Below, piece after piece: positions 1-64,000 of a stretch of DNA of 64,000 nucleotides (position 1 is its first letter; the number at the start of each line of letters is the position of its first letter). Below the pieces are notes generated by a model. It was not told the origin of the DNA and did no database searches. It saw only the letters and a program-made list of their open reading frames with translations. The stretch is taken from assembly GCF_014653785.1 (NCBI RefSeq), contig NZ_BNAS01000004.1, positions 441,046 to 505,045 of the forward strand, written 5' to 3'. The stretch comes from Promicromonospora soli (GTDB lineage Bacteria; Actinomycetota; Actinomycetes; Actinomycetales; Cellulomonadaceae). The translations under genes were made by a program, and so were the position numbers.

Positions 1-43
1 TCGGCAGGACGTCACCGAGTGACGGGCGGGTTCTTGCCGGCGC

Positions 44-916
44 TCAGGCCGGACCGGGAATGCTCGTCTCGGCGGCCCACGACGCGAGGAGCCCCAGCCG
101 GTCGGCCGAGCTGGAACCCGGTTCCGCGGTGTAGATCAACAGAACCTGGCCGGGCTCGGCGGTGATGGCGAGCTCTTCGTAGGCGAGCACCACCTCGCCG
201 ACGACGGGATGGTGGAACCGCTTAGTGCCGGCGCCATGGGTGCGGACGTCGTGCGCGGCCCAGAGGGTGCGGAAGACCTCGCTGCGCGTGGAGAGCTCGC
301 CGACCAGGTCCTGCAGCCCCTTGTCGTGCGGGTTGCGGCCGGCCTCGGTGCGCATGACGGCCACGCACATCCCGGCGAACAGGTCCCAGTCGGGATAGAA
401 GTCCCGGGCCGCGGGGTCCAGGAACTGGAACCGCGCGAGGTTGGGGGTGCGCCCGCCGTCGCCGATCACGGGCGAGTAGAACGCACGGCCCAGCGGGTTG
501 ACCGCCAGGACGTTCTGCTGCGCGTCGCGGACCAGCGCGACGCCTCCGGTGATGGACTCGAGCGCCCACTCCAGGCTGGCCCTGGGCACGGACGGCCTGG
601 CCGCCCGACGGCGAGGACGCCCCGACGACAGGATGCCGTCGGCCGCGCGCGCGAGGTCCAGCAGGTGAGCCCGCTCGGAGTCGTCGAGCTGCAGGGCGTG
701 TGCGACGGCGTCCAGCACCGAGGCCGAGGCCCCCGCGATCGCGCCGCGTTCCAGCTTCGTGTAGTACTCCACGCTCACCCCGGCGAGCACGGCGACCTCG
801 CTCCGCCGGAGCCCCGGCACCCGGCGCTTCTGACCAGCGGGCAGCCCGGCCTCCGCGGGGGTGAGCTTCGCGCGGCGCGACATGAGGAACTCGCGCACCT
901 CGGCCCGGTTGTCCAT
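44..916 (-). CDS. XRE-family regulator with MmyB-like ligand-binding domain
   Basis: Predicted 290-residue DNA-binding repressor or activator. Residues about 5-75 hold a Cro/C1-type helix-turn-helix (RRVPGLRRSEVAVLAGVS followed by YYTKLERG). The rest matches the MmyB-like ligand-binding domain (LVRDAQQNVLAVNPLGRAFYSP, then STRSEVFRTLWAAHDVRTHGAGTKRFHHPVVGEV). Proteins of this family commonly act on an adjacent divergent enzyme or transporter gene; here that is the efflux pump starting at 1012. A TAGCCT hexamer (923-928, minus strand) lies exactly 6 nt before the ATG, so the mRNA is probably leaderless. Two close paralogues lie at 8305 and 38424. The ligand cannot be read from the sequence. 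Confidence 0.9.
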   Translation of the reverse strand: MDNRAEVREFLMSRRAKLTPAEAGLPAGQKRRVPGLRRSEVAVLAGVSVEYYTKLERGAIAGASASVLDAVAHALQLDDSERAHLLDLARAADGILSSGRPRRRAARPSVPRASLEWALESITGGVALVRDAQQNVLAVNPLGRAFYSPVIGDGGRTPNLARFQFLDPAARDFYPDWDLFAGMCVAVMRTEAGRNPHDKGLQDLVGELSTRSEVFRTLWAAHDVRTHGAGTKRFHHPVVGEVVLAYEELAITAEPGQVLLIYTAEPGSSSADRLGLLASWAAETSIPGPA

Positions 917-1011
917 GTCAGCAGGCTAAGCCGGGTCCGCACGGCGAACGAGTCCCTGTCGGTACACCTCTCGTCAGGGGCTCCCACGAGCCCGCGCGGG
1001 CAAGGACGCTG

Positions 1012-2301
1012 GTGAGCATGCCCGAGATTCCTGCCTCCGCGCGACCCCCGTTCGGCCGGTTCCTGCCCACGCTGCTGCTGCTGCTCACGGTGTTCGGTCC
1101 GATCTCCATGGACCTGTACCTCCCGGCGCTCCCGGCGCTGACCGCCGAGCTGGGCGCGGCGACCTCGGTCGCGCAGCTCACCGTGACCACCTGCCTGGTC
1201 GGCCTCGCGATCGGGCAGCTGCTCGCGGGACCGCTGTCCGACCGGTTCGGGCGGCGCGGGATCCTGCTGATCGGCGTCGTCGCGTACGTCGCGACGTCGG
1301 CCCTGTGCGCGGCCAGCCCCACCGTCGAGCTGCTGATCCTCGCGCGGCTCGTGCAGGGTCTCGCCGGCGGGGTGGGAATAGTGATCGCTCAGGCCGCCGG
1401 CCGGGACATCTACTCAGGCGGAGCGCTGATCCGCTTCTACGGGCGGTTGACGGTGGTCGGCGGGCTCGCCGCGATCATCGGTCCCCTGCTGGGCGGTCAG
1501 CTGAACACCGTCACCGACTGGCGCGGCCTGTTCGTCTTTCTCGCCGTCGTCGGCGCCGCGCTCCTGGTGACCGCAGCGCTCGCGTTCACCGAGACGCTGC
1601 CCGCCGGGCGCCGCACCAGCGGCGGCTTCGCGCAGACCAGGCGGGACTTCCGGGTACTGCTGTCCGACCGCGTGTTCCTGGGTGCCGTGCTGAACCAGGG
1701 CTTCATGTACGCCGCCCTCTTTGCCTACCTGTCGGGCGCCACGTTCGTGCTGCAGGGCATCTACGGGCTCTCCCCGCAGGGTTATGCGCTCGCGTTCGGC
1801 CTGAACTCCGCCGGGTTCATGCTCTTCGGATACGTCGCCGGCCGCGCCGCCGAGCGCTGGAGCGTGCCGCGCACCCTGACCGTCGGCATCGTCGTGGCGG
1901 GCCTCGGCGCCGTCGGGCTGCTCGCCGCCGGCCTGGCCGCCATGCCGCTGTGGGTGGTGATCGTGTCACTGCTCGCGCTGGCCAGCGGCGTGGCCGTCAC
2001 GTCCCCGCCGGCGACGACGCTCGCACTGGTCGGGTACCCGAGGCTCGCCGGCACCGCGTCGTCACTGCTGGGCATGGTCCGGTTCGGGTTCGGCGGCGTC
2101 ACCGCACCCCTGGTCGGCGTCGCGGGCGCGGCGACGATCCTTCCCCTCGGCATCGTCAGCACGGCCTCGATCGCGCTCGCTGCTGCCGCCTACCTCGCGC
2201 TGGCGGCGCGGCCGCGGCGCTTCGCCGCAGCGCCGGTCGCCGGGGCCGGCGCCGAGCCGGCGCTCCACGCCCTGTCCCCCGGCTCGAAGGGCCACTCATG
2301 A
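1012..2301 (+). CDS. Bcr/CflA-type multidrug efflux MFS transporter
   Basis: A 429-residue, 12-helix major facilitator protein. The first helix carries the SMDLYLPALPAL signature of the Bcr/CflA drug-efflux group, followed by a loop 2-3 motif A (SDRFGRRGILL). It probably exports drugs or metabolites by proton antiport at the cytoplasmic membrane. Start: AAGGA at 1002-1006 is 5 nt from GTG 1012 and 11 nt from ATG 1018; GTG is preferred, but only two residues are at stake. It is divergent from the MmyB-type regulator at 44-916 and overlaps the next gene by ATGA, so the two are probably co-transcribed. The substrate is unknown. Confidence 0.88.
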   Translation: MSMPEIPASARPPFGRFLPTLLLLLTVFGPISMDLYLPALPALTAELGAATSVAQLTVTTCLVGLAIGQLLAGPLSDRFGRRGILLIGVVAYVATSALCAASPTVELLILARLVQGLAGGVGIVIAQAAGRDIYSGGALIRFYGRLTVVGGLAAIIGPLLGGQLNTVTDWRGLFVFLAVVGAALLVTAALAFTETLPAGRRTSGGFAQTRRDFRVLLSDRVFLGAVLNQGFMYAALFAYLSGATFVLQGIYGLSPQGYALAFGLNSAGFMLFGYVAGRAAERWSVPRTLTVGIVVAGLGAVGLLAAGLAAMPLWVVIVSLLALASGVAVTSPPATTLALVGYPRLAGTASSLLGMVRFGFGGVTAPLVGVAGAATILPLGIVSTASIALAAAAYLALAARPRRFAAAPVAGAGAEPALHALSPGSKGHS

Positions 2302-2882
2302 GGTTCCCCAAGATTCCTGTCCTGGCCGCGGCCGCGGCGCTCGGCCTGCTGACGGCTTGCGCCTCGACCGGACCGGCGGAGCAGCCCGGCGCGTCCTCCG
2401 GCTCCGGCACGTCCGCGCCGTCGTCGGCCGTGCCGACCCCGTTGGACTCCCGATCGGAGTCCCCTTCCGCCGCGGCGTCGTCCCCCAGGCCGGGATCCGA
2501 CGCCGCGGAGAACGACGTCGCGGGCACGATCGTCCGGTTCACCTCGGACGACGCACGGGTCGACGTCACGATCGACCAGGACACCCCCGCCGTCCGCGAC
2601 TTCCTTTCGATGCTGCCCCTGACGCTCGACGTCGAAGAGCTCAGCGGCCGGGAGAAGATCGCCTACCTGCCGCGCGAGCTCGACGTCGTGGGCACTCCTG
2701 GTTCCGACCCGGAGGACGGCGACCTCATCTACTACACGCCCTGGGGCAACCTCGGCTTCTACTACGACGCGTCGGGCATCGAGTACTCGGACCAGACGCT
2801 CCACCTCGGCACCTACGACGCCACCCTCGACCAGCTCAACCGCCTCGAGGGCGCTGGCGTCACGATCGAGATCGCCCACTGA
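2298..2882 (+). CDS. Lipoprotein with cyclophilin-like domain
   Basis: A 194-residue exported lipoprotein: a signal peptide ends in lipobox LTAC with Cys21 as the lipidation site. A Ser/Pro/Ala-rich linker spans residues about 22-75. The rest resembles the cyclophilin-like beta-barrel family seen in bacterial lipoproteins (IVRFTSDDARVDVTIDQDTP, then DGDLIYYTPWGNLGFYYD). The ATG overlaps the stop of the efflux gene (ATGA), implying translational coupling. The role is unknown; members of this fold are not necessarily prolyl isomerases. Confidence 0.78.
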   Translation: MRFPKIPVLAAAAALGLLTACASTGPAEQPGASSGSGTSAPSSAVPTPLDSRSESPSAAASSPRPGSDAAENDVAGTIVRFTSDDARVDVTIDQDTPAVRDFLSMLPLTLDVEELSGREKIAYLPRELDVVGTPGSDPEDGDLIYYTPWGNLGFYYDASGIEYSDQTLHLGTYDATLDQLNRLEGAGVTIEIAH

Positions 2883-2898
2883 CCCTCCCGGCGCGCGT

Positions 2899-2965
2899 TT
2901 GGTTGTGGGCGCGACCGTTGCGACTACCCGTCCGTTTTAGGCGCAACGATCGCGCCCACAACCAA
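2899..2965. repeat. 67-bp dispersed hairpin element, copy 1
   Basis: Two 24-nt arms (2899-2922 and 2942-2965) pair with one C-A mismatch around a 19-nt loop (2923-2941). The element recurs at 44897-44963 with the same arms and a loop that is nearly the reverse complement of this one, so that copy is inverted. Here it lies 16 nt past the lipoprotein stop. It may act as a terminator or be a REP/MITE-like mobile palindrome; there is no T-tract. Confidence 0.85.
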
Positions 2966-3096
2966 GTGCTACACGCCTGAGGGGTTCTGTCCGGGCCTCC
3001 CACCCGGCGGGCGGCCCGACGTTTGATGGGTCCGGCAAGAGCACTGCCCCCGTGCCGCACAGCTCGGCACGGCGCACCGAACGAGGAGAGCCATCA

Positions 3097-4119
3097 ATGC
3101 GTGGAGTTGTCATGTACGCCCCCGGGGACGTTCGCGTCGAGGAGCGCGAGGACGCGAAGATCATCGAGCCGACCGACGCCGTGATCCGCGTGTCCGCGGC
3201 CTGCATCTGCGGGTCGGACCTGTGGCTGTACCGCGGGATCGAGGCGCTGAACGGCCCCACCCCGATGGGACACGAGTACATCGGGGTCGTGGAACAGGTC
3301 GGTGACCAGGTGAGGAACGTCAAGGTCGGCGACTTCGTCGTCGGCTCCTTCGTCGCCTCCGACAACACCTGCGAGATCTGCCAGGCGGGCTACCAGTCCC
3401 GCTGCATCCACAACGTCATGATGGGTTCGGAGGGCACCCAGGCCGAGCTCGCCCGCATCCCGCTGGCCGACGGCACGCTCGTGGCGACGCCCGGCGAGCC
3501 CGACAAGGACCTGATCCCGTCGCTGCTGGCCGCCTCGGACGTGCTCGGCACCGGCTGGTTCGCCGCAGTCGCCGCCGAGGCAGGGCCCGGCAAGACCATC
3601 GCGGTCGTCGGCGACGGCGCGGTCGGCCTCTCGGCAGTCCTGGCCGCCAAGCAGCTCGGCGCGGAGCGCATCATCGCGTTCAGCCGCCACCCCGAGCGCC
3701 AGGCCCTGGCCCGCGAGTTCGGCGCTACCGACATCGTCGAGGAGCGTGGCGACGCGGGCGCGGCGAAGATCAAGGAGCTCACCGGCGGCTACGGCGCCCA
3801 CGGCGTCGTCGAGGCCGTGGGGACCCAGGAGTCGATGTGGCAGGCCATCAACTCCGCCCGGGCGGGCGGGTACGTGGGCTACGTCGGCGTCACGCACGGC
3901 GTGCAGCTCGACGGCCTGAACCTGTTCTTCACCGGCGTCCACCTGCACGGCGGCCCCGCCCCCGTGCGCCGGTTCCTGCCCGAGCTGATCCGGCTCATCT
4001 GGGACCGCACCATCGACCCGGGCAAGGTCTTCGACCTCACCCTGCCCCTCGACGAGGCGGCCGAGGGCTACAAGGCGATGGACGAGCGCCGCGCCACCAA
4101 GGTGCTGCTCACCCTCTGA
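3097..4119 (+). CDS. Zinc-dependent alcohol dehydrogenase family protein
   Basis: A 340-residue medium-chain dehydrogenase/reductase. Catalytic zinc residues are Cys38, His59 and Glu60 (CGSD, then GHEYIG). The Rossmann dinucleotide motif is VVGDGAVGLSAV, and a Gly-rich lid region lies at the C-terminal side. It likely oxidises an alcohol or reduces an aldehyde with NAD(P)(H); the substrate is unknown. The structural zinc loop is unusual: only three cysteines (92, 95, 103) are present, and the first ligand position is occupied by Asp89. Start ATG 3097 is set by the GAGGAG at 3083-3088; an upstream in-frame start at 3052 lacks conserved sequence. The 3' end overlaps the convergent Lrp gene by 11 bp. 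Confidence 0.88.
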   Translation: MRGVVMYAPGDVRVEEREDAKIIEPTDAVIRVSAACICGSDLWLYRGIEALNGPTPMGHEYIGVVEQVGDQVRNVKVGDFVVGSFVASDNTCEICQAGYQSRCIHNVMMGSEGTQAELARIPLADGTLVATPGEPDKDLIPSLLAASDVLGTGWFAAVAAEAGPGKTIAVVGDGAVGLSAVLAAKQLGAERIIAFSRHPERQALAREFGATDIVEERGDAGAAKIKELTGGYGAHGVVEAVGTQESMWQAINSARAGGYVGYVGVTHGVQLDGLNLFFTGVHLHGGPAPVRRFLPELIRLIWDRTIDPGKVFDLTLPLDEAAEGYKAMDERRATKVLLTL

Positions 4120-4609
4120 CGCGGGCTCCGTCCTCGCGTGCGAGCCGCTGGAGCATCGCCGACAGCCGATAGGGCACGACCTGCTCCAGGGCCACGGACG
4201 TGCTGGTCCTCTGCACTCCTGGCGCGGCGGTGATCGCAGCCGTGACGCCGCGCAGGTCGGCGGCGTCACGAGCGACCACACGGGCCAGGAGGTCGGCGTC
4301 GCCGGTGGTCGCGTGCACCTCGATCACCTCGGGGATGTCCGCGAGCGCCGCGTAGGCCGCCGGTGCCTCGGCCTGGCTCAGGGCGATCTCCACGAAGGCC
4401 GTGAGTCCGCGTCCGAGCGCCTCTGGAGCCAGCCGGCGGCTGACGTCACCGAGCGCCTGCGACTGCTCGAGGCGGCGCTGCCTGGCGTGGACGGTGTTCC
4501 GTGCGACGCCGAGCGTGCGGGCGAGCGAGACCACCGACGCTTCCGGGTCGTCGTCGAGGGCGAGCAGCAAGCGCGCGTCCAGTGCATCCAGCCGGTAGTC
4601 GTTGGTCAT
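4109..4609 (-). CDS. Lrp/AsnC-family transcriptional regulator
   Basis: A 166-residue regulator. The N-terminal winged helix-turn-helix (LDALDARLLLALDDDPEASV, then LGVARNTVHARQRRLEQ) is followed by the RAM/AsnC effector domain (TAFVEIAL, then VIEVHATTGDADLLARVVARD). Family members sense amino acids. It is divergent from an aminotransferase gene 92 bp away, the expected arrangement for local control of amino-acid metabolism. A GAGAGGG element lies about 10 nt before ATG 4609 on the minus strand. Confidence 0.92.
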   Translation of the reverse strand: MTNDYRLDALDARLLLALDDDPEASVVSLARTLGVARNTVHARQRRLEQSQALGDVSRRLAPEALGRGLTAFVEIALSQAEAPAAYAALADIPEVIEVHATTGDADLLARVVARDAADLRGVTAAITAAPGVQRTSTSVALEQVVPYRLSAMLQRLAREDGARVRG

Positions 4610-4642
4610 TCTGCCGACCCTCTCGAAATGTGATGAGCAATT

Positions 4643-4656
4643 TGCCAGGTCTGGCA
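4643..4656. promoter_or_regulatory. Candidate operator between Lrp and aminotransferase genes
   Basis: TGCCA-GGTC-TGGCA is a perfect 5-bp inverted repeat in the 92-bp divergent intergenic region. It is placed to act on both the Lrp-type regulator and the aminotransferase. Binding by the Lrp protein is inferred only from position. Confidence 0.45.
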
Positions 4657-4701
4657 GAGCACAGTTGCGCAGAAGCCTAGCTGGCCCACAGTGTGCCGAC
4701 C

Positions 4702-5796
4702 ATGGCTTACACGACCTCCCCGCAGCTGGCGCTGCGTCCCCTCGTCCACGAGCTGCCCGCCTACGGGGCGGGGCGACGCGCGACCGACGCGACCAGCGCC
4801 GCCCTCGCCTCCAACGAGAGCCACTACGACCCCCTGCCCTCCGTGCTGGAGGTCGTCCAGACCGCCGCGAGGCGCATGAACCGATACCCCGACAGCGCGG
4901 CACCTGCGCTGCGCGCCGGGATCGCGGCCGCCCTCGACGTCGTCCCCGACGAAGTCGTCGTCGGGCCGGGGAGCCTGGGCGTTCTGCAGCAGATCATCGC
5001 CGCGGTCTGCGACCCGGGAGACGAGATCGTCTTCGCATGGCGGTCCTTCGAGGCCTACCCGATCCTCGTCTCGCTCGCGGCGGCACGATCCGTGATGGTG
5101 CCGCTGGCCGCAGACGAGTCGCACGACCTGGAGGCGATGGCGGCCGCCGTCACCGAGCGCACCAAGGTGATCCTGGTGTGCACGCCGAACAACCCGACCG
5201 GGTTGACGGTCGAGCACGGTCGCATGTCGGAGTTCCTGAGCTCCGTGCCCGCACACGTGCTGGTGGTCATCGACGAGGCCTACGTGGAGTTCGTCGCCGA
5301 GGAGGACCCGCTCGACGCGCTGGCGCTCTTCCGTGCGCACCCGAACGTCTGCGTGCTGCGCACCTTCTCCAAGGCGCACGGCCTGGCGGGGCTACGGGTC
5401 GGCTTCGCCATCGCGCACACGGACCTCGCCGATGGGCTGCGCCGCGTCGGCCTGCCGTTCGCCGTCACCGCTCTTGCGCAGGAGGCGGCGCTCGCCTCGC
5501 TGCGGGCCACCAGGGAGCTGCAGGAGCGCGTCGCGCTCGTGGCCGACGAGCGCAACCGTGTGGCGCGCGCTCTCCGGCGTGCGGGATGGGCCGTGGTCGC
5601 GGGACAGGCGAACTTCGTCTGGCTGCGCACCGACGACACGCTCCGCGAGCGAATCGTCGATCACCTCGAGATGCACGACATCCTGGTGCGGGGCTATCGG
5701 GGCGACGGGGTGCGCATCTCGCTGGCAGACACCCTGACGAATGACCGCGTGATCACCGCGCTCGGCGACCGCAGCACGTTTGCGGCCGCCCGATGA
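4702..5796 (+). CDS. Histidinol-phosphate/aromatic aminotransferase-like PLP enzyme
   Basis: A 364-residue fold-type I aminotransferase of the HisC/Pat group. Seen: LASNES near the N-terminus, CTPNNPTG (substrate and PLP contact), VVIDEAYVEF (PLP aspartate) and TFSKAHGLAGLRVG carrying the Schiff-base lysine (Lys224 from ATG 4702). HisC and the aromatic aminotransferase Pat share these motifs. Because no other his genes are nearby and an Lrp regulator is divergent, an aromatic or general aminotransferase is as likely as histidine biosynthesis. GTG 4693 is an alternative start three codons upstream; neither start has a clear ribosome-binding site. The stop overlaps the next start (ATGA). Confidence 0.85.
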   Translation: MAYTTSPQLALRPLVHELPAYGAGRRATDATSAALASNESHYDPLPSVLEVVQTAARRMNRYPDSAAPALRAGIAAALDVVPDEVVVGPGSLGVLQQIIAAVCDPGDEIVFAWRSFEAYPILVSLAAARSVMVPLAADESHDLEAMAAAVTERTKVILVCTPNNPTGLTVEHGRMSEFLSSVPAHVLVVIDEAYVEFVAEEDPLDALALFRAHPNVCVLRTFSKAHGLAGLRVGFAIAHTDLADGLRRVGLPFAVTALAQEAALASLRATRELQERVALVADERNRVARALRRAGWAVVAGQANFVWLRTDDTLRERIVDHLEMHDILVRGYRGDGVRISLADTLTNDRVITALGDRSTFAAAR

Positions 5797-6443
5797 GCAC
5801 AAGCACCAGGACGTGGCGCGGTTCTCCCGCCACCGCACACCACGCCGGCCCGGTCCCGCACAACCTGCTCGAGGATGCACTGGGGTTGCTGATCGGCACC
5901 TTCGTGGTGAGCCTCGGGCTTGCCATCCTTCGCGCCGGGGCGGTCGTGACCGGCGGGACCGCGGGCCTGTCGCTCCTGCTCAGCCAGGCCTTGCCCGTTC
6001 CGTTCGGGCTGCTGTTCGCGGCCATCAACCTGCCGTTCTTCCTGCTCGCGATCCGGGGAAAGGGATGGAAGTTCAGCATCTACAGCGCGGTGGCGATCAC
6101 TCTGGTCTCGACGATGTCGGGCCTGCACACGCTGTTCGTCCCGCTCGCCGGGATCGCGCCCGTGTACGCAGCCGCGGCAGGGAACGTCCTGTGCGGCGTC
6201 GGCCTGATCGCCCTGTTCCGGCATACCGCGAGCCTCGGCGGGTTCAACATCGTCGCGCTTGTCGTGCAGGACCGGTTCGGCACGCGGGCTGGATACGTGC
6301 TGATGGTGCTCGACTCCGCGGTGATCGTCTCCTCCCTGCTTGTCGCCGCGCCTCTGACTGTCGTCGTGTCGGCAGCGGGCTCGGTGCTGCTCAATCTGAT
6401 CCTGGCCATCAACCACCGGCCAGGGCGGTACACCGGGTCGTAG
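5793..6443 (+). CDS. YitT-family membrane protein (short form)
   Basis: A 216-residue integral membrane protein with five or six hydrophobic segments. It matches the YitT/DUF161 membrane domain (LGLAILRAGAVVTGGTAGLSLL, then GLIALFRHTASLGGFNIVALV). It lacks the soluble DUF2179 tail of full-length YitT proteins. The ATG overlaps the aminotransferase stop by 4 bp, so the two are translationally coupled. Transport of a related amino or keto acid is speculative; the family is poorly characterised. Confidence 0.8.
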   Translation: MSTSTRTWRGSPATAHHAGPVPHNLLEDALGLLIGTFVVSLGLAILRAGAVVTGGTAGLSLLLSQALPVPFGLLFAAINLPFFLLAIRGKGWKFSIYSAVAITLVSTMSGLHTLFVPLAGIAPVYAAAAGNVLCGVGLIALFRHTASLGGFNIVALVVQDRFGTRAGYVLMVLDSAVIVSSLLVAAPLTVVVSAAGSVLLNLILAINHRPGRYTGS

Positions 6444-6469
6444 GCGGCGAGACGTGGCATTCGCCGAGG

Positions 6470-7180
6470 TCAGGGCGTGCTGCCTGCCTGGGCTTCGCTC
6501 GCTCCGAGGGGATCACCGGACCGCACCAGAGCACCCCTGATCAGCATGGCGACAGAGCTCTCCAGGCTGGAGCGCAGGTCCGGTGCGAACTGGGCCAGCG
6601 CGGGGTCGACCTCGTAGGCCGCGAGCACGCTGGCAGACGGCCGGCAGTACGTCGACAGCGCACCCGCCAGGATCAGGGTCGTCATGCACACCGTCCTGGC
6701 ACCGTCTCCGAGCTCCGGCACGCGGCGGCGGATCATCTCGACCGCGGCCCCGAGGGTGGTGAGGGCGGACTGCTTGTGGCGCACGACGACGTCGACGGAC
6801 ACGTTGTGCTCCAGGACCCCGGCCTGCGCGCCTACGAGGTCCAGCAGCACCGTGTGGCGAGCCAGCGACCGGCTGAGGACTGCGGCCATCTGGTCACCCC
6901 GCCCCATCGCCGAGAGATGGGCGTCGATGCCGGTGGCGAGTTCGTCCGACACCTCCGCGAGCCACGCCTGCAGTGCACCGGTCAGGAGCTCGAGCAGTAC
7001 CGCCTCACGGGACTCGAAGTAACGCAGCACGTTGGACTTGGCCAGCCCTACCCTGCGGCTCAGCTCGTTGAGACTCACCTCGGCCACCGGCATCTCGTCG
7101 AGCATCGCCATCGCCGTGTCGAGGATCGCCTGGCGCCGGATCGCCCGCTGCTCCTCGCTGCGCGCTCGCTGGAATGTCAT
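6470..7180 (-). CDS. TetR-family transcriptional regulator
   Basis: A 236-residue repressor. Residues about 15-65 form the TetR helix-turn-helix (ILDTAMAMLDEMPVAEVSLNELSRRVGLAKSNVLRYFESREAVL) and the remainder is an all-helical effector domain. It is divergent from the short-chain dehydrogenase at 7281, and the 100-bp gap between them holds three near-identical 13-bp palindromes. This makes it the probable repressor of both itself and the dehydrogenase. Start ATG 7180. Confidence 0.92.
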   Translation of the reverse strand: MTFQRARSEEQRAIRRQAILDTAMAMLDEMPVAEVSLNELSRRVGLAKSNVLRYFESREAVLLELLTGALQAWLAEVSDELATGIDAHLSAMGRGDQMAAVLSRSLARHTVLLDLVGAQAGVLEHNVSVDVVVRHKQSALTTLGAAVEMIRRRVPELGDGARTVCMTTLILAGALSTYCRPSASVLAAYEVDPALAQFAPDLRSSLESSVAMLIRGALVRSGDPLGASEAQAGSTP

Positions 7181-7194
7181 GTCCGCCAGTTTAC

Positions 7195-7262
7195 AGACCG
7201 CCAGTCTCTTGACAACAGACCGTTGGTCTTTTACGGTCGGACGCACAAGAGACCAGCGGTCC
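7195..7262. promoter_or_regulatory. SDR promoter with three TetR-type operators
   Basis: A consensus promoter for the dehydrogenase is visible: TTGACA (7209-7214), 17-bp spacer, TACGGT (7232-7237). Three 13-bp palindromes overlap or flank it: AGACCGCCAGTCT (7195-7207), AGACCGTTGGTCT (7217-7229, inside the spacer) and AGACCAGCGGTCC (7250-7262, near the start site). Reading the last on the other strand gives GGACCGCTGGTCT, a 11/13 match to the middle site. Placement predicts tight repression by the TetR protein encoded next door. Confidence 0.75.
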
Positions 7263-7280
7263 GTAAAAAGGAGAGCGACC

Positions 7281-8213
7281 ATGACCGAGAAGTGGACCGA
7301 GCGCGACATCCCTGACCAGAAGGGCCGTGTGGCCGTCGTGACCGGCGCCAACACCGGCCTGGGCTTCGAGACAGCACGGGCCCTCGCGGAACGCGGGGCG
7401 ACGGTGGTGCTGGCCGTGCGCGACGTCGAGAAGGGCAAGAAGGCCGCCGCCCGCATCTCCGGCGACGTCGGCGTGCTGGCACTGGACCTGACATCGCTGG
7501 AGTCCGTCCGCGACGCGGCGGCAGAGCTGCACGCGACGCACGACTCGATCGACCTGCTGATCAACAACGCCGGCGTGATGATGCCGCCCAAGCAGACCAC
7601 GCGGGACGGGTTCGAGCTGCAGTTCGGCACCAACCACCTCGGCCACTTCGCGCTGACCGGGCTGCTGCTGGACCTGCTGCTGCCCGTTCCGGGCTCCCGG
7701 GTGGTGACCGTCAGCAGCATCGCCCACCGCACCGGGGGCGCCGCGATCCACTTCGACGACCTGCAGTGGGACCGGTCCTACGACCGGACCGCGGCCTATG
7801 CGCAGTCAAAGCTCGCGAACCTGCTGTTCGCCTACGAGCTGCAGCGCCGCCTCGCGCCGCGGGGCACCACGGTCTCCGTCGCCGCGCACCCCGGCCTCGC
7901 CAGCACCGAGCTGGTTCGCGACCTTCCCGCCGCCATGCGCCTGATCGCACCCGTCATCGGCCCCCTGGTCAGCCAGAGCGCGGCAGGAGGGGCGCTGCCC
8001 AGCCTGCGCGCCGCCACCGACCCGGCCGTCCTCGGCGGGCAGTACTACGGCCCCGACGGAAGGAGCGAGTTCCGTGGGAACCCACACGTGGTCTCCTCCA
8101 GCCCGCAGTCCTATGACGGGACCCTTCAGCAACGCCTGTGGACCGTCTCCGAGGACCTGACCGGCGTGAAGTTCCCCGAGATCCAGCCAGCACTGGTGGA
8201 GCAGGTCAAGTAG
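7281..8213 (+). CDS. Short-chain dehydrogenase/reductase
   Basis: A 310-residue SDR, close to the retinol-dehydrogenase/WW-domain-like group in length. TGANTGLG (21-28) binds NAD(P), NNAG follows near residue 95, and the catalytic Tyr173-x3-Lys177 is in YAQSK. It probably performs reversible oxidoreduction of an alcohol or carbonyl; the substrate is unknown. Start ATG 7281 follows AAGGAG (7268-7273) by 7 nt. It is the likely target of the divergent TetR regulator (three operators in the gap) and is followed by an MmyB-type regulator. Confidence 0.9.
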   Translation: MTEKWTERDIPDQKGRVAVVTGANTGLGFETARALAERGATVVLAVRDVEKGKKAAARISGDVGVLALDLTSLESVRDAAAELHATHDSIDLLINNAGVMMPPKQTTRDGFELQFGTNHLGHFALTGLLLDLLLPVPGSRVVTVSSIAHRTGGAAIHFDDLQWDRSYDRTAAYAQSKLANLLFAYELQRRLAPRGTTVSVAAHPGLASTELVRDLPAAMRLIAPVIGPLVSQSAAGGALPSLRAATDPAVLGGQYYGPDGRSEFRGNPHVVSSSPQSYDGTLQQRLWTVSEDLTGVKFPEIQPALVEQVK

Positions 8214-8304
8214 CCGGCGCGGCAAGCGAAGCTGCTGGACGTCGGGGTGGGGGGTTCCGATGGAGCCTCCCACCCCATGCGGGCACCCACCTATGGTTGA
8301 AGCC

Positions 8305-9183
8305 ATGAGTACGAAGGACGAGGTGCGGGAGTTCCTGGTCTCCCGCCGCGCCAACGTCACGCCGCGGCAGGCCGGCATCCCCGACTTCGGTGGAGAGCGG
8401 CGCGTGCCCGGGCTGCGCCGCGAAGAGGTCGCCATGCTCGCCGGCGTCAGCCTCGACTACTACACGCGGCTGGAGCGCGGGAACATCCGCGGAGCCTCTC
8501 AGAGCGTGCTGGGCGCGATCGCGCGAGCGCTGCAGCTGAACGACGCCGAGCACGAGTACCTGTTCGACCTCGCCCGCACGGCGCCCGCGGCGGCCGCGCG
8601 CAAACCCAGGCCGGCTCCCGAGTCGGTGCGTACCTCGGTGCAACGCGTGCTGGACAGCATGACCCTGCCCGCGATCGTCCACAACGCGAACCAGGATCTT
8701 GTCGCCGCGAACCTCATGGGCCGTGCCCTGTACGCCCCGATGTTCGACACCGAGGGCACACCCAACGTCGCCCGGTTCATCTTCCTCGACCCCCGCGCCC
8801 AGGACTTCTACGTCGACTGGGCCCAGGCCCGCCGCGTGACGGCGGCGATGATGCGCCTGGAAGCCGGACGGGACCCGCTCAACCGGCAGCTCACGACGCT
8901 CATCGGCGAGCTCTCCACCCGCAGCCCGCAGTTCCGCGAGGACTGGGCCGGACACGACGTCCACGAGCACCGCACCGGGGTCAAGACGTTCCGCCATCCC
9001 GAGGTCGGCCCCATCGCGGTCGCGTTCGACGTGTTCGGGATGCCCGGCGAGGCCGGACTGATGATCGTCACCTACAGCCCTCCCCCGAACACCGACTCCG
9101 CCGACAAGTTCGCCCTGCTGGCCAGCTGGGCCGCCACTACCCAGCATCATGAGCGACCGCTCAGCGTGCCGCTGTCCGACTGA
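8305..9183 (+). CDS. XRE-family regulator with MmyB-like domain (second paralogue)
   Basis: A 292-residue paralogue of the regulators at 44 and 38424. It has the same N-terminal Cro/C1-type helix-turn-helix (RRVPGLRREEVAMLAGVS, DYYTRLERGN) and a C-terminal MmyB ligand-binding domain (IVHNANQDLVAANLMGRALYAP). ATG 8305 is preferred over upstream in-frame starts because homology begins there and a TATGGT hexamer (8292-8297) sits 7 nt before it, as in leaderless actinobacterial promoters. It lies downstream of an SDR on the same strand. Its 3' end overlaps the convergent GH31 gene by 23 bp. Confidence 0.88.
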   Translation: MSTKDEVREFLVSRRANVTPRQAGIPDFGGERRVPGLRREEVAMLAGVSLDYYTRLERGNIRGASQSVLGAIARALQLNDAEHEYLFDLARTAPAAAARKPRPAPESVRTSVQRVLDSMTLPAIVHNANQDLVAANLMGRALYAPMFDTEGTPNVARFIFLDPRAQDFYVDWAQARRVTAAMMRLEAGRDPLNRQLTTLIGELSTRSPQFREDWAGHDVHEHRTGVKTFRHPEVGPIAVAFDVFGMPGEAGLMIVTYSPPPNTDSADKFALLASWAATTQHHERPLSVPLSD

Positions 9184-11200
9184 CCTGGCCGACGAGATCC
9201 GGCAGCGCGCCGTCGCGAGCGAACACCGGGATGACATCGATCGGAGTGTCGACGGTGAGCCACTTGCCGCCGTCGTACGTGGTACCCGACCACAGGTCGG
9301 TCCATGCCGCGCCCTCGGGCAGGTACACGCGTCGGCTGGTCGCATGCGGCTCCACGATCGGCGCGACAAGGAGGTCGGGCCCGAACATGTACTGGTCCGC
9401 GAGGTCCCAGCACGTGGCGTCGCGGGGGAACTCGTGGAACATCCCGCGCATGACGGGCTGGCCGTTCGTGTGCGCCTCGGTCATGAGCCGGCGCGTGTAG
9501 GGGCGCAGCATCTCCCGCATGCGCGTGTAGCCGACGAGGATCTCGTAGACCTCCTCGCCGAAGCTCCAGAGCTCGTTCCCTGCCCCTGAACGGGCGCGGG
9601 GAGAACCGTCGGCGCTCGTGACCTCCTCATAGGGCTGGCGGTCGCCGTGCATGCGCATGACGGGGCAGAACGTACCGAACTGGAACCAGCGGACGAGCAG
9701 GTCGCGGAAGTCCGGGTCGTTGACGTCGCCGTTGTGGAACCCCCCGATGTCAGTGGTGAACCACGGGATCCCCGCGACACCCATGTGGAGGCCCGCGGTG
9801 ATCTGCCGGCGCAGGTCCGTGTAGGTCGAGTGGATGTCACCCGACCAGACGAGGGCGCCGTACCGCTGGCTACCTGCCCAGGCACAGCGCAGGAGGTTCA
9901 CCACCTCGTCCTGCCCCGCCGCCCTCTGGCCCTCGTAGAACATCCGCGCGAACGCCTGCGGGTAGATGTTTCCCACCTGCAGGTTCGAACCCTGGTGGTA
10001 GCGGTAGTTGTCGTAGTCGTAGACGCCGTACTCGGGCTCGGCCTCATCGAGCCAGAAGAGCTGGATGCCCAGGTCGTGGTAGTTCTGGCGGCAGATCTCC
10101 CACACCACCTCCCGGGTACGCGGGTTCGTGGCGTCGAGGAACATGCTGGGTCCCTGGAAGCCCATCTGCACGTCGAGACCCCGCTCCGTCCGGACGAGGA
10201 GGTTCTCCTTCTTCAGACGTGCGAAGTTCTCCGACTCGACCGAGACCTGCGGCCACACCGAGACCATGAGCTCGATGCCCAGCCCGCGGAGCTCGGCGAC
10301 CATGGCCGCCGGGTCCGGCCAGAACTCCTCCTCGAAGCGGAAGTCGCCCATCTTGGGCCAGTGGAAGAAGTCGGCGACGATCACGTCGAGGGGTAGGCCG
10401 CGACGCTTGTGCTCGCGTGCCACGTCCAGGAGCTGTTCCTGGTTCCAGTAGCGCAGCTTGCACTGCCAGTAACCGAGGCCGTACTCGGGCATCATCGGCG
10501 CGTGCCCGGTCGCGTCCGCGTACGCGGCGCTGATCGCGGCTGGTGAGCTGCTCACGGTGATCCAGTAGTCGAGCTGCTGGGTCGACTCCGCGATCCACTC
10601 GGTCCGGTTGGCGGCGAAGGTGGCCTGCCCGATGGCCGGGTTGTGCCACAGGAAGCCGTAGCCTGCGCTGGACATCACGAACGGCACGCTGGCCTGGGAG
10701 TTGCGGTGCGCCAGCTCGAACGTCGAACCCTTGATGTCGAGGATCTCCTGCTGGTACTGCCCCATGCCGTAGAGCTTCTCGCCGGGGACCGGCTCGAACG
10801 CGGCGCGCAGCCGATGGTCGCCGCCGATCACCGGCCGGAACTCACGAGCCTGGAGCTTGAGGGAACCGCCCTCGTCCAGCTCGCGCAGGACGGTCCTCCC
10901 TGCGGCGTCGCGGAACTCGACCGTGCACCGGAACACCTGGTACCCCGCCTGCTCGTCGTAGAAGTCCCGTGCCCGGAGCACCGCAGTGACGTCGCCGTTG
11001 GTCAGCGTCGCGACACCGTCGTCGACCGAGACCGTCACGGGAACCCGCTCCGGCTCGAGCAGCGCGAAGTCCGTGTCGAGCACGTCGGAGGCCGGAGCGC
11101 TGCGGACCCGGAGCGAGCTACGGCCCCATGCCTGGACCGTGAGAGTCTCGCCGTCGCCTCGCCAGGTGACGTGGTCCGGGCCGGTCTCGAATGTGTTCAT
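9161..11200 (-). CDS. Glycoside hydrolase family 31 enzyme (alpha-xylosidase/alpha-glucosidase type)
   Basis: A 679-residue cytoplasmic GH31 enzyme: no signal peptide, N-terminal beta-sandwich (about 1-230), then a TIM barrel. The nucleophile is Asp385 in FWLDEAEPE and the acid/base is Asp455 in WSGDIHSTYTDLR. The domain order and the long YGLGYWQCKLRYWNQEQLL segment resemble YicI-like alpha-xylosidases, but the substrate is not proven. It is last in an operon with a CUT1 transporter (13135-14403, 12106-13065, 11295-12104), implying hydrolysis of an imported alpha-linked oligosaccharide. The start is ATG 11200; an in-frame start at 11230 adds ten unconserved residues. Confidence 0.88.
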   Translation of the reverse strand: MNTFETGPDHVTWRGDGETLTVQAWGRSSLRVRSAPASDVLDTDFALLEPERVPVTVSVDDGVATLTNGDVTAVLRARDFYDEQAGYQVFRCTVEFRDAAGRTVLRELDEGGSLKLQAREFRPVIGGDHRLRAAFEPVPGEKLYGMGQYQQEILDIKGSTFELAHRNSQASVPFVMSSAGYGFLWHNPAIGQATFAANRTEWIAESTQQLDYWITVSSSPAAISAAYADATGHAPMMPEYGLGYWQCKLRYWNQEQLLDVAREHKRRGLPLDVIVADFFHWPKMGDFRFEEEFWPDPAAMVAELRGLGIELMVSVWPQVSVESENFARLKKENLLVRTERGLDVQMGFQGPSMFLDATNPRTREVVWEICRQNYHDLGIQLFWLDEAEPEYGVYDYDNYRYHQGSNLQVGNIYPQAFARMFYEGQRAAGQDEVVNLLRCAWAGSQRYGALVWSGDIHSTYTDLRRQITAGLHMGVAGIPWFTTDIGGFHNGDVNDPDFRDLLVRWFQFGTFCPVMRMHGDRQPYEEVTSADGSPRARSGAGNELWSFGEEVYEILVGYTRMREMLRPYTRRLMTEAHTNGQPVMRGMFHEFPRDATCWDLADQYMFGPDLLVAPIVEPHATSRRVYLPEGAAWTDLWSGTTYDGGKWLTVDTPIDVIPVFARDGALPDLVGQVSRTAAR

Positions 11201-11294
11201 CGGGTCGGTTCTCTTTCGTATCTGGTTCACGGCGCCGCTGAGTCAGCGGCCAGGTGTGGGGGCTCGGGTGCCGGCGAGAAGGCAGCCGGTGCTG

Positions 11295-12104
11295 TCAGTC
11301 CTTGACGGCTCCGGCGGTCACGCCTGCGGCGATGTACTTCTGGGCGACGACGAGCAGCGCCGCCGCGGGGATCGAGGCGACGACGGCCGCGGCCATCATC
11401 GGCCCCCACTCCTGGTTCTGCGCGCCGATGTAGTTGTAGATGCCCATGGTGATCGGACGCAGCGACCCGCCCTCCCGGTCGAGAGTGGAGGCGAACAGGA
11501 AGTCCGACCACGCCCACAGGAAAGCGAAGAGCGCGGCGGTGATCATGGAGTTTCGAGACATCGGTAGCACCACTGACCGGAACGTCCGCCATGCCGAAGC
11601 GCCGTCGAGCTGAGCGGCCTGCATGAGCTCGCGAGGGATTCCGGTCATGAAGGCTGTCAGGAGCATGACCGCGAACGGGACGGCGATCGTCGAGTCCGCC
11701 AGGACCAGCCCCGGGACTGTGTTGAGGAGCCCGATGCGGTTGTAGATGGAGTAGAACCCGAGCGACATGACGACGGCGGGAACCATCTGCGCCACGATGA
11801 GCGCGAAGTTGAGCATCCTGCGCCCGGGCACCGCCAGCTTGGCCAGCGCGAAGGACGCCGGCGCGGCGACCAGGAGGGTGAGCAGCACCGTTCCCAGGCC
11901 CACCAGGAGGCTCGTGCCCAGGTACGGCAGCTGCTCCCGGAGCACGACCGTGTAGTGCTCGAACGTGAGGTCGAAAGGCAGGAGGTCGCCTCGGCGGATG
12001 CTCTCGCGTCGCGTGAGCGAGACGTTGAGCATCCAGTAGACGGGGAAGAGCATGATCGCGGTCAGCGCGATCGCGACCGGGGTCGTCCACCACGAGCGGT
12101 TCAT
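11295..12104 (-). CDS. CUT1 ABC transporter permease, MalG type (locus A)
   Basis: A 269-residue inner-membrane permease with six predicted helices. It carries the cytoplasmic EAA loop (ELMQAAQLDGASAWRTFRSVVLP) that docks the ATPase. It pairs with the MalF-type permease directly upstream, one nucleotide separating that stop from this start. Together they import the oligosaccharide bound by the lipoprotein at 13135. No ATPase gene is nearby; a shared MsiK-type subunit encoded elsewhere is expected. Confidence 0.92.
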   Translation of the reverse strand: MNRSWWTTPVAIALTAIMLFPVYWMLNVSLTRRESIRRGDLLPFDLTFEHYTVVLREQLPYLGTSLLVGLGTVLLTLLVAAPASFALAKLAVPGRRMLNFALIVAQMVPAVVMSLGFYSIYNRIGLLNTVPGLVLADSTIAVPFAVMLLTAFMTGIPRELMQAAQLDGASAWRTFRSVVLPMSRNSMITAALFAFLWAWSDFLFASTLDREGGSLRPITMGIYNYIGAQNQEWGPMMAAAVVASIPAAALLVVAQKYIAAGVTAGAVKD

Positions 12105-12105
12105 G

Positions 12106-13065
12106 TCAGTCCTCCTGCTTGCGCTGGACGGCGATGTAGACGAACCCGAACAGCAGGGCGACGACCAGCAGGATCGTGCCCACGGCGGACGCCTCGGAGT
12201 AGCGGATCACCGACGACGTCCCCTTGCCGAAGGCCATCGCGTACGACCACGTGGCCAGCGTCTGAGAGCTGCCCGTGCCCGACGTCATGATCCAGATGAT
12301 GTCCACGACCTTGAGCGTGTAGACGAGGCCGAGCAGCAGCGTGATCAGCGTGACGGGGCGCAACATCGGGACCGTGATCCGCCAGAACTGCTGCCACGCG
12401 TCGGCACCGTCGAGCGCCGCCGCCTCGTAGAGGTCGGCCGGGATGTTCTGCAGGCCGGAGTACAGGATCACGAGGTTGAACGGGACGCCGAGCCAGATGT
12501 TCGCGATCGTGACCGAAAGCAGGGCGTTGTCGGCGTTCAGCCACCACACCGGGTCCGCGCCGAACATCCCGAGGAACGCGTTGAGCACACCGGTGTCGGG
12601 GCTCATCATCCACTGCCACGTCGTTCCGGAGACGATCACCGGCAGGAGCCACGGGATCAGAAAGAGGCCGCGCAGCGTGGCAGACATGCGGAACCCGCCG
12701 CGATGGAAGAAAGCGGCCAGCACCAGGCCGATCACGTACTGGAACAGGATGGACGCCGCGGTGAAGATCGCCGTCTGCCGCACCACGTCCCAGAACCGGG
12801 GTTGCGAGGCCACCTCGGCGTAGATGTCGAACCCGACGAACGGCGCGCCGCCGTTGACGAAGCTGAACCGGTCGAAGCGGTGCAGGCTCATCACGACGTT
12901 CTGTACCAACGGGTAGGCGTAGAACAGCACGAGGTAGATCACGAGTGGGGCGACGAACGCGACAGCCACCCACCTCGACTCGCGCCGGGGTCGTCGGCCG
13001 GCCGCGGGCGCGGGGACGCGTGCGGCCCGTACTGCGGCCAGCTTGGGAATCGTCAACAGGCTCAT
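12106..13065 (-). CDS. CUT1 ABC transporter permease, MalF type (locus A)
   Basis: A 319-residue permease with an Arg-rich cytoplasmic N-terminus, about six membrane helices and the EAA loop DLYEAAALDGADAWQQFWRITVP. It forms the transmembrane channel with the MalG-type partner. Expression is probably lower than that of the upstream binding protein, because a strong hairpin (13099-13126) lies between the two genes. Confidence 0.92.
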   Translation of the reverse strand: MSLLTIPKLAAVRAARVPAPAAGRRPRRESRWVAVAFVAPLVIYLVLFYAYPLVQNVVMSLHRFDRFSFVNGGAPFVGFDIYAEVASQPRFWDVVRQTAIFTAASILFQYVIGLVLAAFFHRGGFRMSATLRGLFLIPWLLPVIVSGTTWQWMMSPDTGVLNAFLGMFGADPVWWLNADNALLSVTIANIWLGVPFNLVILYSGLQNIPADLYEAAALDGADAWQQFWRITVPMLRPVTLITLLLGLVYTLKVVDIIWIMTSGTGSSQTLATWSYAMAFGKGTSSVIRYSEASAVGTILLVVALLFGFVYIAVQRKQED

Positions 13066-13098
13066 GGGTAACTCACCAGGTCTGGAGTCGGAGGATTC

Positions 13099-13126
13099 GG
13101 GTGCGCTCGCCGGGGCGAGCGCACCC
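13099..13126 (-). terminator. Intercistronic hairpin after the binding-protein gene (locus A)
   Basis: A perfect 12-bp GC-rich stem (13099-13110 with 13115-13126) and a 4-nt loop lie between the stop of the binding-protein gene and the start of the first permease gene. There is no T-tract. It is best read as an attenuator or mRNA-stabilising hairpin that raises binding protein over permease. The same arrangement occurs at 33514-33549. Confidence 0.75.
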
Positions 13127-13134
13127 GCGGACCG

Positions 13135-14403
13135 TCAGTAGCCGGACGCGTCCTGGAAGGCGGTCTCGACGCCGGAGGCGTCACCCGCGGCGTTCAGCGC
13201 TCCCTGGAGAGCCTCGGACAGCGATGCCGAGACACCGACATACTCGGACCCGAGCTCTGTCGTACGCCCGGCGGCGCCCTCGATCGGCGCGACCCACGGC
13301 TCCCAGAGCTGGCTTGCCGCAACCTGCTCGGCGCGAACGTCGGGCTTCGCGGACAGGTAGCCGAGCGTCTCGTTGGTGGTGAACGCCGCCTCACCCTCGG
13401 TCAGGCAGGCGATCACGGCCGCGGCGTTCGCGTAGTGGTCGGAGGCGTCGGTCGACTGGATCGGGGCGACGGCGAACTCGCCGCCGGTCGGCACGGGAGC
13501 GACACCGCCGTCCTTCGCCGGGATCGGGATCACGCCGGTCTTGAAGTCGGCGTCCGCGGCGGCCGCGGCGAACCATGAGCCGTTCTCGGCGAACGCGTAC
13601 TCGCCGGTGAGGAACAGGTCCCAGGCCGCCGACTGGTTGTCCGTCGCCGCGGAGCGCGGAGCCCAGCCCTTGCCGACCCAACCGGACAGAAGCTGTCCGG
13701 CGGAGACCGCCTCGGACGTGCCGATGTCGGAGAGGTCAGCGCCGGATCCCCAGAACCAGGGCAGGAACTGGAAGACGCCCTCCTCGCCCGCGATACCGGA
13801 GAAGGTGATGCCCTTGCTCCCGGTCGCGACGGTCTTCTCGAGGGCCGCCTCGAGCGAGGCCCAGTCGGTGATCGTCGCCGGGTCGACCCCCGCTTCCTCG
13901 AGCAGGTCCGCGTTGTAGTAGAGCCCGAGTGCGTTGGAGCCGAACGGGACGCCGTACTCCACGCCGTCGACGACGCCGGGTCCCATCAGGTTCTCGTCGA
14001 TGCCGGTCGTGGCGATGCCCGCCTGCTCGGCGGTCGCGAGCAGCTGGGCAGCGACCGCCTCAGGCATCATCGGGTTGTCCAGGACGACGACGTCCGGGGC
14101 CGTCCCCTCCTTGACCGCGGTCGTGAGCTGGTTGAACAGGTCTGTCTGGGGTGCGCTCGAGCGCACGATCGTCGACCCGTCAGGGGCGCACGACTTGACG
14201 TGCTCGTCCCACGGGGTGCCCTCGGTGTGCTGGGGGTACGGGTCCCAGAAGGTGATCTCGGCCGTGGTGGTGCCAGCGGACGCGTTTCCGTCGGCCCCCG
14301 GTTCCGGGGTCGAGCCGCCGCCGGCGCACGCCGCCAGGCCGAGACCTGTCGCCAGGGCCATGCTGAGGCCGAGGCCTCGACGCACCCTTGTTGTCGTTGT
14401 CAT
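13135..14403 (-). CDS. Sugar ABC transporter substrate-binding lipoprotein (locus A)
   Basis: A 422-residue extracellular binding protein of the CUT1 class. The signal peptide ends in lipobox LAAC with Cys26 lipidated. The mature protein shows the family-1 pattern (AEITFWDPYPQHTEG, then GTAPDVVVLDNPMMPEAV and YGVPFGSNALGLYYNADLLEEAGVDP). It presumably captures the oligosaccharide cleaved by the GH31 enzyme of the same operon. GGAGAGG precedes the ATG. The promoter upstream (14534-14595) is flanked by two LacI-type operators. Confidence 0.93.
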   Translation of the reverse strand: MTTTTRVRRGLGLSMALATGLGLAACAGGGSTPEPGADGNASAGTTTAEITFWDPYPQHTEGTPWDEHVKSCAPDGSTIVRSSAPQTDLFNQLTTAVKEGTAPDVVVLDNPMMPEAVAAQLLATAEQAGIATTGIDENLMGPGVVDGVEYGVPFGSNALGLYYNADLLEEAGVDPATITDWASLEAALEKTVATGSKGITFSGIAGEEGVFQFLPWFWGSGADLSDIGTSEAVSAGQLLSGWVGKGWAPRSAATDNQSAAWDLFLTGEYAFAENGSWFAAAAADADFKTGVIPIPAKDGGVAPVPTGGEFAVAPIQSTDASDHYANAAAVIACLTEGEAAFTTNETLGYLSAKPDVRAEQVAASQLWEPWVAPIEGAAGRTTELGSEYVGVSASLSEALQGALNAAGDASGVETAFQDASGY

Positions 14404-14533
14404 CGCACGTTACCTCTCCGTTGAGACGGACCGTTTCGGTCCTCGTGGTCAGCGGGGCGCCCGGCACTCCTGAGCCGTTGCTGCCCCCTGACGGGGCATC
14501 CGACGACACCGCTGCCGGCTTGCTGCCACCCTC

Positions 14534-14595
14534 AGCGAACCGGTTCGCTGATCATGCCAGCGCAAGCAGGAGAGGTCAAGGCGAACCGGTTCGCT
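14534..14595 (-). promoter_or_regulatory. Locus A transporter promoter between two LacI-type operators
   Basis: AGCGAACCGGTTCGCT (14534-14549, perfect 16-bp palindrome with central CG) and GGCGAACCGGTTCGCT (14580-14595) have centres 46 bp apart. Between them on the minus strand lies a promoter: TTGACC (14579-14574), 17-bp spacer, CATGAT (14556-14551). Thus one operator abuts the -35 box and the other lies 1 bp beyond the -10 box. The same design recurs at 20086-20147. Confidence 0.85.
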
Positions 14596-14908
14596 GCTTT
14601 GGTTTCGTTGTTTGGTGTCCAGGGATGAGCGGGCCGCCGGCACCCGGCAGGGCCGCTCCGGGATCGGGGTGGCACTTGGAGCCAGGCGTCCCTGCCCGTC
14701 GAGCAGGCCGACCACCTCGGTCTATGCGCGCTCCGTAACTTCACCCGCTAGGCATGCTTGCGTCATACGCATCTTTGCGCGTACCGTCGCTCTCGGCTGC
14801 AGGACGCAACCAACCGCAAGCTCCGGAAGCCGGAGCCCTACCCACCCCGTTGAAGGAGCGGCTTCTCACCTGGGAAGTCTCTCGGACGTCTGTCGAGGAG
14901 ACGCTCTT

Positions 14909-16894
14909 ATGTCCGTGCGTACACAGAAGACCGCTCGCCGTGTTGGTTCCGCCCTAGTTCTGCCAGGCATGGTCGCCGGGATGCTGGTGCTGGCCGCGCC
15001 GGCCACCGCCGCGGCAGGCCCGACCACCGGGATCTGCACCGGTGTGACGAACCAGCTGGCCCACCGGGGCGCCGTGCAGCCGAACCTGCTCAGGGCCGCG
15101 GCGCGCCAGAACGCCGAGCAGATCGCGAAGCTGCAGGCCGAGCGTGCCGCGCTGGTCACCACGCAGGAGAGCCTGACGGCGCAGGTCACCGCCGCGGAGC
15201 AGGAGATCGCCGCGCTGGACGCGCAGTACGCCACGCTGGTCGGGGAGATCGACACGGTGACGATGTCGCTGACGAAGCTGAACGCGGACAAGGCGACGCT
15301 GACCGCCGCCATCGCGGCGGCGAACGCCGAGCTGACGACGCTCCAGGATCAGCGCGCGACGCTGGTCGACCAGATCACCCCGCTGCAGACCCAGCTGACC
15401 GCCGCCCAGAGCGAGCTGGCCGACCTGACCACCCAGAAGGCCGACGTGGTCAGCAGCCTGGCCACCAAGGAGGCCGACCTGGCCGCGGCGAAGACCAGCC
15501 TGGAGGACCTGACCGGGAAGGCGACGACGGCGCAGGACGCCGTCAACGCCCAGCTGGCCGCGATCGACAAGGCGACGCAGGAGCTGGCCGGGCTGGTCAT
15601 CCAGGGTGACGCCGCGCAGGCCGCGGTGGACGCGGCCCAGGAGGAGCTCGCCGACGCTCGGGCGGCGCTGCCGGCACTGGAGACTGCCGCCCAGGCCGCT
15701 GCCACCGATGCCGCCGCTGCGAGCGCAGCGGTAGTCGCGGCCGAGGAGGAGCTCCGCCTGGCCGAGCAGAGCGTGCAGACCCTCACCGTGCAGATCGGCA
15801 CCATCGAGGCCGAGCTGCCCACGCTGCAGACGGAGATCGCCGGCCTGCAGGGTGACATCGCTACCAAGAACGCGCAGGTCACCGCGAAGCAGGAGGAGAT
15901 CGCCGCCGCCACCGCGATGCCGACCACCGACACGACCGGTCTGCAGGCCCAGCTCGCCGCGCTCGAGGCCGAGCTCGCGGCGCTGAAGGGCGCGGTGCCC
16001 AAGAAGAGGGCCGAGCTGCAGGCCCAGATCAACACGCTGAAGGGACAGATCGCCGCCGCAGAGCAGGAGGCCGCGGCCAAGACCGCGCTGATCAGCGCCC
16101 TGAACGGTGACCTGACCGCGCTGCAGGGTCAGCTGGCCACCCTGAACTCGCAGCTTTCGGCCAAGCAGCAGGAGAGCAGCGACCTCCAGCAGCAGCTCGC
16201 GGGCCTCCAGACCAGCCTGGCCGGCGCGAACGGACAGGTAGCCAGCGCCACCGTGGCGCTGGCCGACGCCAAGGCCACCCAGACCGCCGCGAACACCGCC
16301 CTGGACGACGCCAACGCCGCGGTGACCGCGAAGGAGGCGGAGATCGCCGAGCTCGAGGCGTCCCTGCCGGGCCTGACCGATGACCTGGCGGCCGCGAAGG
16401 CGGAGATCGCCTCCAAGCAGGGTGAGCTGACGGCCCTCGAGGACGCTCTGCCGGGCCTCCAGGACACCCTGACCGCGGCGAACACCGCGGTCACCACGCA
16501 GACCGCCGAGGTGACCAGGCTGGACGGCGAGGTCGCCACGCTGGTCACGACCCTGGCCGCGGTGAACAGCTCGATCACCGCGGCGGAGAACACGATCCTG
16601 TCCCTGCAGAACCAGCTCACCCCGCTGCAGTCCTCGCTGAACACGCTCAACCAGCAGATCAGCGAGAGGGAGGCCGCGCTGACCACAGCCAAGGCCGACC
16701 TGTCCGCGCTCGACGCCAAGATCGTCACCCAGTCCGCGACCCTGCGGACCCTGGAGAGCGCAAAGAAGCCCAACCGTGACGCTGTCGCCACCCAGAAGAC
16801 CGTCGTCGCAGGTCTCCAGGCCCAGTACGCCGCCGTTCTCGACCGCATCGCCGTCATCGACGGGACGATCGCGCTCGGTGGCTGCCTCGCCTGA
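14909..16894 (+). CDS. Secreted long coiled-coil protein of unknown function
   Basis: A 661-residue exported protein. A signal peptide of about 36 residues (LVLPGMVAGMLVLAAPATAAAG) is followed from residue about 65 to 650 by almost continuous Ala/Leu/Gln/Glu heptad-type coiled coil (repeated variants of LQxQLxxLxxEL). Only two cysteines remain after cleavage: Cys43 just before the coil and Cys659 at the extreme C-terminus (GGCLA). No LPxTG, lipobox, NlpC/P60 or membrane tail is present, so it is probably free in the wall or medium. The start is ATG 14909, 8 nt after GAGGAG (14895-14900). It lies within sugar locus A but on the opposite strand; no function can be assigned. Confidence 0.8.
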   Translation: MSVRTQKTARRVGSALVLPGMVAGMLVLAAPATAAAGPTTGICTGVTNQLAHRGAVQPNLLRAAARQNAEQIAKLQAERAALVTTQESLTAQVTAAEQEIAALDAQYATLVGEIDTVTMSLTKLNADKATLTAAIAAANAELTTLQDQRATLVDQITPLQTQLTAAQSELADLTTQKADVVSSLATKEADLAAAKTSLEDLTGKATTAQDAVNAQLAAIDKATQELAGLVIQGDAAQAAVDAAQEELADARAALPALETAAQAAATDAAAASAAVVAAEEELRLAEQSVQTLTVQIGTIEAELPTLQTEIAGLQGDIATKNAQVTAKQEEIAAATAMPTTDTTGLQAQLAALEAELAALKGAVPKKRAELQAQINTLKGQIAAAEQEAAAKTALISALNGDLTALQGQLATLNSQLSAKQQESSDLQQQLAGLQTSLAGANGQVASATVALADAKATQTAANTALDDANAAVTAKEAEIAELEASLPGLTDDLAAAKAEIASKQGELTALEDALPGLQDTLTAANTAVTTQTAEVTRLDGEVATLVTTLAAVNSSITAAENTILSLQNQLTPLQSSLNTLNQQISEREAALTTAKADLSALDAKIVTQSATLRTLESAKKPNRDAVATQKTVVAGLQAQYAAVLDRIAVIDGTIALGGCLA

Positions 16895-16906
16895 CCCGGG
16901 CACCGA

Positions 16907-16944
16907 AGGGGCCCCGCCCAGCCGATCGGCCGGGCGGGGCCCCT
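16907..16944 (+). terminator. Strong terminator after the coiled-coil gene
   Basis: A perfect 13-bp GC stem (16907-16919 with 16932-16944) with a 12-nt loop starts 12 nt after the stop. It lies between convergent genes and could serve both strands. Confidence 0.8.
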
Positions 16945-17009
16945 CCTACCTGCGATGCGAGGTGCGGTCGCCCTGCGGTGCTGGGCGTCGCCGTCTTGCA
17001 GCCGACCCG

Positions 17010-18017
17010 CTATGCGACGGTCGCGACGCTCCCGCGCTCGATGAGCCGGGGACCGACGAGCCGCGCTTCCGCGGGGGCGTCCGGGGAAGCGATCCGGCGT
17101 ACGAGCATCTCGATGGCGGCATGCGCGACGACGTCCGGACCGGACTCGACCGAGGTGAAGGGCAGGGCGTAGAGCCTGGCCAGCTCGGCGGAGTGGAGGG
17201 AGACCACGCTGCGGTCCCCGGGGACGTCGAGACCCGTGTCGTGGAGTGCGAACTGGAGCATCGCGGACGCCGCATCGTTGTGGACGATCAGGGCGCTGGG
17301 CCCGTCCGCCCGTCCCAGCTCGTCCCGGAGGGCCGCCCGCACCTGTTCGGGACCCACCGAGCACGAGAGCGGTTCGAGAGTCAGGCCCCGCTCGCCGGCC
17401 CGTTTTTCGGCCGCGCTCGCAAACCTGATCGCGTAGGTGCTGCCCCCGGCGTACACCTTGTCGGGCCACCGGACGAAGGTCGCTTCGCGGTGGCCGTGGT
17501 CCGCGAGATGGTCGACGAGAAGGCGGGCCGCGGCGGCGAAGTCGAGGTCGACCGAGTCGATCCCCCGCGTATCCTCCGGCATCCCCACGAGGACCGCCGG
17601 ATACCCCGCCTCGGCGATGGGCCCCAGGCGGGGGTCCCCTTCGACCACGCTGAGCAGGACGAGCCCGTCGACCTGACGGCCCGCGATGGCCTTGTTCACC
17701 GCCGCCTCTCCGTCCGGCTCGGTGAGGAGCACGACGGCGTACCCGCTCTCCCGTGCCGCGTCCGCGAGCGCCACGAGGTAGGTGGCCAGTGCCGGGCTGA
17801 ACTCCGCCTCGTGGAAACGCACCACCACACCGAGCGTCATGGTCCGTGCGGTCGCCAGGGCGCGGGCACCGGCGTTCACCGAGTAGCCCAGCATGGTGAT
17901 CGCCGCCTCGATCTTCTCGCGCGTTTCCGGGGAGACGAACTTGCGCCCGGTCAGAACCGAGGAGACCGTGCTGCGTGACACCCCGGCCTCGCGGGCCACG
18001 TCACCGATCGTCGCCAA
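17010..18017 (-). CDS. LacI-family regulator, likely repressor of locus A
   Basis: A 335-residue LacI/GalR protein. The helix-turn-helix is at 1-50 (IGDVAREAGVSRSTVSSVLTGRKF), with the hinge LGYSVNAGARALATARTMTLGVVV and a periplasmic-binding-like sensor domain after it. No ATG is available; TTG 18017 fits because AAAGGGG lies 7-8 nt upstream and the first residues (LATIGDVA) match the family. A near-perfect operator (18061-18076) lies in its leader and two operator pairs of the same sequence flank the neighbouring locus A promoters, so it is the best candidate regulator of all three. The inducer is unknown. Confidence 0.9.
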   Translation of the reverse strand: MATIGDVAREAGVSRSTVSSVLTGRKFVSPETREKIEAAITMLGYSVNAGARALATARTMTLGVVVRFHEAEFSPALATYLVALADAARESGYAVVLLTEPDGEAAVNKAIAGRQVDGLVLLSVVEGDPRLGPIAEAGYPAVLVGMPEDTRGIDSVDLDFAAAARLLVDHLADHGHREATFVRWPDKVYAGGSTYAIRFASAAEKRAGERGLTLEPLSCSVGPEQVRAALRDELGRADGPSALIVHNDAASAMLQFALHDTGLDVPGDRSVVSLHSAELARLYALPFTSVESGPDVVAHAAIEMLVRRIASPDAPAEARLVGPRLIERGSVATVA

Positions 18018-18034
18018 ATGAGTGCCCCTTTTCC

Positions 18035-18076
18035 CGGGGTGATTCCACCCCGTTTCGGCGAGCGTACCGGTTCGCT
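18035..18076 (-). promoter_or_regulatory. LacI leader: autoregulatory operator and hairpin
   Basis: AGCGTACCGGTTCGCT (18061-18076) matches the locus A operator with one mismatch and predicts autoregulation. Closer to the TTG start, CGGGGTG-ATTC-CACCCCG-type pairing (18035-18052) forms a hairpin directly before the ribosome-binding site and might limit translation. Confidence 0.65.
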
Positions 18077-18092
18077 CCGCCCGTATCGTGCA

Positions 18093-18125
18093 GGGCGGCC
18101 GACGGCGATTCGCCGTCGGCCGCCC
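18093..18125 (-). terminator. Terminator of the secreted glycosidase gene
   Basis: A perfect 15-bp stem (18093-18107 with 18111-18125) with a 3-nt loop lies 60 nt past the glycosidase stop on the minus strand, ahead of the LacI leader. It insulates the two transcription units. Confidence 0.82.
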
Positions 18126-18184
18126 CCGGTGGAGCCCCTCTACCTCGTGGCCACCGGACCACGGGCCCAGCTTGTTTGCAGCCC

Positions 18185-20014
18185 CTACTTCCCGAGCAGA
18201 CGCCAGGTCTGGTTGAGGGGGCTGCTCTGGCCGACCGGGTTGCAGGTCCACTGGTGGATCGCCGCGCCGGCCGACGTCGAGATCGTGCTCACGTCGACGC
18301 ACTTGCCGCTGTGCCGGGCGACGAGCTGGTAGTCCTGCGCACTGCTGCCCGAGTAGGTGACCTTGCGGAGCGTGAACTGCTGGTTCTGCGCGCCGGCGAT
18401 GCAGGTCCACTGGGTGACCGCGGCCCCGTTCGCCGTGGAGATACCCGACACGTCGAGGCACTTCCCGCTGTGCTCGTTGACGGCCGTGTAGGTGTCGGCG
18501 ACGCCGCTCACCGGAACGAACCGCCAGATCTGCTGGTTACCGCCCTCGCAGTGGTACTGCTGCTGCACGGTGCCGTTGGCCGTCGAGAGGTTGGTGTCGT
18601 CGAGGCACATCTGGCTGTGCTGCGCCACGGCGACGGTGGTGATCTCGGCGTTGCCCGGCGGCAGCAGGGTGACCGTGTACCCGTCGACGGTGTTCGCGCT
18701 GGGGATGTTGACGGTGGTCGCTCCGCTGCTCAGCGTCACGACGGAGCTGGAGATCGTCTCGGGTCCCTTGACCGCACCGCCGTTGTTGTACGGGACGCGC
18801 TGGACGACGACCCGCACCTGGTTGTTCGACACGATCCCCGTCGTCGAGGTCACGTTGTTGAGCCGGACCGCTATGTTGCCCGTCGTGCGTCCTCCGCCGA
18901 CGAGGATCTGCGCGCGCCCCGTGGTCTTGGTCGCGAACGCGTCGTAGCTGGGGCTGGGCGTCGTCGACACGATCGCGCCGGTCTGGGACCCGTAGTACCG
19001 GTACATCCACCACTCACCGGTAGGGAGGTACTGGCTGCCCGTCTTGACCAGCAGCTTGGCCTGAAGGTCGTTGAGCTGCTGGCCGAGGGCCCAGTTGGCC
19101 CGGAGCCCGACCGTGCCGGCCCGCTCGAACCGTGAGATGTACCACGCGCCGTCGGCTGGGTTCTGCTCGCTGGTCGACGCGTACTCGTTGATCTGGTAGG
19201 GCATCGTCCTGGTGATCCCGCGGGCGGAGAGCAGCGAGCTCGCGCCCTGCGAGCTGGTCACGGGGTCGCCCGGGAGGTTGTGCCAGGCATAGATGTCCGG
19301 CAGGACGTTGTTGGCCTTCGCGTAGTCCAGGAAGACGGGCCACAGCGGCGAGCTCTGCGGCGACCTTCCGGTGCTCGGCCCCACGATGACGGCGTCGGGG
19401 AAGGCGGTCCTGATGCGCTGGTAGCCCCTCTTCCACATCTCGAGGTACTGCGACTGCGAGCGGTTCCAGAACACTGAGATATCGGGCTCGTTCCAGATGT
19501 CCCACTGCACCTGCACGCCGCTGGCCCGGACGTCAGCGATGAGCTGGTTCATGAACGCGTCGTACGAGGCCCAGTCGCCGTTGTCCCCCGGGAAGACCGA
19601 AGCCTGCGTCTCGGCGTCGGCGCCCCACAGGTCGTGCACCAGCAGGACGAACTCGCCGCCGAGGTCGGCCGTGCGCTCGGCCTGAGCCTCGGTGGCGGCC
19701 CAGCGGCGCGGGTACGTCCCACCGATCCAGCCGCCCGGGTTGTCGAGCTGCGCGCCGCCAGCCCGCATGTAGTTCCACTTGATGTCGGTGTAGAAGTGGT
19801 CCTGCGGCAGGCCGCCGGACTCCGTCATCCCGTAGATGGTGCCGGAGGCGAGGTACTGCGGCGCGCCGCCGGAGACGGCGAAGTCGACGCTGATCTGCTC
19901 GTCGCCCGCGGTCGCCGTCGGCGCCGACAGCATCGACACCGCCAGTGCGCCCACCAGGGCCGGGGCCAGCAGTGCGCGGATGCGCCCGCTCCTCCTGTTG
20001 GATGAAGTGACCAC
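18185..20014 (-). CDS. Secreted GH39-like glycosidase with C-terminal ricin-type (CBM13) domain
   Basis: A 609-residue exported enzyme. Signal peptide about 1-36 (ends TATAGD), a TIM-barrel glycosidase to about 330, a beta-sandwich to about 460, then a ricin-type lectin with three QxW/QxF-like repeats (QQIWRF, QNQQFTL, LNQTWRL). The acid/base is likely Glu176 in DIWNEPD and the nucleophile Glu277 in QINEYAS; this pair fits clan GH-A, GH39-like. It probably attacks a plant polysaccharide outside the cell and feeds the locus A transporter. The start is GTG 20014 after AAGGAG. The double operator at 20086-20147 matches that of the transporter operon. GH family and substrate are tentative. Confidence 0.75.
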   Translation of the reverse strand: MVTSSNRRSGRIRALLAPALVGALAVSMLSAPTATAGDEQISVDFAVSGGAPQYLASGTIYGMTESGGLPQDHFYTDIKWNYMRAGGAQLDNPGGWIGGTYPRRWAATEAQAERTADLGGEFVLLVHDLWGADAETQASVFPGDNGDWASYDAFMNQLIADVRASGVQVQWDIWNEPDISVFWNRSQSQYLEMWKRGYQRIRTAFPDAVIVGPSTGRSPQSSPLWPVFLDYAKANNVLPDIYAWHNLPGDPVTSSQGASSLLSARGITRTMPYQINEYASTSEQNPADGAWYISRFERAGTVGLRANWALGQQLNDLQAKLLVKTGSQYLPTGEWWMYRYYGSQTGAIVSTTPSPSYDAFATKTTGRAQILVGGGRTTGNIAVRLNNVTSTTGIVSNNQVRVVVQRVPYNNGGAVKGPETISSSVVTLSSGATTVNIPSANTVDGYTVTLLPPGNAEITTVAVAQHSQMCLDDTNLSTANGTVQQQYHCEGGNQQIWRFVPVSGVADTYTAVNEHSGKCLDVSGISTANGAAVTQWTCIAGAQNQQFTLRKVTYSGSSAQDYQLVARHSGKCVDVSTISTSAGAAIHQWTCNPVGQSSPLNQTWRLLGK

Positions 20015-20085
20015 GAATGCTCCTTTGCAATCAGTGAAAGGGTTCGCCGTAGGCCCGGGTGTTCCTGTCGTGCCCTCGTTGATCC

Positions 20086-20147
20086 AGCGAACCGGTTCGC
20101 CAAGAGTGCCGCAACCCTGGCGACCGCGTCAAGCGAACCGGTTCTTT
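20086..20147 (-). promoter_or_regulatory. Glycosidase promoter between two LacI-type operators
   Basis: AGCGAACCGGTTCGCC (20086-20101) and AGCGAACCGGTTCTTT (20132-20147, degenerate right half) have centres 46 bp apart. A promoter lies between them on the minus strand: TTGACG (20132-20127), 18-bp spacer, CACTCT (20108-20103). A further half-site GGTTCGCC is at 20041-20048. The design equals that at 14534-14595, so the secreted enzyme and transporter are co-regulated. Confidence 0.83.
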
Positions 20148-20164
20148 CCCGGAGCCGGTCGGCG

Positions 20165-21175
20165 CTACTCGTCGTCGAGTCGCGTGGTGGACTGGCGCTC
20201 GATGACCCGGAGGGCGTCGCTGCTGATTCCTGTCGCGGGCGGGCCGTCGTCGAGGACCTGGCGCAGGCGCTCACGAATGTGGACGCCCGTCCCGGCGAAG
20301 TCGTACCGAACGGTCGACAGTGTCGGGCCCAGCAGGCCGGCGAGGGGCTCGTCGTCGATTCCGATGATCGAGACGTCCCCCGGGACGTCGAGTCCGATGG
20401 AACGGGCGGCGGCGACCGCGACGGCGGCGAAGAGGTCGTTGAAGCAGCACAAGGCGGTGATCCGGTCCGCGCCGGTGGCCACACGACCCAGCGCACTGGC
20501 GACAGTCGCGATGGCGGCCTCGTCCGGCGGGCCGGCCACGGAGATCACCTGGGGCGCCACGAGGCCCAGGCCCGCGGCGGCCTCACGCGCAGCGGCGAGC
20601 CGCGGTGTCGAGAAGGGTCGCACCTGGGCGTCGCTGACCGTCAGGATCCCGAGCCGGCGGTGGCCCAGGGCCGCGAGGTGCTCGACCTGCAGGGTCGCTG
20701 CCGCTCGGTCCAGCCGCTCGATCGGGGACGCCACCGAGATCACTGGGATGCTCGCCGCGCGGGCCGCGGCCGTGTCTTCCTCAGGGAGGGGCAGCACCTC
20801 GAGCAGCGCCTGTGGCGAGATGTCGCGCAGAGAGTCGAGCAGGCGGTTGCCGGGGCGGATGGCGAGGGCTACCAGGGACCGGTTGGTGGCGCGCACGGCG
20901 TCGGTCAGGGATGCGACGAGCTTCGCGAAGTTCGTGCTGGCCGGCACGTCGGGCAACGCAAGCAGCACGATCCCGGACTGCCCCTTGCGCAGCGCACGGG
21001 CCGCCGCATGCGGTGTGTAAGCCAGCTCTGCCGCTGCGGCGCGGACCCTGGCGACGGTCTCCGGGGCGAACGCCTGCCGGTTGCTCCCGTTCAGGATGTA
21101 GCTGACCGTCGAGCGGGACACGCCCGCTGCCGCCGCGACATCCGCGGCCGTCGCCCGTTGTCCGCTCACCCGCAC
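20165..21175 (-). CDS. LacI-family regulator (locus B side)
   Basis: A LacI/GalR protein of about 336 residues. The helix-turn-helix is AADVAAAAGVSRSTVSYILNGSNRQAFAPETVARV, followed by the hinge ELAYTPHAAARALRKG and a sensor domain with GIDDEPLAGLLGP near the end. The start is uncertain: GTG 21175 (chosen, just before the conserved part), GTG 21169 or GTG 21241. It follows the locus B binding-protein gene on the same strand. A perfect 14-bp palindrome lies in the gap between them. Confidence 0.85.
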   Translation of the reverse strand: MRVSGQRATAADVAAAAGVSRSTVSYILNGSNRQAFAPETVARVRAAAAELAYTPHAAARALRKGQSGIVLLALPDVPASTNFAKLVASLTDAVRATNRSLVALAIRPGNRLLDSLRDISPQALLEVLPLPEEDTAAARAASIPVISVASPIERLDRAAATLQVEHLAALGHRRLGILTVSDAQVRPFSTPRLAAAREAAAGLGLVAPQVISVAGPPDEAAIATVASALGRVATGADRITALCCFNDLFAAVAVAAARSIGLDVPGDVSIIGIDDEPLAGLLGPTLSTVRYDFAGTGVHIRERLRQVLDDGPPATGISSDALRVIERQSTTRLDDE

Positions 21176-21236
21176 ATCACCGCCGTAGTCGCTTGCGTTG
21201 TGCCGTAATAGCACCCTACAGCGCTCACACGATTCA

Positions 21237-21250
21237 CTCACACGTGTGAG
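21237..21250. promoter_or_regulatory. Candidate LacI-type operator before the locus B LacI gene
   Basis: CTCACACGTGTGAG is a perfect 14-bp palindrome with the central CG typical of LacI-family sites. A half-site copy (GCTCACACG) lies just beside it at 21223-21231. It sits between the binding-protein stop and the regulator gene, so autoregulation is the simplest reading. Confidence 0.6.
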
Positions 21251-21269
21251 CGGCGCCCTCGCGCCCCTC

Positions 21270-22649
21270 CTACTCGGCGAGGAGCTCGTTCACGCGCCGG
21301 TTCGCCGGTGCCAGGCTCTCCGGGTCGGACTGGAACGAGAGCACCGAGTCCATGGTGGGCTGCATGATCGTCTGCAGCTCGGCCCAGCGGTCGGTGACCG
21401 GCGACGGCGTCGTCGTGCCGTCGGTCACGTGGACGGAGAAGGCGTCGGCGTCCACGCCGATCTCCTGGAAGGCCGCCACCGCCCGGTCGGAGGCCTCCTT
21501 GACGGCCGGGAAGACCCGCGCCTCTTCCGCCACCCGGAGCTGGCAGTCGGGGCTCGCGAGGTACTCGACCCAGGCCCAGGCCTCGTCGGGGTGCGGCGTG
21601 CCGGCGTAGATCGCGTCCGACAGGCCGTTGAACACCGTGCCCCGCTCCCCCGACGGCCCCACCGGCGTGGGGGCCACCTGGAAGTCGGCGCCGCCCAGCT
21701 CGCTGATCGACCGGGCGTTCCACGAGCCCTCGATCAGGCTGGCGTACGCCCCCGCGCCGAGCGCCTCCTGGCTGCCCACGCCCGACGTCGCTACCGCCAG
21801 CGGCGGCATGTAGCCCTTGTCGACCAGCGAGCGCCACCAGCCGATCGTCTCGACCAGGGCCGGTTCGTCGTAGCGGAACTCCGTAGGCCAGGGGTTGCGG
21901 TCGGAGTAGGTCCAGCCGTTGCTCAGCGCGAACGAGGCCCACTGGACCTGGCCGTACCCGCCGCCCGACTCGTTGTACCCGAGCCCGTAGACCTCGACGT
22001 TGTCCTTGTCGAAGCCGGGCTCGTCACCCCGCACGCCGTTGCTGTCGACGCTCATGTGGGCGACGAACTCCTCGAACGTGCCGCCGTCGGCCGGGTTCCA
22101 CTCCAGCTCCCACAGGTCGTCCTGCGTGTATCCGGCGTCGGCGAGCATGTCCGCGTTGTAGTACAGACCCACGGTGTCCCAGTCCTTCGGCAGCCCGTAC
22201 AGGCCGCCGTCCTGCCCGCGCCACAGGTCCACGAGGCCGTCCTGGTACTGGGACAGGTCGATCCCCGAGGCGGCGACCCGGTCCGAGACGTCGAGGATCT
22301 GGTCGAGCTCGGCGAACTTGCCGAACTGCTGCGAGTGGTCGACGAACACGTCGGGCGCGCTCTCGGCCACCATGCGGGCGGTGAGCTGCGTCCAGTAGTC
22401 GTCCCAGCCGTACTGCTCGATGTTGACCCGGACGCCGGGGTTGGCGGCCTCGAAGTCGGCCGCGCACTTCTGGTACCCGGGGACCTGGTTGGCGTCCCAC
22501 ATCCAGTAGGTGAGCGTGACCGTGCCGTCCGTCGCGGCCTGGGACGTGCTCGCGCAGCCGGCCGCACCCAGCGCGACGGCGGCCGCCGCGAGCGCGGCGA
22601 CGGCGCGCCCGGTCGTGCTCGTCCTGCTGCTGCTTGTCATCGTCGTCAT
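21270..22649 (-). CDS. Sugar ABC transporter substrate-binding lipoprotein (locus B)
   Basis: A 459-residue CUT1 binding protein. The signal peptide ends in GAAGC with Cys32 lipidated. Mature features include VTLTYWMWDANQVPGYQKC, SAPDVFVDHSQQFGKF and YGLPKDWDTVGLYYNADMLADAGY. ATG 22649 follows GAGG by 9 nt. A GTG at 22664 overlaps the permease stop (GTGA) and is an alternative coupled start. Unlike in loci A and C the binding-protein gene comes last in the operon, after the alpha-galactosidase and both permeases. The ligand is likely an alpha-galactoside. Confidence 0.92.
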   Translation of the reverse strand: MTTMTSSSRTSTTGRAVAALAAAAVALGAAGCASTSQAATDGTVTLTYWMWDANQVPGYQKCAADFEAANPGVRVNIEQYGWDDYWTQLTARMVAESAPDVFVDHSQQFGKFAELDQILDVSDRVAASGIDLSQYQDGLVDLWRGQDGGLYGLPKDWDTVGLYYNADMLADAGYTQDDLWELEWNPADGGTFEEFVAHMSVDSNGVRGDEPGFDKDNVEVYGLGYNESGGGYGQVQWASFALSNGWTYSDRNPWPTEFRYDEPALVETIGWWRSLVDKGYMPPLAVATSGVGSQEALGAGAYASLIEGSWNARSISELGGADFQVAPTPVGPSGERGTVFNGLSDAIYAGTPHPDEAWAWVEYLASPDCQLRVAEEARVFPAVKEASDRAVAAFQEIGVDADAFSVHVTDGTTTPSPVTDRWAELQTIMQPTMDSVLSFQSDPESLAPANRRVNELLAE

Positions 22650-22660
22650 CGTCGATGTCC

Positions 22661-23623
22661 TCACTTGATCCCGGAGAAGCCGATGGAGTTCACGATCCGC
22701 CGCCCGAGCACGACGAAGAGCAGCACGATGGGCAGCGCCGCGACCAGGGTCGCCGCCATGAGCCCCGCCCAGTCCGGGCTGCCCTGCGGCGTCTGGGAGC
22801 GGAAGATGCCGAGCGCGACGGTGAGCACCCGAACGCCGTCGGACTGCCCCACGAGCAGCGGCCAGAAGTACTCGTTCCACGCCTGGATGTAGGTGAGCAC
22901 CGCGAGCGTGGTGATCGGTGCGGCACTCATCGGGAGGATGATCCGCAGGAACGTGCGGCCCCTGCTGGCGCCGTCGATCATCGCGGCCTCCTCGATCTCG
23001 TGCGGGATGCCGAGGAAGAACTGCCGCAGGAAGAAGATCGCGAACGGCGTCATGAAGAACGTCGGCAGCACGAGCCCGGGGAACGTGTTGAGCAGGCCCA
23101 GCTCCTTGATGAGCACGAAGTTCGGGATCGCCGTGAAGATGCCGGGCACCATGAGGGCGGACAGGAACACCGCGAACACGGCGTTGCGGCCCGGCCAGCG
23201 CAGGCGGGCGAAGGCGTAGGCGGCCATCGCGGAGAAGAAGACCTGCCCCAGGGTGATGGCGGTGGACATGATCACCGAGTTGCGCAGGTAGAGCCAGAAG
23301 TTGATCCGTCCGCCGGCGCCGCCCTGGGCCAGCGACTCCTCCAGCGTGGTGAGCCCGAACACGCGCCGGAACGCGTCGAGCGTGAAGCCGGCCGGAGCGA
23401 GGTTCGCCGCTTGGGCGGCGAGCTCGGAGTTGGTGGAGAACGCCGTGCGCAGCATCCAGTAGAACGGGAAGAGCGTGATCAGCAGGATCACGATCATCGT
23501 GGCCCAGCCCAGGACGGTGCCCCAGCGTGGTCGCCGCGACCCCTTCTCGGGTGCGCCGGCGGGACGGGGGACCTCTGCGGGCGGGGTGGCGGGCGGTGTG
23601 GCGGGCACGATCGTCGTCGACAT
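22661..23623 (-). CDS. CUT1 ABC transporter permease, MalG type (locus B)
   Basis: A 320-residue permease. A Pro-rich cytoplasmic N-terminus precedes six predicted helices, and the EAA loop is EIEEAAMIDGASRGRTFLRIILP. It partners the MalF-type permease at 23649 and the binding protein at 21270 for uptake of the sugar split by the GH36 enzyme. Confidence 0.92.
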   Translation of the reverse strand: MSTTIVPATPPATPPAEVPRPAGAPEKGSRRPRWGTVLGWATMIVILLITLFPFYWMLRTAFSTNSELAAQAANLAPAGFTLDAFRRVFGLTTLEESLAQGGAGGRINFWLYLRNSVIMSTAITLGQVFFSAMAAYAFARLRWPGRNAVFAVFLSALMVPGIFTAIPNFVLIKELGLLNTFPGLVLPTFFMTPFAIFFLRQFFLGIPHEIEEAAMIDGASRGRTFLRIILPMSAAPITTLAVLTYIQAWNEYFWPLLVGQSDGVRVLTVALGIFRSQTPQGSPDWAGLMAATLVAALPIVLLFVVLGRRIVNSIGFSGIK

Positions 23624-23648
23624 GCCCCCTCCTTCGGTTGGTGTGGGT

Positions 23649-24581
23649 TCAGTTGGTGTCGGACTCGCTCGCCCGCGTCAGGCGCAGCTGCAGGAGCGCT
23701 ACACCGAGCAGGACGAGGAACAGCACTACCGACAGCGCCGAGGCGTACCCGAAGTCGAGCTGCCCGAACGCGAGCTGGTAGATGTACAGGTAGATGACGC
23801 GGGTCGCGTCGACCGGGCCACCGGCGGAGGTCACCGCCACGGTGTCGAAGATCTGGAACGACCCGGTGACGGTGACCACCAGCACGAGCGCCAGCACCGG
23901 CCGCAACAGCGGCAGCGTGACCGACCAGAACTGCCGCAGCGGCCCGGCGCCGTCGAGCTCGGCGGCCTCGTAGACCTGCTGGTCGATCATCTGCAGCCCG
24001 GCGAAGATCAGCAGCGCCGTGTAGCCCATGTGCCGCCACACGTTGATCAGCGCGATGGTGGGCAGCGCAAGGGCCGGATCGCCGAAGAACGCCTGCGGAT
24101 CGAGTCCCACCCGCTCCAGCAGCACGTTCACGATGCCCATCTGGAAGTCGAGCATGAAGAACCAGACGAGGGCGACGACGACGTTCGCGACGAAGTACGG
24201 CAGCAGCACCACGCCACGCACGAACGCCGAGCGGGTGAGCCGCTGCATGAGGACGGCTATCGCGATCGCGAGCACCGTCTGGAGGCCGATGTTCATCACG
24301 ACGTAGTAGGCCGTGACCCCCATCGCGTTCCAGAACAGCGGGTCCTGCACGAGTCGCTCGTAGTTGTCCAGACCCACGAACCGGGGCGGGGCAAGTACCG
24401 AGTAGTCGGTGAGCGAGAACCATGCCCCGCGCACCGCCGGCACGAGGTAGAAGGTGACGAACCCGATGGTTGCCGGGATGAGGAAGATCAGGGCGGTGCG
24501 CAGGTCCCCGTACCGGGGGCGTCGCGGTCTGCCGGGTCGGGCTCGGGCGGCCGCGGGGGCCGCGGTGGTGATGACTGCCAT
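23649..24581 (-). CDS. CUT1 ABC transporter permease, MalF type (locus B)
   Basis: A 310-residue permease with an Ala/Arg-rich N-terminus, about six helices and the EAA loop QVYEAAELDGAGPLRQFWSVTLP. ATG 24581 is set by AGGAGAG a few bases upstream. It is second in the operon after the GH36 gene, separated by 44 bp. Confidence 0.92.
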   Translation of the reverse strand: MAVITTAAPAAARARPGRPRRPRYGDLRTALIFLIPATIGFVTFYLVPAVRGAWFSLTDYSVLAPPRFVGLDNYERLVQDPLFWNAMGVTAYYVVMNIGLQTVLAIAIAVLMQRLTRSAFVRGVVLLPYFVANVVVALVWFFMLDFQMGIVNVLLERVGLDPQAFFGDPALALPTIALINVWRHMGYTALLIFAGLQMIDQQVYEAAELDGAGPLRQFWSVTLPLLRPVLALVLVVTVTGSFQIFDTVAVTSAGGPVDATRVIYLYIYQLAFGQLDFGYASALSVVLFLVLLGVALLQLRLTRASESDTN

Positions 24582-24625
24582 GTGTCTCTCCTGTCGCGTC
24601 GTTGCGATCTCGGTCTTGCTGGTGG

Positions 24626-26854
24626 TCAGGCCGGGGGTGTGGTCCGGACGTGGAGCAGCACCGACCGCTCCGGGAACTGGTTGGGCACCTGCACGCCGAC
24701 GACGCCGAGGGCGCGGCCGGACAGCCGCGCGCCGTCCTTCCACCAGGCCGGCGACTCGACGCCGTCGTCCTGCCGGGGCGAGATGTCGTCACCGGGCGCG
24801 AGCGGGCGCACCTCGTAGGTCCGCGCCGGGTCGAGGCCCGGCAGGCGGACGCGCCCGGGCGGCGCGGAGACTCCGGTCGTGAGCTGCACGACGGCGAAGA
24901 TGGCCTCGTCGCGGTTCTCCGCGACGACGCCGTGCACGCGCAGGGCGGGGTCGGGATGATCGGCGCGCACCACGCGACCGCGGTGCAGCAGGTCGCGGTG
25001 CTCCCGGTAGGCGCTCACCCAGGCGGCGAGGCCCGTCAGGTCGTCCTCGTCGGCACGGGTCAGGTCCCACTCCACGCCCAGGTGCCCGAAGAACGCCGTC
25101 GCGCCGCGGAAGCTCAGGTCGTGGCTGCGGCCCGTGGTGTGGGCCTGCGGCGAGCCGATGTGCGAGCCCATCATCTCGGGCGGGACGATCATTCCGGTGC
25201 CCGCCTCGATCGTCTGGCGCTCCAGGGCGTCTATGCAGTCCGAGGCCCAGATCCGGTCGGTGCGCTCGAGGATTCCCAGGTCGGCCCGTCCGCCGCCGCC
25301 GGAGCAGCTCTCGAACTCCACGTCCGGGTGGGCGGCCCGCAGCGCGTCGATGAGCCGGTAGGCGGCGTGCGTCTGGCCGTGCACGCCTGCCCTGCCCGTG
25401 GGCTGGTGCCCGGCGTCGATGAGGTCCCGGTTGTGGTCCCACTTGACGAAGGCGATCGGGTACTCGGTGAGGATCGCGTCCATGCGCCCGAACACGTGGT
25501 CCCAGGCGCCCCGGTTCGCGAGGTCCAGCACCTGCTGGTTGCGCGACGCCGGAGGCATGCGCGTGCCGGTACGCAGGATCCACTCCGGGTGCTCGCGCGC
25601 GAGGTCGGAGTCCGGGTTGACCATCTCCGGCTCGAACCACAGCCCGAACTCCATGCCGAGACCGGTGACATGGTCGGCCAGCGGGTGCAGGCCGCCGGGC
25701 CAGACGTCCTCGTCGACGTACCAGTCGCCCAGCCCCGTGGAGTCGTCGCGCCGCCCGCGGAACCACCCGTCGTCGAGCACGTACCGCTCGATCCCGACGG
25801 CGGCCGCCGCGTCGGCGAGCGCCGACAGCCGCGGCAGGTCGTGGTCGAAGTAGACGGCCTCCCAGACGTTGATCAGCGTCTTGCGGGGGCTGACCGGGTG
25901 CTGCGGCCGGGAGCGCAGGTACGAGTGGAACCGGTGGGAGAGCTCGTCGAGCCCGTCGCCGTAGGACGCGTACAGCCACGGCGAGGTGTACGACTCCCCG
26001 GGCGCGAGGCGCACCTCGCCGGACAGCAGCAGCTCGCCCCCGCCGAGCACGCGGGCGCCGCTGGGCATCTCCTGCTCGGCGTACGTGCGGGTGTTGCCCG
26101 ACCAGGCGACGTGGACGCCCCAGACCTCGCCGCCGCCGTGCCCGAAGCCGGGCCGGCCCGCGGTGAGCAGCAGGGTCCCGTCGTGGCTGCGGGCGCGGCG
26201 TGATTCACGAAGGTGGGTGCCCGCGGTGAACGCGTGCCGCTGCGCGGAGCGCTCGCGCAGGTGGCGGCCGGTCCAGTCGAGGATCTCCTCGGCCTCGGGC
26301 GGCACGGGCAGAGCGGTGTCGAGGCCGGCCATGGTGAACACGTCGTTGGCCGCGTTGGTCACGGTGGAGCGGGTGCGCACCAGCCCTGACGGGTACTGCT
26401 CGACGACGAGGGTGAGCAGGAGTGCGGCGTCGGGATCGTCGGCCGTCACCACGAGGCGGTCGGCGACGGGTGTGCCGTCGTCGCGGACGAGGGGTCCGGT
26501 GGTCGTGACGCCGGTGACCCGGAACGCCGTCGACCACGCCGTGCCGTCCCGGGAACCGGTGACGCCCGGGGTCGCGAGCCAGCCCGCCGACTGCTCCGGC
26601 AGCAGCGAGAGCACGTAGGGGGCGTCGGGGACGCCCGACACCACCGGGACCACCGAGGCGAGCACGAGATGCGCGACCTCATCGGGCCCGATGTCGCCGA
26701 GGTCCGCGCCCCAGTGCAGCACGCGGGGCAGGTGCGGGCCGGACGTGTCGAGCAGCAGGCTCACGCCCCCGGCACGCAGGTGGGCGAACGACGGCCTCGC
26801 CCCGTCGGGAGCGTCAGCAGCGTCGTCGCGCTGGTTCTGGAGAGAGACAGACAT
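24626..26854 (-). CDS. GH36 alpha-galactosidase
   Basis: A 742-residue cytoplasmic alpha-galactosidase of family GH36: N-terminal beta-supersandwich (about 1-320), TIM barrel, C-terminal beta domain. The nucleophile is Asp473 in FVKWDHNRDL and the acid/base is Asp539 in WASDCIDALERQ. The barrel also has YVLDDGWFRGRRDD and FESCSGGGGRAD, the sugar-binding loops of the family. It is first in the locus B operon, so imported melibiose- or raffinose-type alpha-galactosides are probably hydrolysed inside the cell. It is divergent from the ROK regulator; an AT-rich promoter/operator region lies between. Confidence 0.93.
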   Translation of the reverse strand: MSVSLQNQRDDAADAPDGARPSFAHLRAGGVSLLLDTSGPHLPRVLHWGADLGDIGPDEVAHLVLASVVPVVSGVPDAPYVLSLLPEQSAGWLATPGVTGSRDGTAWSTAFRVTGVTTTGPLVRDDGTPVADRLVVTADDPDAALLLTLVVEQYPSGLVRTRSTVTNAANDVFTMAGLDTALPVPPEAEEILDWTGRHLRERSAQRHAFTAGTHLRESRRARSHDGTLLLTAGRPGFGHGGGEVWGVHVAWSGNTRTYAEQEMPSGARVLGGGELLLSGEVRLAPGESYTSPWLYASYGDGLDELSHRFHSYLRSRPQHPVSPRKTLINVWEAVYFDHDLPRLSALADAAAAVGIERYVLDDGWFRGRRDDSTGLGDWYVDEDVWPGGLHPLADHVTGLGMEFGLWFEPEMVNPDSDLAREHPEWILRTGTRMPPASRNQQVLDLANRGAWDHVFGRMDAILTEYPIAFVKWDHNRDLIDAGHQPTGRAGVHGQTHAAYRLIDALRAAHPDVEFESCSGGGGRADLGILERTDRIWASDCIDALERQTIEAGTGMIVPPEMMGSHIGSPQAHTTGRSHDLSFRGATAFFGHLGVEWDLTRADEDDLTGLAAWVSAYREHRDLLHRGRVVRADHPDPALRVHGVVAENRDEAIFAVVQLTTGVSAPPGRVRLPGLDPARTYEVRPLAPGDDISPRQDDGVESPAWWKDGARLSGRALGVVGVQVPNQFPERSVLLHVRTTPPA

Positions 26855-26888
26855 CGGGGTCCTTGTGGTCGAGTGACGTCGGCGTCGA

Positions 26889-26923
26889 AGTAAGTTTTAC
26901 TACGAAAGATATTAGAGGGTCAA
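26889..26923. promoter_or_regulatory. AT-rich promoter and candidate ROK operator (locus B)
   Basis: AGTAA-GTT-TTACT (26889-26901) is a perfect inverted repeat in the only AT-rich patch of the region. On the minus strand TTGACC (26923-26918) could be the -35 box of the alpha-galactosidase operon, with the -10 box falling at or inside the palindrome. Control by the divergent ROK protein is inferred from position. Confidence 0.55.
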
Positions 26924-27055
26924 GAGAGGCAAGTAGCCGGATTTCTCCATCCCTTACGTTTCGCCATGCAAGGAACGCGGCGGTAGGGTGGCGACGCGGC
27001 ACAATGACGAAGACGCCGACGATCGGCGGGCGACCGATACGGACTCGGAGGAACG

Positions 27056-28207
27056 ATGGTGACCACCGGCACGGTGCGGCCCTGGGTGCCGCTCGCGGGC
27101 CAGTCCCACCGGCTCGCCCTCGAGGTGCTGCTGCACGGACCCCTGTCTCGCGCCGAGCTCGCGCGTCGCACGGACCTCAGCGCGGGCAGCCTCACGCGCC
27201 TGACCAAACCGCTGGTGGAGGCGGGGCTCCTCGTCGAGGCCGGCCCGGGCGCCGGCGACCTGCGTCCCGGTCGCCCGTCCCAGCCGCTCGACATCGTTCC
27301 CGACGCCCACCACTTCGTGGGCGTCAAGGTCACCGGGGACACCGTGCACGGAGTCGTCACCACGCTGCGGGCCGACGTCGTGGGCTCCGGCAGGCGGCCG
27401 CTCGACGCCCGCACCCCGCACGAGGTCGCGGACGTCGTCGCGGACCTCGTGAACGAGCTGGCCGACCAGGTCCCGAACGTGACCGCCGTGGGCGTCTCGC
27501 TCGGCGGGCACGTCCTGCCCGACGGCACGGTGCAGCGCGCGCCATTCCTGGGCTGGACCGACGTCCCGCTGACCCGCCTCCTCCAGGAGCGGACCCAGCG
27601 CCCGGTCGTCGCGGCCAACGACGTCATCGCGCTGACCGAGGCCACGCACTGGTTCGGCGAGGGCCGGGGGCACGCCCAGTTCGCGCTGGTCACCGTCGGC
27701 GCCGGCGTGGGGCTCGGCGTCGTCGCGCACGACCGGTTGCTCAACGGACCGAACGCGGGCCTCGGCCTCCTGGGGCACCACTCGCTCGACCCGCTGGGAC
27801 CGCTGTGTCCGGTAGGGCACCGCGGATGCGCGACCGCGATGCTGACGACGGGTTCGATCCGGCGCCAGGTCGCCGCAGTGCGCGGCGACCTGCCCACGTA
27901 CGACGAGGTGCTCGATCTCGCCGAGTCAGGCGACGAGCTGGCACGGCGGGTGGTGGACGACGCCGGCCGCGCGCTCGGCAGGCTCGTCGCCGTCGTCACC
28001 AACGTCGCGCTGCCCGAGGTGGTGGTGCTCGGCGGCGAGGGTGCCCGCCTGGCGGTCGTCGCACGCACCGCGCTCGACGGCGGGCTGGCGGGCGACCTGG
28101 ACCCGCTCGCCGAGCCGCCGGCGCTGGCCGTCCAGGCCGCGGGATTCGATGCCTGGGCGCGAGGGGCCGCCGTCATCGCGATCCAGACCTACGTGCTGGG
28201 GCGCTGA
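27056..28207 (+). CDS. ROK-family transcriptional regulator
   Basis: A 383-residue ROK repressor: an N-terminal winged helix (HRLALEVLLHGPLSRAELARRTDLSAGSLTRLTKPLVEAGLL) and a sugar-kinase-like domain. The ROK zinc motif is partly kept (GHHSLDPLGPLCPVGHRGC), and the FALVTVGAGVGLGVV loop is present. It likely represses the divergent alpha-galactosidase operon until a sugar or phosphosugar binds. ATG 27056 follows GGAGGA closely (27047-27052); GTG 27059 is an alternative with better spacing. Confidence 0.9.
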   Translation: MVTTGTVRPWVPLAGQSHRLALEVLLHGPLSRAELARRTDLSAGSLTRLTKPLVEAGLLVEAGPGAGDLRPGRPSQPLDIVPDAHHFVGVKVTGDTVHGVVTTLRADVVGSGRRPLDARTPHEVADVVADLVNELADQVPNVTAVGVSLGGHVLPDGTVQRAPFLGWTDVPLTRLLQERTQRPVVAANDVIALTEATHWFGEGRGHAQFALVTVGAGVGLGVVAHDRLLNGPNAGLGLLGHHSLDPLGPLCPVGHRGCATAMLTTGSIRRQVAAVRGDLPTYDEVLDLAESGDELARRVVDDAGRALGRLVAVVTNVALPEVVVLGGEGARLAVVARTALDGGLAGDLDPLAEPPALAVQAAGFDAWARGAAVIAIQTYVLGR

Positions 28208-28272
28208 CCGCCTGCCTGCCGGCACCCGCTCCGCAACGAGATGCTGCTCTATTCCACCCTTATGCTCTAAGC

Positions 28273-29928
28273 ATGGCGCGCGACCCGGACCAGGACTCTC
28301 CAATCGTCTTTGACCTGGTCGACGATGACGCGGCCGATCCTGGCGCCCCGCACACCCAGCCGCACATCGGCGGCGCGGACGGCGTCGACGGCGCCGACGG
28401 CGCCACTTCCGGGTCCGGCGAGCCGCCCGCGCCGGCCGCGCAGGGCGGCAGATGGCGAGCAGCCGCGCCCGTCGCGGCGGTCCTCGCGATCGTGCTCGGG
28501 ACGGGGATCGCTTCCGACGGCGCGCGGGACAGCGCACGCATCGAGCGGATGCGCGACGCGCACGGCGGCGTCGCGGACCTGTCTGTACCGCTCGAGGAGA
28601 CGTGGGCGTGGGAAGGCGCCGTCGGCGCGGGTCAAGAGTGGTTCTTTGCGGCGGACGAGGTAGCGGTTCTCGACGATGTGCTGGTGTTCGAGTCCGACGG
28701 TGAGCTGGTCGCGCTGGAGCCCGCGACAGGCGAGGAAGCTTGGGCCGTCCCGCTCGGCGATGACCCGGACTGCGGACCGCTGGGCGTCTCGGCCTACGGC
28801 GGCGCACCGATGACCTCGCTGTCGGTAGTGGTGTGCGTGCAAGGCAGCGGCGTCGACCGCGAGGCCATCGCGGTCACACCGGACGGCACCGTCTCCGCCC
28901 CGCGTGCGCTCGACCCAGCGGACACGCGCCGCTACGGCGGGCCCAGGCCGGGGCCGGACGGGACGGTGCTGCGCGCCACCCGGGTCGGGCCCAAGTCGGC
29001 AGTGAACCTCGGGAACGCCCGGTGCGACGACAGCGGCACGTGCGGCGGGACGGTCGTGGGCGGCCGCGACGTCGAGCTCCGTGCGGAGGACGCCGTCACC
29101 GGCGAGGAGCGCTGGAACGTCACCGTCCCCTTCCGGCCGGCGGAGGCGGGACAGTGCTGGGGGATGTCGTGGGAGGACCCTAGCGACGTCATGGACTTCG
29201 GCGGCCAGGTCGCCCCCGACGCCTTCGGCGGACGGATCGCGGCCGACCTCGTGCACCTGGACGGTTGCGGCATCGACGCCGCGGTCACCCCGGACGGGGT
29301 GGTGCTCGGCACCGAGTTCGACCCGGGCATGGGCGACATAACGGCTCTCGAGGCGGGCGGGTACGCCGGGCTCGACTACGGCGGCGCGGCCCGCACGGTT
29401 CTCTACTCCGGCGACGGCGAAGTCGTCGGCGAGTATCCCGGATTCGTGCTGGGCCCCTGGGTCGCGGACGGTTCGGGCCCGGCCACGCTGCTCGGGACGG
29501 ACGAGATGGGGCAGCGACTGCATGCCTACGAGGCGGACGGGACGCCGCGGTGGGACGTCAGGGCGCTGGGTTCCGACCACCCGTTCCTCGCTCAGGTGGG
29601 CCAGACGGCGGTGGTCATCGACGGAGGCGCGGACGTGCGCGGGATTGACGTAGCCACGGGCGCCGAGCGGTGGCGTGGAGCCGGCGAGCTCGGCGACGGC
29701 GTGCTCCAGGTCTTCACCGACGGCCAGGCCGTGCTGCTGCTCCTGACCCAGGGCGACTCCGGCGCCGTGCGCGTGGTGTCGCTCGACGCCGCCTCGGGCG
29801 AGGTGCTCTGGACGTCGAGCGAGGCGACCACGTCCGACGCCAACGGTAGGGAGTTCCCCGCGGCGCTGGTCGCGGTCGACGGCCACCTGCTGGAGGTGGA
29901 CGCGGACGGTGTCCGCGGCCTCGGCTGA
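28273..29928 (+). CDS. Membrane-anchored PQQ-like beta-propeller protein
   Basis: A 551-residue protein: an acidic cytoplasmic tail (1-60), one membrane segment (about 62-80, APVAAVLAIVLGTGIA), then an extracellular domain with PQQ-like blade motifs (LVALEPATGEEAWAVPLG, VELRAEDAVTGEERWNV, VRGIDVATGAERWRG, VVSLDAASGEVLWTSS). It is likely a scaffold or sensor at the outer face of the membrane. TATGCT (28261-28266) lies 6 nt before the ATG, so the transcript may be leaderless. No catalytic residues are recognised and its function is unknown. Confidence 0.8.
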   Translation: MARDPDQDSPIVFDLVDDDAADPGAPHTQPHIGGADGVDGADGATSGSGEPPAPAAQGGRWRAAAPVAAVLAIVLGTGIASDGARDSARIERMRDAHGGVADLSVPLEETWAWEGAVGAGQEWFFAADEVAVLDDVLVFESDGELVALEPATGEEAWAVPLGDDPDCGPLGVSAYGGAPMTSLSVVVCVQGSGVDREAIAVTPDGTVSAPRALDPADTRRYGGPRPGPDGTVLRATRVGPKSAVNLGNARCDDSGTCGGTVVGGRDVELRAEDAVTGEERWNVTVPFRPAEAGQCWGMSWEDPSDVMDFGGQVAPDAFGGRIAADLVHLDGCGIDAAVTPDGVVLGTEFDPGMGDITALEAGGYAGLDYGGAARTVLYSGDGEVVGEYPGFVLGPWVADGSGPATLLGTDEMGQRLHAYEADGTPRWDVRALGSDHPFLAQVGQTAVVIDGGADVRGIDVATGAERWRGAGELGDGVLQVFTDGQAVLLLLTQGDSGAVRVVSLDAASGEVLWTSSEATTSDANGREFPAALVAVDGHLLEVDADGVRGLG

Positions 29929-30006
29929 GCCGACGCGTCCTTTGGCCATCCGTCCACGTCGATCCGTGATGTGCTCCGCCGCCTCTCGGTGCGCCAGAAT
30001 GTCGCG

Positions 30007-30537
30007 ATGAGACTCGGGCTGGGCAGGCGCGGCGCGTGGTGGGTGTGGTCCGCCGGGTTCGTCGCCTTCGGCGCGCTCGAGGCCCTGGTCCTCCACCTGT
30101 TGGGTGGCGCGCTCCTGCCCCGCCCCGCCGCCCTGACGCTCGATGTGGTGGTCGACGTGCTCACGCTCGCGGTGCTCTTCGCGTTCGTCTCCCCGCTCTG
30201 GTCGGCCCACACGGTGACCGACGACGGCACGGCCCGTCTCCGGTTCGGCATGCTCGGCTCGATAGTGGTCCGCCCGGGCGATATCGCCCGGGCGCGGCCG
30301 TTCACGCCGACGGCGGCCCGGCCGGCGGAGGTCGGGGTCGGTTTCGACGACGAGACCTGCCGACTGACGCTGGTCAGGTCGCCGGAATCGCCGTTGGTGT
30401 TCGCCTCCTTCACCCGGCCGGTCCCGGCCCGGATCCAGCTCTTCCGCCGGGTGCTGGCTGCCGAATGCCTGGTCAGCACCGACGACGCGCGGCGGCTGGT
30501 CGCGGCCCTCGGCCAGGACGAGCCGTATCACGCATGA
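30007..30537 (+). CDS. Small membrane protein of unknown function
   Basis: A 176-residue protein with two N-terminal membrane helices (about 8-35 and 42-65) and a soluble C-terminal part rich in beta-forming sequence (RLRFGMLGSIVVRPGDIARARPF), like a small PH-type or DUF domain. A CAGAAT hexamer (29995-30000) lies 6 nt before ATG 30007, suggesting a leaderless message. No family is recognised with confidence. Confidence 0.65.
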   Translation: MRLGLGRRGAWWVWSAGFVAFGALEALVLHLLGGALLPRPAALTLDVVVDVLTLAVLFAFVSPLWSAHTVTDDGTARLRFGMLGSIVVRPGDIARARPFTPTAARPAEVGVGFDDETCRLTLVRSPESPLVFASFTRPVPARIQLFRRVLAAECLVSTDDARRLVAALGQDEPYHA

Positions 30538-30544
30538 GCGTCGG

Positions 30545-31561
30545 CTAGGCGCTCGCCCGCACCACCAGCTCGGGCGCGAGCACCACATCACGCGGCGCCC
30601 GGCCCGGCTCGGCGATCTCGTCCAGCAGGAGCTGGGCCGCGGCGGTCCCGATCTCGGCGATGGGCTGGCGCACGGTGGTCAGCGGCACGGCGGCGACCGC
30701 CGCGAACGGGATGTCGTCGTACCCGACCACAGCGATGTCGTCGGGCACGCGCACACCCGCCGACGTCAGCGCGGCGATGATGCCGATCGCGTGCAGGTCG
30801 TTGCCGGCGACGACGCCGTCGGGCCGGCGGGCGGGCGGCAGGTCCGCGATCCAGCGGCCGACGACTGCGCCGTCGGCCAGGTCGAGGTCGGGAGCGCGGA
30901 CGACCTCGAGGGACACGCCGGGCGATTGGCTCACGGCGCCGCGGCAACCGTCGATCCGGCGCTCGACCTGGTGCACTCCCTCGGGTCCGCCGGCGAAGAG
31001 CAGATGCCGCCGTCCGGCGTCGATCAGGTGCGACGCGGCGAGCCGGCCGCCCGCCCTGTGGTCGAGCGACACGGACGACAGCCGGGACTCCGGGTCCTCG
31101 TGGTCCACGAGGACGATCGGCGTGCCGCGGTCACGGCGGCGGCGCAGCGGCTCGAGGTCGTCGTCGGACGGCGCGACGACCACACCGTCGAACCGGAGCT
31201 GCTCGAACAGGTCGAGGAAGCGCTTCTGCTGGACCGCCGACTCGTGCGAGCTGCCCACCACCACCGCGAGCCCGCTCTCCGCGGCGAGCATCTCGACCGC
31301 CCTGGCGATGCCCGCGAAGTACGGGTTGGACGCGTTGACGAAGGACGCGCCCACGATCCCGCTCGGCCGGCCGCGGAGCTGCCGCGCGGGCAGGCTCGGT
31401 ACGAACCCGAGGGAGGCGATGGCAGCCCCTATGCGGTCCTTCATGGTCACCGACAACCGTTCGGGCCAGTTGAGGTAGTTGGAGACCGACGCCACCGACA
31501 CCTGTGCATGGCGCGCGACGTCGTAGATCGTGACTGGTGCCTCGTCGCCGCGCGTGTTCAC
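30545..31561 (-). CDS. LacI-family regulator (locus C, downstream)
   Basis: A 338-residue LacI/GalR protein: helix-turn-helix TIYDVARHAQVSVASVSNYLNWPERLS, hinge LGFVPSLPARQLRG, sensor domain ending near GYDDIPFAAVAAVPLTTVRQP. The start is GTG 31561, preceded by AAGGA. It lies 47 bp after the locus C MalG gene on the same strand and may be read with it. A 12-bp palindrome CCTTCCGGAAGG (31571-31582) in the gap covers the ribosome-binding site. Its target is unclear, because locus C already has a divergent LacI gene with matching operators. Confidence 0.88.
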   Translation of the reverse strand: MNTRGDEAPVTIYDVARHAQVSVASVSNYLNWPERLSVTMKDRIGAAIASLGFVPSLPARQLRGRPSGIVGASFVNASNPYFAGIARAVEMLAAESGLAVVVGSSHESAVQQKRFLDLFEQLRFDGVVVAPSDDDLEPLRRRRDRGTPIVLVDHEDPESRLSSVSLDHRAGGRLAASHLIDAGRRHLLFAGGPEGVHQVERRIDGCRGAVSQSPGVSLEVVRAPDLDLADGAVVGRWIADLPPARRPDGVVAGNDLHAIGIIAALTSAGVRVPDDIAVVGYDDIPFAAVAAVPLTTVRQPIAEIGTAAAQLLLDEIAEPGRAPRDVVLAPELVVRASA

Positions 31562-31608
31562 GTGTCGTCCTTCCGGAAGGTTAGAGCGTCACGGTAACGC
31601 GCCGGGCG

Positions 31609-32529
31609 CTACTCCTTGACACCGCCCGTTGCGAGACCCGTCTGCCAGTACCTCTGGAGGAAGAGGAACGCGATGACGAGCGGCACCACGCTGATCATGG
31701 ATCCGGTGATGACGGTGGAGAAGAGCGCCTGCGCTCCCCCGCCCGCCGCGGCCGCACCCTGCTGCTGTGCCAGCCCGACCGTCAGCGGGTACAGCGACGA
31801 GCTGTTGAGCATGATCAGCGGCAGGAAGTAGTTGTTCCAGGTGGCCACCAGGGCGAACAGGAACACGGTCACGATGCCCGGCCCGAGCAGCCGCAGGCCG
31901 ACCTGCCAGAAGATCCGCAGCTCGCCGGCGCCGTCGACCCGAGCGGCCTCGATGATCGAGTCCGGGACCGCGTCCGCCGCATAGACGCGCATGAGATAGA
32001 CGCCGAACGGGCTGATCAGGGACGGCAGGATGATGGCCCACGCCGTGTTGGTCAGGCCGAAGCTGTTGAACATCAGGTACGTCGGCAGCGCGAGCGCCGT
32101 CAGCGGGATCATGATGGCGCCGAGCGTGATGCTGAAGAGCAGCTTGTCGCCCGGGAACTGGTACTTCGCGAACGCGTAGCCCGCGGCCGTGGCCAGGAGG
32201 GACGCGCCGACGGCGCTGACCCCGGCGTACAGGGCCGTGTTGACCACCCAGCGCACGAAGATGCCGTCGCGGAACGAGAAGACGGACGCGAGGTTCTCCC
32301 CGAGAGCGAACCGGTCGCCGAACCAGAGCCCGAAGCTCGAGAACAGGTCGGCGTTGTCCTTCGTGCTGGCGATCAGCAGCCAGAACAGCGGCAGGACGAA
32401 GTACAGGGCGAGGAGCCAGAGCACCACCGTCAGCATGGTGCTGCGCCGCTTCGCGCGGCTGCCCCTCGGCTTGGCCGACGTCACGGGTGAACCGGCGACG
32501 GTCGGTGCGGTCACGGTTGTCCCGGTCAT
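31609..32529 (-). CDS. CUT1 ABC transporter permease, MalG type (locus C)
   Basis: A 306-residue permease with about six helices and the EAA-like loop SIIEAARVDGAGELRIFWQVGLRLLGP. The start overlaps the upstream permease stop within ATGATGA, leaving ATG 32532 or 32529 equally possible. It is last in the four-gene locus C operon (GH42, binding protein, MalF, MalG). Confidence 0.92.
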   Translation of the reverse strand: MTGTTVTAPTVAGSPVTSAKPRGSRAKRRSTMLTVVLWLLALYFVLPLFWLLIASTKDNADLFSSFGLWFGDRFALGENLASVFSFRDGIFVRWVVNTALYAGVSAVGASLLATAAGYAFAKYQFPGDKLLFSITLGAIMIPLTALALPTYLMFNSFGLTNTAWAIILPSLISPFGVYLMRVYAADAVPDSIIEAARVDGAGELRIFWQVGLRLLGPGIVTVFLFALVATWNNYFLPLIMLNSSSLYPLTVGLAQQQGAAAAGGGAQALFSTVITGSMISVVPLVIAFLFLQRYWQTGLATGGVKE

Positions 32530-33479
32530 CATGATCCCTTTCGCTGGGCGCTCTGGCCCCGGAGCTGTACGACGTACGACACCACGGCGATGACGAGCCC
32601 CAGCAGGAAGGCGATCGCCGCGGCGTAGTTCACGTCCTGGTTCACGAACGCGATGTTGTACGCGTACCAGTTCGGTGTGAAGCCGTTGGAGATCGCGTTG
32701 GGCGCTATCGAGTCCAGCAGGCTCGGTTCGTTGAACAGCTGGAAGGTGCCGATCACCGAGAAGATGACGGTCAGCAGGATCGCCGGCCGGATCGCCGGGA
32801 TCTTGATGCTCCACGCGATGCGCAACTGGCTCGCGCCGTCGATCTCCGCGGCCTCGTAGAGCTCGCCCGGGATCGAGCGCAGGGCCGCGTACATGATGAT
32901 CATGTTGTAGCCGACGAACTCCCACGTGACGATGTTCATCATCGAGAAGAGGATGGTCCGCCCGCTGAGCAGGTCCGGCGCAGTCAGGTCCAGGGCGCCG
33001 AAAGCCTGGGCGATCGGGCCGAAGTCGGGCCCGTACAGGTAGCCCCACATCAGCGTGGCGACGACGCCCGGCACGGCGTACGGCATGAAGTACAGCAGCC
33101 GCAGGGCCTTGGCGCCCCGGGCGCGGCCGCTGTCCAGCGCGAGCGCGAGGAACAGCGCGAGCCCGAGCATGACCGGCACCTGCACGGTGAGGAACACCGC
33201 CATCCGGCCGACGCCGCCGAGAAAGGCAGGGTCGGTCAGGGCGCGGACGTAGTTGTCGAGGCCCGCGAAGACCTGGCCGCCGATGAGCTGGCTCTTGAAG
33301 AGGCTCAGGTAGGCGGCGTAGCCCAGCGGGACGACGAGCATTGCAGTGAAGACGACGAAGAACGGCAGCACGAGCGTGTATGCGGCCCTGTTCCGGTTGC
33401 GGGTGCTCCTGGAAGCGGGGCGCAGGCGCGGCGCGGGATGCGCTCGCGCGGCGGTGACGCGCGGTGAGGTGGTGGTCAT
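32529..33479 (-). CDS. CUT1 ABC transporter permease, MalF type (locus C)
   Basis: A 316-residue permease: a basic N-terminus, six predicted helices and EAA loop ELYEAAEIDGASQLRIAWSIKIP. It is separated from the binding-protein gene by 75 bp containing a perfect 16-bp hairpin. It forms the importer with the products at 31609 and 33555. Confidence 0.92.
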   Translation of the reverse strand: MTTTSPRVTAARAHPAPRLRPASRSTRNRNRAAYTLVLPFFVVFTAMLVVPLGYAAYLSLFKSQLIGGQVFAGLDNYVRALTDPAFLGGVGRMAVFLTVQVPVMLGLALFLALALDSGRARGAKALRLLYFMPYAVPGVVATLMWGYLYGPDFGPIAQAFGALDLTAPDLLSGRTILFSMMNIVTWEFVGYNMIIMYAALRSIPGELYEAAEIDGASQLRIAWSIKIPAIRPAILLTVIFSVIGTFQLFNEPSLLDSIAPNAISNGFTPNWYAYNIAFVNQDVNYAAAIAFLLGLVIAVVSYVVQLRGQSAQRKGS

Positions 33480-33513
33480 GAGTGATCCCTGGTTCTTGGC
33501 GGAGCGGCGGACT

Positions 33514-33549
33514 CGCGTGCGGGCGTCCCGTCGGGGACGCCCGCACGCG
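33514..33549 (-). terminator. Intercistronic hairpin after the binding-protein gene (locus C)
   Basis: A perfect 16-bp stem (33514-33529 with 33534-33549) and a 4-nt loop lie between the binding-protein stop and the MalF start. There is no T-tract. It is comparable to 13099-13126 in locus A and is probably an attenuator or 3'-end stabiliser. Confidence 0.78.
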
Positions 33550-33554
33550 GGCTG

Positions 33555-34913
33555 TCACTGCTGCACGGTGAAGCCCTGGCTCTCCGCGTAGGTGACGAGG
33601 TCCTCCTGCCAGGCGTCGAGCGCGGCGCCCAGGTCGCCCTTCTCGCCGATGGCGGTCCCGACGATCTCGTTGAACGACGAGTAGGCGTACTCGGTGAACG
33701 GCAGCCACGGGAACTCGGTGTCGACGGTGCCGGAGATCTCGGCGAAGAGCTCGTTGACCTTCTGCCCGCCGAAGAACTCGACCTCCTGGCCGGTGAACTC
33801 CGGCGACTCCAGGACGTTCTTCGCGGCCGGGAACAGGAACTGCTCGTTCGCGAACATCGTGGTCGACGACGGGTCGTTGTTGATCCACTTGGCCAGCTCG
33901 TAGGCCGCGATCGGGTTCTCCGTGCTGGACAGCACGGCGTCGGACGAGCCGCCCCAGTTGCCCGACACCTGCTCACCCTCCTCCCACTGCGGCAGCGGCG
34001 CCGCGGCCCACTTGCCCGAGGTGTCGGCGGCCGTGCCCTGGAGGAAGATCGGGGCCCACGCCGCGGTCAGCCAGCCCGCGTACTTGTCCGAGACGATCCC
34101 CTGGTAGTAGGCGTCGTTGAAGTCGGCGTCGGTCGACACGAGGTCGTCCTGGATGAGCTGCTGCCAGTAGGCCAGCACCTCCTTGGCCTCGGGGCTGTTC
34201 ACGTCGATCGTCACGGTCTTGTCGCCGTCGTAGCCGAACGGCTTGACGCCCGCCTGCCACAGGAGGCCGACCACCTGGGCCGGGTCGTTGGACGCGAGGT
34301 TGGAGATGTACGAGCCGGTCTCGTCCTTGACCTTCTTCGCGGCCTCCGCGTACTCCTCGTACGTCGCCGGCGGCTCGGTGACGCCCGCGGCGTCGAGAAT
34401 GTCCTTGCGGTACAGGTTGCCCATGGCGCCGGTGTCCTGCGGGATCGCCCAGACGGACTCGCCGTCGGCCACCTGGTTCCAGGCCCAGTCGACGTACTCG
34501 CCGGAAAGGTCGGCCGCCCCGTAGGGCGCCAGGTCCAGCAGCGAGTCGGTCAGCGTGAAGGAGGAAAGGTACTGGTACTCGATCTGCACGACGTCGGGTG
34601 CCCCCTCGCCGGACTGCAGCGCGGTGCGCACCTTCTGGTAGTGCTCGAGGCCCTGGCCGACGTTCTCCACGGTGACGTCGATCTCCGGGTACTGCTCCTC
34701 GAAGAGGGCGATCTCCTTGTCGATGTCCGGGACCCAGGTCCAGAACGTGAGCTCGGTCGGCGTGCTGAGCGCCTCGTCGATCTGCTCCTGGGTGACGGCG
34801 TCCTGCGCGGCGGCAGGGGCCTCGCCTCCGCCGGCGGAGCATCCGGCGGCGAGCAGAGCGATCATCGAGGCTCCGGCCAGTGCGCCGGCGGTGGCGCGTG
34901 ATGGGTGGTACAT
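33555..34913 (-). CDS. Sugar ABC transporter substrate-binding lipoprotein (locus C)
   Basis: A 452-residue CUT1 binding protein. Lipobox AAGC with Cys25; mature sequence begins with a Gly/Ala linker and then TELTFWTWVPDIDKEIALFEEQYPEIDV. Further family motifs are GAPDVVQIEYQYLSSF and WAIPQDTGAMGNLYRKDILDAAGV. It is second in the operon after the GH42 gene, so a beta-galactoside (for example a galactan-derived oligosaccharide) is the likely ligand. Confidence 0.92.
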   Translation of the reverse strand: MYHPSRATAGALAGASMIALLAAGCSAGGGEAPAAAQDAVTQEQIDEALSTPTELTFWTWVPDIDKEIALFEEQYPEIDVTVENVGQGLEHYQKVRTALQSGEGAPDVVQIEYQYLSSFTLTDSLLDLAPYGAADLSGEYVDWAWNQVADGESVWAIPQDTGAMGNLYRKDILDAAGVTEPPATYEEYAEAAKKVKDETGSYISNLASNDPAQVVGLLWQAGVKPFGYDGDKTVTIDVNSPEAKEVLAYWQQLIQDDLVSTDADFNDAYYQGIVSDKYAGWLTAAWAPIFLQGTAADTSGKWAAAPLPQWEEGEQVSGNWGGSSDAVLSSTENPIAAYELAKWINNDPSSTTMFANEQFLFPAAKNVLESPEFTGQEVEFFGGQKVNELFAEISGTVDTEFPWLPFTEYAYSSFNEIVGTAIGEKGDLGAALDAWQEDLVTYAESQGFTVQQ

Positions 34914-34973
34914 GGGTCTCTCCCTTGAGCGTGGTGCAGCAGGTGTTATTCAGGCGGTGATGCAGGTGGTGTT

Positions 34974-37082
34974 TCAGGCGGTGATGAGGGTGCGGGTCTC
35001 CCAGCCCTTCAGCGGGATGACGGTTCCGCTGTCGTAGCGGTCGCCGGTCAGGAGGTCGGTCGCGTCGCAGGCGAGGGTCACCTTCTGCGCGGTCCAGCCC
35101 CAGTTGAAGAGGAACGACGCGCGGCGCCCGTCGGGAAGGGTTCCCGACGCCGCGGTCACCGGCAGGTCCAGGTCGTGGACGAGCCGGGCGTTCAGCGGCT
35201 GCGGCGCCGCCCAGCGCACCAGGGCGCCGGCCAGCCGCGGGTCGGGCAGGCAGCCGACCGTCGTGATGCGTCCGCTCCCGTGGGAGTCGGTGACCACTGC
35301 GGGAAACTGGCCGAACCGGCGGTGCTCGTACGCCGCCAGGGTCCGGGCGGTGGTCGGGATGAGGCCGTCGATCCAGCTCTGCCCGGAGGCGCCGTCGCCC
35401 AGGTCCAGCGGGCTGTCCGACGCCGCGACGACGGGGACGTCGGCGTCGAGGTTCGAGTACTCCTCGTACCAGGCCCCCGCGGCGTCGTGCAGGCGGGCTG
35501 GTGCGATCTCGACCCGGGCGCGGGCCTCCTGGTCGGCGTATGCGGTGCGTGGGCCCAGGATCAGGTGCCCGCCGTGCTCGGCGTAGGCGCGCAGCAGCTG
35601 CAGGTCCTCGTCCGTGGTCACGTACGCCCCCGCAGCGACCAGAACCGGGAACCGGCGCGCGAGCTCTGCCGCGCCGAGGTCACGCGCCTGTGCCAGGTGC
35701 ACGATCCGCGACTGCCGTCCGGTGTCGACGACTCCGCGATGGAAGGCATCGACGATGCGCTCGTAGGACTCGCCGTCGGGCCCGTCGCCGGAGTTCAGGG
35801 GCGGCATGTACTGCAGGGCGAACCGGCTCGGCACGGACCACAGGATCGCCACGTCGGCGTCCGGCTCGTACCCGTCCAGACCGCCGCCGATCTGCGCGAG
35901 CTCCGCGCCGATCTCCGCGACCTCACGGTAGACGCGCCCGGGCTGCAGGCTGTGCGGGAGGACGCCGCCCCAGTAGGTCTCGGTGCCGTACGGCAGCGTG
36001 TGCCAGTGCCAGTACTCGATCATCGCCGCGCCGCGCGAGACGAACGCGTAGGCGGCCTGCTTGAGCTGGCCCGGGAACGGCGGGAAGTTCGTGTCCGCGG
36101 TACCGATCGACTGGGCGTTGGTCTCGGTGACCAGGTAGCGGTCCTGCCGCGAGGCGTACATGCGGTCGGCCTGGCGGAACAGCCCGGCCACGCCCGTCGT
36201 CGTCCACTCGTTGGGCTGCGCGAGGTCGGTGCCCGCCGCGAGGTGGTCCTGCATGCCGTAGTACGGGTTGCCGGCGCTGACGTCCAGACGCCGGCCGAGC
36301 TGCTCGTCGTCGAGCCCGCGCCGCGGGTACTGCAGGCAGGTGGTGACGAACTGGTCGTCGCGGCGGTACTCGTCGACCAGGGCGGCCTGCCAGCCGATGA
36401 ACTCCGTGGTGAGCTCGGCCTGGAAGAGCCGCCAGGCCAGGTCGTACTGCGGGAACGTGTTGCCGTCGGGCCGCCACAGCTGGGACCAGTCCCCGATGCG
36501 GTGCGACCAGTAGGTCAGGCCCCACTCGCGGTTAAGGGTCTCGACGTCGCCGTACCGCTTCTGGAGGTGGCGCACGAACCGGGTGAACACGCCCTGGTTG
36601 TGGAACAGCTCCAGGCCGGGCTCGTTGTCGACCTGGTAGCCGATGACGGCGGGGTGCCCGGCGTAGCGCGCGAGGATCGCGCGGATCACCCGCTCGGCGT
36701 GGAACCGGAACGCCGGGTGCGTGTAGTCCACCTCCTGGCGGGCTCCCCACGGGATCGGCTCCCCGGTGCGCCGCTCGGCCGCGATCTCGGGGTGCGCGGT
36801 CTGCAGCCACGGCGGGATCGCGTAGGTGGGCGTGCCCAGGATCACCCGGATGCCCCGGTCGTGAGCGGCGTCGAGCACCGGCGCGAGCCATTCGAGGTCG
36901 AGCTCGCCGTCGGCCGGCTCCCACGTGGACCAGACGGACTCGCCGACCCGGATCACGTTGATGTCGGCCGCACGCATGAGGTCGAGGTCCTCGACCAGCC
37001 GGTCACTCCGGTGGTACTCGGCGTAGTAGGCCACGCCGAACAGCAGGCCACTTGGCAGGGGTGGGGGTGTGCGGGACTCCAT
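34974..37082 (-). CDS. GH42 beta-galactosidase
   Basis: A 702-residue cytoplasmic beta-galactosidase of family GH42: TIM barrel (about 1-400), trimerisation domain (about 400-620), C-terminal beta domain. The acid/base is Glu154 in QVDNEPGLELFHN and the nucleophile Glu320 in LVTETNAQS. The start shows LLFGVAYYAEYHRSDRLVEDLDLMRAADINVIRVGES, typical of the family. It is first in the locus C operon and divergent from a LacI gene; two matching operators lie between them at 37159-37205. Confidence 0.93.
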   Translation of the reverse strand: MESRTPPPLPSGLLFGVAYYAEYHRSDRLVEDLDLMRAADINVIRVGESVWSTWEPADGELDLEWLAPVLDAAHDRGIRVILGTPTYAIPPWLQTAHPEIAAERRTGEPIPWGARQEVDYTHPAFRFHAERVIRAILARYAGHPAVIGYQVDNEPGLELFHNQGVFTRFVRHLQKRYGDVETLNREWGLTYWSHRIGDWSQLWRPDGNTFPQYDLAWRLFQAELTTEFIGWQAALVDEYRRDDQFVTTCLQYPRRGLDDEQLGRRLDVSAGNPYYGMQDHLAAGTDLAQPNEWTTTGVAGLFRQADRMYASRQDRYLVTETNAQSIGTADTNFPPFPGQLKQAAYAFVSRGAAMIEYWHWHTLPYGTETYWGGVLPHSLQPGRVYREVAEIGAELAQIGGGLDGYEPDADVAILWSVPSRFALQYMPPLNSGDGPDGESYERIVDAFHRGVVDTGRQSRIVHLAQARDLGAAELARRFPVLVAAGAYVTTDEDLQLLRAYAEHGGHLILGPRTAYADQEARARVEIAPARLHDAAGAWYEEYSNLDADVPVVAASDSPLDLGDGASGQSWIDGLIPTTARTLAAYEHRRFGQFPAVVTDSHGSGRITTVGCLPDPRLAGALVRWAAPQPLNARLVHDLDLPVTAASGTLPDGRRASFLFNWGWTAQKVTLACDATDLLTGDRYDSGTVIPLKGWETRTLITA

Positions 37083-37158
37083 CAGGGCGGTACTCCGTCG
37101 TTTCCGTCGAGCAAAGATGCGGTGCGCTGCATTGCGAACGTGGAGGACGCTACCCTGG

Positions 37159-37205
37159 ATGTTGCCGGTAACATCGCCTCGTTATCCTAATGTTACCGGC
37201 AACAT
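37159..37205. promoter_or_regulatory. Paired LacI-type operators, locus C divergent promoter
   Basis: ATGTTGCCGGTAACAT (37159-37174) and ATGTTACCGGCAACAT (37190-37205) are exact reverse complements of each other, each a near-palindrome with central CG. Their centres are 31 bp (about three helical turns) apart, so both lie on one DNA face. Overlapping -10-like hexamers lie between them (TATCCT on plus, TAGGAT on minus). The arrangement should allow one LacI protein to silence both the GH42 operon and its own gene. Confidence 0.8.
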
Positions 37206-37297
37206 TTGGGGCGTCGGGACCGACCCGGCCGCCGTTCGGAACTACTGTGGGTGCGCTGCCGCAGGTCGCGGCACCAAAACAGACGTGGAGCAAGCAC

Positions 37298-38407
37298 ATG
37301 GGCAGGGACGCGACGAAGCAGGCCGAGGAGCCGGACCAGGTTCCGGCTCCGGCTCCGGCGAAGCTCGCCGCCGACCCGGCCTCCGGCGACATCGCCTCCG
37401 GGAACCAGCGCCCGGCGACGATCTACGACGTCGCGCGGGAGGCCGGGGTGTCGCACCAGACCGTGACCCGCGTGCTGAAGGACTACCCGAGCATCCGCCC
37501 GCACACCCGGGAGCGGGTGCTGGAGGCGCTGGAACGGCTCGACTACCGGCCGAACCTGACCGCCCGCTCGCTGACCACGGGCAGGTCGCACCGCATCGGC
37601 GCGCTGACGCACGAGCTGCAGCAGTTCGGCCCGAGCAGCGTCGCCCAGGGCGCCGCCGCGCAGGCGCGCGAGTCGGGCTACCTGCTCGACATCGTCTCGC
37701 TCGACATGAGCGACGTCGCCGAGATAGAGCAGGCCCTCGACCTCCTGCACCAGCACGACCTGGCGGGCGTCCTCGCCCTGTCCTCCAACGACGAGATGAC
37801 CGAGGCGTTCGGGCGCGCCAGGTTCCGCGTCCCGGCGTACATCGCCACCGAGGAGGACGAACCCTTCAGCGCCCATCCCTCGGAGCTCACCACCGTCGGC
37901 TTCCCGGCGCTTGTGAACCACCTCGCCGAGCTCGGGCACCGGGAGTTCCTGCACGTCGCCGGGCCGGAGGCATGGATGGCGGCCCGCAACCGCGCCCGCG
38001 CCTACACGTCCGCGCTGGAGGCCCGCGGGCTGCACTCGGCCGGAACCATCCACGGCGACTGGTCGGCCCGATCGGGGTACGAGGCGATCGCCGGGCTCGG
38101 CCGTGACATCCCGGCCACTGCGATCGTCGCGGCCAACGACCAGACGGCGCTCGGCGTCCTGCGCGCCCTGCACGAACGCGGCCTGAAGGTCCCCGAGGAC
38201 GTGAGCGTGACCGGGGTCGACGACATCCCCGACGCCGCCTACTTCACTCCGCCGCTGACCACGCTGCAGGTCGACTTCGAGACCCAGGGACGGAACGCGG
38301 TCCAGCAGCTCCTGAGCCTCATGAACCACAGCACCGCCCCCGAGACGACGACGCTGCCGTCCCGCCTCGTGGTCCGCCGGTCCACGGGCCCGGCCGCTCG
38401 CCGCTGA
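37298..38407 (+). CDS. LacI-family regulator, likely repressor of locus C
   Basis: A 369-residue LacI/GalR protein with an unusual 40-residue Pro/Ala/Glu-rich N-terminal extension before the helix-turn-helix (TIYDVAREAGVSHQTVTRVLKDYPSIRP). The hinge is LDYRPNLTARSLTTGRSHRIG; the sensor domain ends near GVDDIPDAAYFTPPLTTLQVDF. ATG 37298 follows GGAG by 7 nt. It is divergent from the GH42 operon and flanked by its likely operators. Confidence 0.9.
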   Translation: MGRDATKQAEEPDQVPAPAPAKLAADPASGDIASGNQRPATIYDVAREAGVSHQTVTRVLKDYPSIRPHTRERVLEALERLDYRPNLTARSLTTGRSHRIGALTHELQQFGPSSVAQGAAAQARESGYLLDIVSLDMSDVAEIEQALDLLHQHDLAGVLALSSNDEMTEAFGRARFRVPAYIATEEDEPFSAHPSELTTVGFPALVNHLAELGHREFLHVAGPEAWMAARNRARAYTSALEARGLHSAGTIHGDWSARSGYEAIAGLGRDIPATAIVAANDQTALGVLRALHERGLKVPEDVSVTGVDDIPDAAYFTPPLTTLQVDFETQGRNAVQQLLSLMNHSTAPETTTLPSRLVVRRSTGPAARR

Positions 38408-38408
38408 C

Positions 38409-38437
38409 AACGCTGCCGAAGTTCTACTTCGGCAGCG
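38409..38437. terminator. Bidirectional terminator between LacI and MmyB-type regulator genes
   Basis: A perfect 13-bp stem (38409-38421 with 38425-38437) with a 3-nt loop starts 1 nt after the LacI stop. The right arm is coding sequence for the last residues of the convergent regulator, so one hairpin can end both transcripts. Confidence 0.8.
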
Positions 38438-39308
38438 TGGTTTCGCTCACCTGCCCGCTGGTGGCCGCCCAGCTCGCTAGCATCCGGAGCGCGTCACTGG
38501 ACGCCGAGCCGGGGGCCGCGCCGTAGGCGATCAGCAGGAGCCCTCGCTCCGAGGTGACGGTCATGGCCTCGTAGGTAAGGTCCAGGTCGCCGACGACGGG
38601 ATGGTGGACCCGCTTGGTCCCGGTCTGGTGTGCGCGGACGTCGTGGGAAGCCCACAGGACGCGGAAGGCGTCGCTGCGCGTGGAGAGCTCGCCGACGAGA
38701 TCGCTGAGGGCGCGGTCGTACGGGGCGCGTCCCGCCTCGGTGCGCAGCAGAGCGACGGTCTGGTGGGCGGTCTCGTCCCAGTCCCGGAAGAACCGCTCGG
38801 CGCTCTGGCCGAGGAAGACGAGACGCGCGAGGTTCGCAGGCGACTGCTGCTCGTCGTACATGGGGGCGAACAGCGCTCGCCCGAGCTTGTTGGTGGCGAT
38901 GGCGTCGAGCCGCCCGTTCTGCACGATCACCGGCACGTTGTCCATCGTGTCGATCAGGTGCTGCACGTTGGGCCGGACCTGCAGCGGCTTGGCGCGTCCG
39001 TGGCGCCGTTGCGGACGGGCGCCCTGGTTTGCCGTGCGCACGAGCTCGTAGAGGTGTGCCTGTTCGGCGTCGTCGAGCCGGAGGGCGCGGACGATCCCTT
39101 CCAGGACCGCCTCGGAGACCCCGGTGGCGTTGCCGCGTTCCAGGCGCACGTAGTACTCGACGCTCATGCCCGCGACCAGGGCCACCTCTTCGCGGCGCAG
39201 GCCGGGCACCCGACGCCGGCCGCCGAAGTCGGGCAGGCCGACCTGGTCTGGGGTGAGCCTGGCCCGTCGTGTGGTCAGGAACTCACGGATGTCGTCCCGG
39301 ATGTCCAT
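38424..39308 (-). CDS. XRE-family regulator with MmyB-like domain (third paralogue)
   Basis: A 294-residue paralogue of the proteins at 44 and 8305. Helix-turn-helix RRVPGLRREEVALVAGMSVEYYVRLERGN, then the ligand-binding domain (VIVQNGRLDAIATNKLGRALFAP; STRSDAFRVLWASHDVRAHQTGTKRVHHPVVGDL). ATG 39308 is chosen: TACGTT on the minus strand (39320-39315) lies exactly 6 nt upstream, the leaderless pattern also seen for the gene at 44. It is divergent from the SDR at 39409, its probable target. Confidence 0.9.
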   Translation of the reverse strand: MDIRDDIREFLTTRRARLTPDQVGLPDFGGRRRVPGLRREEVALVAGMSVEYYVRLERGNATGVSEAVLEGIVRALRLDDAEQAHLYELVRTANQGARPQRRHGRAKPLQVRPNVQHLIDTMDNVPVIVQNGRLDAIATNKLGRALFAPMYDEQQSPANLARLVFLGQSAERFFRDWDETAHQTVALLRTEAGRAPYDRALSDLVGELSTRSDAFRVLWASHDVRAHQTGTKRVHHPVVGDLDLTYEAMTVTSERGLLLIAYGAAPGSASSDALRMLASWAATSGQVSETTLPK

Positions 39309-39336
39309 GACTCGAACGTACGTCACAGGCGCCGTT

Positions 39337-39366
39337 CCAGGGGGTCCCTGGCATTGACCCTATAAA
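39337..39366. promoter_or_regulatory. Candidate operator and -10 box before the SDR
   Basis: CCAGGG-GGT-CCCTGG (39337-39351) is a perfect 6-bp inverted repeat in the regulator/SDR gap, and TATAAA (39361-39366) is a plausible -10 box for the SDR. A similar TCCCTG core occurs in the gap before the efflux gene at 1012 (about 952-957). Binding by the MmyB-type protein is inferred. Confidence 0.5.
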
Positions 39367-39408
39367 GCGGGACTCCCTCGCCCGCGCGGAGCGGCCTTTG
39401 CTGGACCC

Positions 39409-40254
39409 ATGAACAACAACACGAAGGTCTGGTTCATCACCGGCGCCGGCCGCGGTCTCGGCATCGACATCGCGCAGGCCGCCCTCGCCGCCGGCCACTC
39501 CGTGGTCGCGACGGGCCGCAACGCGGACCGGGTGCGGGCCGCGGTCGGTGAGCACGAGAACCTGCTCGCCGTCTCGCTCGACGTGACCGACCCCGACGCC
39601 GCAACAGCCGCCACGCAGGCGGCCGTCGATCGCTTCGGCCGCATCGACGTCCTCGTCAACAATGCCGGCAACTTCTACGCCGGCTACTTCGAGAACATCA
39701 GCCCGGAGCAGTTCCGGGCGCAGATGGAGACCAACTTCTTCGGCCCCCTGAATGTGACCCGGGCGGTCCTGCCGATCCTGCGCGCACAGCGCGGCGGCCA
39801 GGTCATCACTGTCACCTCCACCGCGGGCCTGGTCGGCGGGGAGTTCACCGCCGCGTACGCCGCGTCGAAGTTCGCCCTGGAGGGGTGGATGGAGTCACTG
39901 CGCCACGACGTCGAGCCCTACGGGCTCAGCACGATGGCCGTCGAGCCGGGCTTCTTCCGCACGGAGCTGCTGGTCGAGGGCGCCTCGACCATCTGGCCGG
40001 AGCTGCAGATCGAGGACTACGCCGAGCGCACCGCCAAGACGATCGAGACCTGGAAGAGCATGAACGGCCAGCAGGGCGGGGACCCCAGGAAGCTCGCCGA
40101 GGCCCTCGTCACGCTGTCCGACACGGACAAGCTGCCGCCGCGCTTCGTCGCCGGCTCGGACGCCATGGGCGCGATCGAGCAGAACCTCGTCACCATCGGC
40201 GAGCAGATCGCGGACAACCGCGTCCTGTCCGCCTCGCTGGCCTACGACGCCTGA
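39409..40254 (+). CDS. Short-chain dehydrogenase/reductase
   Basis: A 281-residue classical SDR: TGAGRGLG near residues 11-18 for NAD(P), NNAG near 86, and the catalytic Tyr150-x3-Lys154 (YAASK). It is divergent from the MmyB-type regulator and followed at once by a damaged second SDR, suggesting a former two-SDR operon. The substrate is unknown. Confidence 0.9.
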   Translation: MNNNTKVWFITGAGRGLGIDIAQAALAAGHSVVATGRNADRVRAAVGEHENLLAVSLDVTDPDAATAATQAAVDRFGRIDVLVNNAGNFYAGYFENISPEQFRAQMETNFFGPLNVTRAVLPILRAQRGGQVITVTSTAGLVGGEFTAAYAASKFALEGWMESLRHDVEPYGLSTMAVEPGFFRTELLVEGASTIWPELQIEDYAERTAKTIETWKSMNGQQGGDPRKLAEALVTLSDTDKLPPRFVAGSDAMGAIEQNLVTIGEQIADNRVLSASLAYDA

Positions 40255-40273
40255 TCCGGAGGGACAACGCACC

Positions 40274-40827
40274 GTGAGCTCAAATCTGTCCAGGCGGTGA
40301 TCGACCAGTTCGGCCGCCTGGACGTGCTGGTCAACAACGCGGGCCTGATGCTGCTCGGCCCGATCGTCGGCGCCGACGTCGAGGAGTGGGAGCGGATGCT
40401 CTCGATCAACGTGCAGGGCCTGCTCTACACGACGAACGCGGCCCTCCCCCACCTGCTCAAGGCCGCCGAGGACGATCCGCGCCAGGTCGCCGACATCGTC
40501 AACATCAGCTCGATCGCGGGCCGGGTGGCCTGGGCGAACTACGGGGTCTACAACCTCACCAAGTTCGGCGTCAACGGGTTCACGGAGTCGCTCCGCCAGG
40601 AGGTCACCAAGCGGCGCGTCCGGGTGGGCGTGCTCGAGCCCGGGGGCGTCGCCACCGAGCTCGGCACCCACAACAGCGGCGCGATGCGCGAGCACATCGA
40701 CGCCTTCGTCGAGAGCACCGAGATTCTCGAGGCGCAGGACATCGCCGACGGGATCGCCTTCATGGTCACCCGCCCGCGGCGCGCCTCGATCGCCGAGCTG
40801 TGGGTCATGCCCACCGACCAGGCCTGA
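40274..40827 (+). pseudogene. SDR pseudogene with 5' internal deletion
   Basis: A ribosome-binding site (CGGAGGG, about 40257-40263) and GTG 40274 directly follow the intact SDR, but this frame stops after eight codons. A second frame opens at GTG 40297 in the middle of an SDR fold (IDQFGRLDVLVNNAGLM) and runs to 40827 with the active-site YNLTK and a normal C-terminus. The glycine-rich NAD(P) motif and roughly the first 70-80 residues are missing. The simplest reading is an internal deletion near 40280-40295 that also shifted frame. The 176-residue remnant should not bind cofactor. Confidence 0.75.
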
Positions 40828-40836
40828 CCCCGGCCC

Positions 40837-40884
40837 GGCGCCGGCCTTGCCCGGCGTCGGCCTTGGTCGGCGTCGGCCTTGGTC
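40837..40884. repeat. Three tandem 16-bp repeats
   Basis: The unit GGCGTCGGCCTTGGTC occurs at 40853-40868 and 40869-40884 exactly, and at 40837-40852 with three differences. It lies in the gap after the SDR pseudogene and directly abuts a hairpin. Confidence 0.8.
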
Positions 40885-40939
40885 GAACGCAGGCTTGGTC
40901 GCTCTGTCAGCGCTCGGAACGCGACCAGGCCTGCGTTCG
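40884..40939. repeat. Intergenic hairpin with 19-bp arms
   Basis: The arms 40884-40902 and 40921-40939 pair with one mismatch around an 18-nt loop. Its build (long arm, roughly 18-nt loop) resembles the 67-bp element at 2899 and 44897, although the sequence differs. It could terminate SDR-operon transcription before the aminotransferase-like gene. Confidence 0.7.
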
Positions 40940-40969
40940 GCGCAGCCTTCCGCCCAGTATCGTTTCCGG

Positions 40970-41698
40970 GTGCGTATCGAGACCGACGGCCGGCCCGCGG
41001 CACCAGCCGACCTGTTCAGCACCTACGGCCATTTCACGGCCATGCAGGTGCGCGACGGCGGGGTGCAGGGGCTGGAGCATCACCTCGTCCGGCTCGACGC
41101 CGCGCACCGCGAGCTGTTCGGGCAGGCGCTCGACGGCGACCGGGTCCGCGACCTGGTGCGCCACGCCCTCGACGGGACACCGGACGCCTCGGTTCGGGTC
41201 ATGCTGCGCGATGCCGAGCGCGTCCTGGTGTCCGTCGACGAGCCGCACTTCCCGCCGAGCCCGCCGCAGCGGCTGCGTTCGGTCCCCTACCTGCGCCCGT
41301 TCGCCCACCTCAAGCACCTCGGCGGTTTCGCCCAGGCCGAGTGGGCGCGGCGGGTCCGGCTGGACGGGTACGACGACGCCCTGCTCACCGCACCCGACGG
41401 CTCGGTCGCCGAGTCGTCGATAGCGAACATCGGGTTCCTCGTGCCCGACGGCGGCGTCGTCTGGCCTGACGCACCGCACCTGCACGGCGTCGCCATGCAG
41501 CTGGTCGAGGCCACCACGTCATCGGTCCACAGGCCCGTCCCGCTCGACGACGTCGCGGCGTTCGCCGGCGCGTTCCTGGTGAACTCGATCGGCGTCGTGG
41601 CCGTGGCATCGATCGACGACGTCAGCCTGCCCGACGCCGGGCCGCTCCTCGCCGGCGTCGTCGAACGCCTGGCCGCCGTCCCGTGGGAGCGGGTCTAG
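40970..41698 (+). CDS. Class IV aminotransferase-like protein
   Basis: A 242-residue PLP fold-type IV protein resembling branched-chain aminotransferase/ADC-lyase family members. It has FTAMQVRDGGVQGLEHHLVRL at the N-terminus and EWARRVRLDGYDDALLTAPDGSVAESSIANIGFL toward the cofactor region. Most of the family use a Lys in a motif such as K-x-x-x-Y/R before the D-ALLL segment; here the aligned segment reads LKHLGGFAQAEWARR, so the Schiff-base lysine is probably Lys in HLKHLGG. Start GTG 40970 is the first codon after the hairpin; no good ribosome-binding site is seen. The reaction is unknown. Confidence 0.78.
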   Translation: MRIETDGRPAAPADLFSTYGHFTAMQVRDGGVQGLEHHLVRLDAAHRELFGQALDGDRVRDLVRHALDGTPDASVRVMLRDAERVLVSVDEPHFPPSPPQRLRSVPYLRPFAHLKHLGGFAQAEWARRVRLDGYDDALLTAPDGSVAESSIANIGFLVPDGGVVWPDAPHLHGVAMQLVEATTSSVHRPVPLDDVAAFAGAFLVNSIGVVAVASIDDVSLPDAGPLLAGVVERLAAVPWERV

Positions 41699-41721
41699 GC
41701 CTCGCGGTCTGCGTCTCGGAC

Positions 41722-41740
41722 CGTCGGACTCAGTCCGACG
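41722..41740. terminator. Small hairpin between convergent genes
   Basis: CGTCGGACT and AGTCCGACG pair perfectly around a single base. It overlaps the TetR stop codon at 41730 and lies 24 nt after the aminotransferase-like stop. Confidence 0.5.
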
Positions 41741-42320
41741 CCTCGTCCGGGGCGCGCACCAGCATGAGGACGTTCCGGATGCCCTGCTCGAGGACGTCGT
41801 CGGCGAGCTGCCGATCGGCCAGCGCGCGGGACATCTGCATCGTCCCGACCATCGCGGCGTAGATGCTGAGGGACTTCGCGTGAGCCGACTGCGGATCATG
41901 CGGCGCCCGGCGGGCCGCGAACTCGCCGATGAATGCGAGCACGCCGTCGGTGTACGCCTGCTTGGTGGCGTCCGGGCGGCGGCCGATCTCGTCCAGCAGG
42001 GCGGCGGACGGGCAGCCGTGTTCCGGGTCGTCGCGATGCTCGACCGAGAGGTACTCACGCACGAGGCGCTCGACGCCGGCTTGGTCGGGCGGGAACTCGG
42101 CGGCGCCCTTGCGTTGTTCGTCCAGCTCGTGGGCGACCGCCGTGGCGACCAGATCGTCCTTGGAGTCGAAATGGGTGTAGAAGGCGCCGTTGGTCAGCCC
42201 CACGTCGGCCATCAGAACGGCAACCCCGGAGCCGTCGATGCCGTCGGCCTTGAACCGGCGGCCGGCAGCCTCGATGATCCGCTGCCGCGTCGCCCACTTG
42301 TGCTCCTTGCTGTACCGCAC
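41730..42320 (-). CDS. TetR-family regulator (first of a twin pair)
   Basis: A 196-residue repressor: helix-turn-helix TRQRIIEAAGRRFKADGIDGSGVAVLMADVGLTNGAFYTHFDSKDDL, then the helical effector domain with EHRDDPEHGCPSAALLDEIGR. Start GTG 42320. It is closely similar along its whole length to the next gene (42418-43008), so the two arose by tandem duplication. The conserved GCP-AALLDE segment is typical of a TetR subgroup controlling oxidoreductases or efflux. Confidence 0.9.
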   Translation of the reverse strand: MRYSKEHKWATRQRIIEAAGRRFKADGIDGSGVAVLMADVGLTNGAFYTHFDSKDDLVATAVAHELDEQRKGAAEFPPDQAGVERLVREYLSVEHRDDPEHGCPSAALLDEIGRRPDATKQAYTDGVLAFIGEFAARRAPHDPQSAHAKSLSIYAAMVGTMQMSRALADRQLADDVLEQGIRNVLMLVRAPDEASD

Positions 42321-42372
42321 CGCATGCTCCGTTCCGGGCTCGCTGATGATCCGCGTCCCACACCCAATTCAG

Positions 42373-42386
42373 AGTACGACCATAAT
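42373..42386. promoter_or_regulatory. Candidate TetR site before the first twin
   Basis: AGTACGAC directly followed by CATAAT, in an AT-rich patch. The second twin gene has AGTATGAC-GCA-CATAAT at 43048-43064, differing mainly by a 3-bp insertion. Confidence 0.45.
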
Positions 42387-42417
42387 TTAATTTCCGGAAG
42401 GCCTTGCCGTCAGGGTC

Positions 42418-43008
42418 CTACTGTTCGGTCAGGAGTAAGCGGGCATTCTGGATACCCATCTCCAGGACCTCGTCGGCGAGCTTCGGGTCGGACACGGCGC
42501 GGGACAGCTGCAGCGACCCCACCGCCATCGTGTAGAGCCCGAGCGCCTTCGCGCGCGCCGACTGCGGATCCTCAGGGGCCAGGCGGGCGGCGATCTCGTC
42601 CAGGATGGCCTGCGCACCGTCGGTGTACGCGTGCTGGGTCCCGACCGGGCAGCGTGCAAACTCGTCGAGCAGAGCGGCAGCGGGGCAGCCTTCGGCCAGG
42701 TTGTCCCGGTGCTGAGGTGACAGATATACGCGCAGGAACTCCTCGAGTCCCGCTCGGCCGGGCGGCAACGCGCGGAAGCTCTCGACCTGGTTGTCCAGCT
42801 GGTCGGCGACGACATGGGCGACCAGGTCGTCCTTGGACGAGAAGTGGGCGTAGAACGCTCCGTTGGTGAGCCCCGCGTCCGCCATCAGGGTGGCGACGCC
42901 GGAACCGTCGATGCCGTCCTGCTTGAACCGACGACCGGCCGTCTCGATGATCCGTTGCCGCGTCGCCTGCTTGTGCTCCTTGCCATAGCGCGCCACTGGT
43001 TTCTCCAT
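42418..43008 (-). CDS. TetR-family regulator (second of a twin pair)
   Basis: A 196-residue paralogue of the preceding gene: TRQRIIETAGRRFKQDGIDGSGVATLMADAGLTNGAFYAHFSSKDDL and QHRDNLAEGCPAAALLDEFAR. ATG 43008 is chosen because homology to the twin starts a few residues later. The gap to the twin is 97 bp. Cross-regulation is likely given near-identical recognition helices. Confidence 0.9.
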   Translation of the reverse strand: MEKPVARYGKEHKQATRQRIIETAGRRFKQDGIDGSGVATLMADAGLTNGAFYAHFSSKDDLVAHVVADQLDNQVESFRALPPGRAGLEEFLRVYLSPQHRDNLAEGCPAAALLDEFARCPVGTQHAYTDGAQAILDEIAARLAPEDPQSARAKALGLYTMAVGSLQLSRAVSDPKLADEVLEMGIQNARLLLTEQ

Positions 43009-43047
43009 TCGCTCGACAAGCCGTTGCCCGCACCAACCACCCACCAT

Positions 43048-43064
43048 AGTATGACGCACATAAT
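43048..43064. promoter_or_regulatory. Candidate TetR site before the second twin
   Basis: AGTATGAC-GCA-CATAAT, AT-rich within very GC-rich surroundings and related to the site at 42373-42386. It lies about 40 bp upstream of the start codon. Confidence 0.5.
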
Positions 43065-43107
43065 GTTTTGGTCGCCCGCGCCAGGAGTCGAGCGACAGGC
43101 CCCGCCA

Positions 43108-43752
43108 TCAGGCGCGCGGAGCGGGCCCATCGGCCGGGCGTGCGTGCGCTATCGAGAGCAGGATCCGGGCCTGCCCGGCGCCGACGGCGGCCCAGCGGTG
43201 CCGGATGTCGGCGGGGTGGCTGATCGCCTCGCCGGCCCCGAGCCGCCAGGAACCCTCGTGCTCCAGTGTGACCTCGACCTCGCCGTCGATCACGTAGACC
43301 GTCATCTCGCCGTCGGACTCGAACCAGCCGCCGAGGTCCTCGTCCGGGGCCACGCGGTACTCGACCACCTCGAGCAGGTGCCCGACGCCCCCGGACAGGA
43401 GCCGACCGCTCGCCGCCGCGGGCGCCTCGGAGACCGGCAGCTCGCGGCCCTCACCCTTGCGCAGCACCGATATGCCCCGCGGTGGGCTCACCGGCGGCAT
43501 GAGCTGGCTCGGCGGCACCCCGAGCGCGTGGGCGAGCCGGTAGAGGCTCGACAGCGAGGGGCTCGTCTCGCCCTTCTCGACCTGGCTCAGGAACGGCTGG
43601 CTCACCTCGCTCGCGCGCGCCAGGGCGCGCATCGACAGCCCCGCCCCCTCGCGCGCCCGCCGGATGGCCTGCCCCACCGCGGCGCGGACATCGTCCGTGG
43701 CATCCGGATTCTTTAACACGGGCTTAACCCCTCGGGCTCGATCCTGGTCCAT
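43108..43752 (-). CDS. XRE-cupin transcriptional regulator
   Basis: A 214-residue regulator. The helix-turn-helix at about 20-75 (VGQAIRRAREGAGLSMRALARASEVSQPFLSQVEKGETSPSLSSLYRLAHAL) is joined to a C-terminal cupin (LGGWFESDGEMTVYVIDGEVEVTLEHEGSWRLGAGEAISHPADIRHRWA). Family members often repress a divergent amino-acid or polyamine catabolic gene; here that is the oxygenase at 43839. The start is ATG 43752; a TTG four codons upstream is possible. A 6-bp inverted repeat lies just before it. Confidence 0.9.
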   Translation of the reverse strand: MDQDRARGVKPVLKNPDATDDVRAAVGQAIRRAREGAGLSMRALARASEVSQPFLSQVEKGETSPSLSSLYRLAHALGVPPSQLMPPVSPPRGISVLRKGEGRELPVSEAPAAASGRLLSGGVGHLLEVVEYRVAPDEDLGGWFESDGEMTVYVIDGEVEVTLEHEGSWRLGAGEAISHPADIRHRWAAVGAGQARILLSIAHARPADGPAPRA

Positions 43753-43754
43753 AT

Positions 43755-43773
43755 TGATAACCAATACTTATCA
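43755..43773. promoter_or_regulatory. Candidate operator between XRE-cupin regulator and oxygenase
   Basis: TGATAA and TTATCA form a perfect inverted repeat with a 7-bp spacer, the only AT-rich stretch in the divergent gap. It abuts the regulator start codon, so autorepression plus control of the oxygenase is plausible. Confidence 0.6.
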
Positions 43774-43838
43774 CCTCGGCGCCGGAGGCCGGCCCGAGGA
43801 ACAGGACCGAAGGTATCCGAACACCGAAGGAGACCGGC

Positions 43839-44891
43839 ATGTCAGCTGCATTCCACGTACCGGCGATCGACATCGCCCCCTACATCGCCGGCGGCACCGA
43901 CGCCGACAGGGCCGAGGTCGCCCGCCGGGTCGACGAGGCGGCCCGCACGGTCGGCTTCATGCAGGTCCTCGGCCACGGGATCCCGCTGGAGGCCTGGGCT
44001 CGGCTCGGCCGCGCGAGCGACCGGTTCTTCGAACTGCCGCTCGACGTGAAGAAGCAGTACCGGGCGCCCGCCGGCGTCAACCGCGGGTACAGCCCGCCCA
44101 GGTCGGAGCGCCTCAGCCTCAGCCTGGGCGTCGAGAAGGCCGAGCGCATGAACGACTTCTTCGAGGCCTTCAACCTCGGCGCGTCCGCCGCCGACTACCC
44201 GCACGCCGACGTCGATCCGGACATGTACTCCGAGAACATCTGGCCCGCGGAGACCGAGACCTTCCAGGCCGACGTCGAGCTGTGGATGTCGCACGCCACG
44301 TCGGTGGCCAAGGTCATGATGGCGATCTTCGCCGACGCCCTCGGTCTGCCCGCCGGGTACTTCGACCCGTACACCGACCACTCCCTCGACGTCCTGCGCA
44401 TGAACAACTACGCCCTCCCGGAGGGCGAGCGGGTCGAGCTCGACGGCGACCTCATCGGCATGGGCGAGCACACCGACTTCGGCATCGTGACGCTGCTCTG
44501 GGCCGACGACGTGAAGGGCCTCCAGGTGCTCGACGCCGACGGCGGCTGGAACGACGTCTCGCCGATGCCCGGCGCCCTGCTCGTGAACCTCGGCGACCTG
44601 ACGGCGCGGTGGACCAACGAGCGCTGGAAGTCGACGCTGCACCGCGTGAAGCCGCCGGTGATCGACGGGCGCATCAAGCGGCGCCGCTCCGCCGCGTTCT
44701 TCTTCGACGGCAACGTCGACGCCGTGATCACCACGCTCCCCGGCTGCGTCGCGGAGGGCGAGACGGAGCTCTACGGCCCGATCACCGTCGGCGAGCACAT
44801 CGAGGCCAAGCTCAACGGCTCCCGCGGCCTGGTGAACAACACGACCGACACGACCCGCGAGGCCGAACGAGTCCTGACAAGCCGCTACTGA
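43839..44891 (+). CDS. Isopenicillin N synthase-family Fe(II)/2-oxoglutarate-type oxygenase
   Basis: A 350-residue non-haem iron oxygenase: N-terminal DIOX_N region (IPVIDIAPY-like start, TVGFMQVLGHGIP) and a C-terminal jelly roll. Iron ligands are His211 and Asp213 (GEHTDFG) and His268 (STLHRVKPP); Arg282-x-Ser284 would bind the 2-oxoglutarate carboxylate. It probably hydroxylates or desaturates a small molecule. The divergent XRE-cupin regulator is the likely controller. A 67-bp hairpin element follows the stop by 5 nt. Confidence 0.9.
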   Translation: MSAAFHVPAIDIAPYIAGGTDADRAEVARRVDEAARTVGFMQVLGHGIPLEAWARLGRASDRFFELPLDVKKQYRAPAGVNRGYSPPRSERLSLSLGVEKAERMNDFFEAFNLGASAADYPHADVDPDMYSENIWPAETETFQADVELWMSHATSVAKVMMAIFADALGLPAGYFDPYTDHSLDVLRMNNYALPEGERVELDGDLIGMGEHTDFGIVTLLWADDVKGLQVLDADGGWNDVSPMPGALLVNLGDLTARWTNERWKSTLHRVKPPVIDGRIKRRRSAAFFFDGNVDAVITTLPGCVAEGETELYGPITVGEHIEAKLNGSRGLVNNTTDTTREAERVLTSRY

Positions 44892-44896
44892 ACCCC

Positions 44897-44963
44897 TTGG
44901 TTGTGGGCGCGACCGTTGCGCCTAAACCGGACGCATAGTCGCAACGGTCGCGCCCACAACCAA
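44897..44963. repeat. 67-bp dispersed hairpin element, copy 2
   Basis: Perfect 24-bp arms (44897-44920 with 44940-44963) and a 19-nt loop (44921-44939). Arms equal those at 2899-2965; the loop is nearly the reverse complement of that copy's loop, so the element is inverted. It fills the 77-bp gap between the convergent oxygenase and HxlR genes and can serve as a bidirectional terminator. Confidence 0.88.
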
Positions 44964-44968
44964 GAAGC

Positions 44969-45433
44969 TCAGCGCGCCTCGAAGGCCTGGCGCGCCTCGG
45001 CGATCTCGTCCTGGTGCTCCTCGGACCAGTTCACCAGGGCCTGAGTTGTGCCGAGCAGGGTGCGCCCCAGCGGGGTGAGCTCGTACTCCACGCGGGGCGG
45101 CACCTCGGGGTAGACGGTGCGCAGGACCAGGCCGTCGCGCTCGAGGTTGCGGAGCGTCACCGTCAGCATCCGCTTGCTGATCCCGTCGATCTCCCGGCCC
45201 AGCTCCCCGAACCGGAGCGTCTTCTCGTCCAGCAGAGCGATCACCAGCAGGGACCACTTGTCGGCGATGCGGTCCAGGATCTGCCGCACCTGGCAGTCCT
45301 CACGGACGTCCCACTGGAAGGGGTCCCGCTCGGACCTGCATGCCGCCACCTCGGCCTCGGTTCCCTCGAGGGAACCGGGTGACGTCAAAGTGCCTTCTTG
45401 TGCCATCTGCTGATCGTGCCGAACGATCGTCAT
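44969..45433 (-). CDS. HxlR-family transcriptional regulator
   Basis: A 154-residue winged-helix regulator: CQVRQILDRIADKWSLLVIALLDEKTLRFGELGREIDGISKRMLTVTLRNLERDGLVLRTVYPEVPPRVEYELTPLG is the full HxlR domain, including its first cysteine (DC at the domain start), which in some members senses electrophiles or disulfide stress. The start is uncertain between ATG 45433 (next to the operator) and ATG 45406. It is divergent from an MFS pump, with a clear inverted repeat between. Confidence 0.9.
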   Translation of the reverse strand: MTIVRHDQQMAQEGTLTSPGSLEGTEAEVAACRSERDPFQWDVREDCQVRQILDRIADKWSLLVIALLDEKTLRFGELGREIDGISKRMLTVTLRNLERDGLVLRTVYPEVPPRVEYELTPLGRTLLGTTQALVNWSEEHQDEIAEARQAFEAR

Positions 45434-45450
45434 GGTTACAAGTGGTAACC
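45434..45450. promoter_or_regulatory. HxlR-type operator
   Basis: GGTTAC-AAGTG-GTAACC is a perfect 6-bp inverted repeat resembling GTTAC-type sites described for HxlR/MarR-type redox regulators. It lies between the divergent HxlR and MFS genes. Confidence 0.7.
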
Positions 45451-45477
45451 ATGCGGGACGTGAGCAAGGAGATCTCT

Positions 45478-46893
45478 GTGACGGACACAAGAGCGGTGGA
45501 GCGGCCGACGGCGAACGTGACCCGAACGGGCTGGGGAGTGCTGGCCGTCGTGTGCGGGGCGCTCTTCCTTGAGGGCATCGACATCGCGATGCTCAACGTC
45601 GCGGTGCCCGCCATCGCCGCCGACATCGGCCTGGCAACGGCCGATGCGCACTGGGTGATCAGCGCCTACGTGCTCGCCTACGGCGGGTTCATGATCCTGG
45701 GCGGGCGCACGGCCGACCTCGTCGGCCGCCGCCGGACGTTCCTGGTGGCCCTTGCCGTGTTCGTGGTGTTCTCGGGCCTGGGCGGTCTCGCCGACGAGGC
45801 CTGGGTGCTGATCGTCGCCCGGTTCGTCACGGGCGCCACGGCGGGGTTCATGACGCCGGCGGGGTTCAGCCTCCTGACGACCAGCTTTCCCGAGGGCTCG
45901 CTGCGCGACCGGGCGCTGGCGATCTACGGCGCGATCGGCGCGGGCGGGTTCACCCTGGGTGTGGTGGCGGGCGGGTTCCTGACCGACGTCGGCTGGCGCT
46001 GGGTGTTCTTCGCGCCCGTGATCGTAGGCGCCCTGCTCTGGGTCGCCGGGCGGGCGTTCATCCGGCCGGACGTGGCAGCCGAGCTGCCCCGCGGAGGGTT
46101 CGACCTGGGCGGCGCGATCACCCTCACGTCGGCGATGGTCGCTCTCATCTATGGCGTCGTGGCCGTCGGCGAGGGGCACGACGTCGCCGCCGGGATCGCC
46201 GCGCTGGTGGCCGCGGGGGTGCTGATCCGCGTCTTCGTGACGATCGAGCGCCGCGTCCGTGACCCCCTGCTGCGCCTCGCGGTGCTGCGCGAAGGGCTGC
46301 TCGTGCGGTCGAGCGCCGCCGGCCTGTTGTTCATCGGGGCGTTCTTCGCCTTCCAGTTCCTTTTCACGCTCTATCTGCAGGAGTTCCGCGGCTGGTCCCC
46401 GGTCGCCACGGGCCTGGCGTTCGCCGTCATGGGCCTGGACATGATCCTGGCGCCCCTGTTCACGCACCGGCTGGTCAGGCGGTTCGGGAATGCCCCGGTG
46501 ATGGTGGCCGGGCTGGGCGCGGGCGCCGTCGCCTTCGCCCTGGCGCTGCGCATCGACGGGTCGTGGGGATACCTCGACCTGCTGCCGTCCCTGCTGCTGA
46601 TTGCGGTGATGTTCGCGCTGGTCTACGGGCCGCTCGCAGCGGCCGCCACGACCGGCTTGGACGAGTCGGAGCACGGGGTCGCCGGCGGCATCGTCTACAC
46701 GGCGTTCCAGTTCGGCGCCGCGCTGGGCGTCTCGGTCGCGACCATCGTGCTCGTCAACGGGCACGTCGGCGCAGCCGACTGGTCGGACTACCGGCGCGCA
46801 CTCCTGGTCCCTGCGATCGGCGCCGCCCTCGCCCTGGCCCTCGGCATCTCGACCTGGGTCCGCACACGGCGGTCGGCTGAAGCGTCGCTCTGA
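45478..46893 (+). CDS. MFS drug-efflux transporter (DHA2-like)
   Basis: A 471-residue multispanning transporter of the EmrB/QacA-like group, with 12-14 helices (LEGIDIAMLNVAVPAIAADIGLATADAHWVISAYVLAYGGFMILGGRTADLVGRRRTFL at the start). GTG 45478 is preferred because AAGGAG (45466-45471) lies 6 nt upstream; ATG 45451 is an alternative lying against the operator. The divergent HxlR protein probably represses it until a toxic or electrophilic compound appears. Confidence 0.88.
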   Translation: MTDTRAVERPTANVTRTGWGVLAVVCGALFLEGIDIAMLNVAVPAIAADIGLATADAHWVISAYVLAYGGFMILGGRTADLVGRRRTFLVALAVFVVFSGLGGLADEAWVLIVARFVTGATAGFMTPAGFSLLTTSFPEGSLRDRALAIYGAIGAGGFTLGVVAGGFLTDVGWRWVFFAPVIVGALLWVAGRAFIRPDVAAELPRGGFDLGGAITLTSAMVALIYGVVAVGEGHDVAAGIAALVAAGVLIRVFVTIERRVRDPLLRLAVLREGLLVRSSAAGLLFIGAFFAFQFLFTLYLQEFRGWSPVATGLAFAVMGLDMILAPLFTHRLVRRFGNAPVMVAGLGAGAVAFALALRIDGSWGYLDLLPSLLLIAVMFALVYGPLAAAATTGLDESEHGVAGGIVYTAFQFGAALGVSVATIVLVNGHVGAADWSDYRRALLVPAIGAALALALGISTWVRTRRSAEASL

Positions 46894-47331
46894 GCTCGCC
46901 GTCCGCGCACGCTCATCACACGAGAGCGGGCGGCGCCGTCTGCCGTGCACTGGCGGCCGGCTCCACCAGGTGAGGTGGCCTCGGGTGGAGCGGCCAAGCG
47001 AGGTCACCTCGGGGTGCACCTGCCAGGTGAGGTGGCCTCGGGGAGCACCTGCCAGGACCGCTGAATTTCGTTCGCCCTGACCCCGCCTGATTCACCCAGG
47101 CTGAATGGTTCAGCGCAGCCCGTAATCCCGCGGCACAGCCGAACACGGTTCAGCCCACCCGGCACCTCTCGAAAACAGCACATCGTGTCCCGATGCGGCG
47201 AGCACACGGCCCGGCTGGCCGAGCCGAACCAGCTTCAACCAGCGGTCCGCTTCGAGAACACACTCTTGGGCATGGTTCCGGTGCCGAAACCATGCCCAAG
47301 GGTGTTCTCGAAGCGGACTATGCGTTGCGGA
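46894..47331. other. Intergenic region with periodic palindromes and repeats
   Basis: No credible gene. Three 11-bp near-palindromes GAGGTGGCCTC, GAGGTCACCTC and GAGGTGGCCTC begin at 46972, 47000 and 47029, a spacing of 28 and 29 bp. Further on, GCTGAA-TGG-TTCAGC is an inverted repeat near 47099-47113, and related CTGAA/TTCAG words recur to about 47155. The right end is the long hairpin at 47245-47318. Confidence 0.65.
47245..47318 (-). terminator. Long hairpin after the subtilase gene
   Basis: The arms 47245-47277 (33 nt) and 47287-47318 (32 nt) pair over almost their whole length with a small bulge, around a 9-nt loop. It begins 14 nt past the subtilase stop on the minus strand. It is a probable terminator, but unusually long, so a palindromic mobile remnant is possible. 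Confidence 0.75.
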
Positions 47332-50300
47332 CTAGCCGCAGAACTCGTTCAGCTCGAAGTTGTGCACCACCGTCTGTCCCTTGATGATGCGTGCCGACTT
47401 CGTCTCCGGCGGGTACCCCGTCGCCGAGCTGAGCAGTGTCAGCCGGTTGTTGGACACCCCCATCCACCGGGCGTAGCCGCCGTCGGGCCCGGTCACGAGC
47501 GTGACGTCGTACTCGGACCCGTCGATCACCACGAACGCGCCCTCCAGCGGGACCGTCTCTCCGTCACAGGTCGCGCCCGTCACCGTGCCGGCGATCTTGC
47601 CCCAGTTCAGGGGCGGGGTCACCGACAGCGACACCTGCACCTTGGGCTCGGCGTACGGCGTGCTGCCGTTGGCGATGACCCCCGAGGTGTAGGTGCCGGG
47701 CTGGTCCACCCGGCTGCTGTCGAGGTCGACGTACACGGTGTCGGACTCGCCGGGAGCCAGCGTGAAGGCCGGCGGCTGGACGTCGAGCCACGGCACGTCG
47801 ACCGTGGTCTCGCCCGTCACGTTCAGCACCGTGTGCATGTCCGGGAAGCCGACCTCCTCGAGCGTGGCGGGCTCGGCGTTGCCGCATGCCTCGGCGGCGA
47901 TGTACGACGGCGCCGTCTCCGGCTCGGCGTTGGACCCGATGAATATCTCGCCGTCCACCCCGACCACCTCGACGACGAGCGTGCTGCCCGCCGGCGCGGT
48001 GCCGGTGACCGGCACGTCGACCATCGTGAGCTCCTGCGCTTCCAGGGTCACGTCGGACGAGCCCAGCAGGGTCATGTTCGAGTACACGAACTCCCCGTCG
48101 AGCTCGTACAGGTTGACCGTGACGTCGGTGGCCGCAAAGACGGACTCGACGCCGAAGGACACGTTGGTCACGGCGAACTCGCCGGCGATGTCGAAGTCCT
48201 CCAGCGTGAACGTCCGCAGCCACTGTGTCTGGCCGGCCCCGCAGGCCACCGAGTTGCCCATCGTGACGTCCTGCGACGAGGAGTGGGTGATGGTCGTACC
48301 CTCGCCGGCGAGGAGCGACGACGGGGCGGACGGTGTCACTGTCGCCCCGGGCCGCGACCCGTTCCGGAAGAGCTTGTCGCCGTCCTTCGCGGCGCTGGTG
48401 CGGTTCGTGCCCGACGATGTGCTCACCTCTGTCGCCTCGCGGGTCGCCCCCTTGATGACGCCCGAGCCGGCAGCCGACCCGAGGATCTCGAAGTCGGACG
48501 ACGCCGGGGCCACCTCGACCTCGGCGGGCGCCGTGCCCTCGTTCGTCACGGTGAACGTGCCGGACCTGGTGCCGCCCATCCGCACCTCGCGGGACAGGTC
48601 GGCGGGCGAGACCGTCAGGAGCGGGGCCGCGAGCTCCACGTCCTGCCGGGTGACGGCGTCGGCCACGACGGTCACCGCTGCCTCGGCGCTCGTGTAGTCC
48701 TTGGCCGCGTAGCCGATCTCCTGCTCGCCGGCCGCCGCGGTGAACAGCGAGTAGTACCCGGCGCCAACCGTCGGGTTCTCGGGGTCGAGGGACCGGGTGG
48801 TCTCCTCGGCACCGGCGGTCACCGTCGCGCGGTTCACGCCGTCACCGGTGTTGAGGTCCCCGACGAATCCGGCCACGAGCCCGCCGTCGACGGGCAGGCA
48901 CTCACCGATGGAGACGTTGTCGATCTGCCACCACATGGCCCACGCGGCGTCGCCGTAGTGGAACCGGACCCGTACGTCGGACTGACCACCGGCGCCGGGC
49001 AGCGCGACGAGCGCGCGTCCCTCGGCGTCCGACGTCTGGTGCAGCACCGTCTCCCAGGTCTCGCCGCCGTCGACGCTGAGGCCGACGTCGGCGAATTCCC
49101 CGCCCCACACGAGGTAGCTCTGGTCGAACGTCAGGAGCGGTGCCTCGACGTCGCTCAGGTCCAATGCGGGCGATGTCAGCGTCGTGTTCTGCTGCCCGTC
49201 GGGGCCGTAGGCGTCACTGTTCACCTCGGCGAACAGCCCTTCACCGCCGGTCTGGTTGCCAACGTCCGCTGTGTCGTCGAACGTCCACACCTCCTCGGTG
49301 CCGGCCAGGTCCTCGACCACCCATCCCTCCGGCACGGACCCGGACTCGAACTCCTCGGTCCCGGCGCCCGCCGCAGTCAGGGCGTACCCGGGTGCGGTGC
49401 ACTGGTCGAGCACGGGAAGCGCGGCGTCGGCAGACGTCGGCTCCGTGCCCACCTCGACCGCCTGGGTGAACGCCGCGTAGCCCTCCACCGACGGCTGCAC
49501 GACGAGCGTGTGCGTGGCCGACTGCGGCAGCTCGAACGAGTACTCCCCGGTGAACGGGTCCGTCCAGGCGACGACGTCGCTCGGCGCGCCCTGCACGGTG
49601 AGCTTGGCGTCGAGCGGCCAGCCGTGACCGGAGCCGTCCGTGACCGTTCCGCTCACCGTCGTCGTCGGCGCGGCCTCCAGGACGAAGTCCCGCGTGGCGG
49701 TCTCGCCTTCGATGACCTCAGCCGAGCCGGTTCCGGCGAGGTAGCCGAACGCCGAGACGCCAAGGTCGTAGCTGCCCGCCGCCAGCGCGATGCGGTACAC
49801 GCCGTTCGAGTCGGTGGTGTCGCCGCGCTCGCCGGCGGCGATCCGCGCCCCGCCTACCGGTTCGCCGTCAGGCCCGGTGACCGTGCCGGAGAGGATGCCG
49901 AAACCGTCGATCGGCGCGTTCTCGATCAGCGCCTCGACGTCGAGCCTGCCCTCGCCCCACACGTTGTTGTTCGAGGGGGTGCCTCCGCAGGAGTCGTCGA
50001 CCACGTCGCCGGCGGTCTCGTCGAGCAGCGCCTGCGTGCCCTCGATGTCCCCGATCAGGATCGGCGCCGCACTCCACAGGAGCGCTACCGCGCCCGCAAG
50101 GTGCGGTGATGCCATGGAGGTGCCGCTGAACTCGGCGTAGTCGCCGCCGGGGACCGAGGACCGCACGTCTTCACCAGGCGCCGCGAGGTCCGGCTTGGTC
50201 ACGCCTTCGGCGCCCGGCCCGCGCGAGGAGAACTCCGTGATCTCGCCGTCCGGTCCGAACGCGCCGGCCGCGTAGGTGGCGACGTTGGCCCCGGGGGACG

Positions 50301-51399
50301 ACGTCGACTGGCAGCCCGCCTCGCCCGCGTTGCCGGCCGCCCACGCGCCGAAGATGCCCGCCGCCTCCCAGGCGGCGATCTCCTCGGACATGAAGTCGTC
50401 GATGGCGCCCGGTGCCTGCTGGCCCCACGAGTTGTTCACGATGTGCGGGCGCTGCGCCGGATCGGGGTCCGAGCCGTCCGCCCGCGTCGGCGCGAGGATC
50501 CACTGGCCGGAGGCGAGCAGGTCTGCGTCGGAGCAGGAAGCGCAGCCGTTGGCCGCTATCCAGTCGGCGTCCGGTGCGACGCCGATCTGGTTGCCCGCGC
50601 CGTCGTCGCCCACCATGGTGCCCATGACGTGCGTGCCGTGGGCATCGACGTCGCAGGGCGAGCCGTCGCAGGAGTCGCTCGCGTCGAACCAGTTGTAGTC
50701 GTTGTCGACCTCGCCGTCGCCCACGTAGCCGCGATAGTGCTCCAGCAGGGCCGGGTGCTCCAGCTCCACGCCGGAGTCGATGTTCGACACGGTGATGCCC
50801 TCACCCGTGAAGCCCATGTCCCACACGTCAGGGGCGCCGATGGCGTCCAGGCCCCACTCGGTGGCGAGCGGCGCCCGCGCCGTCGGGGCCTTCCGCTCGA
50901 CGGGTTCGATGGGCTGCGCCGCCACGCGCTCGTGGACCTGCTTCACCTCGCGGCTGGCGGCCACCTGCTTCGCGAGCTCCAGCGTGCCGTCCTCGACGAG
51001 GATCGCGTTGCTGATCCAGTAGGACTCGTACTCCACGCCCGCCGCCTCGAGGTCGGCGACGACGTCCGCCTGCGAGGTCTTCGCAGTGCTGGTCAGGGCG
51101 TCGTAGACGAACTGGCCGCGCTCGTCCCAGTCGAGGATCGCCTTCGCCTGCTCAAGCTCCGGCCGGTCGGCGAACCGGATCCAGAAGTCGGCGGACTCCT
51201 TGGCGTCGAGCCGGGTCCGCACGGAGGACGTGATCTTGTCCGCCGCACGCTCCGGAACGTCAGCGGCGATGGCAGGGGATGTCCCTGCCGCCGCCGGAGT
51301 GCTTGCGAGTGCCGGTGCCACGCTCACCGTGGTCGCGAGGAGTGTGCCGACCACCGCCAGAGCGATCGGTGCGCGTCTTTCTGACATGCGACTGTGCAT
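47332..51399 (-). CDS. Large secreted S8 subtilisin-like protease with multiple beta domains
   Basis: A 1355-residue exported protease. Signal peptide about 1-34 (ALAVVGTLLATTVSVAPALAS), an I9-like propeptide (about 55-165), the S8 catalytic domain (about 175-490) with triad Asp208 (NIDSGVELEH), His254 (DAHGTHVMG) and Ser428 (FSGTSMASPH), then carboxypeptidase-regulatory-like domains (ILSGTVTGPDGEPVGGARI; TVSGTVTDGSGHGWPL), an immune-inhibitor-A/MAM-like domain (EVWTFDDTADVGNQTGGEG to LLTFDQSYLVWGGEFADVGLSVDGGETWE) and further Ig-like repeats. No sorting signal is seen, so it is likely released. ATG 51399 follows GGAGG by 7 nt. It probably degrades extracellular protein. Confidence 0.93.
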   Translation of the reverse strand: MHSRMSERRAPIALAVVGTLLATTVSVAPALASTPAAAGTSPAIAADVPERAADKITSSVRTRLDAKESADFWIRFADRPELEQAKAILDWDERGQFVYDALTSTAKTSQADVVADLEAAGVEYESYWISNAILVEDGTLELAKQVAASREVKQVHERVAAQPIEPVERKAPTARAPLATEWGLDAIGAPDVWDMGFTGEGITVSNIDSGVELEHPALLEHYRGYVGDGEVDNDYNWFDASDSCDGSPCDVDAHGTHVMGTMVGDDGAGNQIGVAPDADWIAANGCASCSDADLLASGQWILAPTRADGSDPDPAQRPHIVNNSWGQQAPGAIDDFMSEEIAAWEAAGIFGAWAAGNAGEAGCQSTSSPGANVATYAAGAFGPDGEITEFSSRGPGAEGVTKPDLAAPGEDVRSSVPGGDYAEFSGTSMASPHLAGAVALLWSAAPILIGDIEGTQALLDETAGDVVDDSCGGTPSNNNVWGEGRLDVEALIENAPIDGFGILSGTVTGPDGEPVGGARIAAGERGDTTDSNGVYRIALAAGSYDLGVSAFGYLAGTGSAEVIEGETATRDFVLEAAPTTTVSGTVTDGSGHGWPLDAKLTVQGAPSDVVAWTDPFTGEYSFELPQSATHTLVVQPSVEGYAAFTQAVEVGTEPTSADAALPVLDQCTAPGYALTAAGAGTEEFESGSVPEGWVVEDLAGTEEVWTFDDTADVGNQTGGEGLFAEVNSDAYGPDGQQNTTLTSPALDLSDVEAPLLTFDQSYLVWGGEFADVGLSVDGGETWETVLHQTSDAEGRALVALPGAGGQSDVRVRFHYGDAAWAMWWQIDNVSIGECLPVDGGLVAGFVGDLNTGDGVNRATVTAGAEETTRSLDPENPTVGAGYYSLFTAAAGEQEIGYAAKDYTSAEAAVTVVADAVTRQDVELAAPLLTVSPADLSREVRMGGTRSGTFTVTNEGTAPAEVEVAPASSDFEILGSAAGSGVIKGATREATEVSTSSGTNRTSAAKDGDKLFRNGSRPGATVTPSAPSSLLAGEGTTITHSSSQDVTMGNSVACGAGQTQWLRTFTLEDFDIAGEFAVTNVSFGVESVFAATDVTVNLYELDGEFVYSNMTLLGSSDVTLEAQELTMVDVPVTGTAPAGSTLVVEVVGVDGEIFIGSNAEPETAPSYIAAEACGNAEPATLEEVGFPDMHTVLNVTGETTVDVPWLDVQPPAFTLAPGESDTVYVDLDSSRVDQPGTYTSGVIANGSTPYAEPKVQVSLSVTPPLNWGKIAGTVTGATCDGETVPLEGAFVVIDGSEYDVTLVTGPDGGYARWMGVSNNRLTLLSSATGYPPETKSARIIKGQTVVHNFELNEFCG

Positions 51400-51616
51400 T
51401 CGGTGCCTCCGGGTGCAAGCGCCCCGATCGGGGGCGCGACCACTGGCTCACGAGCGTGTGCCAGATGACACTCTGTGAGCCGGGGGCGAAAAGGGCAACG
51501 AAAGTCGGTTTTTAGCCAGTGCCTGGAACCAGGGCGGACGCCTGGTGCCCCCGGCCCCGAAGCCGACGTCCCCGGCGCGAGGAATGCCGCGCGCAGCACT
51601 CGGCGTTGCCTCGGGC

Positions 51617-52027
51617 ATGGACTTCAATCAGCAGATCATCGACACCTTCCGCAGCAATGCCGGCGAGGTCAACGAGCCGATCCCGTTCGGCAAGGGGCTC
51701 GTGCTCGTGCACGTACCGAAGAAGGACGGCACCACCCGCATCGCACCGGTCGCCGCCATCCAGGACGACGGCGCCTGGCACGTCGTCGCCTCGGCCGCCG
51801 GCTCGCCCAAGAACCCCGCGTGGGTCTACGGCCTCCGCCGGGCCGAGCAGGTCGACATCGAGGTCCCCGGTGAGCCGGTCGAGACCGTGCGAACCAAGGT
51901 CGAGGAACTGACCGGCGAGTCGCGCGACGCGATGTGGGCCCGCTTCAAGGAGCTCTCCAGCGGCTTCGCCGGATACGAGAAGACGGCCGAGGGCCGCGTC
52001 TTCCCGATCTTCCGACTGCAGGCCTGA
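51617..52027 (+). CDS. Deazaflavin-dependent nitroreductase-family protein (DDN-like)
   Basis: A 136-residue split-beta-barrel protein of the deazaflavin (F420)-dependent DDN family: DFNQQIIDTFRSNAGEV at the start, then LVLVHVPKKDGTTRIAPVAAIQDDGAWHVVASAAGSPKNPAWVYGL and the final KTAEGRVFPIFRL. ATG 51617 is used because the family begins here; upstream in-frame codons encode unconserved Pro/Ala-rich sequence. It probably uses F420H2 to reduce small molecules or quinones. A strong bidirectional terminator follows. Confidence 0.85.
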   Translation: MDFNQQIIDTFRSNAGEVNEPIPFGKGLVLVHVPKKDGTTRIAPVAAIQDDGAWHVVASAAGSPKNPAWVYGLRRAEQVDIEVPGEPVETVRTKVEELTGESRDAMWARFKELSSGFAGYEKTAEGRVFPIFRLQA

Positions 52028-52038
52028 CGTTCGCGGAC

Positions 52039-52079
52039 CGGAAGCCCAGGTCAGAGCCCGTATCTGACCTGGGCTTCCG
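52039..52079. terminator. Bidirectional terminator
   Basis: A perfect 17-bp stem (52039-52055 with 52063-52079) with a 7-nt loop lies 12 nt after the reductase stop and 60 nt after the convergent dioxygenase-like stop. Confidence 0.88.
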
Positions 52080-52138
52080 CACGTGACGACCGCCCCGACG
52101 GTGGTCAGCGGCCTCGGACGCCGCGGGGATGCGGCCTG

Positions 52139-53023
52139 CTACACCGGCACCCGCAGGGTCGCCGTGTAGCCCTCGCTCACGGAGCCGGAGACCCTCGCCA
52201 TCTGCAGGGTGTAGCCGTCGGAGAACACCATGTCCGAGTCCAGGCTGACGTCCTGCAGGTTGGCGACGCTCTGCTCGTAGCCCTCGGTCGCGTACACGGC
52301 CTCGGACACGTCCTGCGGCAGGGCGAGCTGCGAGGTTCGCATGCGGTTCGTGGCGCTGGTGGCGTCGTCCAGCGACGGGTAGACCTCGAAGTGGATGTGC
52401 GGCCAGCGGCCCGGGTAGCAGGCGGGGAAGATCGAGGTGAAGGTGACCTTGCCGTCGGCGTCGGCCTCCTGGACGCCGCGCAGGTAGTTCTGGTCCGTGA
52501 TGTCGTACATGGAGTACGCGCCGTCGCGGTCGCAGTGCCACGCGTACACGGCGGCGCCCGCGACGGGGGTCCCGGCGTCGCCCTCGCCCGACACGTCCAC
52601 CACCGTCAGCGAGAACGTCAGCGGGATGCCTTCGGCCGTGCCGGACGAGTCCCCGAAGCTCGAGGTGATGTCCCTGCGCACCACGCCGGTCGTGGTCAGG
52701 GCATTGGGCCCGTTGGTGCCGTCGGCGGGGTAGGGCCCGTTCGTCTCCTCGGGGATCTCTCCCTCGCCGACTTCCGACTGCGAGACGTCGCCGCTCCCGC
52801 CGCCGCCCGGGGCGCCCGACAGCGGCGCACCGCTCGGACCGGATGAGCCAGTGCTGGGAGAGCAGGCGGCGAGAGCCGCGGCGAGACCGCCGACGCTCAG
52901 CAGGCCGATGGCGTGCCGCCGGTTGAGGAGCGTCGGCAGGTCGTGCGAGAGCCCGAGGTCGTGCGCCTCGGGGGTCTCGTGTTGGTCGTGCCCTGTGCTG
53001 GGCCTGGTGTCGCGGGGCTTCAT
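52139..53023 (-). CDS. Tat-exported lipoprotein, intradiol dioxygenase-like
   Basis: A 294-residue protein. A long N-terminal region leads to Arg35-Arg36 (NRRHAIGLL) and lipobox LAAC with Cys54, so a Tat-exported lipoprotein is likely. A Gly/Ser linker follows. The catalytic part matches secreted intradiol ring-cleavage dioxygenases: GIPLTFSLTVVD, VYAWHCDRDGAYSMYD (Tyr ligand) and ACYPGRWPHIHFEVY (Tyr and the His-x-His iron ligands). Such proteins use Fe(III) and may act on catechols outside the cell. No aromatic-ring pathway genes adjoin it, so the substrate is unknown. Confidence 0.85.
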   Translation of the reverse strand: MKPRDTRPSTGHDQHETPEAHDLGLSHDLPTLLNRRHAIGLLSVGGLAAALAACSPSTGSSGPSGAPLSGAPGGGGSGDVSQSEVGEGEIPEETNGPYPADGTNGPNALTTTGVVRRDITSSFGDSSGTAEGIPLTFSLTVVDVSGEGDAGTPVAGAAVYAWHCDRDGAYSMYDITDQNYLRGVQEADADGKVTFTSIFPACYPGRWPHIHFEVYPSLDDATSATNRMRTSQLALPQDVSEAVYATEGYEQSVANLQDVSLDSDMVFSDGYTLQMARVSGSVSEGYTATLRVPV

Positions 53024-53111
53024 GGCCCGAAGGTAGGGCGCGGTGCTGGGCCGCGCCCGCCAGCAGGCTGGGAGAGCGCTGAACGGTCCGGCACGTCGGC
53101 CCCGGGCCGGC

Positions 53112-53726
53112 TCACTCCGGCAGGAGCACGCCGACCTGGTCTCGGATCTCCCGGACGACGGCGTCGACCGGGTTGGTGGCGTTGATGGTCGCGGCCATGC
53201 TGATGAACATGATCGCGGAGACGATGTGGGCCCGTGCCGCGGCGTCCTGCGCGGTGGTGCGCTGGTCCCTTTGCAGGACGGCGGCGATCGCTTCCTCGGT
53301 CTGCACGGTCAGGGTGAGGGCGTCGCGGTGGTGGGGTTCGGCGGGGTCGCCGAACACGATCTCGCGCAGGTAGGTCCGCCCGTTGTCGACCTGCTTGCGG
53401 TTGCACTCCACGACCGGGCGCACGATCGCCATCACGGCGTCGAGCGTGTTGGTGATGTCCTCGGCCGCCGCCTTGCCCTGCTCGAGCGCGTCGGCGTAGG
53501 TGGAGTTCTGCACGAGCAGGAGCAGCTCGCTCTTTGACTTGGCGTAGAGGAACAGGGTGCCCGCGCCGATGTCGGCCTTGTCGGCGATCTCCTGGGTGGT
53601 GACGTCGTCGACGCCGCGTTCGGCGAACAGCTCGGTGGCAGCGGCGGTGATGCGGTCCAGCTTTTCCTGCTTGTTCCGCTCGCGCCTGCTGGGCGTCTTG
53701 GACGGCGTCCTGGAGGCGAGTGGCAT
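53112..53726 (-). CDS. TetR-family regulator of the hydrolase operon
   Basis: A 204-residue repressor: RERNKQEKLDRITAAATELFAERGVDDVTTQEIADKADIGAGTLFLYAKSKSELLL is the helix-turn-helix. ATG 53726 is set by AAGGAG about 8 nt upstream. It lies downstream of the hydrolase genes on the same strand. The sequences TGAGGTAACTCA and TGAGGCCACTCA before the hydrolase, and a related TGAGTGTGCTCG before this gene (53746-53757), are candidate binding sites. Confidence 0.9.
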   Translation of the reverse strand: MPLASRTPSKTPSRRERNKQEKLDRITAAATELFAERGVDDVTTQEIADKADIGAGTLFLYAKSKSELLLLVQNSTYADALEQGKAAAEDITNTLDAVMAIVRPVVECNRKQVDNGRTYLREIVFGDPAEPHHRDALTLTVQTEEAIAAVLQRDQRTTAQDAAARAHIVSAIMFISMAATINATNPVDAVVREIRDQVGVLLPE

Positions 53727-53808
53727 AGCTGCTCTCCTTCGCTGCTGAGTGTGCTCGAATCTGCCGACGCTCATTCTTTCACGGGCCCCGGAGTCGGTCC
53801 GAATGCCC

Positions 53809-54600
53809 TTATCTCTCGTAGTGCAGGAGCTCCTTGCCGTTCTTGACGTAGGTCAGTGCGTCGGTGACGTCGTAGGCGTGGATGGCGGAGACGACCGGAG
53901 CCAGCGCGCCCGAGAGGCTCGCGACCTCGGGGCTCTCGAAGAAGGCCGCGCGTGCTGCGTGGTCGGGGAAGCCGAGGACGAGGGAGGCGTGGAACCGCTG
54001 GTCTGCCGGGTTGTCGTGCGCGACGTTCGGCGTGTCCCAGAGCTTCTCGTTCCAGGGCATGAAGACCTGGGTGCGCAGCTCCCGCAGCAGGCCCGAGCCG
54101 GCCAGCGAGCCGGCGAGGGAGCCGATGCGCTTGCGGAACGCGCCGGTTGTGACGCCTTCCCGCTTGCGGAGGTAGACCAGGGCGCGGGCGCCGACCTTCT
54201 CGCCGGGCACGGCCACGTCGTACCAGCGCGCCGAGCTCGGGGGCCCGGCGTAGAGCAGAGTGCGCCGGAAGACGTTGATCTCGTCCTTGTAGGCGAGCGC
54301 GGTCTGCTTGCGGCCCAGCAGCGGCGACAGCACCGAACGGAACGTGACCTCCGCGACGCCGTCGATCCTGCGGTCGGCAGGGATGGCGGTCTCGACGCCC
54401 GGGGTGGTCGGCCACAGTCCGGGGTTGTGCTCGGCCAGGTGGATCTGCCGGTACTCGTCGAACCCGGGCGTGGCGGAGATGATCTTGGAGTGCGGGCCCT
54501 TCCAGTGGTCCATACCCGTCTGCCGGGGCTGGTCGTTGCGCATCCACAGCAGGATCGAGGAGGCGAACGGCTTCTTCGTCGGGGGCTGGGTAGTCGTCAT
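53809..54600 (-). CDS. Hypothetical protein, possible EthD-like alpha/beta-barrel
   Basis: A 263-residue soluble protein not assigned with confidence. Two halves look alike in overall pattern: an N-terminal region with MRNDQPRQTGMDHWKGPHSKIISATPGFDEYRQIHL and a C-terminal one with LVYLRKREGVTTGAFRKRIG through FHASLVLGFPDHAARAAFFESPEVASL. That fits a duplicated dimeric alpha/beta-barrel (EthD/monooxygenase-like) fold. It lies 36 bp after the alpha/beta hydrolase in the same operon and may act on the same compound. Confidence 0.55.
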   Translation of the reverse strand: MTTTQPPTKKPFASSILLWMRNDQPRQTGMDHWKGPHSKIISATPGFDEYRQIHLAEHNPGLWPTTPGVETAIPADRRIDGVAEVTFRSVLSPLLGRKQTALAYKDEINVFRRTLLYAGPPSSARWYDVAVPGEKVGARALVYLRKREGVTTGAFRKRIGSLAGSLAGSGLLRELRTQVFMPWNEKLWDTPNVAHDNPADQRFHASLVLGFPDHAARAAFFESPEVASLSGALAPVVSAIHAYDVTDALTYVKNGKELLHYER

Positions 54601-54636
54601 GTCCTTGCCTTCGTCTCTTGGTTCGTGTGGGTGGGG

Positions 54637-55494
54637 TCAGCGGGCGAGGAACTCGACTGCGATGGGGGCGAACTTCTGGTGGAACTGGAAGATGCCGCCG
54701 TGCCCGGAGTCCGGGTAGATGACCAGCTCGGAACCCTGGATCCGGCGGTGCAGGTCGTCGGACAGCACCGAGGGCACCATCCGGTCGTTGTCGCCGTTGG
54801 CGATCAGGGTGGGCTGGGTGAGCTTCGACAGGTCGGCGGGGACCGAGCGGCCGTACTTCGCGATCGCCTTCAGCTGGGTCCGGAACGCCTTCACCGAGAT
54901 GTCCGCGTCGCGGTCGACGGTGCGCTCCTTGAGCCGGTTCACGAACGCGCGAGCGGCGACCTTGCCGGTGGCGTTCCGGTTGAAGAACAGGAACTCCTTC
55001 GGGTCCTTCCGGGTCAGCGTCGCGCGCAGGACGTCGTAGTAGGTGGTGCCGACGACCTTGTCGATGTCCTTGCCGCCCCGGGGCCCTGTGCCGGTCAGGA
55101 CGAGCTTGCGGACCAGCTCGGGGTGCTTGACCACGAGGTCCTGGGCGACCATGCCGCCAAGGGAGAAGGAGAAGATGTCGATCGTCTCGAAGCCGAGGGC
55201 CTTGATGAACGTGTAGGCGTCGTCAGCCATCTCTTCGACGCTGTCCGGGACGCTGCCCGTGGAGGCGCCGACGCCGCGGTTGTCGAAGGTGATGACGTGG
55301 CGGTCCTTCGCGATCGGGTCGACGATCCGCGGGTCCCAGTTGTCCAGCGTCGCCGCGAGGTGCACGAAGAACACCACCGGAATCCCGCCCTTCGGGCCCA
55401 GCTCCCGGTACGCGTAGGTCACGCCGCCGGCGGTGACCGTGCGGGCCGGAGCCTGCGCGTACGACGTGATCACGGTTTCGTTCTCGTTGCTCAT
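54637..55494 (-). CDS. Alpha/beta hydrolase
   Basis: A 285-residue alpha/beta hydrolase. The nucleophile elbow is FSFSLGGMV (Ser), the acid is in NGDNDRMVP and the base is His in DSGHGGIFQF; the oxyanion loop is FFVHLAATLDNWDPR. It resembles cofactor-free haloperoxidase/esterase-like enzymes. First in a two-gene operon; two candidate TetR operators precede it (55522-55549). Confidence 0.9.
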   Translation of the reverse strand: MSNENETVITSYAQAPARTVTAGGVTYAYRELGPKGGIPVVFFVHLAATLDNWDPRIVDPIAKDRHVITFDNRGVGASTGSVPDSVEEMADDAYTFIKALGFETIDIFSFSLGGMVAQDLVVKHPELVRKLVLTGTGPRGGKDIDKVVGTTYYDVLRATLTRKDPKEFLFFNRNATGKVAARAFVNRLKERTVDRDADISVKAFRTQLKAIAKYGRSVPADLSKLTQPTLIANGDNDRMVPSVLSDDLHRRIQGSELVIYPDSGHGGIFQFHQKFAPIAVEFLAR

Positions 55495-55521
55495 GATGCT
55501 CTCCTGTCCTGGACCTCAATC

Positions 55522-55549
55522 TGAGGTAACTCAATAATGAGGCCACTCA
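55522..55549. promoter_or_regulatory. Tandem TetR-type operators before the hydrolase
   Basis: TGAG-GTAA-CTCA (55522-55533) and TGAG-GCCA-CTCA (55538-55549) are two 12-bp inverted repeats starting 16 bp apart, so they sit on opposite-to-similar faces in an overlapping array. They likely bind the TetR protein at 53112. Confidence 0.65.
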
Positions 55550-55570
55550 GTCCTGCTTGTCAAGGGCAGG

Positions 55571-55610
55571 ACGAATGCCGCCACTCCGTGTGTGGAGCAG
55601 CGGCATTCGT
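55571..55610 (-). terminator. Hairpin after the MFS gene
   Basis: ACGAATGCCGC (55571-55581) pairs perfectly with 55600-55610; an inner CTCC/GGAG pair extends it. It lies 58 nt past the MFS stop on the minus strand, insulating the hydrolase promoter. Confidence 0.65.
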
Positions 55611-55667
55611 GGAGGTGGGCGCGCCTTGGCAGCGCGCGGTCGGGCCGCCTTTTGAGGCGCGGGGTCC

Positions 55668-57002
55668 TCAGGCCGACGACGCCGCCGTCGCCCGCTCCAC
55701 GCCGTCGACCGCCGGGGTCACCCGCCGCGCGACGACAGCCGCCGTCGCGGCGATGCCGAGGCAGCCGGCCACCACCACGCCGATGAAGGCTCCCGCCCAC
55801 CCCTGCTCGAGCAGGAGTCCCGCGGCGACGGGGCCAGCGATGGTGCCCGCCTGGAACGCGCCAGAGCTGATCGCGTTGTACCGGCCACGCAGGTGCGCGG
55901 GCGCCATGTCGTTGGTCAGCGCCGGCAGGGCCGACTGCAGCAGGGTCTCCCCCAGCCCGAACACGCCGTGGAACGCCAGCACGATGACAACGGCCGTCAT
56001 GCCGCCAGGCATCAGTCCCGTGACGCCGAGCAGCAGCCAGGCCGCCGCCCACACGACGGCCATGAGTGCGAGCACCCGCGTGCGGCGTCGTCCGCGGACG
56101 CGGTTCATCACCCAGAACTGCAGCGCGACGATCACCACCGTGTTGACCACGAACGCGAAGCCGATCACGCGGGTCGAGACCTCGGCCACCTGCCGGGCGA
56201 AGGCGGGGAAGCCGCCCTCCATCTGCCCGTAGCCCACGAAAGCCGCGAGCAGACCGAGCGCGGCGAGCCAGAGCACCTCGGGCCGACGGAGGATCGCCAG
56301 GTACCCGTCCTGCGCGCCGTCGGCGTCGTCCGGCCGCTCGACGCGTCCGTGCAGGTGCCGCAGCGGCCCCAGCAGCACGACGACGGGGATGACGAACGTC
56401 GCGGCGTTGACCAGGAAGGCCATGACGAACGTGCCCGGCCGCTCGACGTCGACCACGAGCCCGCCGACGACGCCGCCCACGCCGATGCCGAGGTTGAGCA
56501 GCGCGAAGTTCACGCCGTAGTACCGCTGCCGCAGGTCGCCGTCGACGACCGTCGCGACCAGCGCGTTGACCGACGGCCACCCGACGCCGAGCTGCACGCC
56601 GAAGAGCGCGAGCCCCAGCGCCGCCACGGCCGGGACCGTGGCGAAGCCGAGCACGGCGTATCCGGCGACTGCGCAGACCAGGCCGGTGAGCATGACCCGC
56701 CGGGCACCGTACCTGTCGACCAGGGCGCCGGCGGGGCCGGTGACGATCATGCCGATCACCGCGATCAGCCCCATGAGCGTCCCGGACAGGCCGAGCGAGA
56801 ACCCGCGCACCTCGTGCAGGTAGATGATCGTGAACGGGAGCGTCAGGCCGCGGCCGAAGAACTGCACGACCACGGTGGACAGGAGCCAGCGGCCGTCGCG
56901 CGGCAGGTCCGACCAGAAGCCGATGGCGCCGGAGCGCAGGGAGGATGTCACCCGCTGATCCTCACCTCCGAGGGGCCGGGACGGCGAGCGGATTTCGGAC
57001 AT
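55668..57002 (-). CDS. MFS transporter (drug-resistance MdtH/YceL-like)
   Basis: A 444-residue, 12-helix major facilitator protein: VVVQFFGRGLTLPFTIIYLHEVRGFSLGLSGTLMGL, then motif A DRYGARRVML. The length and start are typical of drug-resistance exporters. ATG 57002 has weak support; a GTG near 56952 with GAGG upstream would remove an unconserved 17 residues. Its substrate is unknown. Confidence 0.85.
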   Translation of the reverse strand: MSEIRSPSRPLGGEDQRVTSSLRSGAIGFWSDLPRDGRWLLSTVVVQFFGRGLTLPFTIIYLHEVRGFSLGLSGTLMGLIAVIGMIVTGPAGALVDRYGARRVMLTGLVCAVAGYAVLGFATVPAVAALGLALFGVQLGVGWPSVNALVATVVDGDLRQRYYGVNFALLNLGIGVGGVVGGLVVDVERPGTFVMAFLVNAATFVIPVVVLLGPLRHLHGRVERPDDADGAQDGYLAILRRPEVLWLAALGLLAAFVGYGQMEGGFPAFARQVAEVSTRVIGFAFVVNTVVIVALQFWVMNRVRGRRRTRVLALMAVVWAAAWLLLGVTGLMPGGMTAVVIVLAFHGVFGLGETLLQSALPALTNDMAPAHLRGRYNAISSGAFQAGTIAGPVAAGLLLEQGWAGAFIGVVVAGCLGIAATAAVVARRVTPAVDGVERATAASSA

Positions 57003-57037
57003 CGCGGTGAGCGGTCAGGCAGGGCCTATCGGCGTGC

Positions 57038-57913
57038 TCATGAGGTCGTTCTGGCGGCGGGTGCGCTCGCCGACCGCCACGCCTCTGCCAGCGCGGCGAC
57101 CGATGTCCAGCGTGCGTCCCGTTCGGCGCACATCGCCCGCGCGGCGACGGCGAACTGCGCGTCCGAGCCGGCCCAGGCCGCACGTGACTTCGTCGCGTCG
57201 TCGCCCAGGAACGTGTGCGCGAGGGCCCCGAGCGCGAAGACGTTCGTAACCTCGTCGATCGGCGCGCCCAGCTCGTACTCCTCGGGCGACATGAACCGGG
57301 TCGAGCCCCACATCCGGCCCATCCGGTTGGTCGTCGGCCCTTGCCGATAGAAGTCGAGGTCGCAGAGGACGATCCGCCCGGTCGCGGCGTCGACCATCAC
57401 CGAGCCGTCGTAGAGGTCGATCGCTACCCACCCGAGCGCCGCGGCGTGCCCGTGGAAGTCGTAGATCTGCTGCACGGCGTCGGCCCGAGCCGGCTGAGCG
57501 AGGGACCGCACGACGTGCGACCGTTCGTACTGCTTGCCGACCGGCGTCGCGTCGGTCCAGTCGAACACGAGGGCGTGTCCGCCTCCGACGTCGACGGCCT
57601 CGCGCAGCGCCACGAGTGAGGGGTGGGCGAGCGCCCGATAGACCTCAGCCGATCGACGGAGGTTCGCCACCGCCGTCTCGACGGCGCCGTCGTACCGCAC
57701 CGTCGGCGCGCCCGCGTACTTGACGAACACTCGGCCGGCCGGACCCTCGACACCGAGGCAGAGGTTGCCCGAGTCCTGCTGGTCGAGCACGGCGAACGCA
57801 CTGCCCCAGCGGGCCGTGAACGACAGGTCGTGCGACGCGCGGAGACGTACCGGCAGCCCGTCGACCTCCGTCACGATCACGCGCGGGAGCGTATCAAGGG
57901 GGTCGGGCCTCAC
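57038..57913 (-). CDS. Atypical serine/threonine protein kinase-like protein
   Basis: A 291-residue kinase-fold protein with no membrane segment. Lys65 in VFVKYAG is the ATP lysine. The catalytic loop reads AIDLYDGSV (Asp166; the HRD His/Arg and the Lys and Asn of HRDLKxxN are replaced, Asn by Ser171), and DFG is replaced by CDLDFY (Asp185, Asp187). MGRMWGSTRFMSPEEYELGAPIDEVTNVFALG is a recognisable activation/P+1 segment. These replacements appear to be a known atypical kinase group also present in Firmicutes, so it may still phosphorylate. Start GTG 57913 is uncertain. Confidence 0.8.
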   Translation of the reverse strand: MRPDPLDTLPRVIVTEVDGLPVRLRASHDLSFTARWGSAFAVLDQQDSGNLCLGVEGPAGRVFVKYAGAPTVRYDGAVETAVANLRRSAEVYRALAHPSLVALREAVDVGGGHALVFDWTDATPVGKQYERSHVVRSLAQPARADAVQQIYDFHGHAAALGWVAIDLYDGSVMVDAATGRIVLCDLDFYRQGPTTNRMGRMWGSTRFMSPEEYELGAPIDEVTNVFALGALAHTFLGDDATKSRAAWAGSDAQFAVAARAMCAERDARWTSVAALAEAWRSASAPAARTTS

Positions 57914-57997
57914 CCGCGGGCGAGAGCTACCCGAGCGACACGCCCTGCTCTGTCATCGCGACTCGCCCAACGGTCGCAGTGCCCCGCCTCGCCCCGT

Positions 57998-58561
57998 TCA
58001 GTCGCAGCTGTCGCAGCGACCCGTCGCCGGCAGCTGCATGTAGCAGCTCGGGCAGCTCGCCGGAGCCGCGTCGGGTGCGTGCGCGAACGAGGACGTCTGC
58101 GTTCCCGAGAACCCGGCCATCAGAACGCGCTTGTACCCGCCGCCGGCCTGCTGGACGTCGACGAAGCCCTTGTTGAAGAAGGCCGTCACCTCATGTCCTG
58201 GCCCGGGCGAGACAGCGACGTACGAGCGCGACGACGGGATCCAGATACGGGTCTTGTCCAGCCCCTCGGCGATCTCCCGCATGGCCGCACGCTGGGCCAT
58301 CGCGATGGGGAGCGCCTCGAGTGCGGCGTCGAAGGAGTCGAAGTCGTCGCGGTCGGAACCGGCGAGAGCGTCGACGCAGGTCTTGCAGATCTTGAACTTC
58401 TGGCGATCGAGCTCGGTCGCGGGCTGGAGCGATGCCAGACGATCCGCGGCAATGTGCTGGCAGTCCTTGCCGTGCAGAACCCTGCCGTAAGGAACCCTGT
58501 AGAGCAGCTCGAGCGGGATCTCTGCGCCTGCAACAGCAGGGGTCTCACTGGACGTAGTCAC
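57998..58561 (-). CDS. Hypothetical protein with C-terminal zinc ribbon
   Basis: A 187-residue soluble protein of no recognised family. A probable N-terminal zinc site (HGKDCQHIAAD, then FKICKTC) and a C-terminal ribbon (SCPSCYMQLPATGRCDSCD) give two Cys-rich ends; between them lies MREIAEGLDKTRIWIPSSRSYVAVSPGPGHEVTAFFNKGFVD. No catalytic motif is seen; a role in nucleic-acid or protein binding is possible. Confidence 0.65.
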   Translation of the reverse strand: MTTSSETPAVAGAEIPLELLYRVPYGRVLHGKDCQHIAADRLASLQPATELDRQKFKICKTCVDALAGSDRDDFDSFDAALEALPIAMAQRAAMREIAEGLDKTRIWIPSSRSYVAVSPGPGHEVTAFFNKGFVDVQQAGGGYKRVLMAGFSGTQTSSFAHAPDAAPASCPSCYMQLPATGRCDSCD

Positions 58562-58652
58562 CAGTTAAGTATCGCTGCTCGAAGGGCCCAGTGGGGACAC
58601 CAGTTTTCGGGGCGTCCCCAGCGACTGGGCGAGTCGACGAGCTTGGACCGAC

Positions 58653-59231
58653 TCAGACGTGCAGCGTGGGCCGGTAGATGAGCTCCTGGGTGCGACCGTC
58701 GAGCGTCCGGTGCTCGATCAGCTCGAGGTCGAAGTCGGCCGCACCCTGGAAGATCGGGTCCTCTCCGGTCTGACCGGTGATCACGGGGAAGAGCGTCACC
58801 TGGACGCGGTCGACCAGGCCCGCGGCCATCAGCGCCCGGTTCATCGACAGGCTGCCGTGCGAGCGCAACGGCACGTCGGACTCCTCCTTGAGCCGGGCGA
58901 CGACGTCGACGGCGTCCCCGCTCGCGACGGTCGCGTCCGGCCAGTCGAGCGGCCCTTCCAGCGTGCTCGACACCACCGTTGTAGGCAGGTGCCTCATCCG
59001 GGTGACCCACGGGTCGCGCACGTCGGACTCCTCGGTGCTCTCGGCCAGCATCTGCGCGAACAGCCGATACGTGTTCGCCCCGAAGACCATCCGCTGCTCC
59101 TGGTCGTAAAGGGCGAGGCGGTGGTCGAGGAGCTCGGGGCCCTGCTTGCCCCAGTAGCCGGTCCAGTTGCCGCCGGCGGCACCGAAGCCATCGAGGCTCG
59201 TAAAGACGTCGAACGTGTAGGTAGCGGTCAT
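58653..59231 (-). CDS. Dihydrofolate reductase-family (RibD C-terminal-like) protein
   Basis: A 192-residue reductase of the DHFR/RibD_C superfamily: TFDVFTSLDGFGAAGGNW, MVFGANTYRLFAQML and DVPLRSHGSLSMNRALMAAGLVDRVQVTLFPVITG. Such stand-alone proteins are NADPH-linked reductases of unknown substrate, not true folate enzymes. ATG 59231 follows GAGGAGAG by a few bases. It follows the MFS gene at 59330 on the same strand. Confidence 0.88.
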   Translation of the reverse strand: MTATYTFDVFTSLDGFGAAGGNWTGYWGKQGPELLDHRLALYDQEQRMVFGANTYRLFAQMLAESTEESDVRDPWVTRMRHLPTTVVSSTLEGPLDWPDATVASGDAVDVVARLKEESDVPLRSHGSLSMNRALMAAGLVDRVQVTLFPVITGQTGEDPIFQGAADFDLELIEHRTLDGRTQELIYRPTLHV

Positions 59232-59256
59232 GATGCTCTCCTCGAGTGGGGCCGAT

Positions 59257-59278
59257 CCGGTCTGTGAGTTCAGACCGG
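59257..59278. terminator. 8-bp hairpin in MFS/reductase gap
   Basis: CCGGTCTG (59257-59264) and CAGACCGG (59271-59278) pair perfectly around TGAGTT. It may end MFS transcription or act as an operator for the reductase. Confidence 0.5.
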
Positions 59279-59329
59279 AAGACACGGCGATACTCATCGC
59301 TTCCTCGCCACCGAGGTCGACCTGCCCGC

Positions 59330-60775
59330 CTATGCCCGCTGGGTAGCCATCGCCCGCTCGCGGCGCCCCGCCGCAACCGTCCCACCCACCGTCAGAACGG
59401 CGCACAGCACCAGCACACCGGCGCCCGCCGGCCCGACGAGGTGGAGGGCCCCGACGAGCGCGCCGCTCCCGGTCTCCATGTGGGGTACCGCGAGCAGCCC
59501 GACGGTCCCGAGCAAGGCGATGCCGATCGCCGAGCCCAGGTGGTTTCCCGTCTCCGCGAGCGCCGCGGCGCGGGCGGCCGCTTCCGGCGGCGCGGCCGAC
59601 ATGAGGCGCTGGGTGCCGAACATGAAGAGCGGCGCGCACCCGAACCCCGCGACGGTGTACGCGGCGATCACGGGAACGAGCGGCTGATCGCGGCTCGCCA
59701 GGGTGAGCAGCAGCTCGCCGGCGGCAGACACCAGGAGCCCGCCGGGAATCAGGACGTCGGCCGGGATCCGGCGGTTCAGGAGCCCCGCGACCTGCGTCCC
59801 GGCGGCGATGCCCAGCCCCATCGGGGCGAACGCGATCGCGGCGGCCAGCGGCGTCATCCCGGCGTCGGACTGGAGGTACTGGGTGGCCCAGAAGCCGGTG
59901 CCGGCCAGCACCACGGCGGCCAGGGTGAGCGAGCCGATCGTGCTGGCCACGACCGGGGTCGCCAGAACCCGCAGGTCGATCAGCGGTGCCTCGGCGGTGA
60001 GCTGACGCCGGACGAAGCCGGCCCCCGCGAGCAGCGCGCCTACGCCGGCCGCCACCACGAGCACACCGGGAGCGCCAGCACCCGGGATCGCCGCCTTGAT
60101 CACCACGAACACGCAGGCGAGTGCCCCGACGAGGAGCCCGGCTCCGAGCCCGTCCACGCGCTGGGCGGCGGCGGGGTCGACGTGCTCGGGCAGCCACCGC
60201 GGACCGAGCACCAGCACCGCGAGGCCCACTGGCACGGCGATCAGGAAGACCGAGCCCCACCACCACTGGTGCAGCATCACGCCGCCGATCACGGGTCCGA
60301 AGGAGGCGAACACGAACTGGGTGGCTGCCCACGCCCCGATGGCCTGGCCGCGCCGCTTCTCGTCCGGGAAGAGCTCGGAGATGAGCGCGAGCGTCGACGG
60401 CATCAGGGTCGCGCCCGCGACGGCCTGCAGCACCCGCGCCAGGATCAAGACCTCGGTGCTGGGCGCGAACGCCGCCAGGAGGGAGGCCAGCAGGAACCCG
60501 GCGGACCCGAGGAGGAGCAGGCGGCGGCGTCCGACGCGGTCGCCGACCGCGCCCGCCACGATGGCGAGCACGCCCACCACGAGGCCGTAGACGTCACTGA
60601 TCCACAGCTGCTCTGCCGGGCCGACGTCCAGGTCGACCGTGAGCTCGGGCAGCGCAAGGAACAGGACGTTGATGTCGACGGCGACGACCGCGGTCGGCAG
60701 TAGGAGCAGGATCATCCCCCGCCACGCGCGGGCGACGGGATCTTGCGGCTGGGCGGTTCTCACGAGTTGTCTCAT
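59330..60775 (-). CDS. MFS drug-efflux transporter (EmrB/QacA type)
   Basis: A 481-residue DHA2-type exporter with about 14 helices: VVAVDINVLFLALPELTVDLDVGPAEQLWISDVYGLVVGVLAIVAGAVGDRVGRRRLLLLG. ATG 60775. Its promoter, on the minus strand, reads TGTCGA (60810-60805), 17-bp spacer, CGAC (60787-60784), 8 nt before the start: an ECF42-type promoter giving a leaderless transcript. It is therefore predicted to be a target of the sigma factor at 61280. Confidence 0.88.
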   Translation of the reverse strand: MRQLVRTAQPQDPVARAWRGMILLLLPTAVVAVDINVLFLALPELTVDLDVGPAEQLWISDVYGLVVGVLAIVAGAVGDRVGRRRLLLLGSAGFLLASLLAAFAPSTEVLILARVLQAVAGATLMPSTLALISELFPDEKRRGQAIGAWAATQFVFASFGPVIGGVMLHQWWWGSVFLIAVPVGLAVLVLGPRWLPEHVDPAAAQRVDGLGAGLLVGALACVFVVIKAAIPGAGAPGVLVVAAGVGALLAGAGFVRRQLTAEAPLIDLRVLATPVVASTIGSLTLAAVVLAGTGFWATQYLQSDAGMTPLAAAIAFAPMGLGIAAGTQVAGLLNRRIPADVLIPGGLLVSAAGELLLTLASRDQPLVPVIAAYTVAGFGCAPLFMFGTQRLMSAAPPEAAARAAALAETGNHLGSAIGIALLGTVGLLAVPHMETGSGALVGALHLVGPAGAGVLVLCAVLTVGGTVAAGRRERAMATQRA

Positions 60776-60783
60776 GCCCGTTG

Positions 60784-60864
60784 GTCGTCACGGGTGGCCG
60801 GTTCTCGACAGGACCGGCGAAGATTCTTCTGGTCGGCTGTCGTATCCAGCGCGCCCGTGTCGAC
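60784..60864. promoter_or_regulatory. Divergent ECF42-type promoters
   Basis: Minus strand: TGTCGA (60810-60805) N17 CGAC (60787-60784), for the MFS pump. Plus strand: TGTCGT (60838-60843) N17 CGAC (60861-60864), for the DGPF/sigma operon. Both end in CGTG-N-CGACC. TGTCGA at -35 and CGAC/CGTC-like at -10 are the published hallmarks of ECF42 promoters in Streptomyces. The spacing agrees exactly between the two. Confidence 0.8.
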
Positions 60865-60914
60865 CAAGGTACGACGACGGCAGAGCGCCGCCGGATCCGA
60901 ACCCAGGAGGAACC

Positions 60915-61283
60915 ATGAAGTACCTGATCCTGATGCAGGTCGACCCCACCGTCATCGAGCAGCTCACGCCCGAGCAGGGCAAGCAGATCGAGGAGGGCCA
61001 CGCCGCGTTCATGGCGCACACCAAGGAGCGCGGTGAGTTCATCGGCACGCAGGCGCTGGCCGACCCGAGCCAGTCGAAAGTAGTGCGGTCCGTGGCCGGG
61101 ACCCCGCTGACGAGCGACGGTCCGTTCGCCGAGGCCAAGGAGTACCTCGGCGGCTTCTATCTGCTGGACGTCGAGGACGAGGCCCGCGCACTGGAGCTCG
61201 CCCGCATGATCCCGGACAGCACCGTGGACGGGCTGGCCCTGGAGGTGCGTCCGGTGATGTTCAGCGACTTCGGGGACCTGTGA
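60915..61283 (+). CDS. DGPF-motif YCII-family protein
   Basis: A 122-residue YCII/DGPF protein: VAGTPLTSDGPFAEAKEYLGGFYLLDVEDEARALELARMIP carries the eponymous DGPF motif. Such proteins are almost always encoded next to ECF42 sigma factors. AGGAGG (60905-60910) precedes ATG 60915. The stop overlaps the sigma-factor start (GTGA). Confidence 0.92.
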   Translation: MKYLILMQVDPTVIEQLTPEQGKQIEEGHAAFMAHTKERGEFIGTQALADPSQSKVVRSVAGTPLTSDGPFAEAKEYLGGFYLLDVEDEARALELARMIPDSTVDGLALEVRPVMFSDFGDL

Positions 61284-62530
61284 CACCTGTGCCCTCCGAG
61301 GGCGAGGACCTGCTGCGCGACCTGGCGCCGCAGGTCCTCGCCCGGCTCGTGCGCTCGTACGGCACGGGCCAGTTCGACGTCTGCGAGGACGCGGTCCAGG
61401 ATGCGCTCCTCGCGGCGTACCGCCAGTGGCCGGCCGATCCGCCGTCGGACCCCCTTGCCTGGCTCGTCACCGCTGCCCGACGGCGGTACGTGGACCGCAT
61501 CCGGTCAGACAGCCGACGCCGGGAGCGGGAGGCCCGTGATGCTCTCCTGAACGAACCGCTGACCGAGCCCCTGGCCGGCGCGGACGCCGGCCACTCCCCC
61601 GCCGACGACAGCCTGCTCCTGCTGCAGCTCTGCTGCCATCCGGCACTGCCCAGGCCGGCGCAGGTCGCGCTCACCCTGCGCGCCGTGGCCGGGCTGACGA
61701 CGGCGCAGATCGCGAACGTCCACCAGCTCCCCGAGGCGACGGTCGCGCAGCGCATCACGCGCGCCAAGCGGCGTCTGGCCGAGCTCGGCGGAGACCTGCC
61801 ACGGCCCAGGGACGCGGCCGAGCGGCTCGGTCCCGTGCTCGACGTGCTCTACGCGATGCAGACCGAGGCCCATCACACGACGTCGGGCGCGCCGGCCCGC
61901 GACACGGACCTCGCGGCCGAGGCCGTCCACCTCGCGCGGCTCCTGCACCAGGCACTGCCCGACGATCCCGAGGTGGCGGGCCTGCTGGCGCTCATGCTGC
62001 TCACCGAGTCGCGAGGGCCGGCGCGCCAGGCCGCCGACGGCTCGCTGATCCCCCTGGACGAGCAGGACCGGACGCGCTGGGACCAGCTCCTCGCGCGCGA
62101 GGGGATCGCCCTGGTCGAGGCCACCGCGCCCGGCGCCGCGCCAGGCCCGTACCTGCTGCAGGCCTGCATCGCCGCCCTGCACGCCGAGGCGCCCGACACC
62201 GGTTCGACGGACTGGACCGAGATCCTCGCGCTCTACGACGTCCTGCAGATCGTGACTGGACGCGGCAACCCGACGATCGCCCTGAACCGGATAGTCGCCG
62301 AGGCTCAGGTGCACGGCGACGGCTCCGCGCTCGACTCCCTGAACCTGCTCGAGCGGGCGCACCCCGGGCTCCCCCGGCTCGATGCGGTCCGCGCGCACCT
62401 GCTGGAGCGCCAGGGCCGGAGCATCGAGGCGGCCGACGCCTACCGCCGAGCCGTGCGCGCGACGCGCAACCTCGCCGAGCAGCAGTACCTCCAGCGCCGT
62501 CTGCGGACCATCACCCGACCGAACGCATAG
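61280..62530 (+). CDS. ECF42-group RNA polymerase sigma factor
   Basis: A 416-residue extracytoplasmic-function sigma factor, twice normal length. Region 2 is about 15-75 (LVRSYGTGQFDVCEDAVQDALLAAYRQWP), region 4 about 110-165 (TLRAVAGLTTAQIANVHQLPEATVAQRITRAKRRL), and the rest is an all-helical TPR-like C-terminal extension (VLDVLYAMQTEAHHTT to EQQYLQRRLRTI) required in this group. GTG 61280 overlaps the DGPF gene by 4 bp. Predicted targets are its own operon and the divergent MFS pump. Confidence 0.92.
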   Translation: MTPVPSEGEDLLRDLAPQVLARLVRSYGTGQFDVCEDAVQDALLAAYRQWPADPPSDPLAWLVTAARRRYVDRIRSDSRRREREARDALLNEPLTEPLAGADAGHSPADDSLLLLQLCCHPALPRPAQVALTLRAVAGLTTAQIANVHQLPEATVAQRITRAKRRLAELGGDLPRPRDAAERLGPVLDVLYAMQTEAHHTTSGAPARDTDLAAEAVHLARLLHQALPDDPEVAGLLALMLLTESRGPARQAADGSLIPLDEQDRTRWDQLLAREGIALVEATAPGAAPGPYLLQACIAALHAEAPDTGSTDWTEILALYDVLQIVTGRGNPTIALNRIVAEAQVHGDGSALDSLNLLERAHPGLPRLDAVRAHLLERQGRSIEAADAYRRAVRATRNLAEQQYLQRRLRTITRPNA

Positions 62531-62601
62531 CCGAGGCCAGGGGCGAGCTGTGGGACGGCATCGGCTACCACGACCGGAGGCCGACGCCGCCCACCTCGCT
62601 C

Positions 62602-64000
62602 TCAGCGGCGGTACGAGGCCAGATGCCAGACCCGGATCGCCTCGAGCCTGCCGGTGCCTCCCTCGGCGAACAGCTCGACGCCGTCGCTGCCCGGGTCGGG
62701 GAAGACCTGGTCGGTGAGAACGACCTCGCCGTCGGCGCCGAAGACCTCCACCGAGGACCAGTCGAGCAGGACCTTCACCCGCACCTTGCCGTCCTGGGCA
62801 GGCAGCGGGGCCCGGTGGACGCCGGGGAACCCGGGGTTGAACCCGACCTCGCCCGAGCGGGTGCGGTCCACGTACAGCTCCTGGGTCAGGGCGTCGTAGC
62901 CGATCACCGTCTCCTGGCCTGGGCCGGTGGCCACCTTGAGGCCGAACCGGTCCGCCTCGGCCAGCGAGAAGGTCGCGTCGATCTCTAGCGCCTTGCCGTC
63001 CGCTCGACCGTCCGCGAAGGGGATCGACCCTTCACGAATGGTGACGTCTCGGGCCGCGACCGCCTCGCCGTCGCGAAGGGATCGCAGCGACGTGACCGGC
63101 TGCTGGGTGAGCCGCGCCTCGCCGTCGATGGTCTTCAGAGCCAGCTCGTGAGGGACGGTCATGGCTCCGCGCCATGGGGTGGTCGGCGTGCCGCCGGCGT
63201 ACTGCCAGCTGCTCATCCAGCCGATCATGTACCGCTCACCGGTGGGGACGTTGTCCCAGGAGACCCCGGCGTAGTTGTCCGCACCGAAGTCGACCCAGTC
63301 AGCACGCTCCACCACTGACCGCGCGGGTGCGTCCGAGAAGGTGAAGTGGTCGGCCAGGAGGTGGCCCCAGCCACCGCTGTTGGCGTCGATCACCTTCACC
63401 TGGGCCTGCTGGCCCTGGTAGCGGCGCAGGTCGAAGGAGGCCCAGTCCAGCCGCTCGCTGTTGGTTCCGGTCTCGCTGTCCACGATCTCGCCGTCCACGA
63501 CCAGGTTCACCGTGGTCTCGTTGGAAGCGGGCTGCGCCGGGGTGTCGGAGAGCATCACCGAGTCGAGGTTGAGGTGTCCCCAGCCGCCGGTGTTCTGGTC
63601 GACCACCTCGAGCTGTGCGGTCTGCCCGCGGAGCTCGGAGACGTCCCACGAGGACCAGGCGAGCCGTTCGCCGTCGTTGCCGGTCGCCGTGCGCAGCACC
63701 TCTCCGTCGACCAGGAGGTTCACCGCCGTGGGGTTGGCCCCCGAGATCGGGTGGTGGCCGCCACCGATGAGGAAGTTGATGTAGTCGTTGGTGATCTCGA
63801 ACTCGGAGGACGTCAGGGTGCCCACCGAGCCGTCCTGGTTGACGAACGTGTTGACCAGGCCGTCGCCCTCGAAGCCGGTGACCTCCTGCTGGCCGGGAAG
63901 GGTGCCGGTCGCAGGCGCGGTGCCGAACGCCTCACCGGTGGCGGTCCAGCCATCGCCGTAGCTGCCGCCCTCGAAGTCGGCGATCATCGTCGCCGGAACC
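62602..64000 (-). CDS. GH32 levanase/fructanase-like enzyme, 3' part (5' end beyond the window)
   Basis: The last 466 codons of a gene that continues past the right edge. The reading frame is open to base 64000 (VPATMIADFEGGSY). The segment MIADFEGGSYGDGWTATGEAFGTAPATG is an insertion found in levanase-type GH32 enzymes, followed by two tandem copies of a 65-residue module, the final propeller blade (DFGADNYAGVSWDNVPTGERYMIGWMSSWQYAGGTPTTPWRGAMTVPHEL) and the C-terminal beta-sandwich. The catalytic Asp/Glu residues and any signal peptide lie outside the window. Confidence 0.88.
   Translation of the reverse strand, partial: VPATMIADFEGGSYGDGWTATGEAFGTAPATGTLPGQQEVTGFEGDGLVNTFVNQDGSVGTLTSSEFEITNDYINFLIGGGHHPISGANPTAVNLLVDGEVLRTATGNDGERLAWSSWDVSELRGQTAQLEVVDQNTGGWGHLNLDSVMLSDTPAQPASNETTVNLVVDGEIVDSETGTNSERLDWASFDLRRYQGQQAQVKVIDANSGGWGHLLADHFTFSDAPARSVVERADWVDFGADNYAGVSWDNVPTGERYMIGWMSSWQYAGGTPTTPWRGAMTVPHELALKTIDGEARLTQQPVTSLRSLRDGEAVAARDVTIREGSIPFADGRADGKALEIDATFSLAEADRFGLKVATGPGQETVIGYDALTQELYVDRTRSGEVGFNPGFPGVHRAPLPAQDGKVRVKVLLDWSSVEVFGADGEVVLTDQVFPDPGSDGVELFAEGGTGRLEAIRVWHLASYRR

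Follow-up and report, generated by a model that had tools for sequence, protein, structure and literature searches.

The window (the whole stretch of 64,000 nucleotides of Promicromonospora soli analyzed here) holds a group of minus-strand genes for sugar transport and glycoside hydrolysis, a gene for a LacI-family regulator that we call LacI_A, and five copies of an operator-like palindrome. The features of the locus, in order of position, are as follows.

9161..11230, minus strand: GH31 enzyme, probably an alpha-xylosidase (Pfam GH31; closest solved relative the alpha-xylosidase MeXyl31, E 1.4e-251)
11295..12104, minus strand: ABC permease 2 (BPD_transp_1)
12106..13065, minus strand: ABC permease 1 (BPD_transp_1)
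13135..14403, minus strand: extracellular sugar-binding protein (SBP) of the ABC transporter (SBP_bac_8 / SBP_bac_1)
14534..14549, minus strand: O2 (downstream operator) of the SBP-ABC-GH31 operon; exact palindrome, 14-mer core 2 bp from the -10 box
14551..14579, minus strand: promoter of the SBP-ABC-GH31 operon, TTGACC-17-CATGAT, with TG ahead of the -10 box (shuffle p 0.0004 between the operators)
14580..14595, minus strand: O1 (upstream operator) of the SBP-ABC-GH31 operon; 1 mismatch, abuts the -35 box, with TTGACC starting 1 bp past the 14-mer core
17010..18017, minus strand: LacI-family regulator LacI_A, TTG start, proposed reader of all five sites (LacI and Peripla_BP_3 domains; same sites at ortholog loci)
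18061..18076, minus strand: lacI_A operator (putative autoregulation), 43 bp before lacI_A; 1 mismatch
18093..18125, no strand assigned: perfect 16-bp inverted repeat, possible terminator, between the GH39-like gene and lacI_A
18185..20014, minus strand: GH39-like glycosidase with a C-terminal ricin-type lectin domain, probably secreted (Pfam; solved GH39 relatives)
20086..20101, minus strand: O2 of the GH39-like gene; 1 mismatch, 14-mer core 2 bp from the -10 box
20103..20132, minus strand: tentative promoter of the GH39-like gene, TTGACG-18-CACTCT, weak -10 box (shuffle p 0.006)
20132..20147, minus strand: O1 of the GH39-like gene; 2 mismatches, outer end degenerate

The GH39 Pfam match scored 22.5, below the cut-off of 26, and GH39 relatives are present among solved structures; secretion of this protein was judged by eye from its N terminus. 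NCBIfam names were also sought for the regulators and the GH31 enzyme, and every match fell far under its cut-off. Two neighbors complete the picture. Between the operons, and divergent from the SBP operon, lies a plus-strand gene (14909-16894) whose translation suggests a long, repetitive, coiled-coil-like protein with a signal-like start, and which has no operator directly in front of it. On the other side, the minus strand carries a GH36-permease-permease-SBP-LacI_B cluster (20165-26854), in which GH36 and LacI_B were assigned by Pfam and the rest by eye; a LacI_B operator was sought in 26800-27080 and 22700-22900, where only weak inverted repeats were seen.

A scan of the window for the palindrome AGCGAACCGGTTCGCT at up to three mismatches returned five sites, compared with a mean of 0.45 and a maximum of 2 in dinucleotide shuffles. 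The original prediction had placed copies of the palindrome at these five positions; all five sites are there, but just one of them is exact (14534-14549), with one mismatch each at 14580-14595, 18061-18076, and 20086-20101, and two at 20132-20147, which is degenerate at one end. The scan confirmed the layout that had been described: a distance of 5.5 kb separates two promoters on the minus strand, each of which lies between an operator pair with a center-to-center spacing of 46 bp (14534/14580 and 20086/20132), and a single further copy stands ahead of the LacI gene. In the host genome (5.38 Mb in 20 contigs), all three occurrences of the exact 14-mer GCGAACCGGTTCGC are at this locus, and a search for pairs of the exact 12-bp core 34-62 bp apart returned a single pair in that genome; the GH39 pair falls outside this search because it carries a mismatch. 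A further degenerate copy (20032-20048, 82% to the 20085 site) lies in the leader of the GH39-like gene, 53 bp from its O2.

Promoter calls relied on a consensus of the E. coli type. The SBP promoter is the sole promoter-like match in 9000-27200, but shuffles of this region average 0.6 matches, so that the match by itself is no evidence; its position between the operators, and the same position in relatives, is. As predicted, one operator lies at the -35 box and the other at the -10 box of both the SBP and the GH39 promoter. The distance of 46 bp is assembled differently in the two cases, as 1 bp, a 17-bp spacer, and 2 bp at the SBP promoter and as 0 bp, an 18-bp spacer, and 2 bp at the GH39 promoter. 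The idea that one promoter is a duplicate of the other was rejected, given that the sequences between the operators are, by eye, alike in little but the TTGAC box.

LacI_A has the domains of its family above cut-off, with an N-terminal LacI helix-turn-helix (PF00356, 60.6 bits) and a periplasmic-binding-protein-like sensor (PF13377, 97.4 bits), and the sites are what is expected of LacI/GalR-family operators: even palindromes with a central CG, near regulated genes and near the regulator's own gene. A family search at 1e-60 matched LacI_A in 59 of 221 genomes, mostly through a paralog, LacI_C. Orthologs proper (57-76% identity) were found in 15 other genomes, 16 with the window, including Antribacter soli (76%), seven Glycomyces strains, Myceligenerans pegani, and a Propionibacteriaceae MAG; Antribacter and Myceligenerans were returned by both the family search and the search of named genomes and were counted once, and two loci at 24-25% identity (L056, L057) were excluded. 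Matching palindromes precede various SBP, GH31, GH39-like, and lacI_A genes in the ortholog genomes. LacI_B (20165-21241) had no match at 1e-15 in the 18 ortholog and paralog loci searched (loci, as distinct from whole genomes), and since the palindromes are kept at LacI_A ortholog loci where LacI_B has no match, the sites travel with LacI_A. The best reading of these patterns is that the operators belong to a local LacI-family regulon whose probable reader is LacI_A. The proposal that a single LacI regulon joins the transporter/GH31 operon to the secreted GH39-like enzyme thus gains support from the way in which the sites accompany LacI_A in distant genomes.

With a pair defined as two sites at up to two mismatches and 40-60 bp apart, 10 of the 16 genomes contain 12 pairs, spaced at 45, 46, 46, 48, 49, 49, 49, 50, 52, 55, 55, and 55 bp. 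Every pair encloses a promoter-like sequence directed toward the next gene, so the claim that two operators bracket a promoter is supported in 12 of 12 pairs; the individual shuffle p values range from 0.0004 to 0.015 and combine to 4e-17, a figure that overstates the case because the pairs come from orthologs of common ancestry and do not count as independent events. The -10 box ends 2 or 5 bp ahead of O2 in all 12, and the -35 box starts 0-7 bp past O1, narrowing to 0-2 bp in the eight pairs whose next gene encodes an SBP, GH31, or GH39-like protein. The four pairs at 52-55 bp are from Glycomyces and face a common protein of ~1,200 residues that has a glycosidase-like part and whose copies are 78-79% identical to one another. 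Promoters with a single site or abutting sites behave similarly: in 10 of the 12 examined, the operator follows the end of the -10 box by 3-5 bp, which argues that O2 is the fixed element of repression, to which O1 may or may not be added; one of these promoters (L049) ties with another candidate, and no such promoter was found at the other two, a 50% relative (L063) and the Myceligenerans locus with abutting sites (L048). At this last locus, the GH39-like gene has two abutting operators 16 bp apart (7803-7832) and no bracketing pair.

The spacings of these pairs show little concentration of helical phase. Spacing by whole helical turns, as expected of a loop, was not found among the LacI_A pairs: R is 0.25 for the 12 pairs at 10.5 bp and 0.18 for the seven distinct values, and the best R for the 12 pairs (0.28) is equaled or exceeded by 11012 of 20000 random sets. 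Taken by themselves, the eight SBP/GH31/GH39 pairs give a moderate R of 0.55 over a range of 45-50 bp, which we do not read as phasing. A fixed 46-bp loop is rejected on the spacings in relatives.

We consider it very likely that a local, sugar-responsive LacI_A represses these promoters by bracketing them and that the 46-bp distance simply follows from how long the promoter is. With O2 lying just past the -10 box, a LacI_A dimer bound there would stop the open complex from forming or transcription from starting, and another dimer, bound to O1 at the -35 box, would further exclude RNA polymerase. Both operators would be freed by a sugar that the cell imports; since the GH31 enzyme resembles alpha-xylosidases, this sugar likely comes from xyloglucan. 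The 46 bp would then be the sum of two operators of 14-16 bp and a promoter with a 17-18 bp spacer, with no need for a particular helical phase. The original prediction had instead seen in the identical geometry a conserved clamp or loop dependent on helical phase, in which two LacI_A dimers would touch across the promoter in a mini-loop at 46 bp, and the equal spacing of two pairs in one genome despite their different promoter make-up would be in keeping with this. However, the 45-55 bp of the relatives cover almost all phases (R 0.18-0.28), and 46 bp corresponds to about 4.3-4.4 turns rather than a whole number, leaving the operators off the same face. The equal spacing is itself unremarkable, since two of the 10 pairs from outside the window agree by chance in 13% of random draws. 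Pairs at other spacings, which the original prediction itself had named as evidence against the clamp, exist in relatives rather than in the host genome. Further, LacI_A (335 aa) aligns to the dimeric PurR as far as residue 332, three residues short of its end, and its alignment to the 360-aa lac repressor stops at LacI_A residue 309 (lac repressor residue 307); as these alignments leave no residues for it, LacI_A appears, on this indirect evidence, to lack the C-terminal tetramerization tail of LacI. We regard such a clamp as highly improbable.

It is possible, if somewhat doubtful, that the two operators act independently, with O2 repressing and O1 merely raising the local concentration of repressor or serving as a redundant block. 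Several orthologous promoters have a downstream operator only, and the O1 of the GH39-like gene is degenerate, both of which favor this reading, but an O1 within 0-2 bp of the -35 box in eight of eight SBP/GH31/GH39 pairs suggests selection for steric overlap. It is unlikely that the sites are read by another LacI-family protein, either LacI_B next door or LacI_C elsewhere in the genome. The LacI_B gene is immediately upstream of the GH39 promoter, but the protein is without a match at the ortholog and paralog loci, as noted above. LacI_C sites likewise have the CGAACCGGTTCG core, and in 18 of 128 both outer ends are G or C, which favors LacI_C as a reader; the remaining 110, however, have T or A at one outer end or more, whereas LacI_A sites mostly have G/C.

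LacI_A may also regulate its own gene. In eight of the nine lacI_A promoters compared (those of 62-76% orthologs, including 18061-18076 and the loci L046-L049, L051, L052, and L059), one half of the operator departs from the palindrome by one base in the same way (GGTAC; GATAC in Myceligenerans), the exception being G166. The altered half could be a -10-like box (TACGCT/TACACT) within the operator, or it could reflect a weakened site; a partnering -35 box for TACGCT/TACACT was sought by eye, and none was conserved. No site at up to two mismatches was found just before lacI_A in four Glycomyces loci (L050, L053, L054, and L055).

A different pattern of spacing is seen for LacI_C, a group 42-50% identical to LacI_A with a copy in the host genome (G000:C6:58857-59861, locus L064). 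Its operators often occur as two sites upstream of the lacI_C gene; at L064 (G000:C6:50000-69999), for instance, they lie at 8705 and 8813. We collected 79 LacI_C loci from the 221 family genomes and a class search (21 of 394 genomes), 10 of them less than 65% identical to LacI_C. Within 300 bp and at up to one mismatch, 50 of the 79 have at least two sites, 24 have one, and five have none; the LacI_C loci include L064, L026-L045, L071-L107, and L126-L145. Across genera, the spacings fall at 65-66, 75-77, 86-87, 107-108, 119, 128-130, and 140-142 bp, and a further five pairs lie at 173-208 bp. The commonest values (65, 76, 87, 108, 119, 129, and ~141 bp) step by ~10.7 bp (turns 6, 7, 8, 10, 11, 12, and 13), with nine turns (~97 bp) absent from this set. 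At 10.7 bp, R is 0.949 for the 36 of 46 pairs used in the pair test (the 10 above 135 bp were excluded) and 0.935 for 19 genus-spacing values; none of 20,000 random sets reaches either.

We also tested this concentration by lineage. A tree of 48 LacI_C proteins requires at least 11 changes of turn class; lineages were picked from it by hand, and 19 of its 45 inner branches are poorly supported. Taking a single value from each lineage gives R 0.942 (n=15) or 0.968 (n=13), which none of 20,000 random sets reached; when the period is held at 10.5 bp, R for the 15 lineages falls to 0.88. A single value from each cluster (n=7) gives R 0.98 (1 of 20,000 random sets). As a control, the distance from operator to start codon gives an R of 0.28-0.36. 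The lineage test involved several choices, which we varied. It excluded five pairs (173, 203, 207, 207, and 208 bp); adding them back as three values lowers R to 0.875 (0 of 20,000). In one genus (g15), it used the operator beside the -10 box (128-130 bp) and not the nearest site (145-147 bp), and the nearest-site choice gives R 0.81 (0 of 20,000). It included three pairs with a two-mismatch site (L042, L077, and L138), added to the tree set, without which R is 0.95 (0 of 20,000), and omitted another (L131, 219 bp). With every unfavorable choice combined, the 219-bp pair included, R is 0.74 (1 of 20,000).

LacI_C pairs thus mostly have the whole-turn spacing expected of loop-forming repression, and LacI_C probably uses looping or another phase-dependent contact. 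A promoter also lies between the LacI_C sites, with a -10-like box directly ahead of the proximal operator (by eye). LacI_C is a protein of 334 aa whose match to the 341-position PurR model runs to position 330, with no room seen for a LacI tetramerization tail, so that looping would have to be GalR-like. The distal site precedes a divergent GH39-like gene in nine of the 79 loci (Promicromonospora and a few relatives), and one further match is non-divergent.

These arrangements can be compared with known systems. A survey of LacI-family regulons found tandem sites ahead of 1118 operons, ~20% of regulated operons, with inter-site distances peaking at 13, 22, and 32 bp, of which the two longer were interpreted as cooperative binding; the word "loop" is absent from its main text (Ravcheev et al. 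2014, PMC4052901). The regulons described there resemble that of LacI_A in their even palindromes, central CG, multiple sites, and common autoregulation, whereas the LacI_A spacing, at 45-55 bp, is outside those peaks and appears to be set by the enclosed promoter. In E. coli reporters, the proximal operator dominates, distal sites for GalR, LacI, and AraC act with a periodicity of 10-11 bp, and distal PurR sites gave no enhanced repression (PMC7804116). Our reading of LacI_A is similar to what these lac promoter libraries describe, in that a downstream operator would block polymerase and an upstream one would add to this, but the distal site in the libraries is at -83 to -116 and that of LacI_A is beside the -35 box; it is the LacI_C pairs that resemble their lac-type loop arrangement. 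The window pair would accordingly be an ordinary repressor layout of a sugar regulon and a further example of a known arrangement, and the contrast with LacI_C carries more weight than the pair itself.

We think it probable that sister repressors in one genome, with a common operator core, work in two modes: LacI_A hugging its promoters free of phase, and LacI_C shifting its operator distances by whole turns across genera, in what would be a natural record of selection for looping without a tetramerization tail in Actinobacteria. In E. coli, operator phasing has been seen with series of engineered spacings, and evolution seems to have run such a series across genera. Our searches of the open-license literature, which returned mostly studies of looping in E. 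coli and surveys of regulons, turned up no report of turn-quantized operator spacing across genera. LacI_C promoters would offer a natural test set for looping by LacI-family proteins that have no tetramerization tail.

Two smaller observations concern these loci. Genus g15 (L094, L095, L096, and L099) has a second proximal LacI_C operator 17 bp downstream of the first. A protein of ~1,200 residues with a glycosidase-like part (L053, 4153-7887) has relatives in L049, L050, L052, L054, L055, L060-L062, L064, and L065, and its presence at LacI_A loci as well as LacI_C loci means that some targets may be common to the two regulons.
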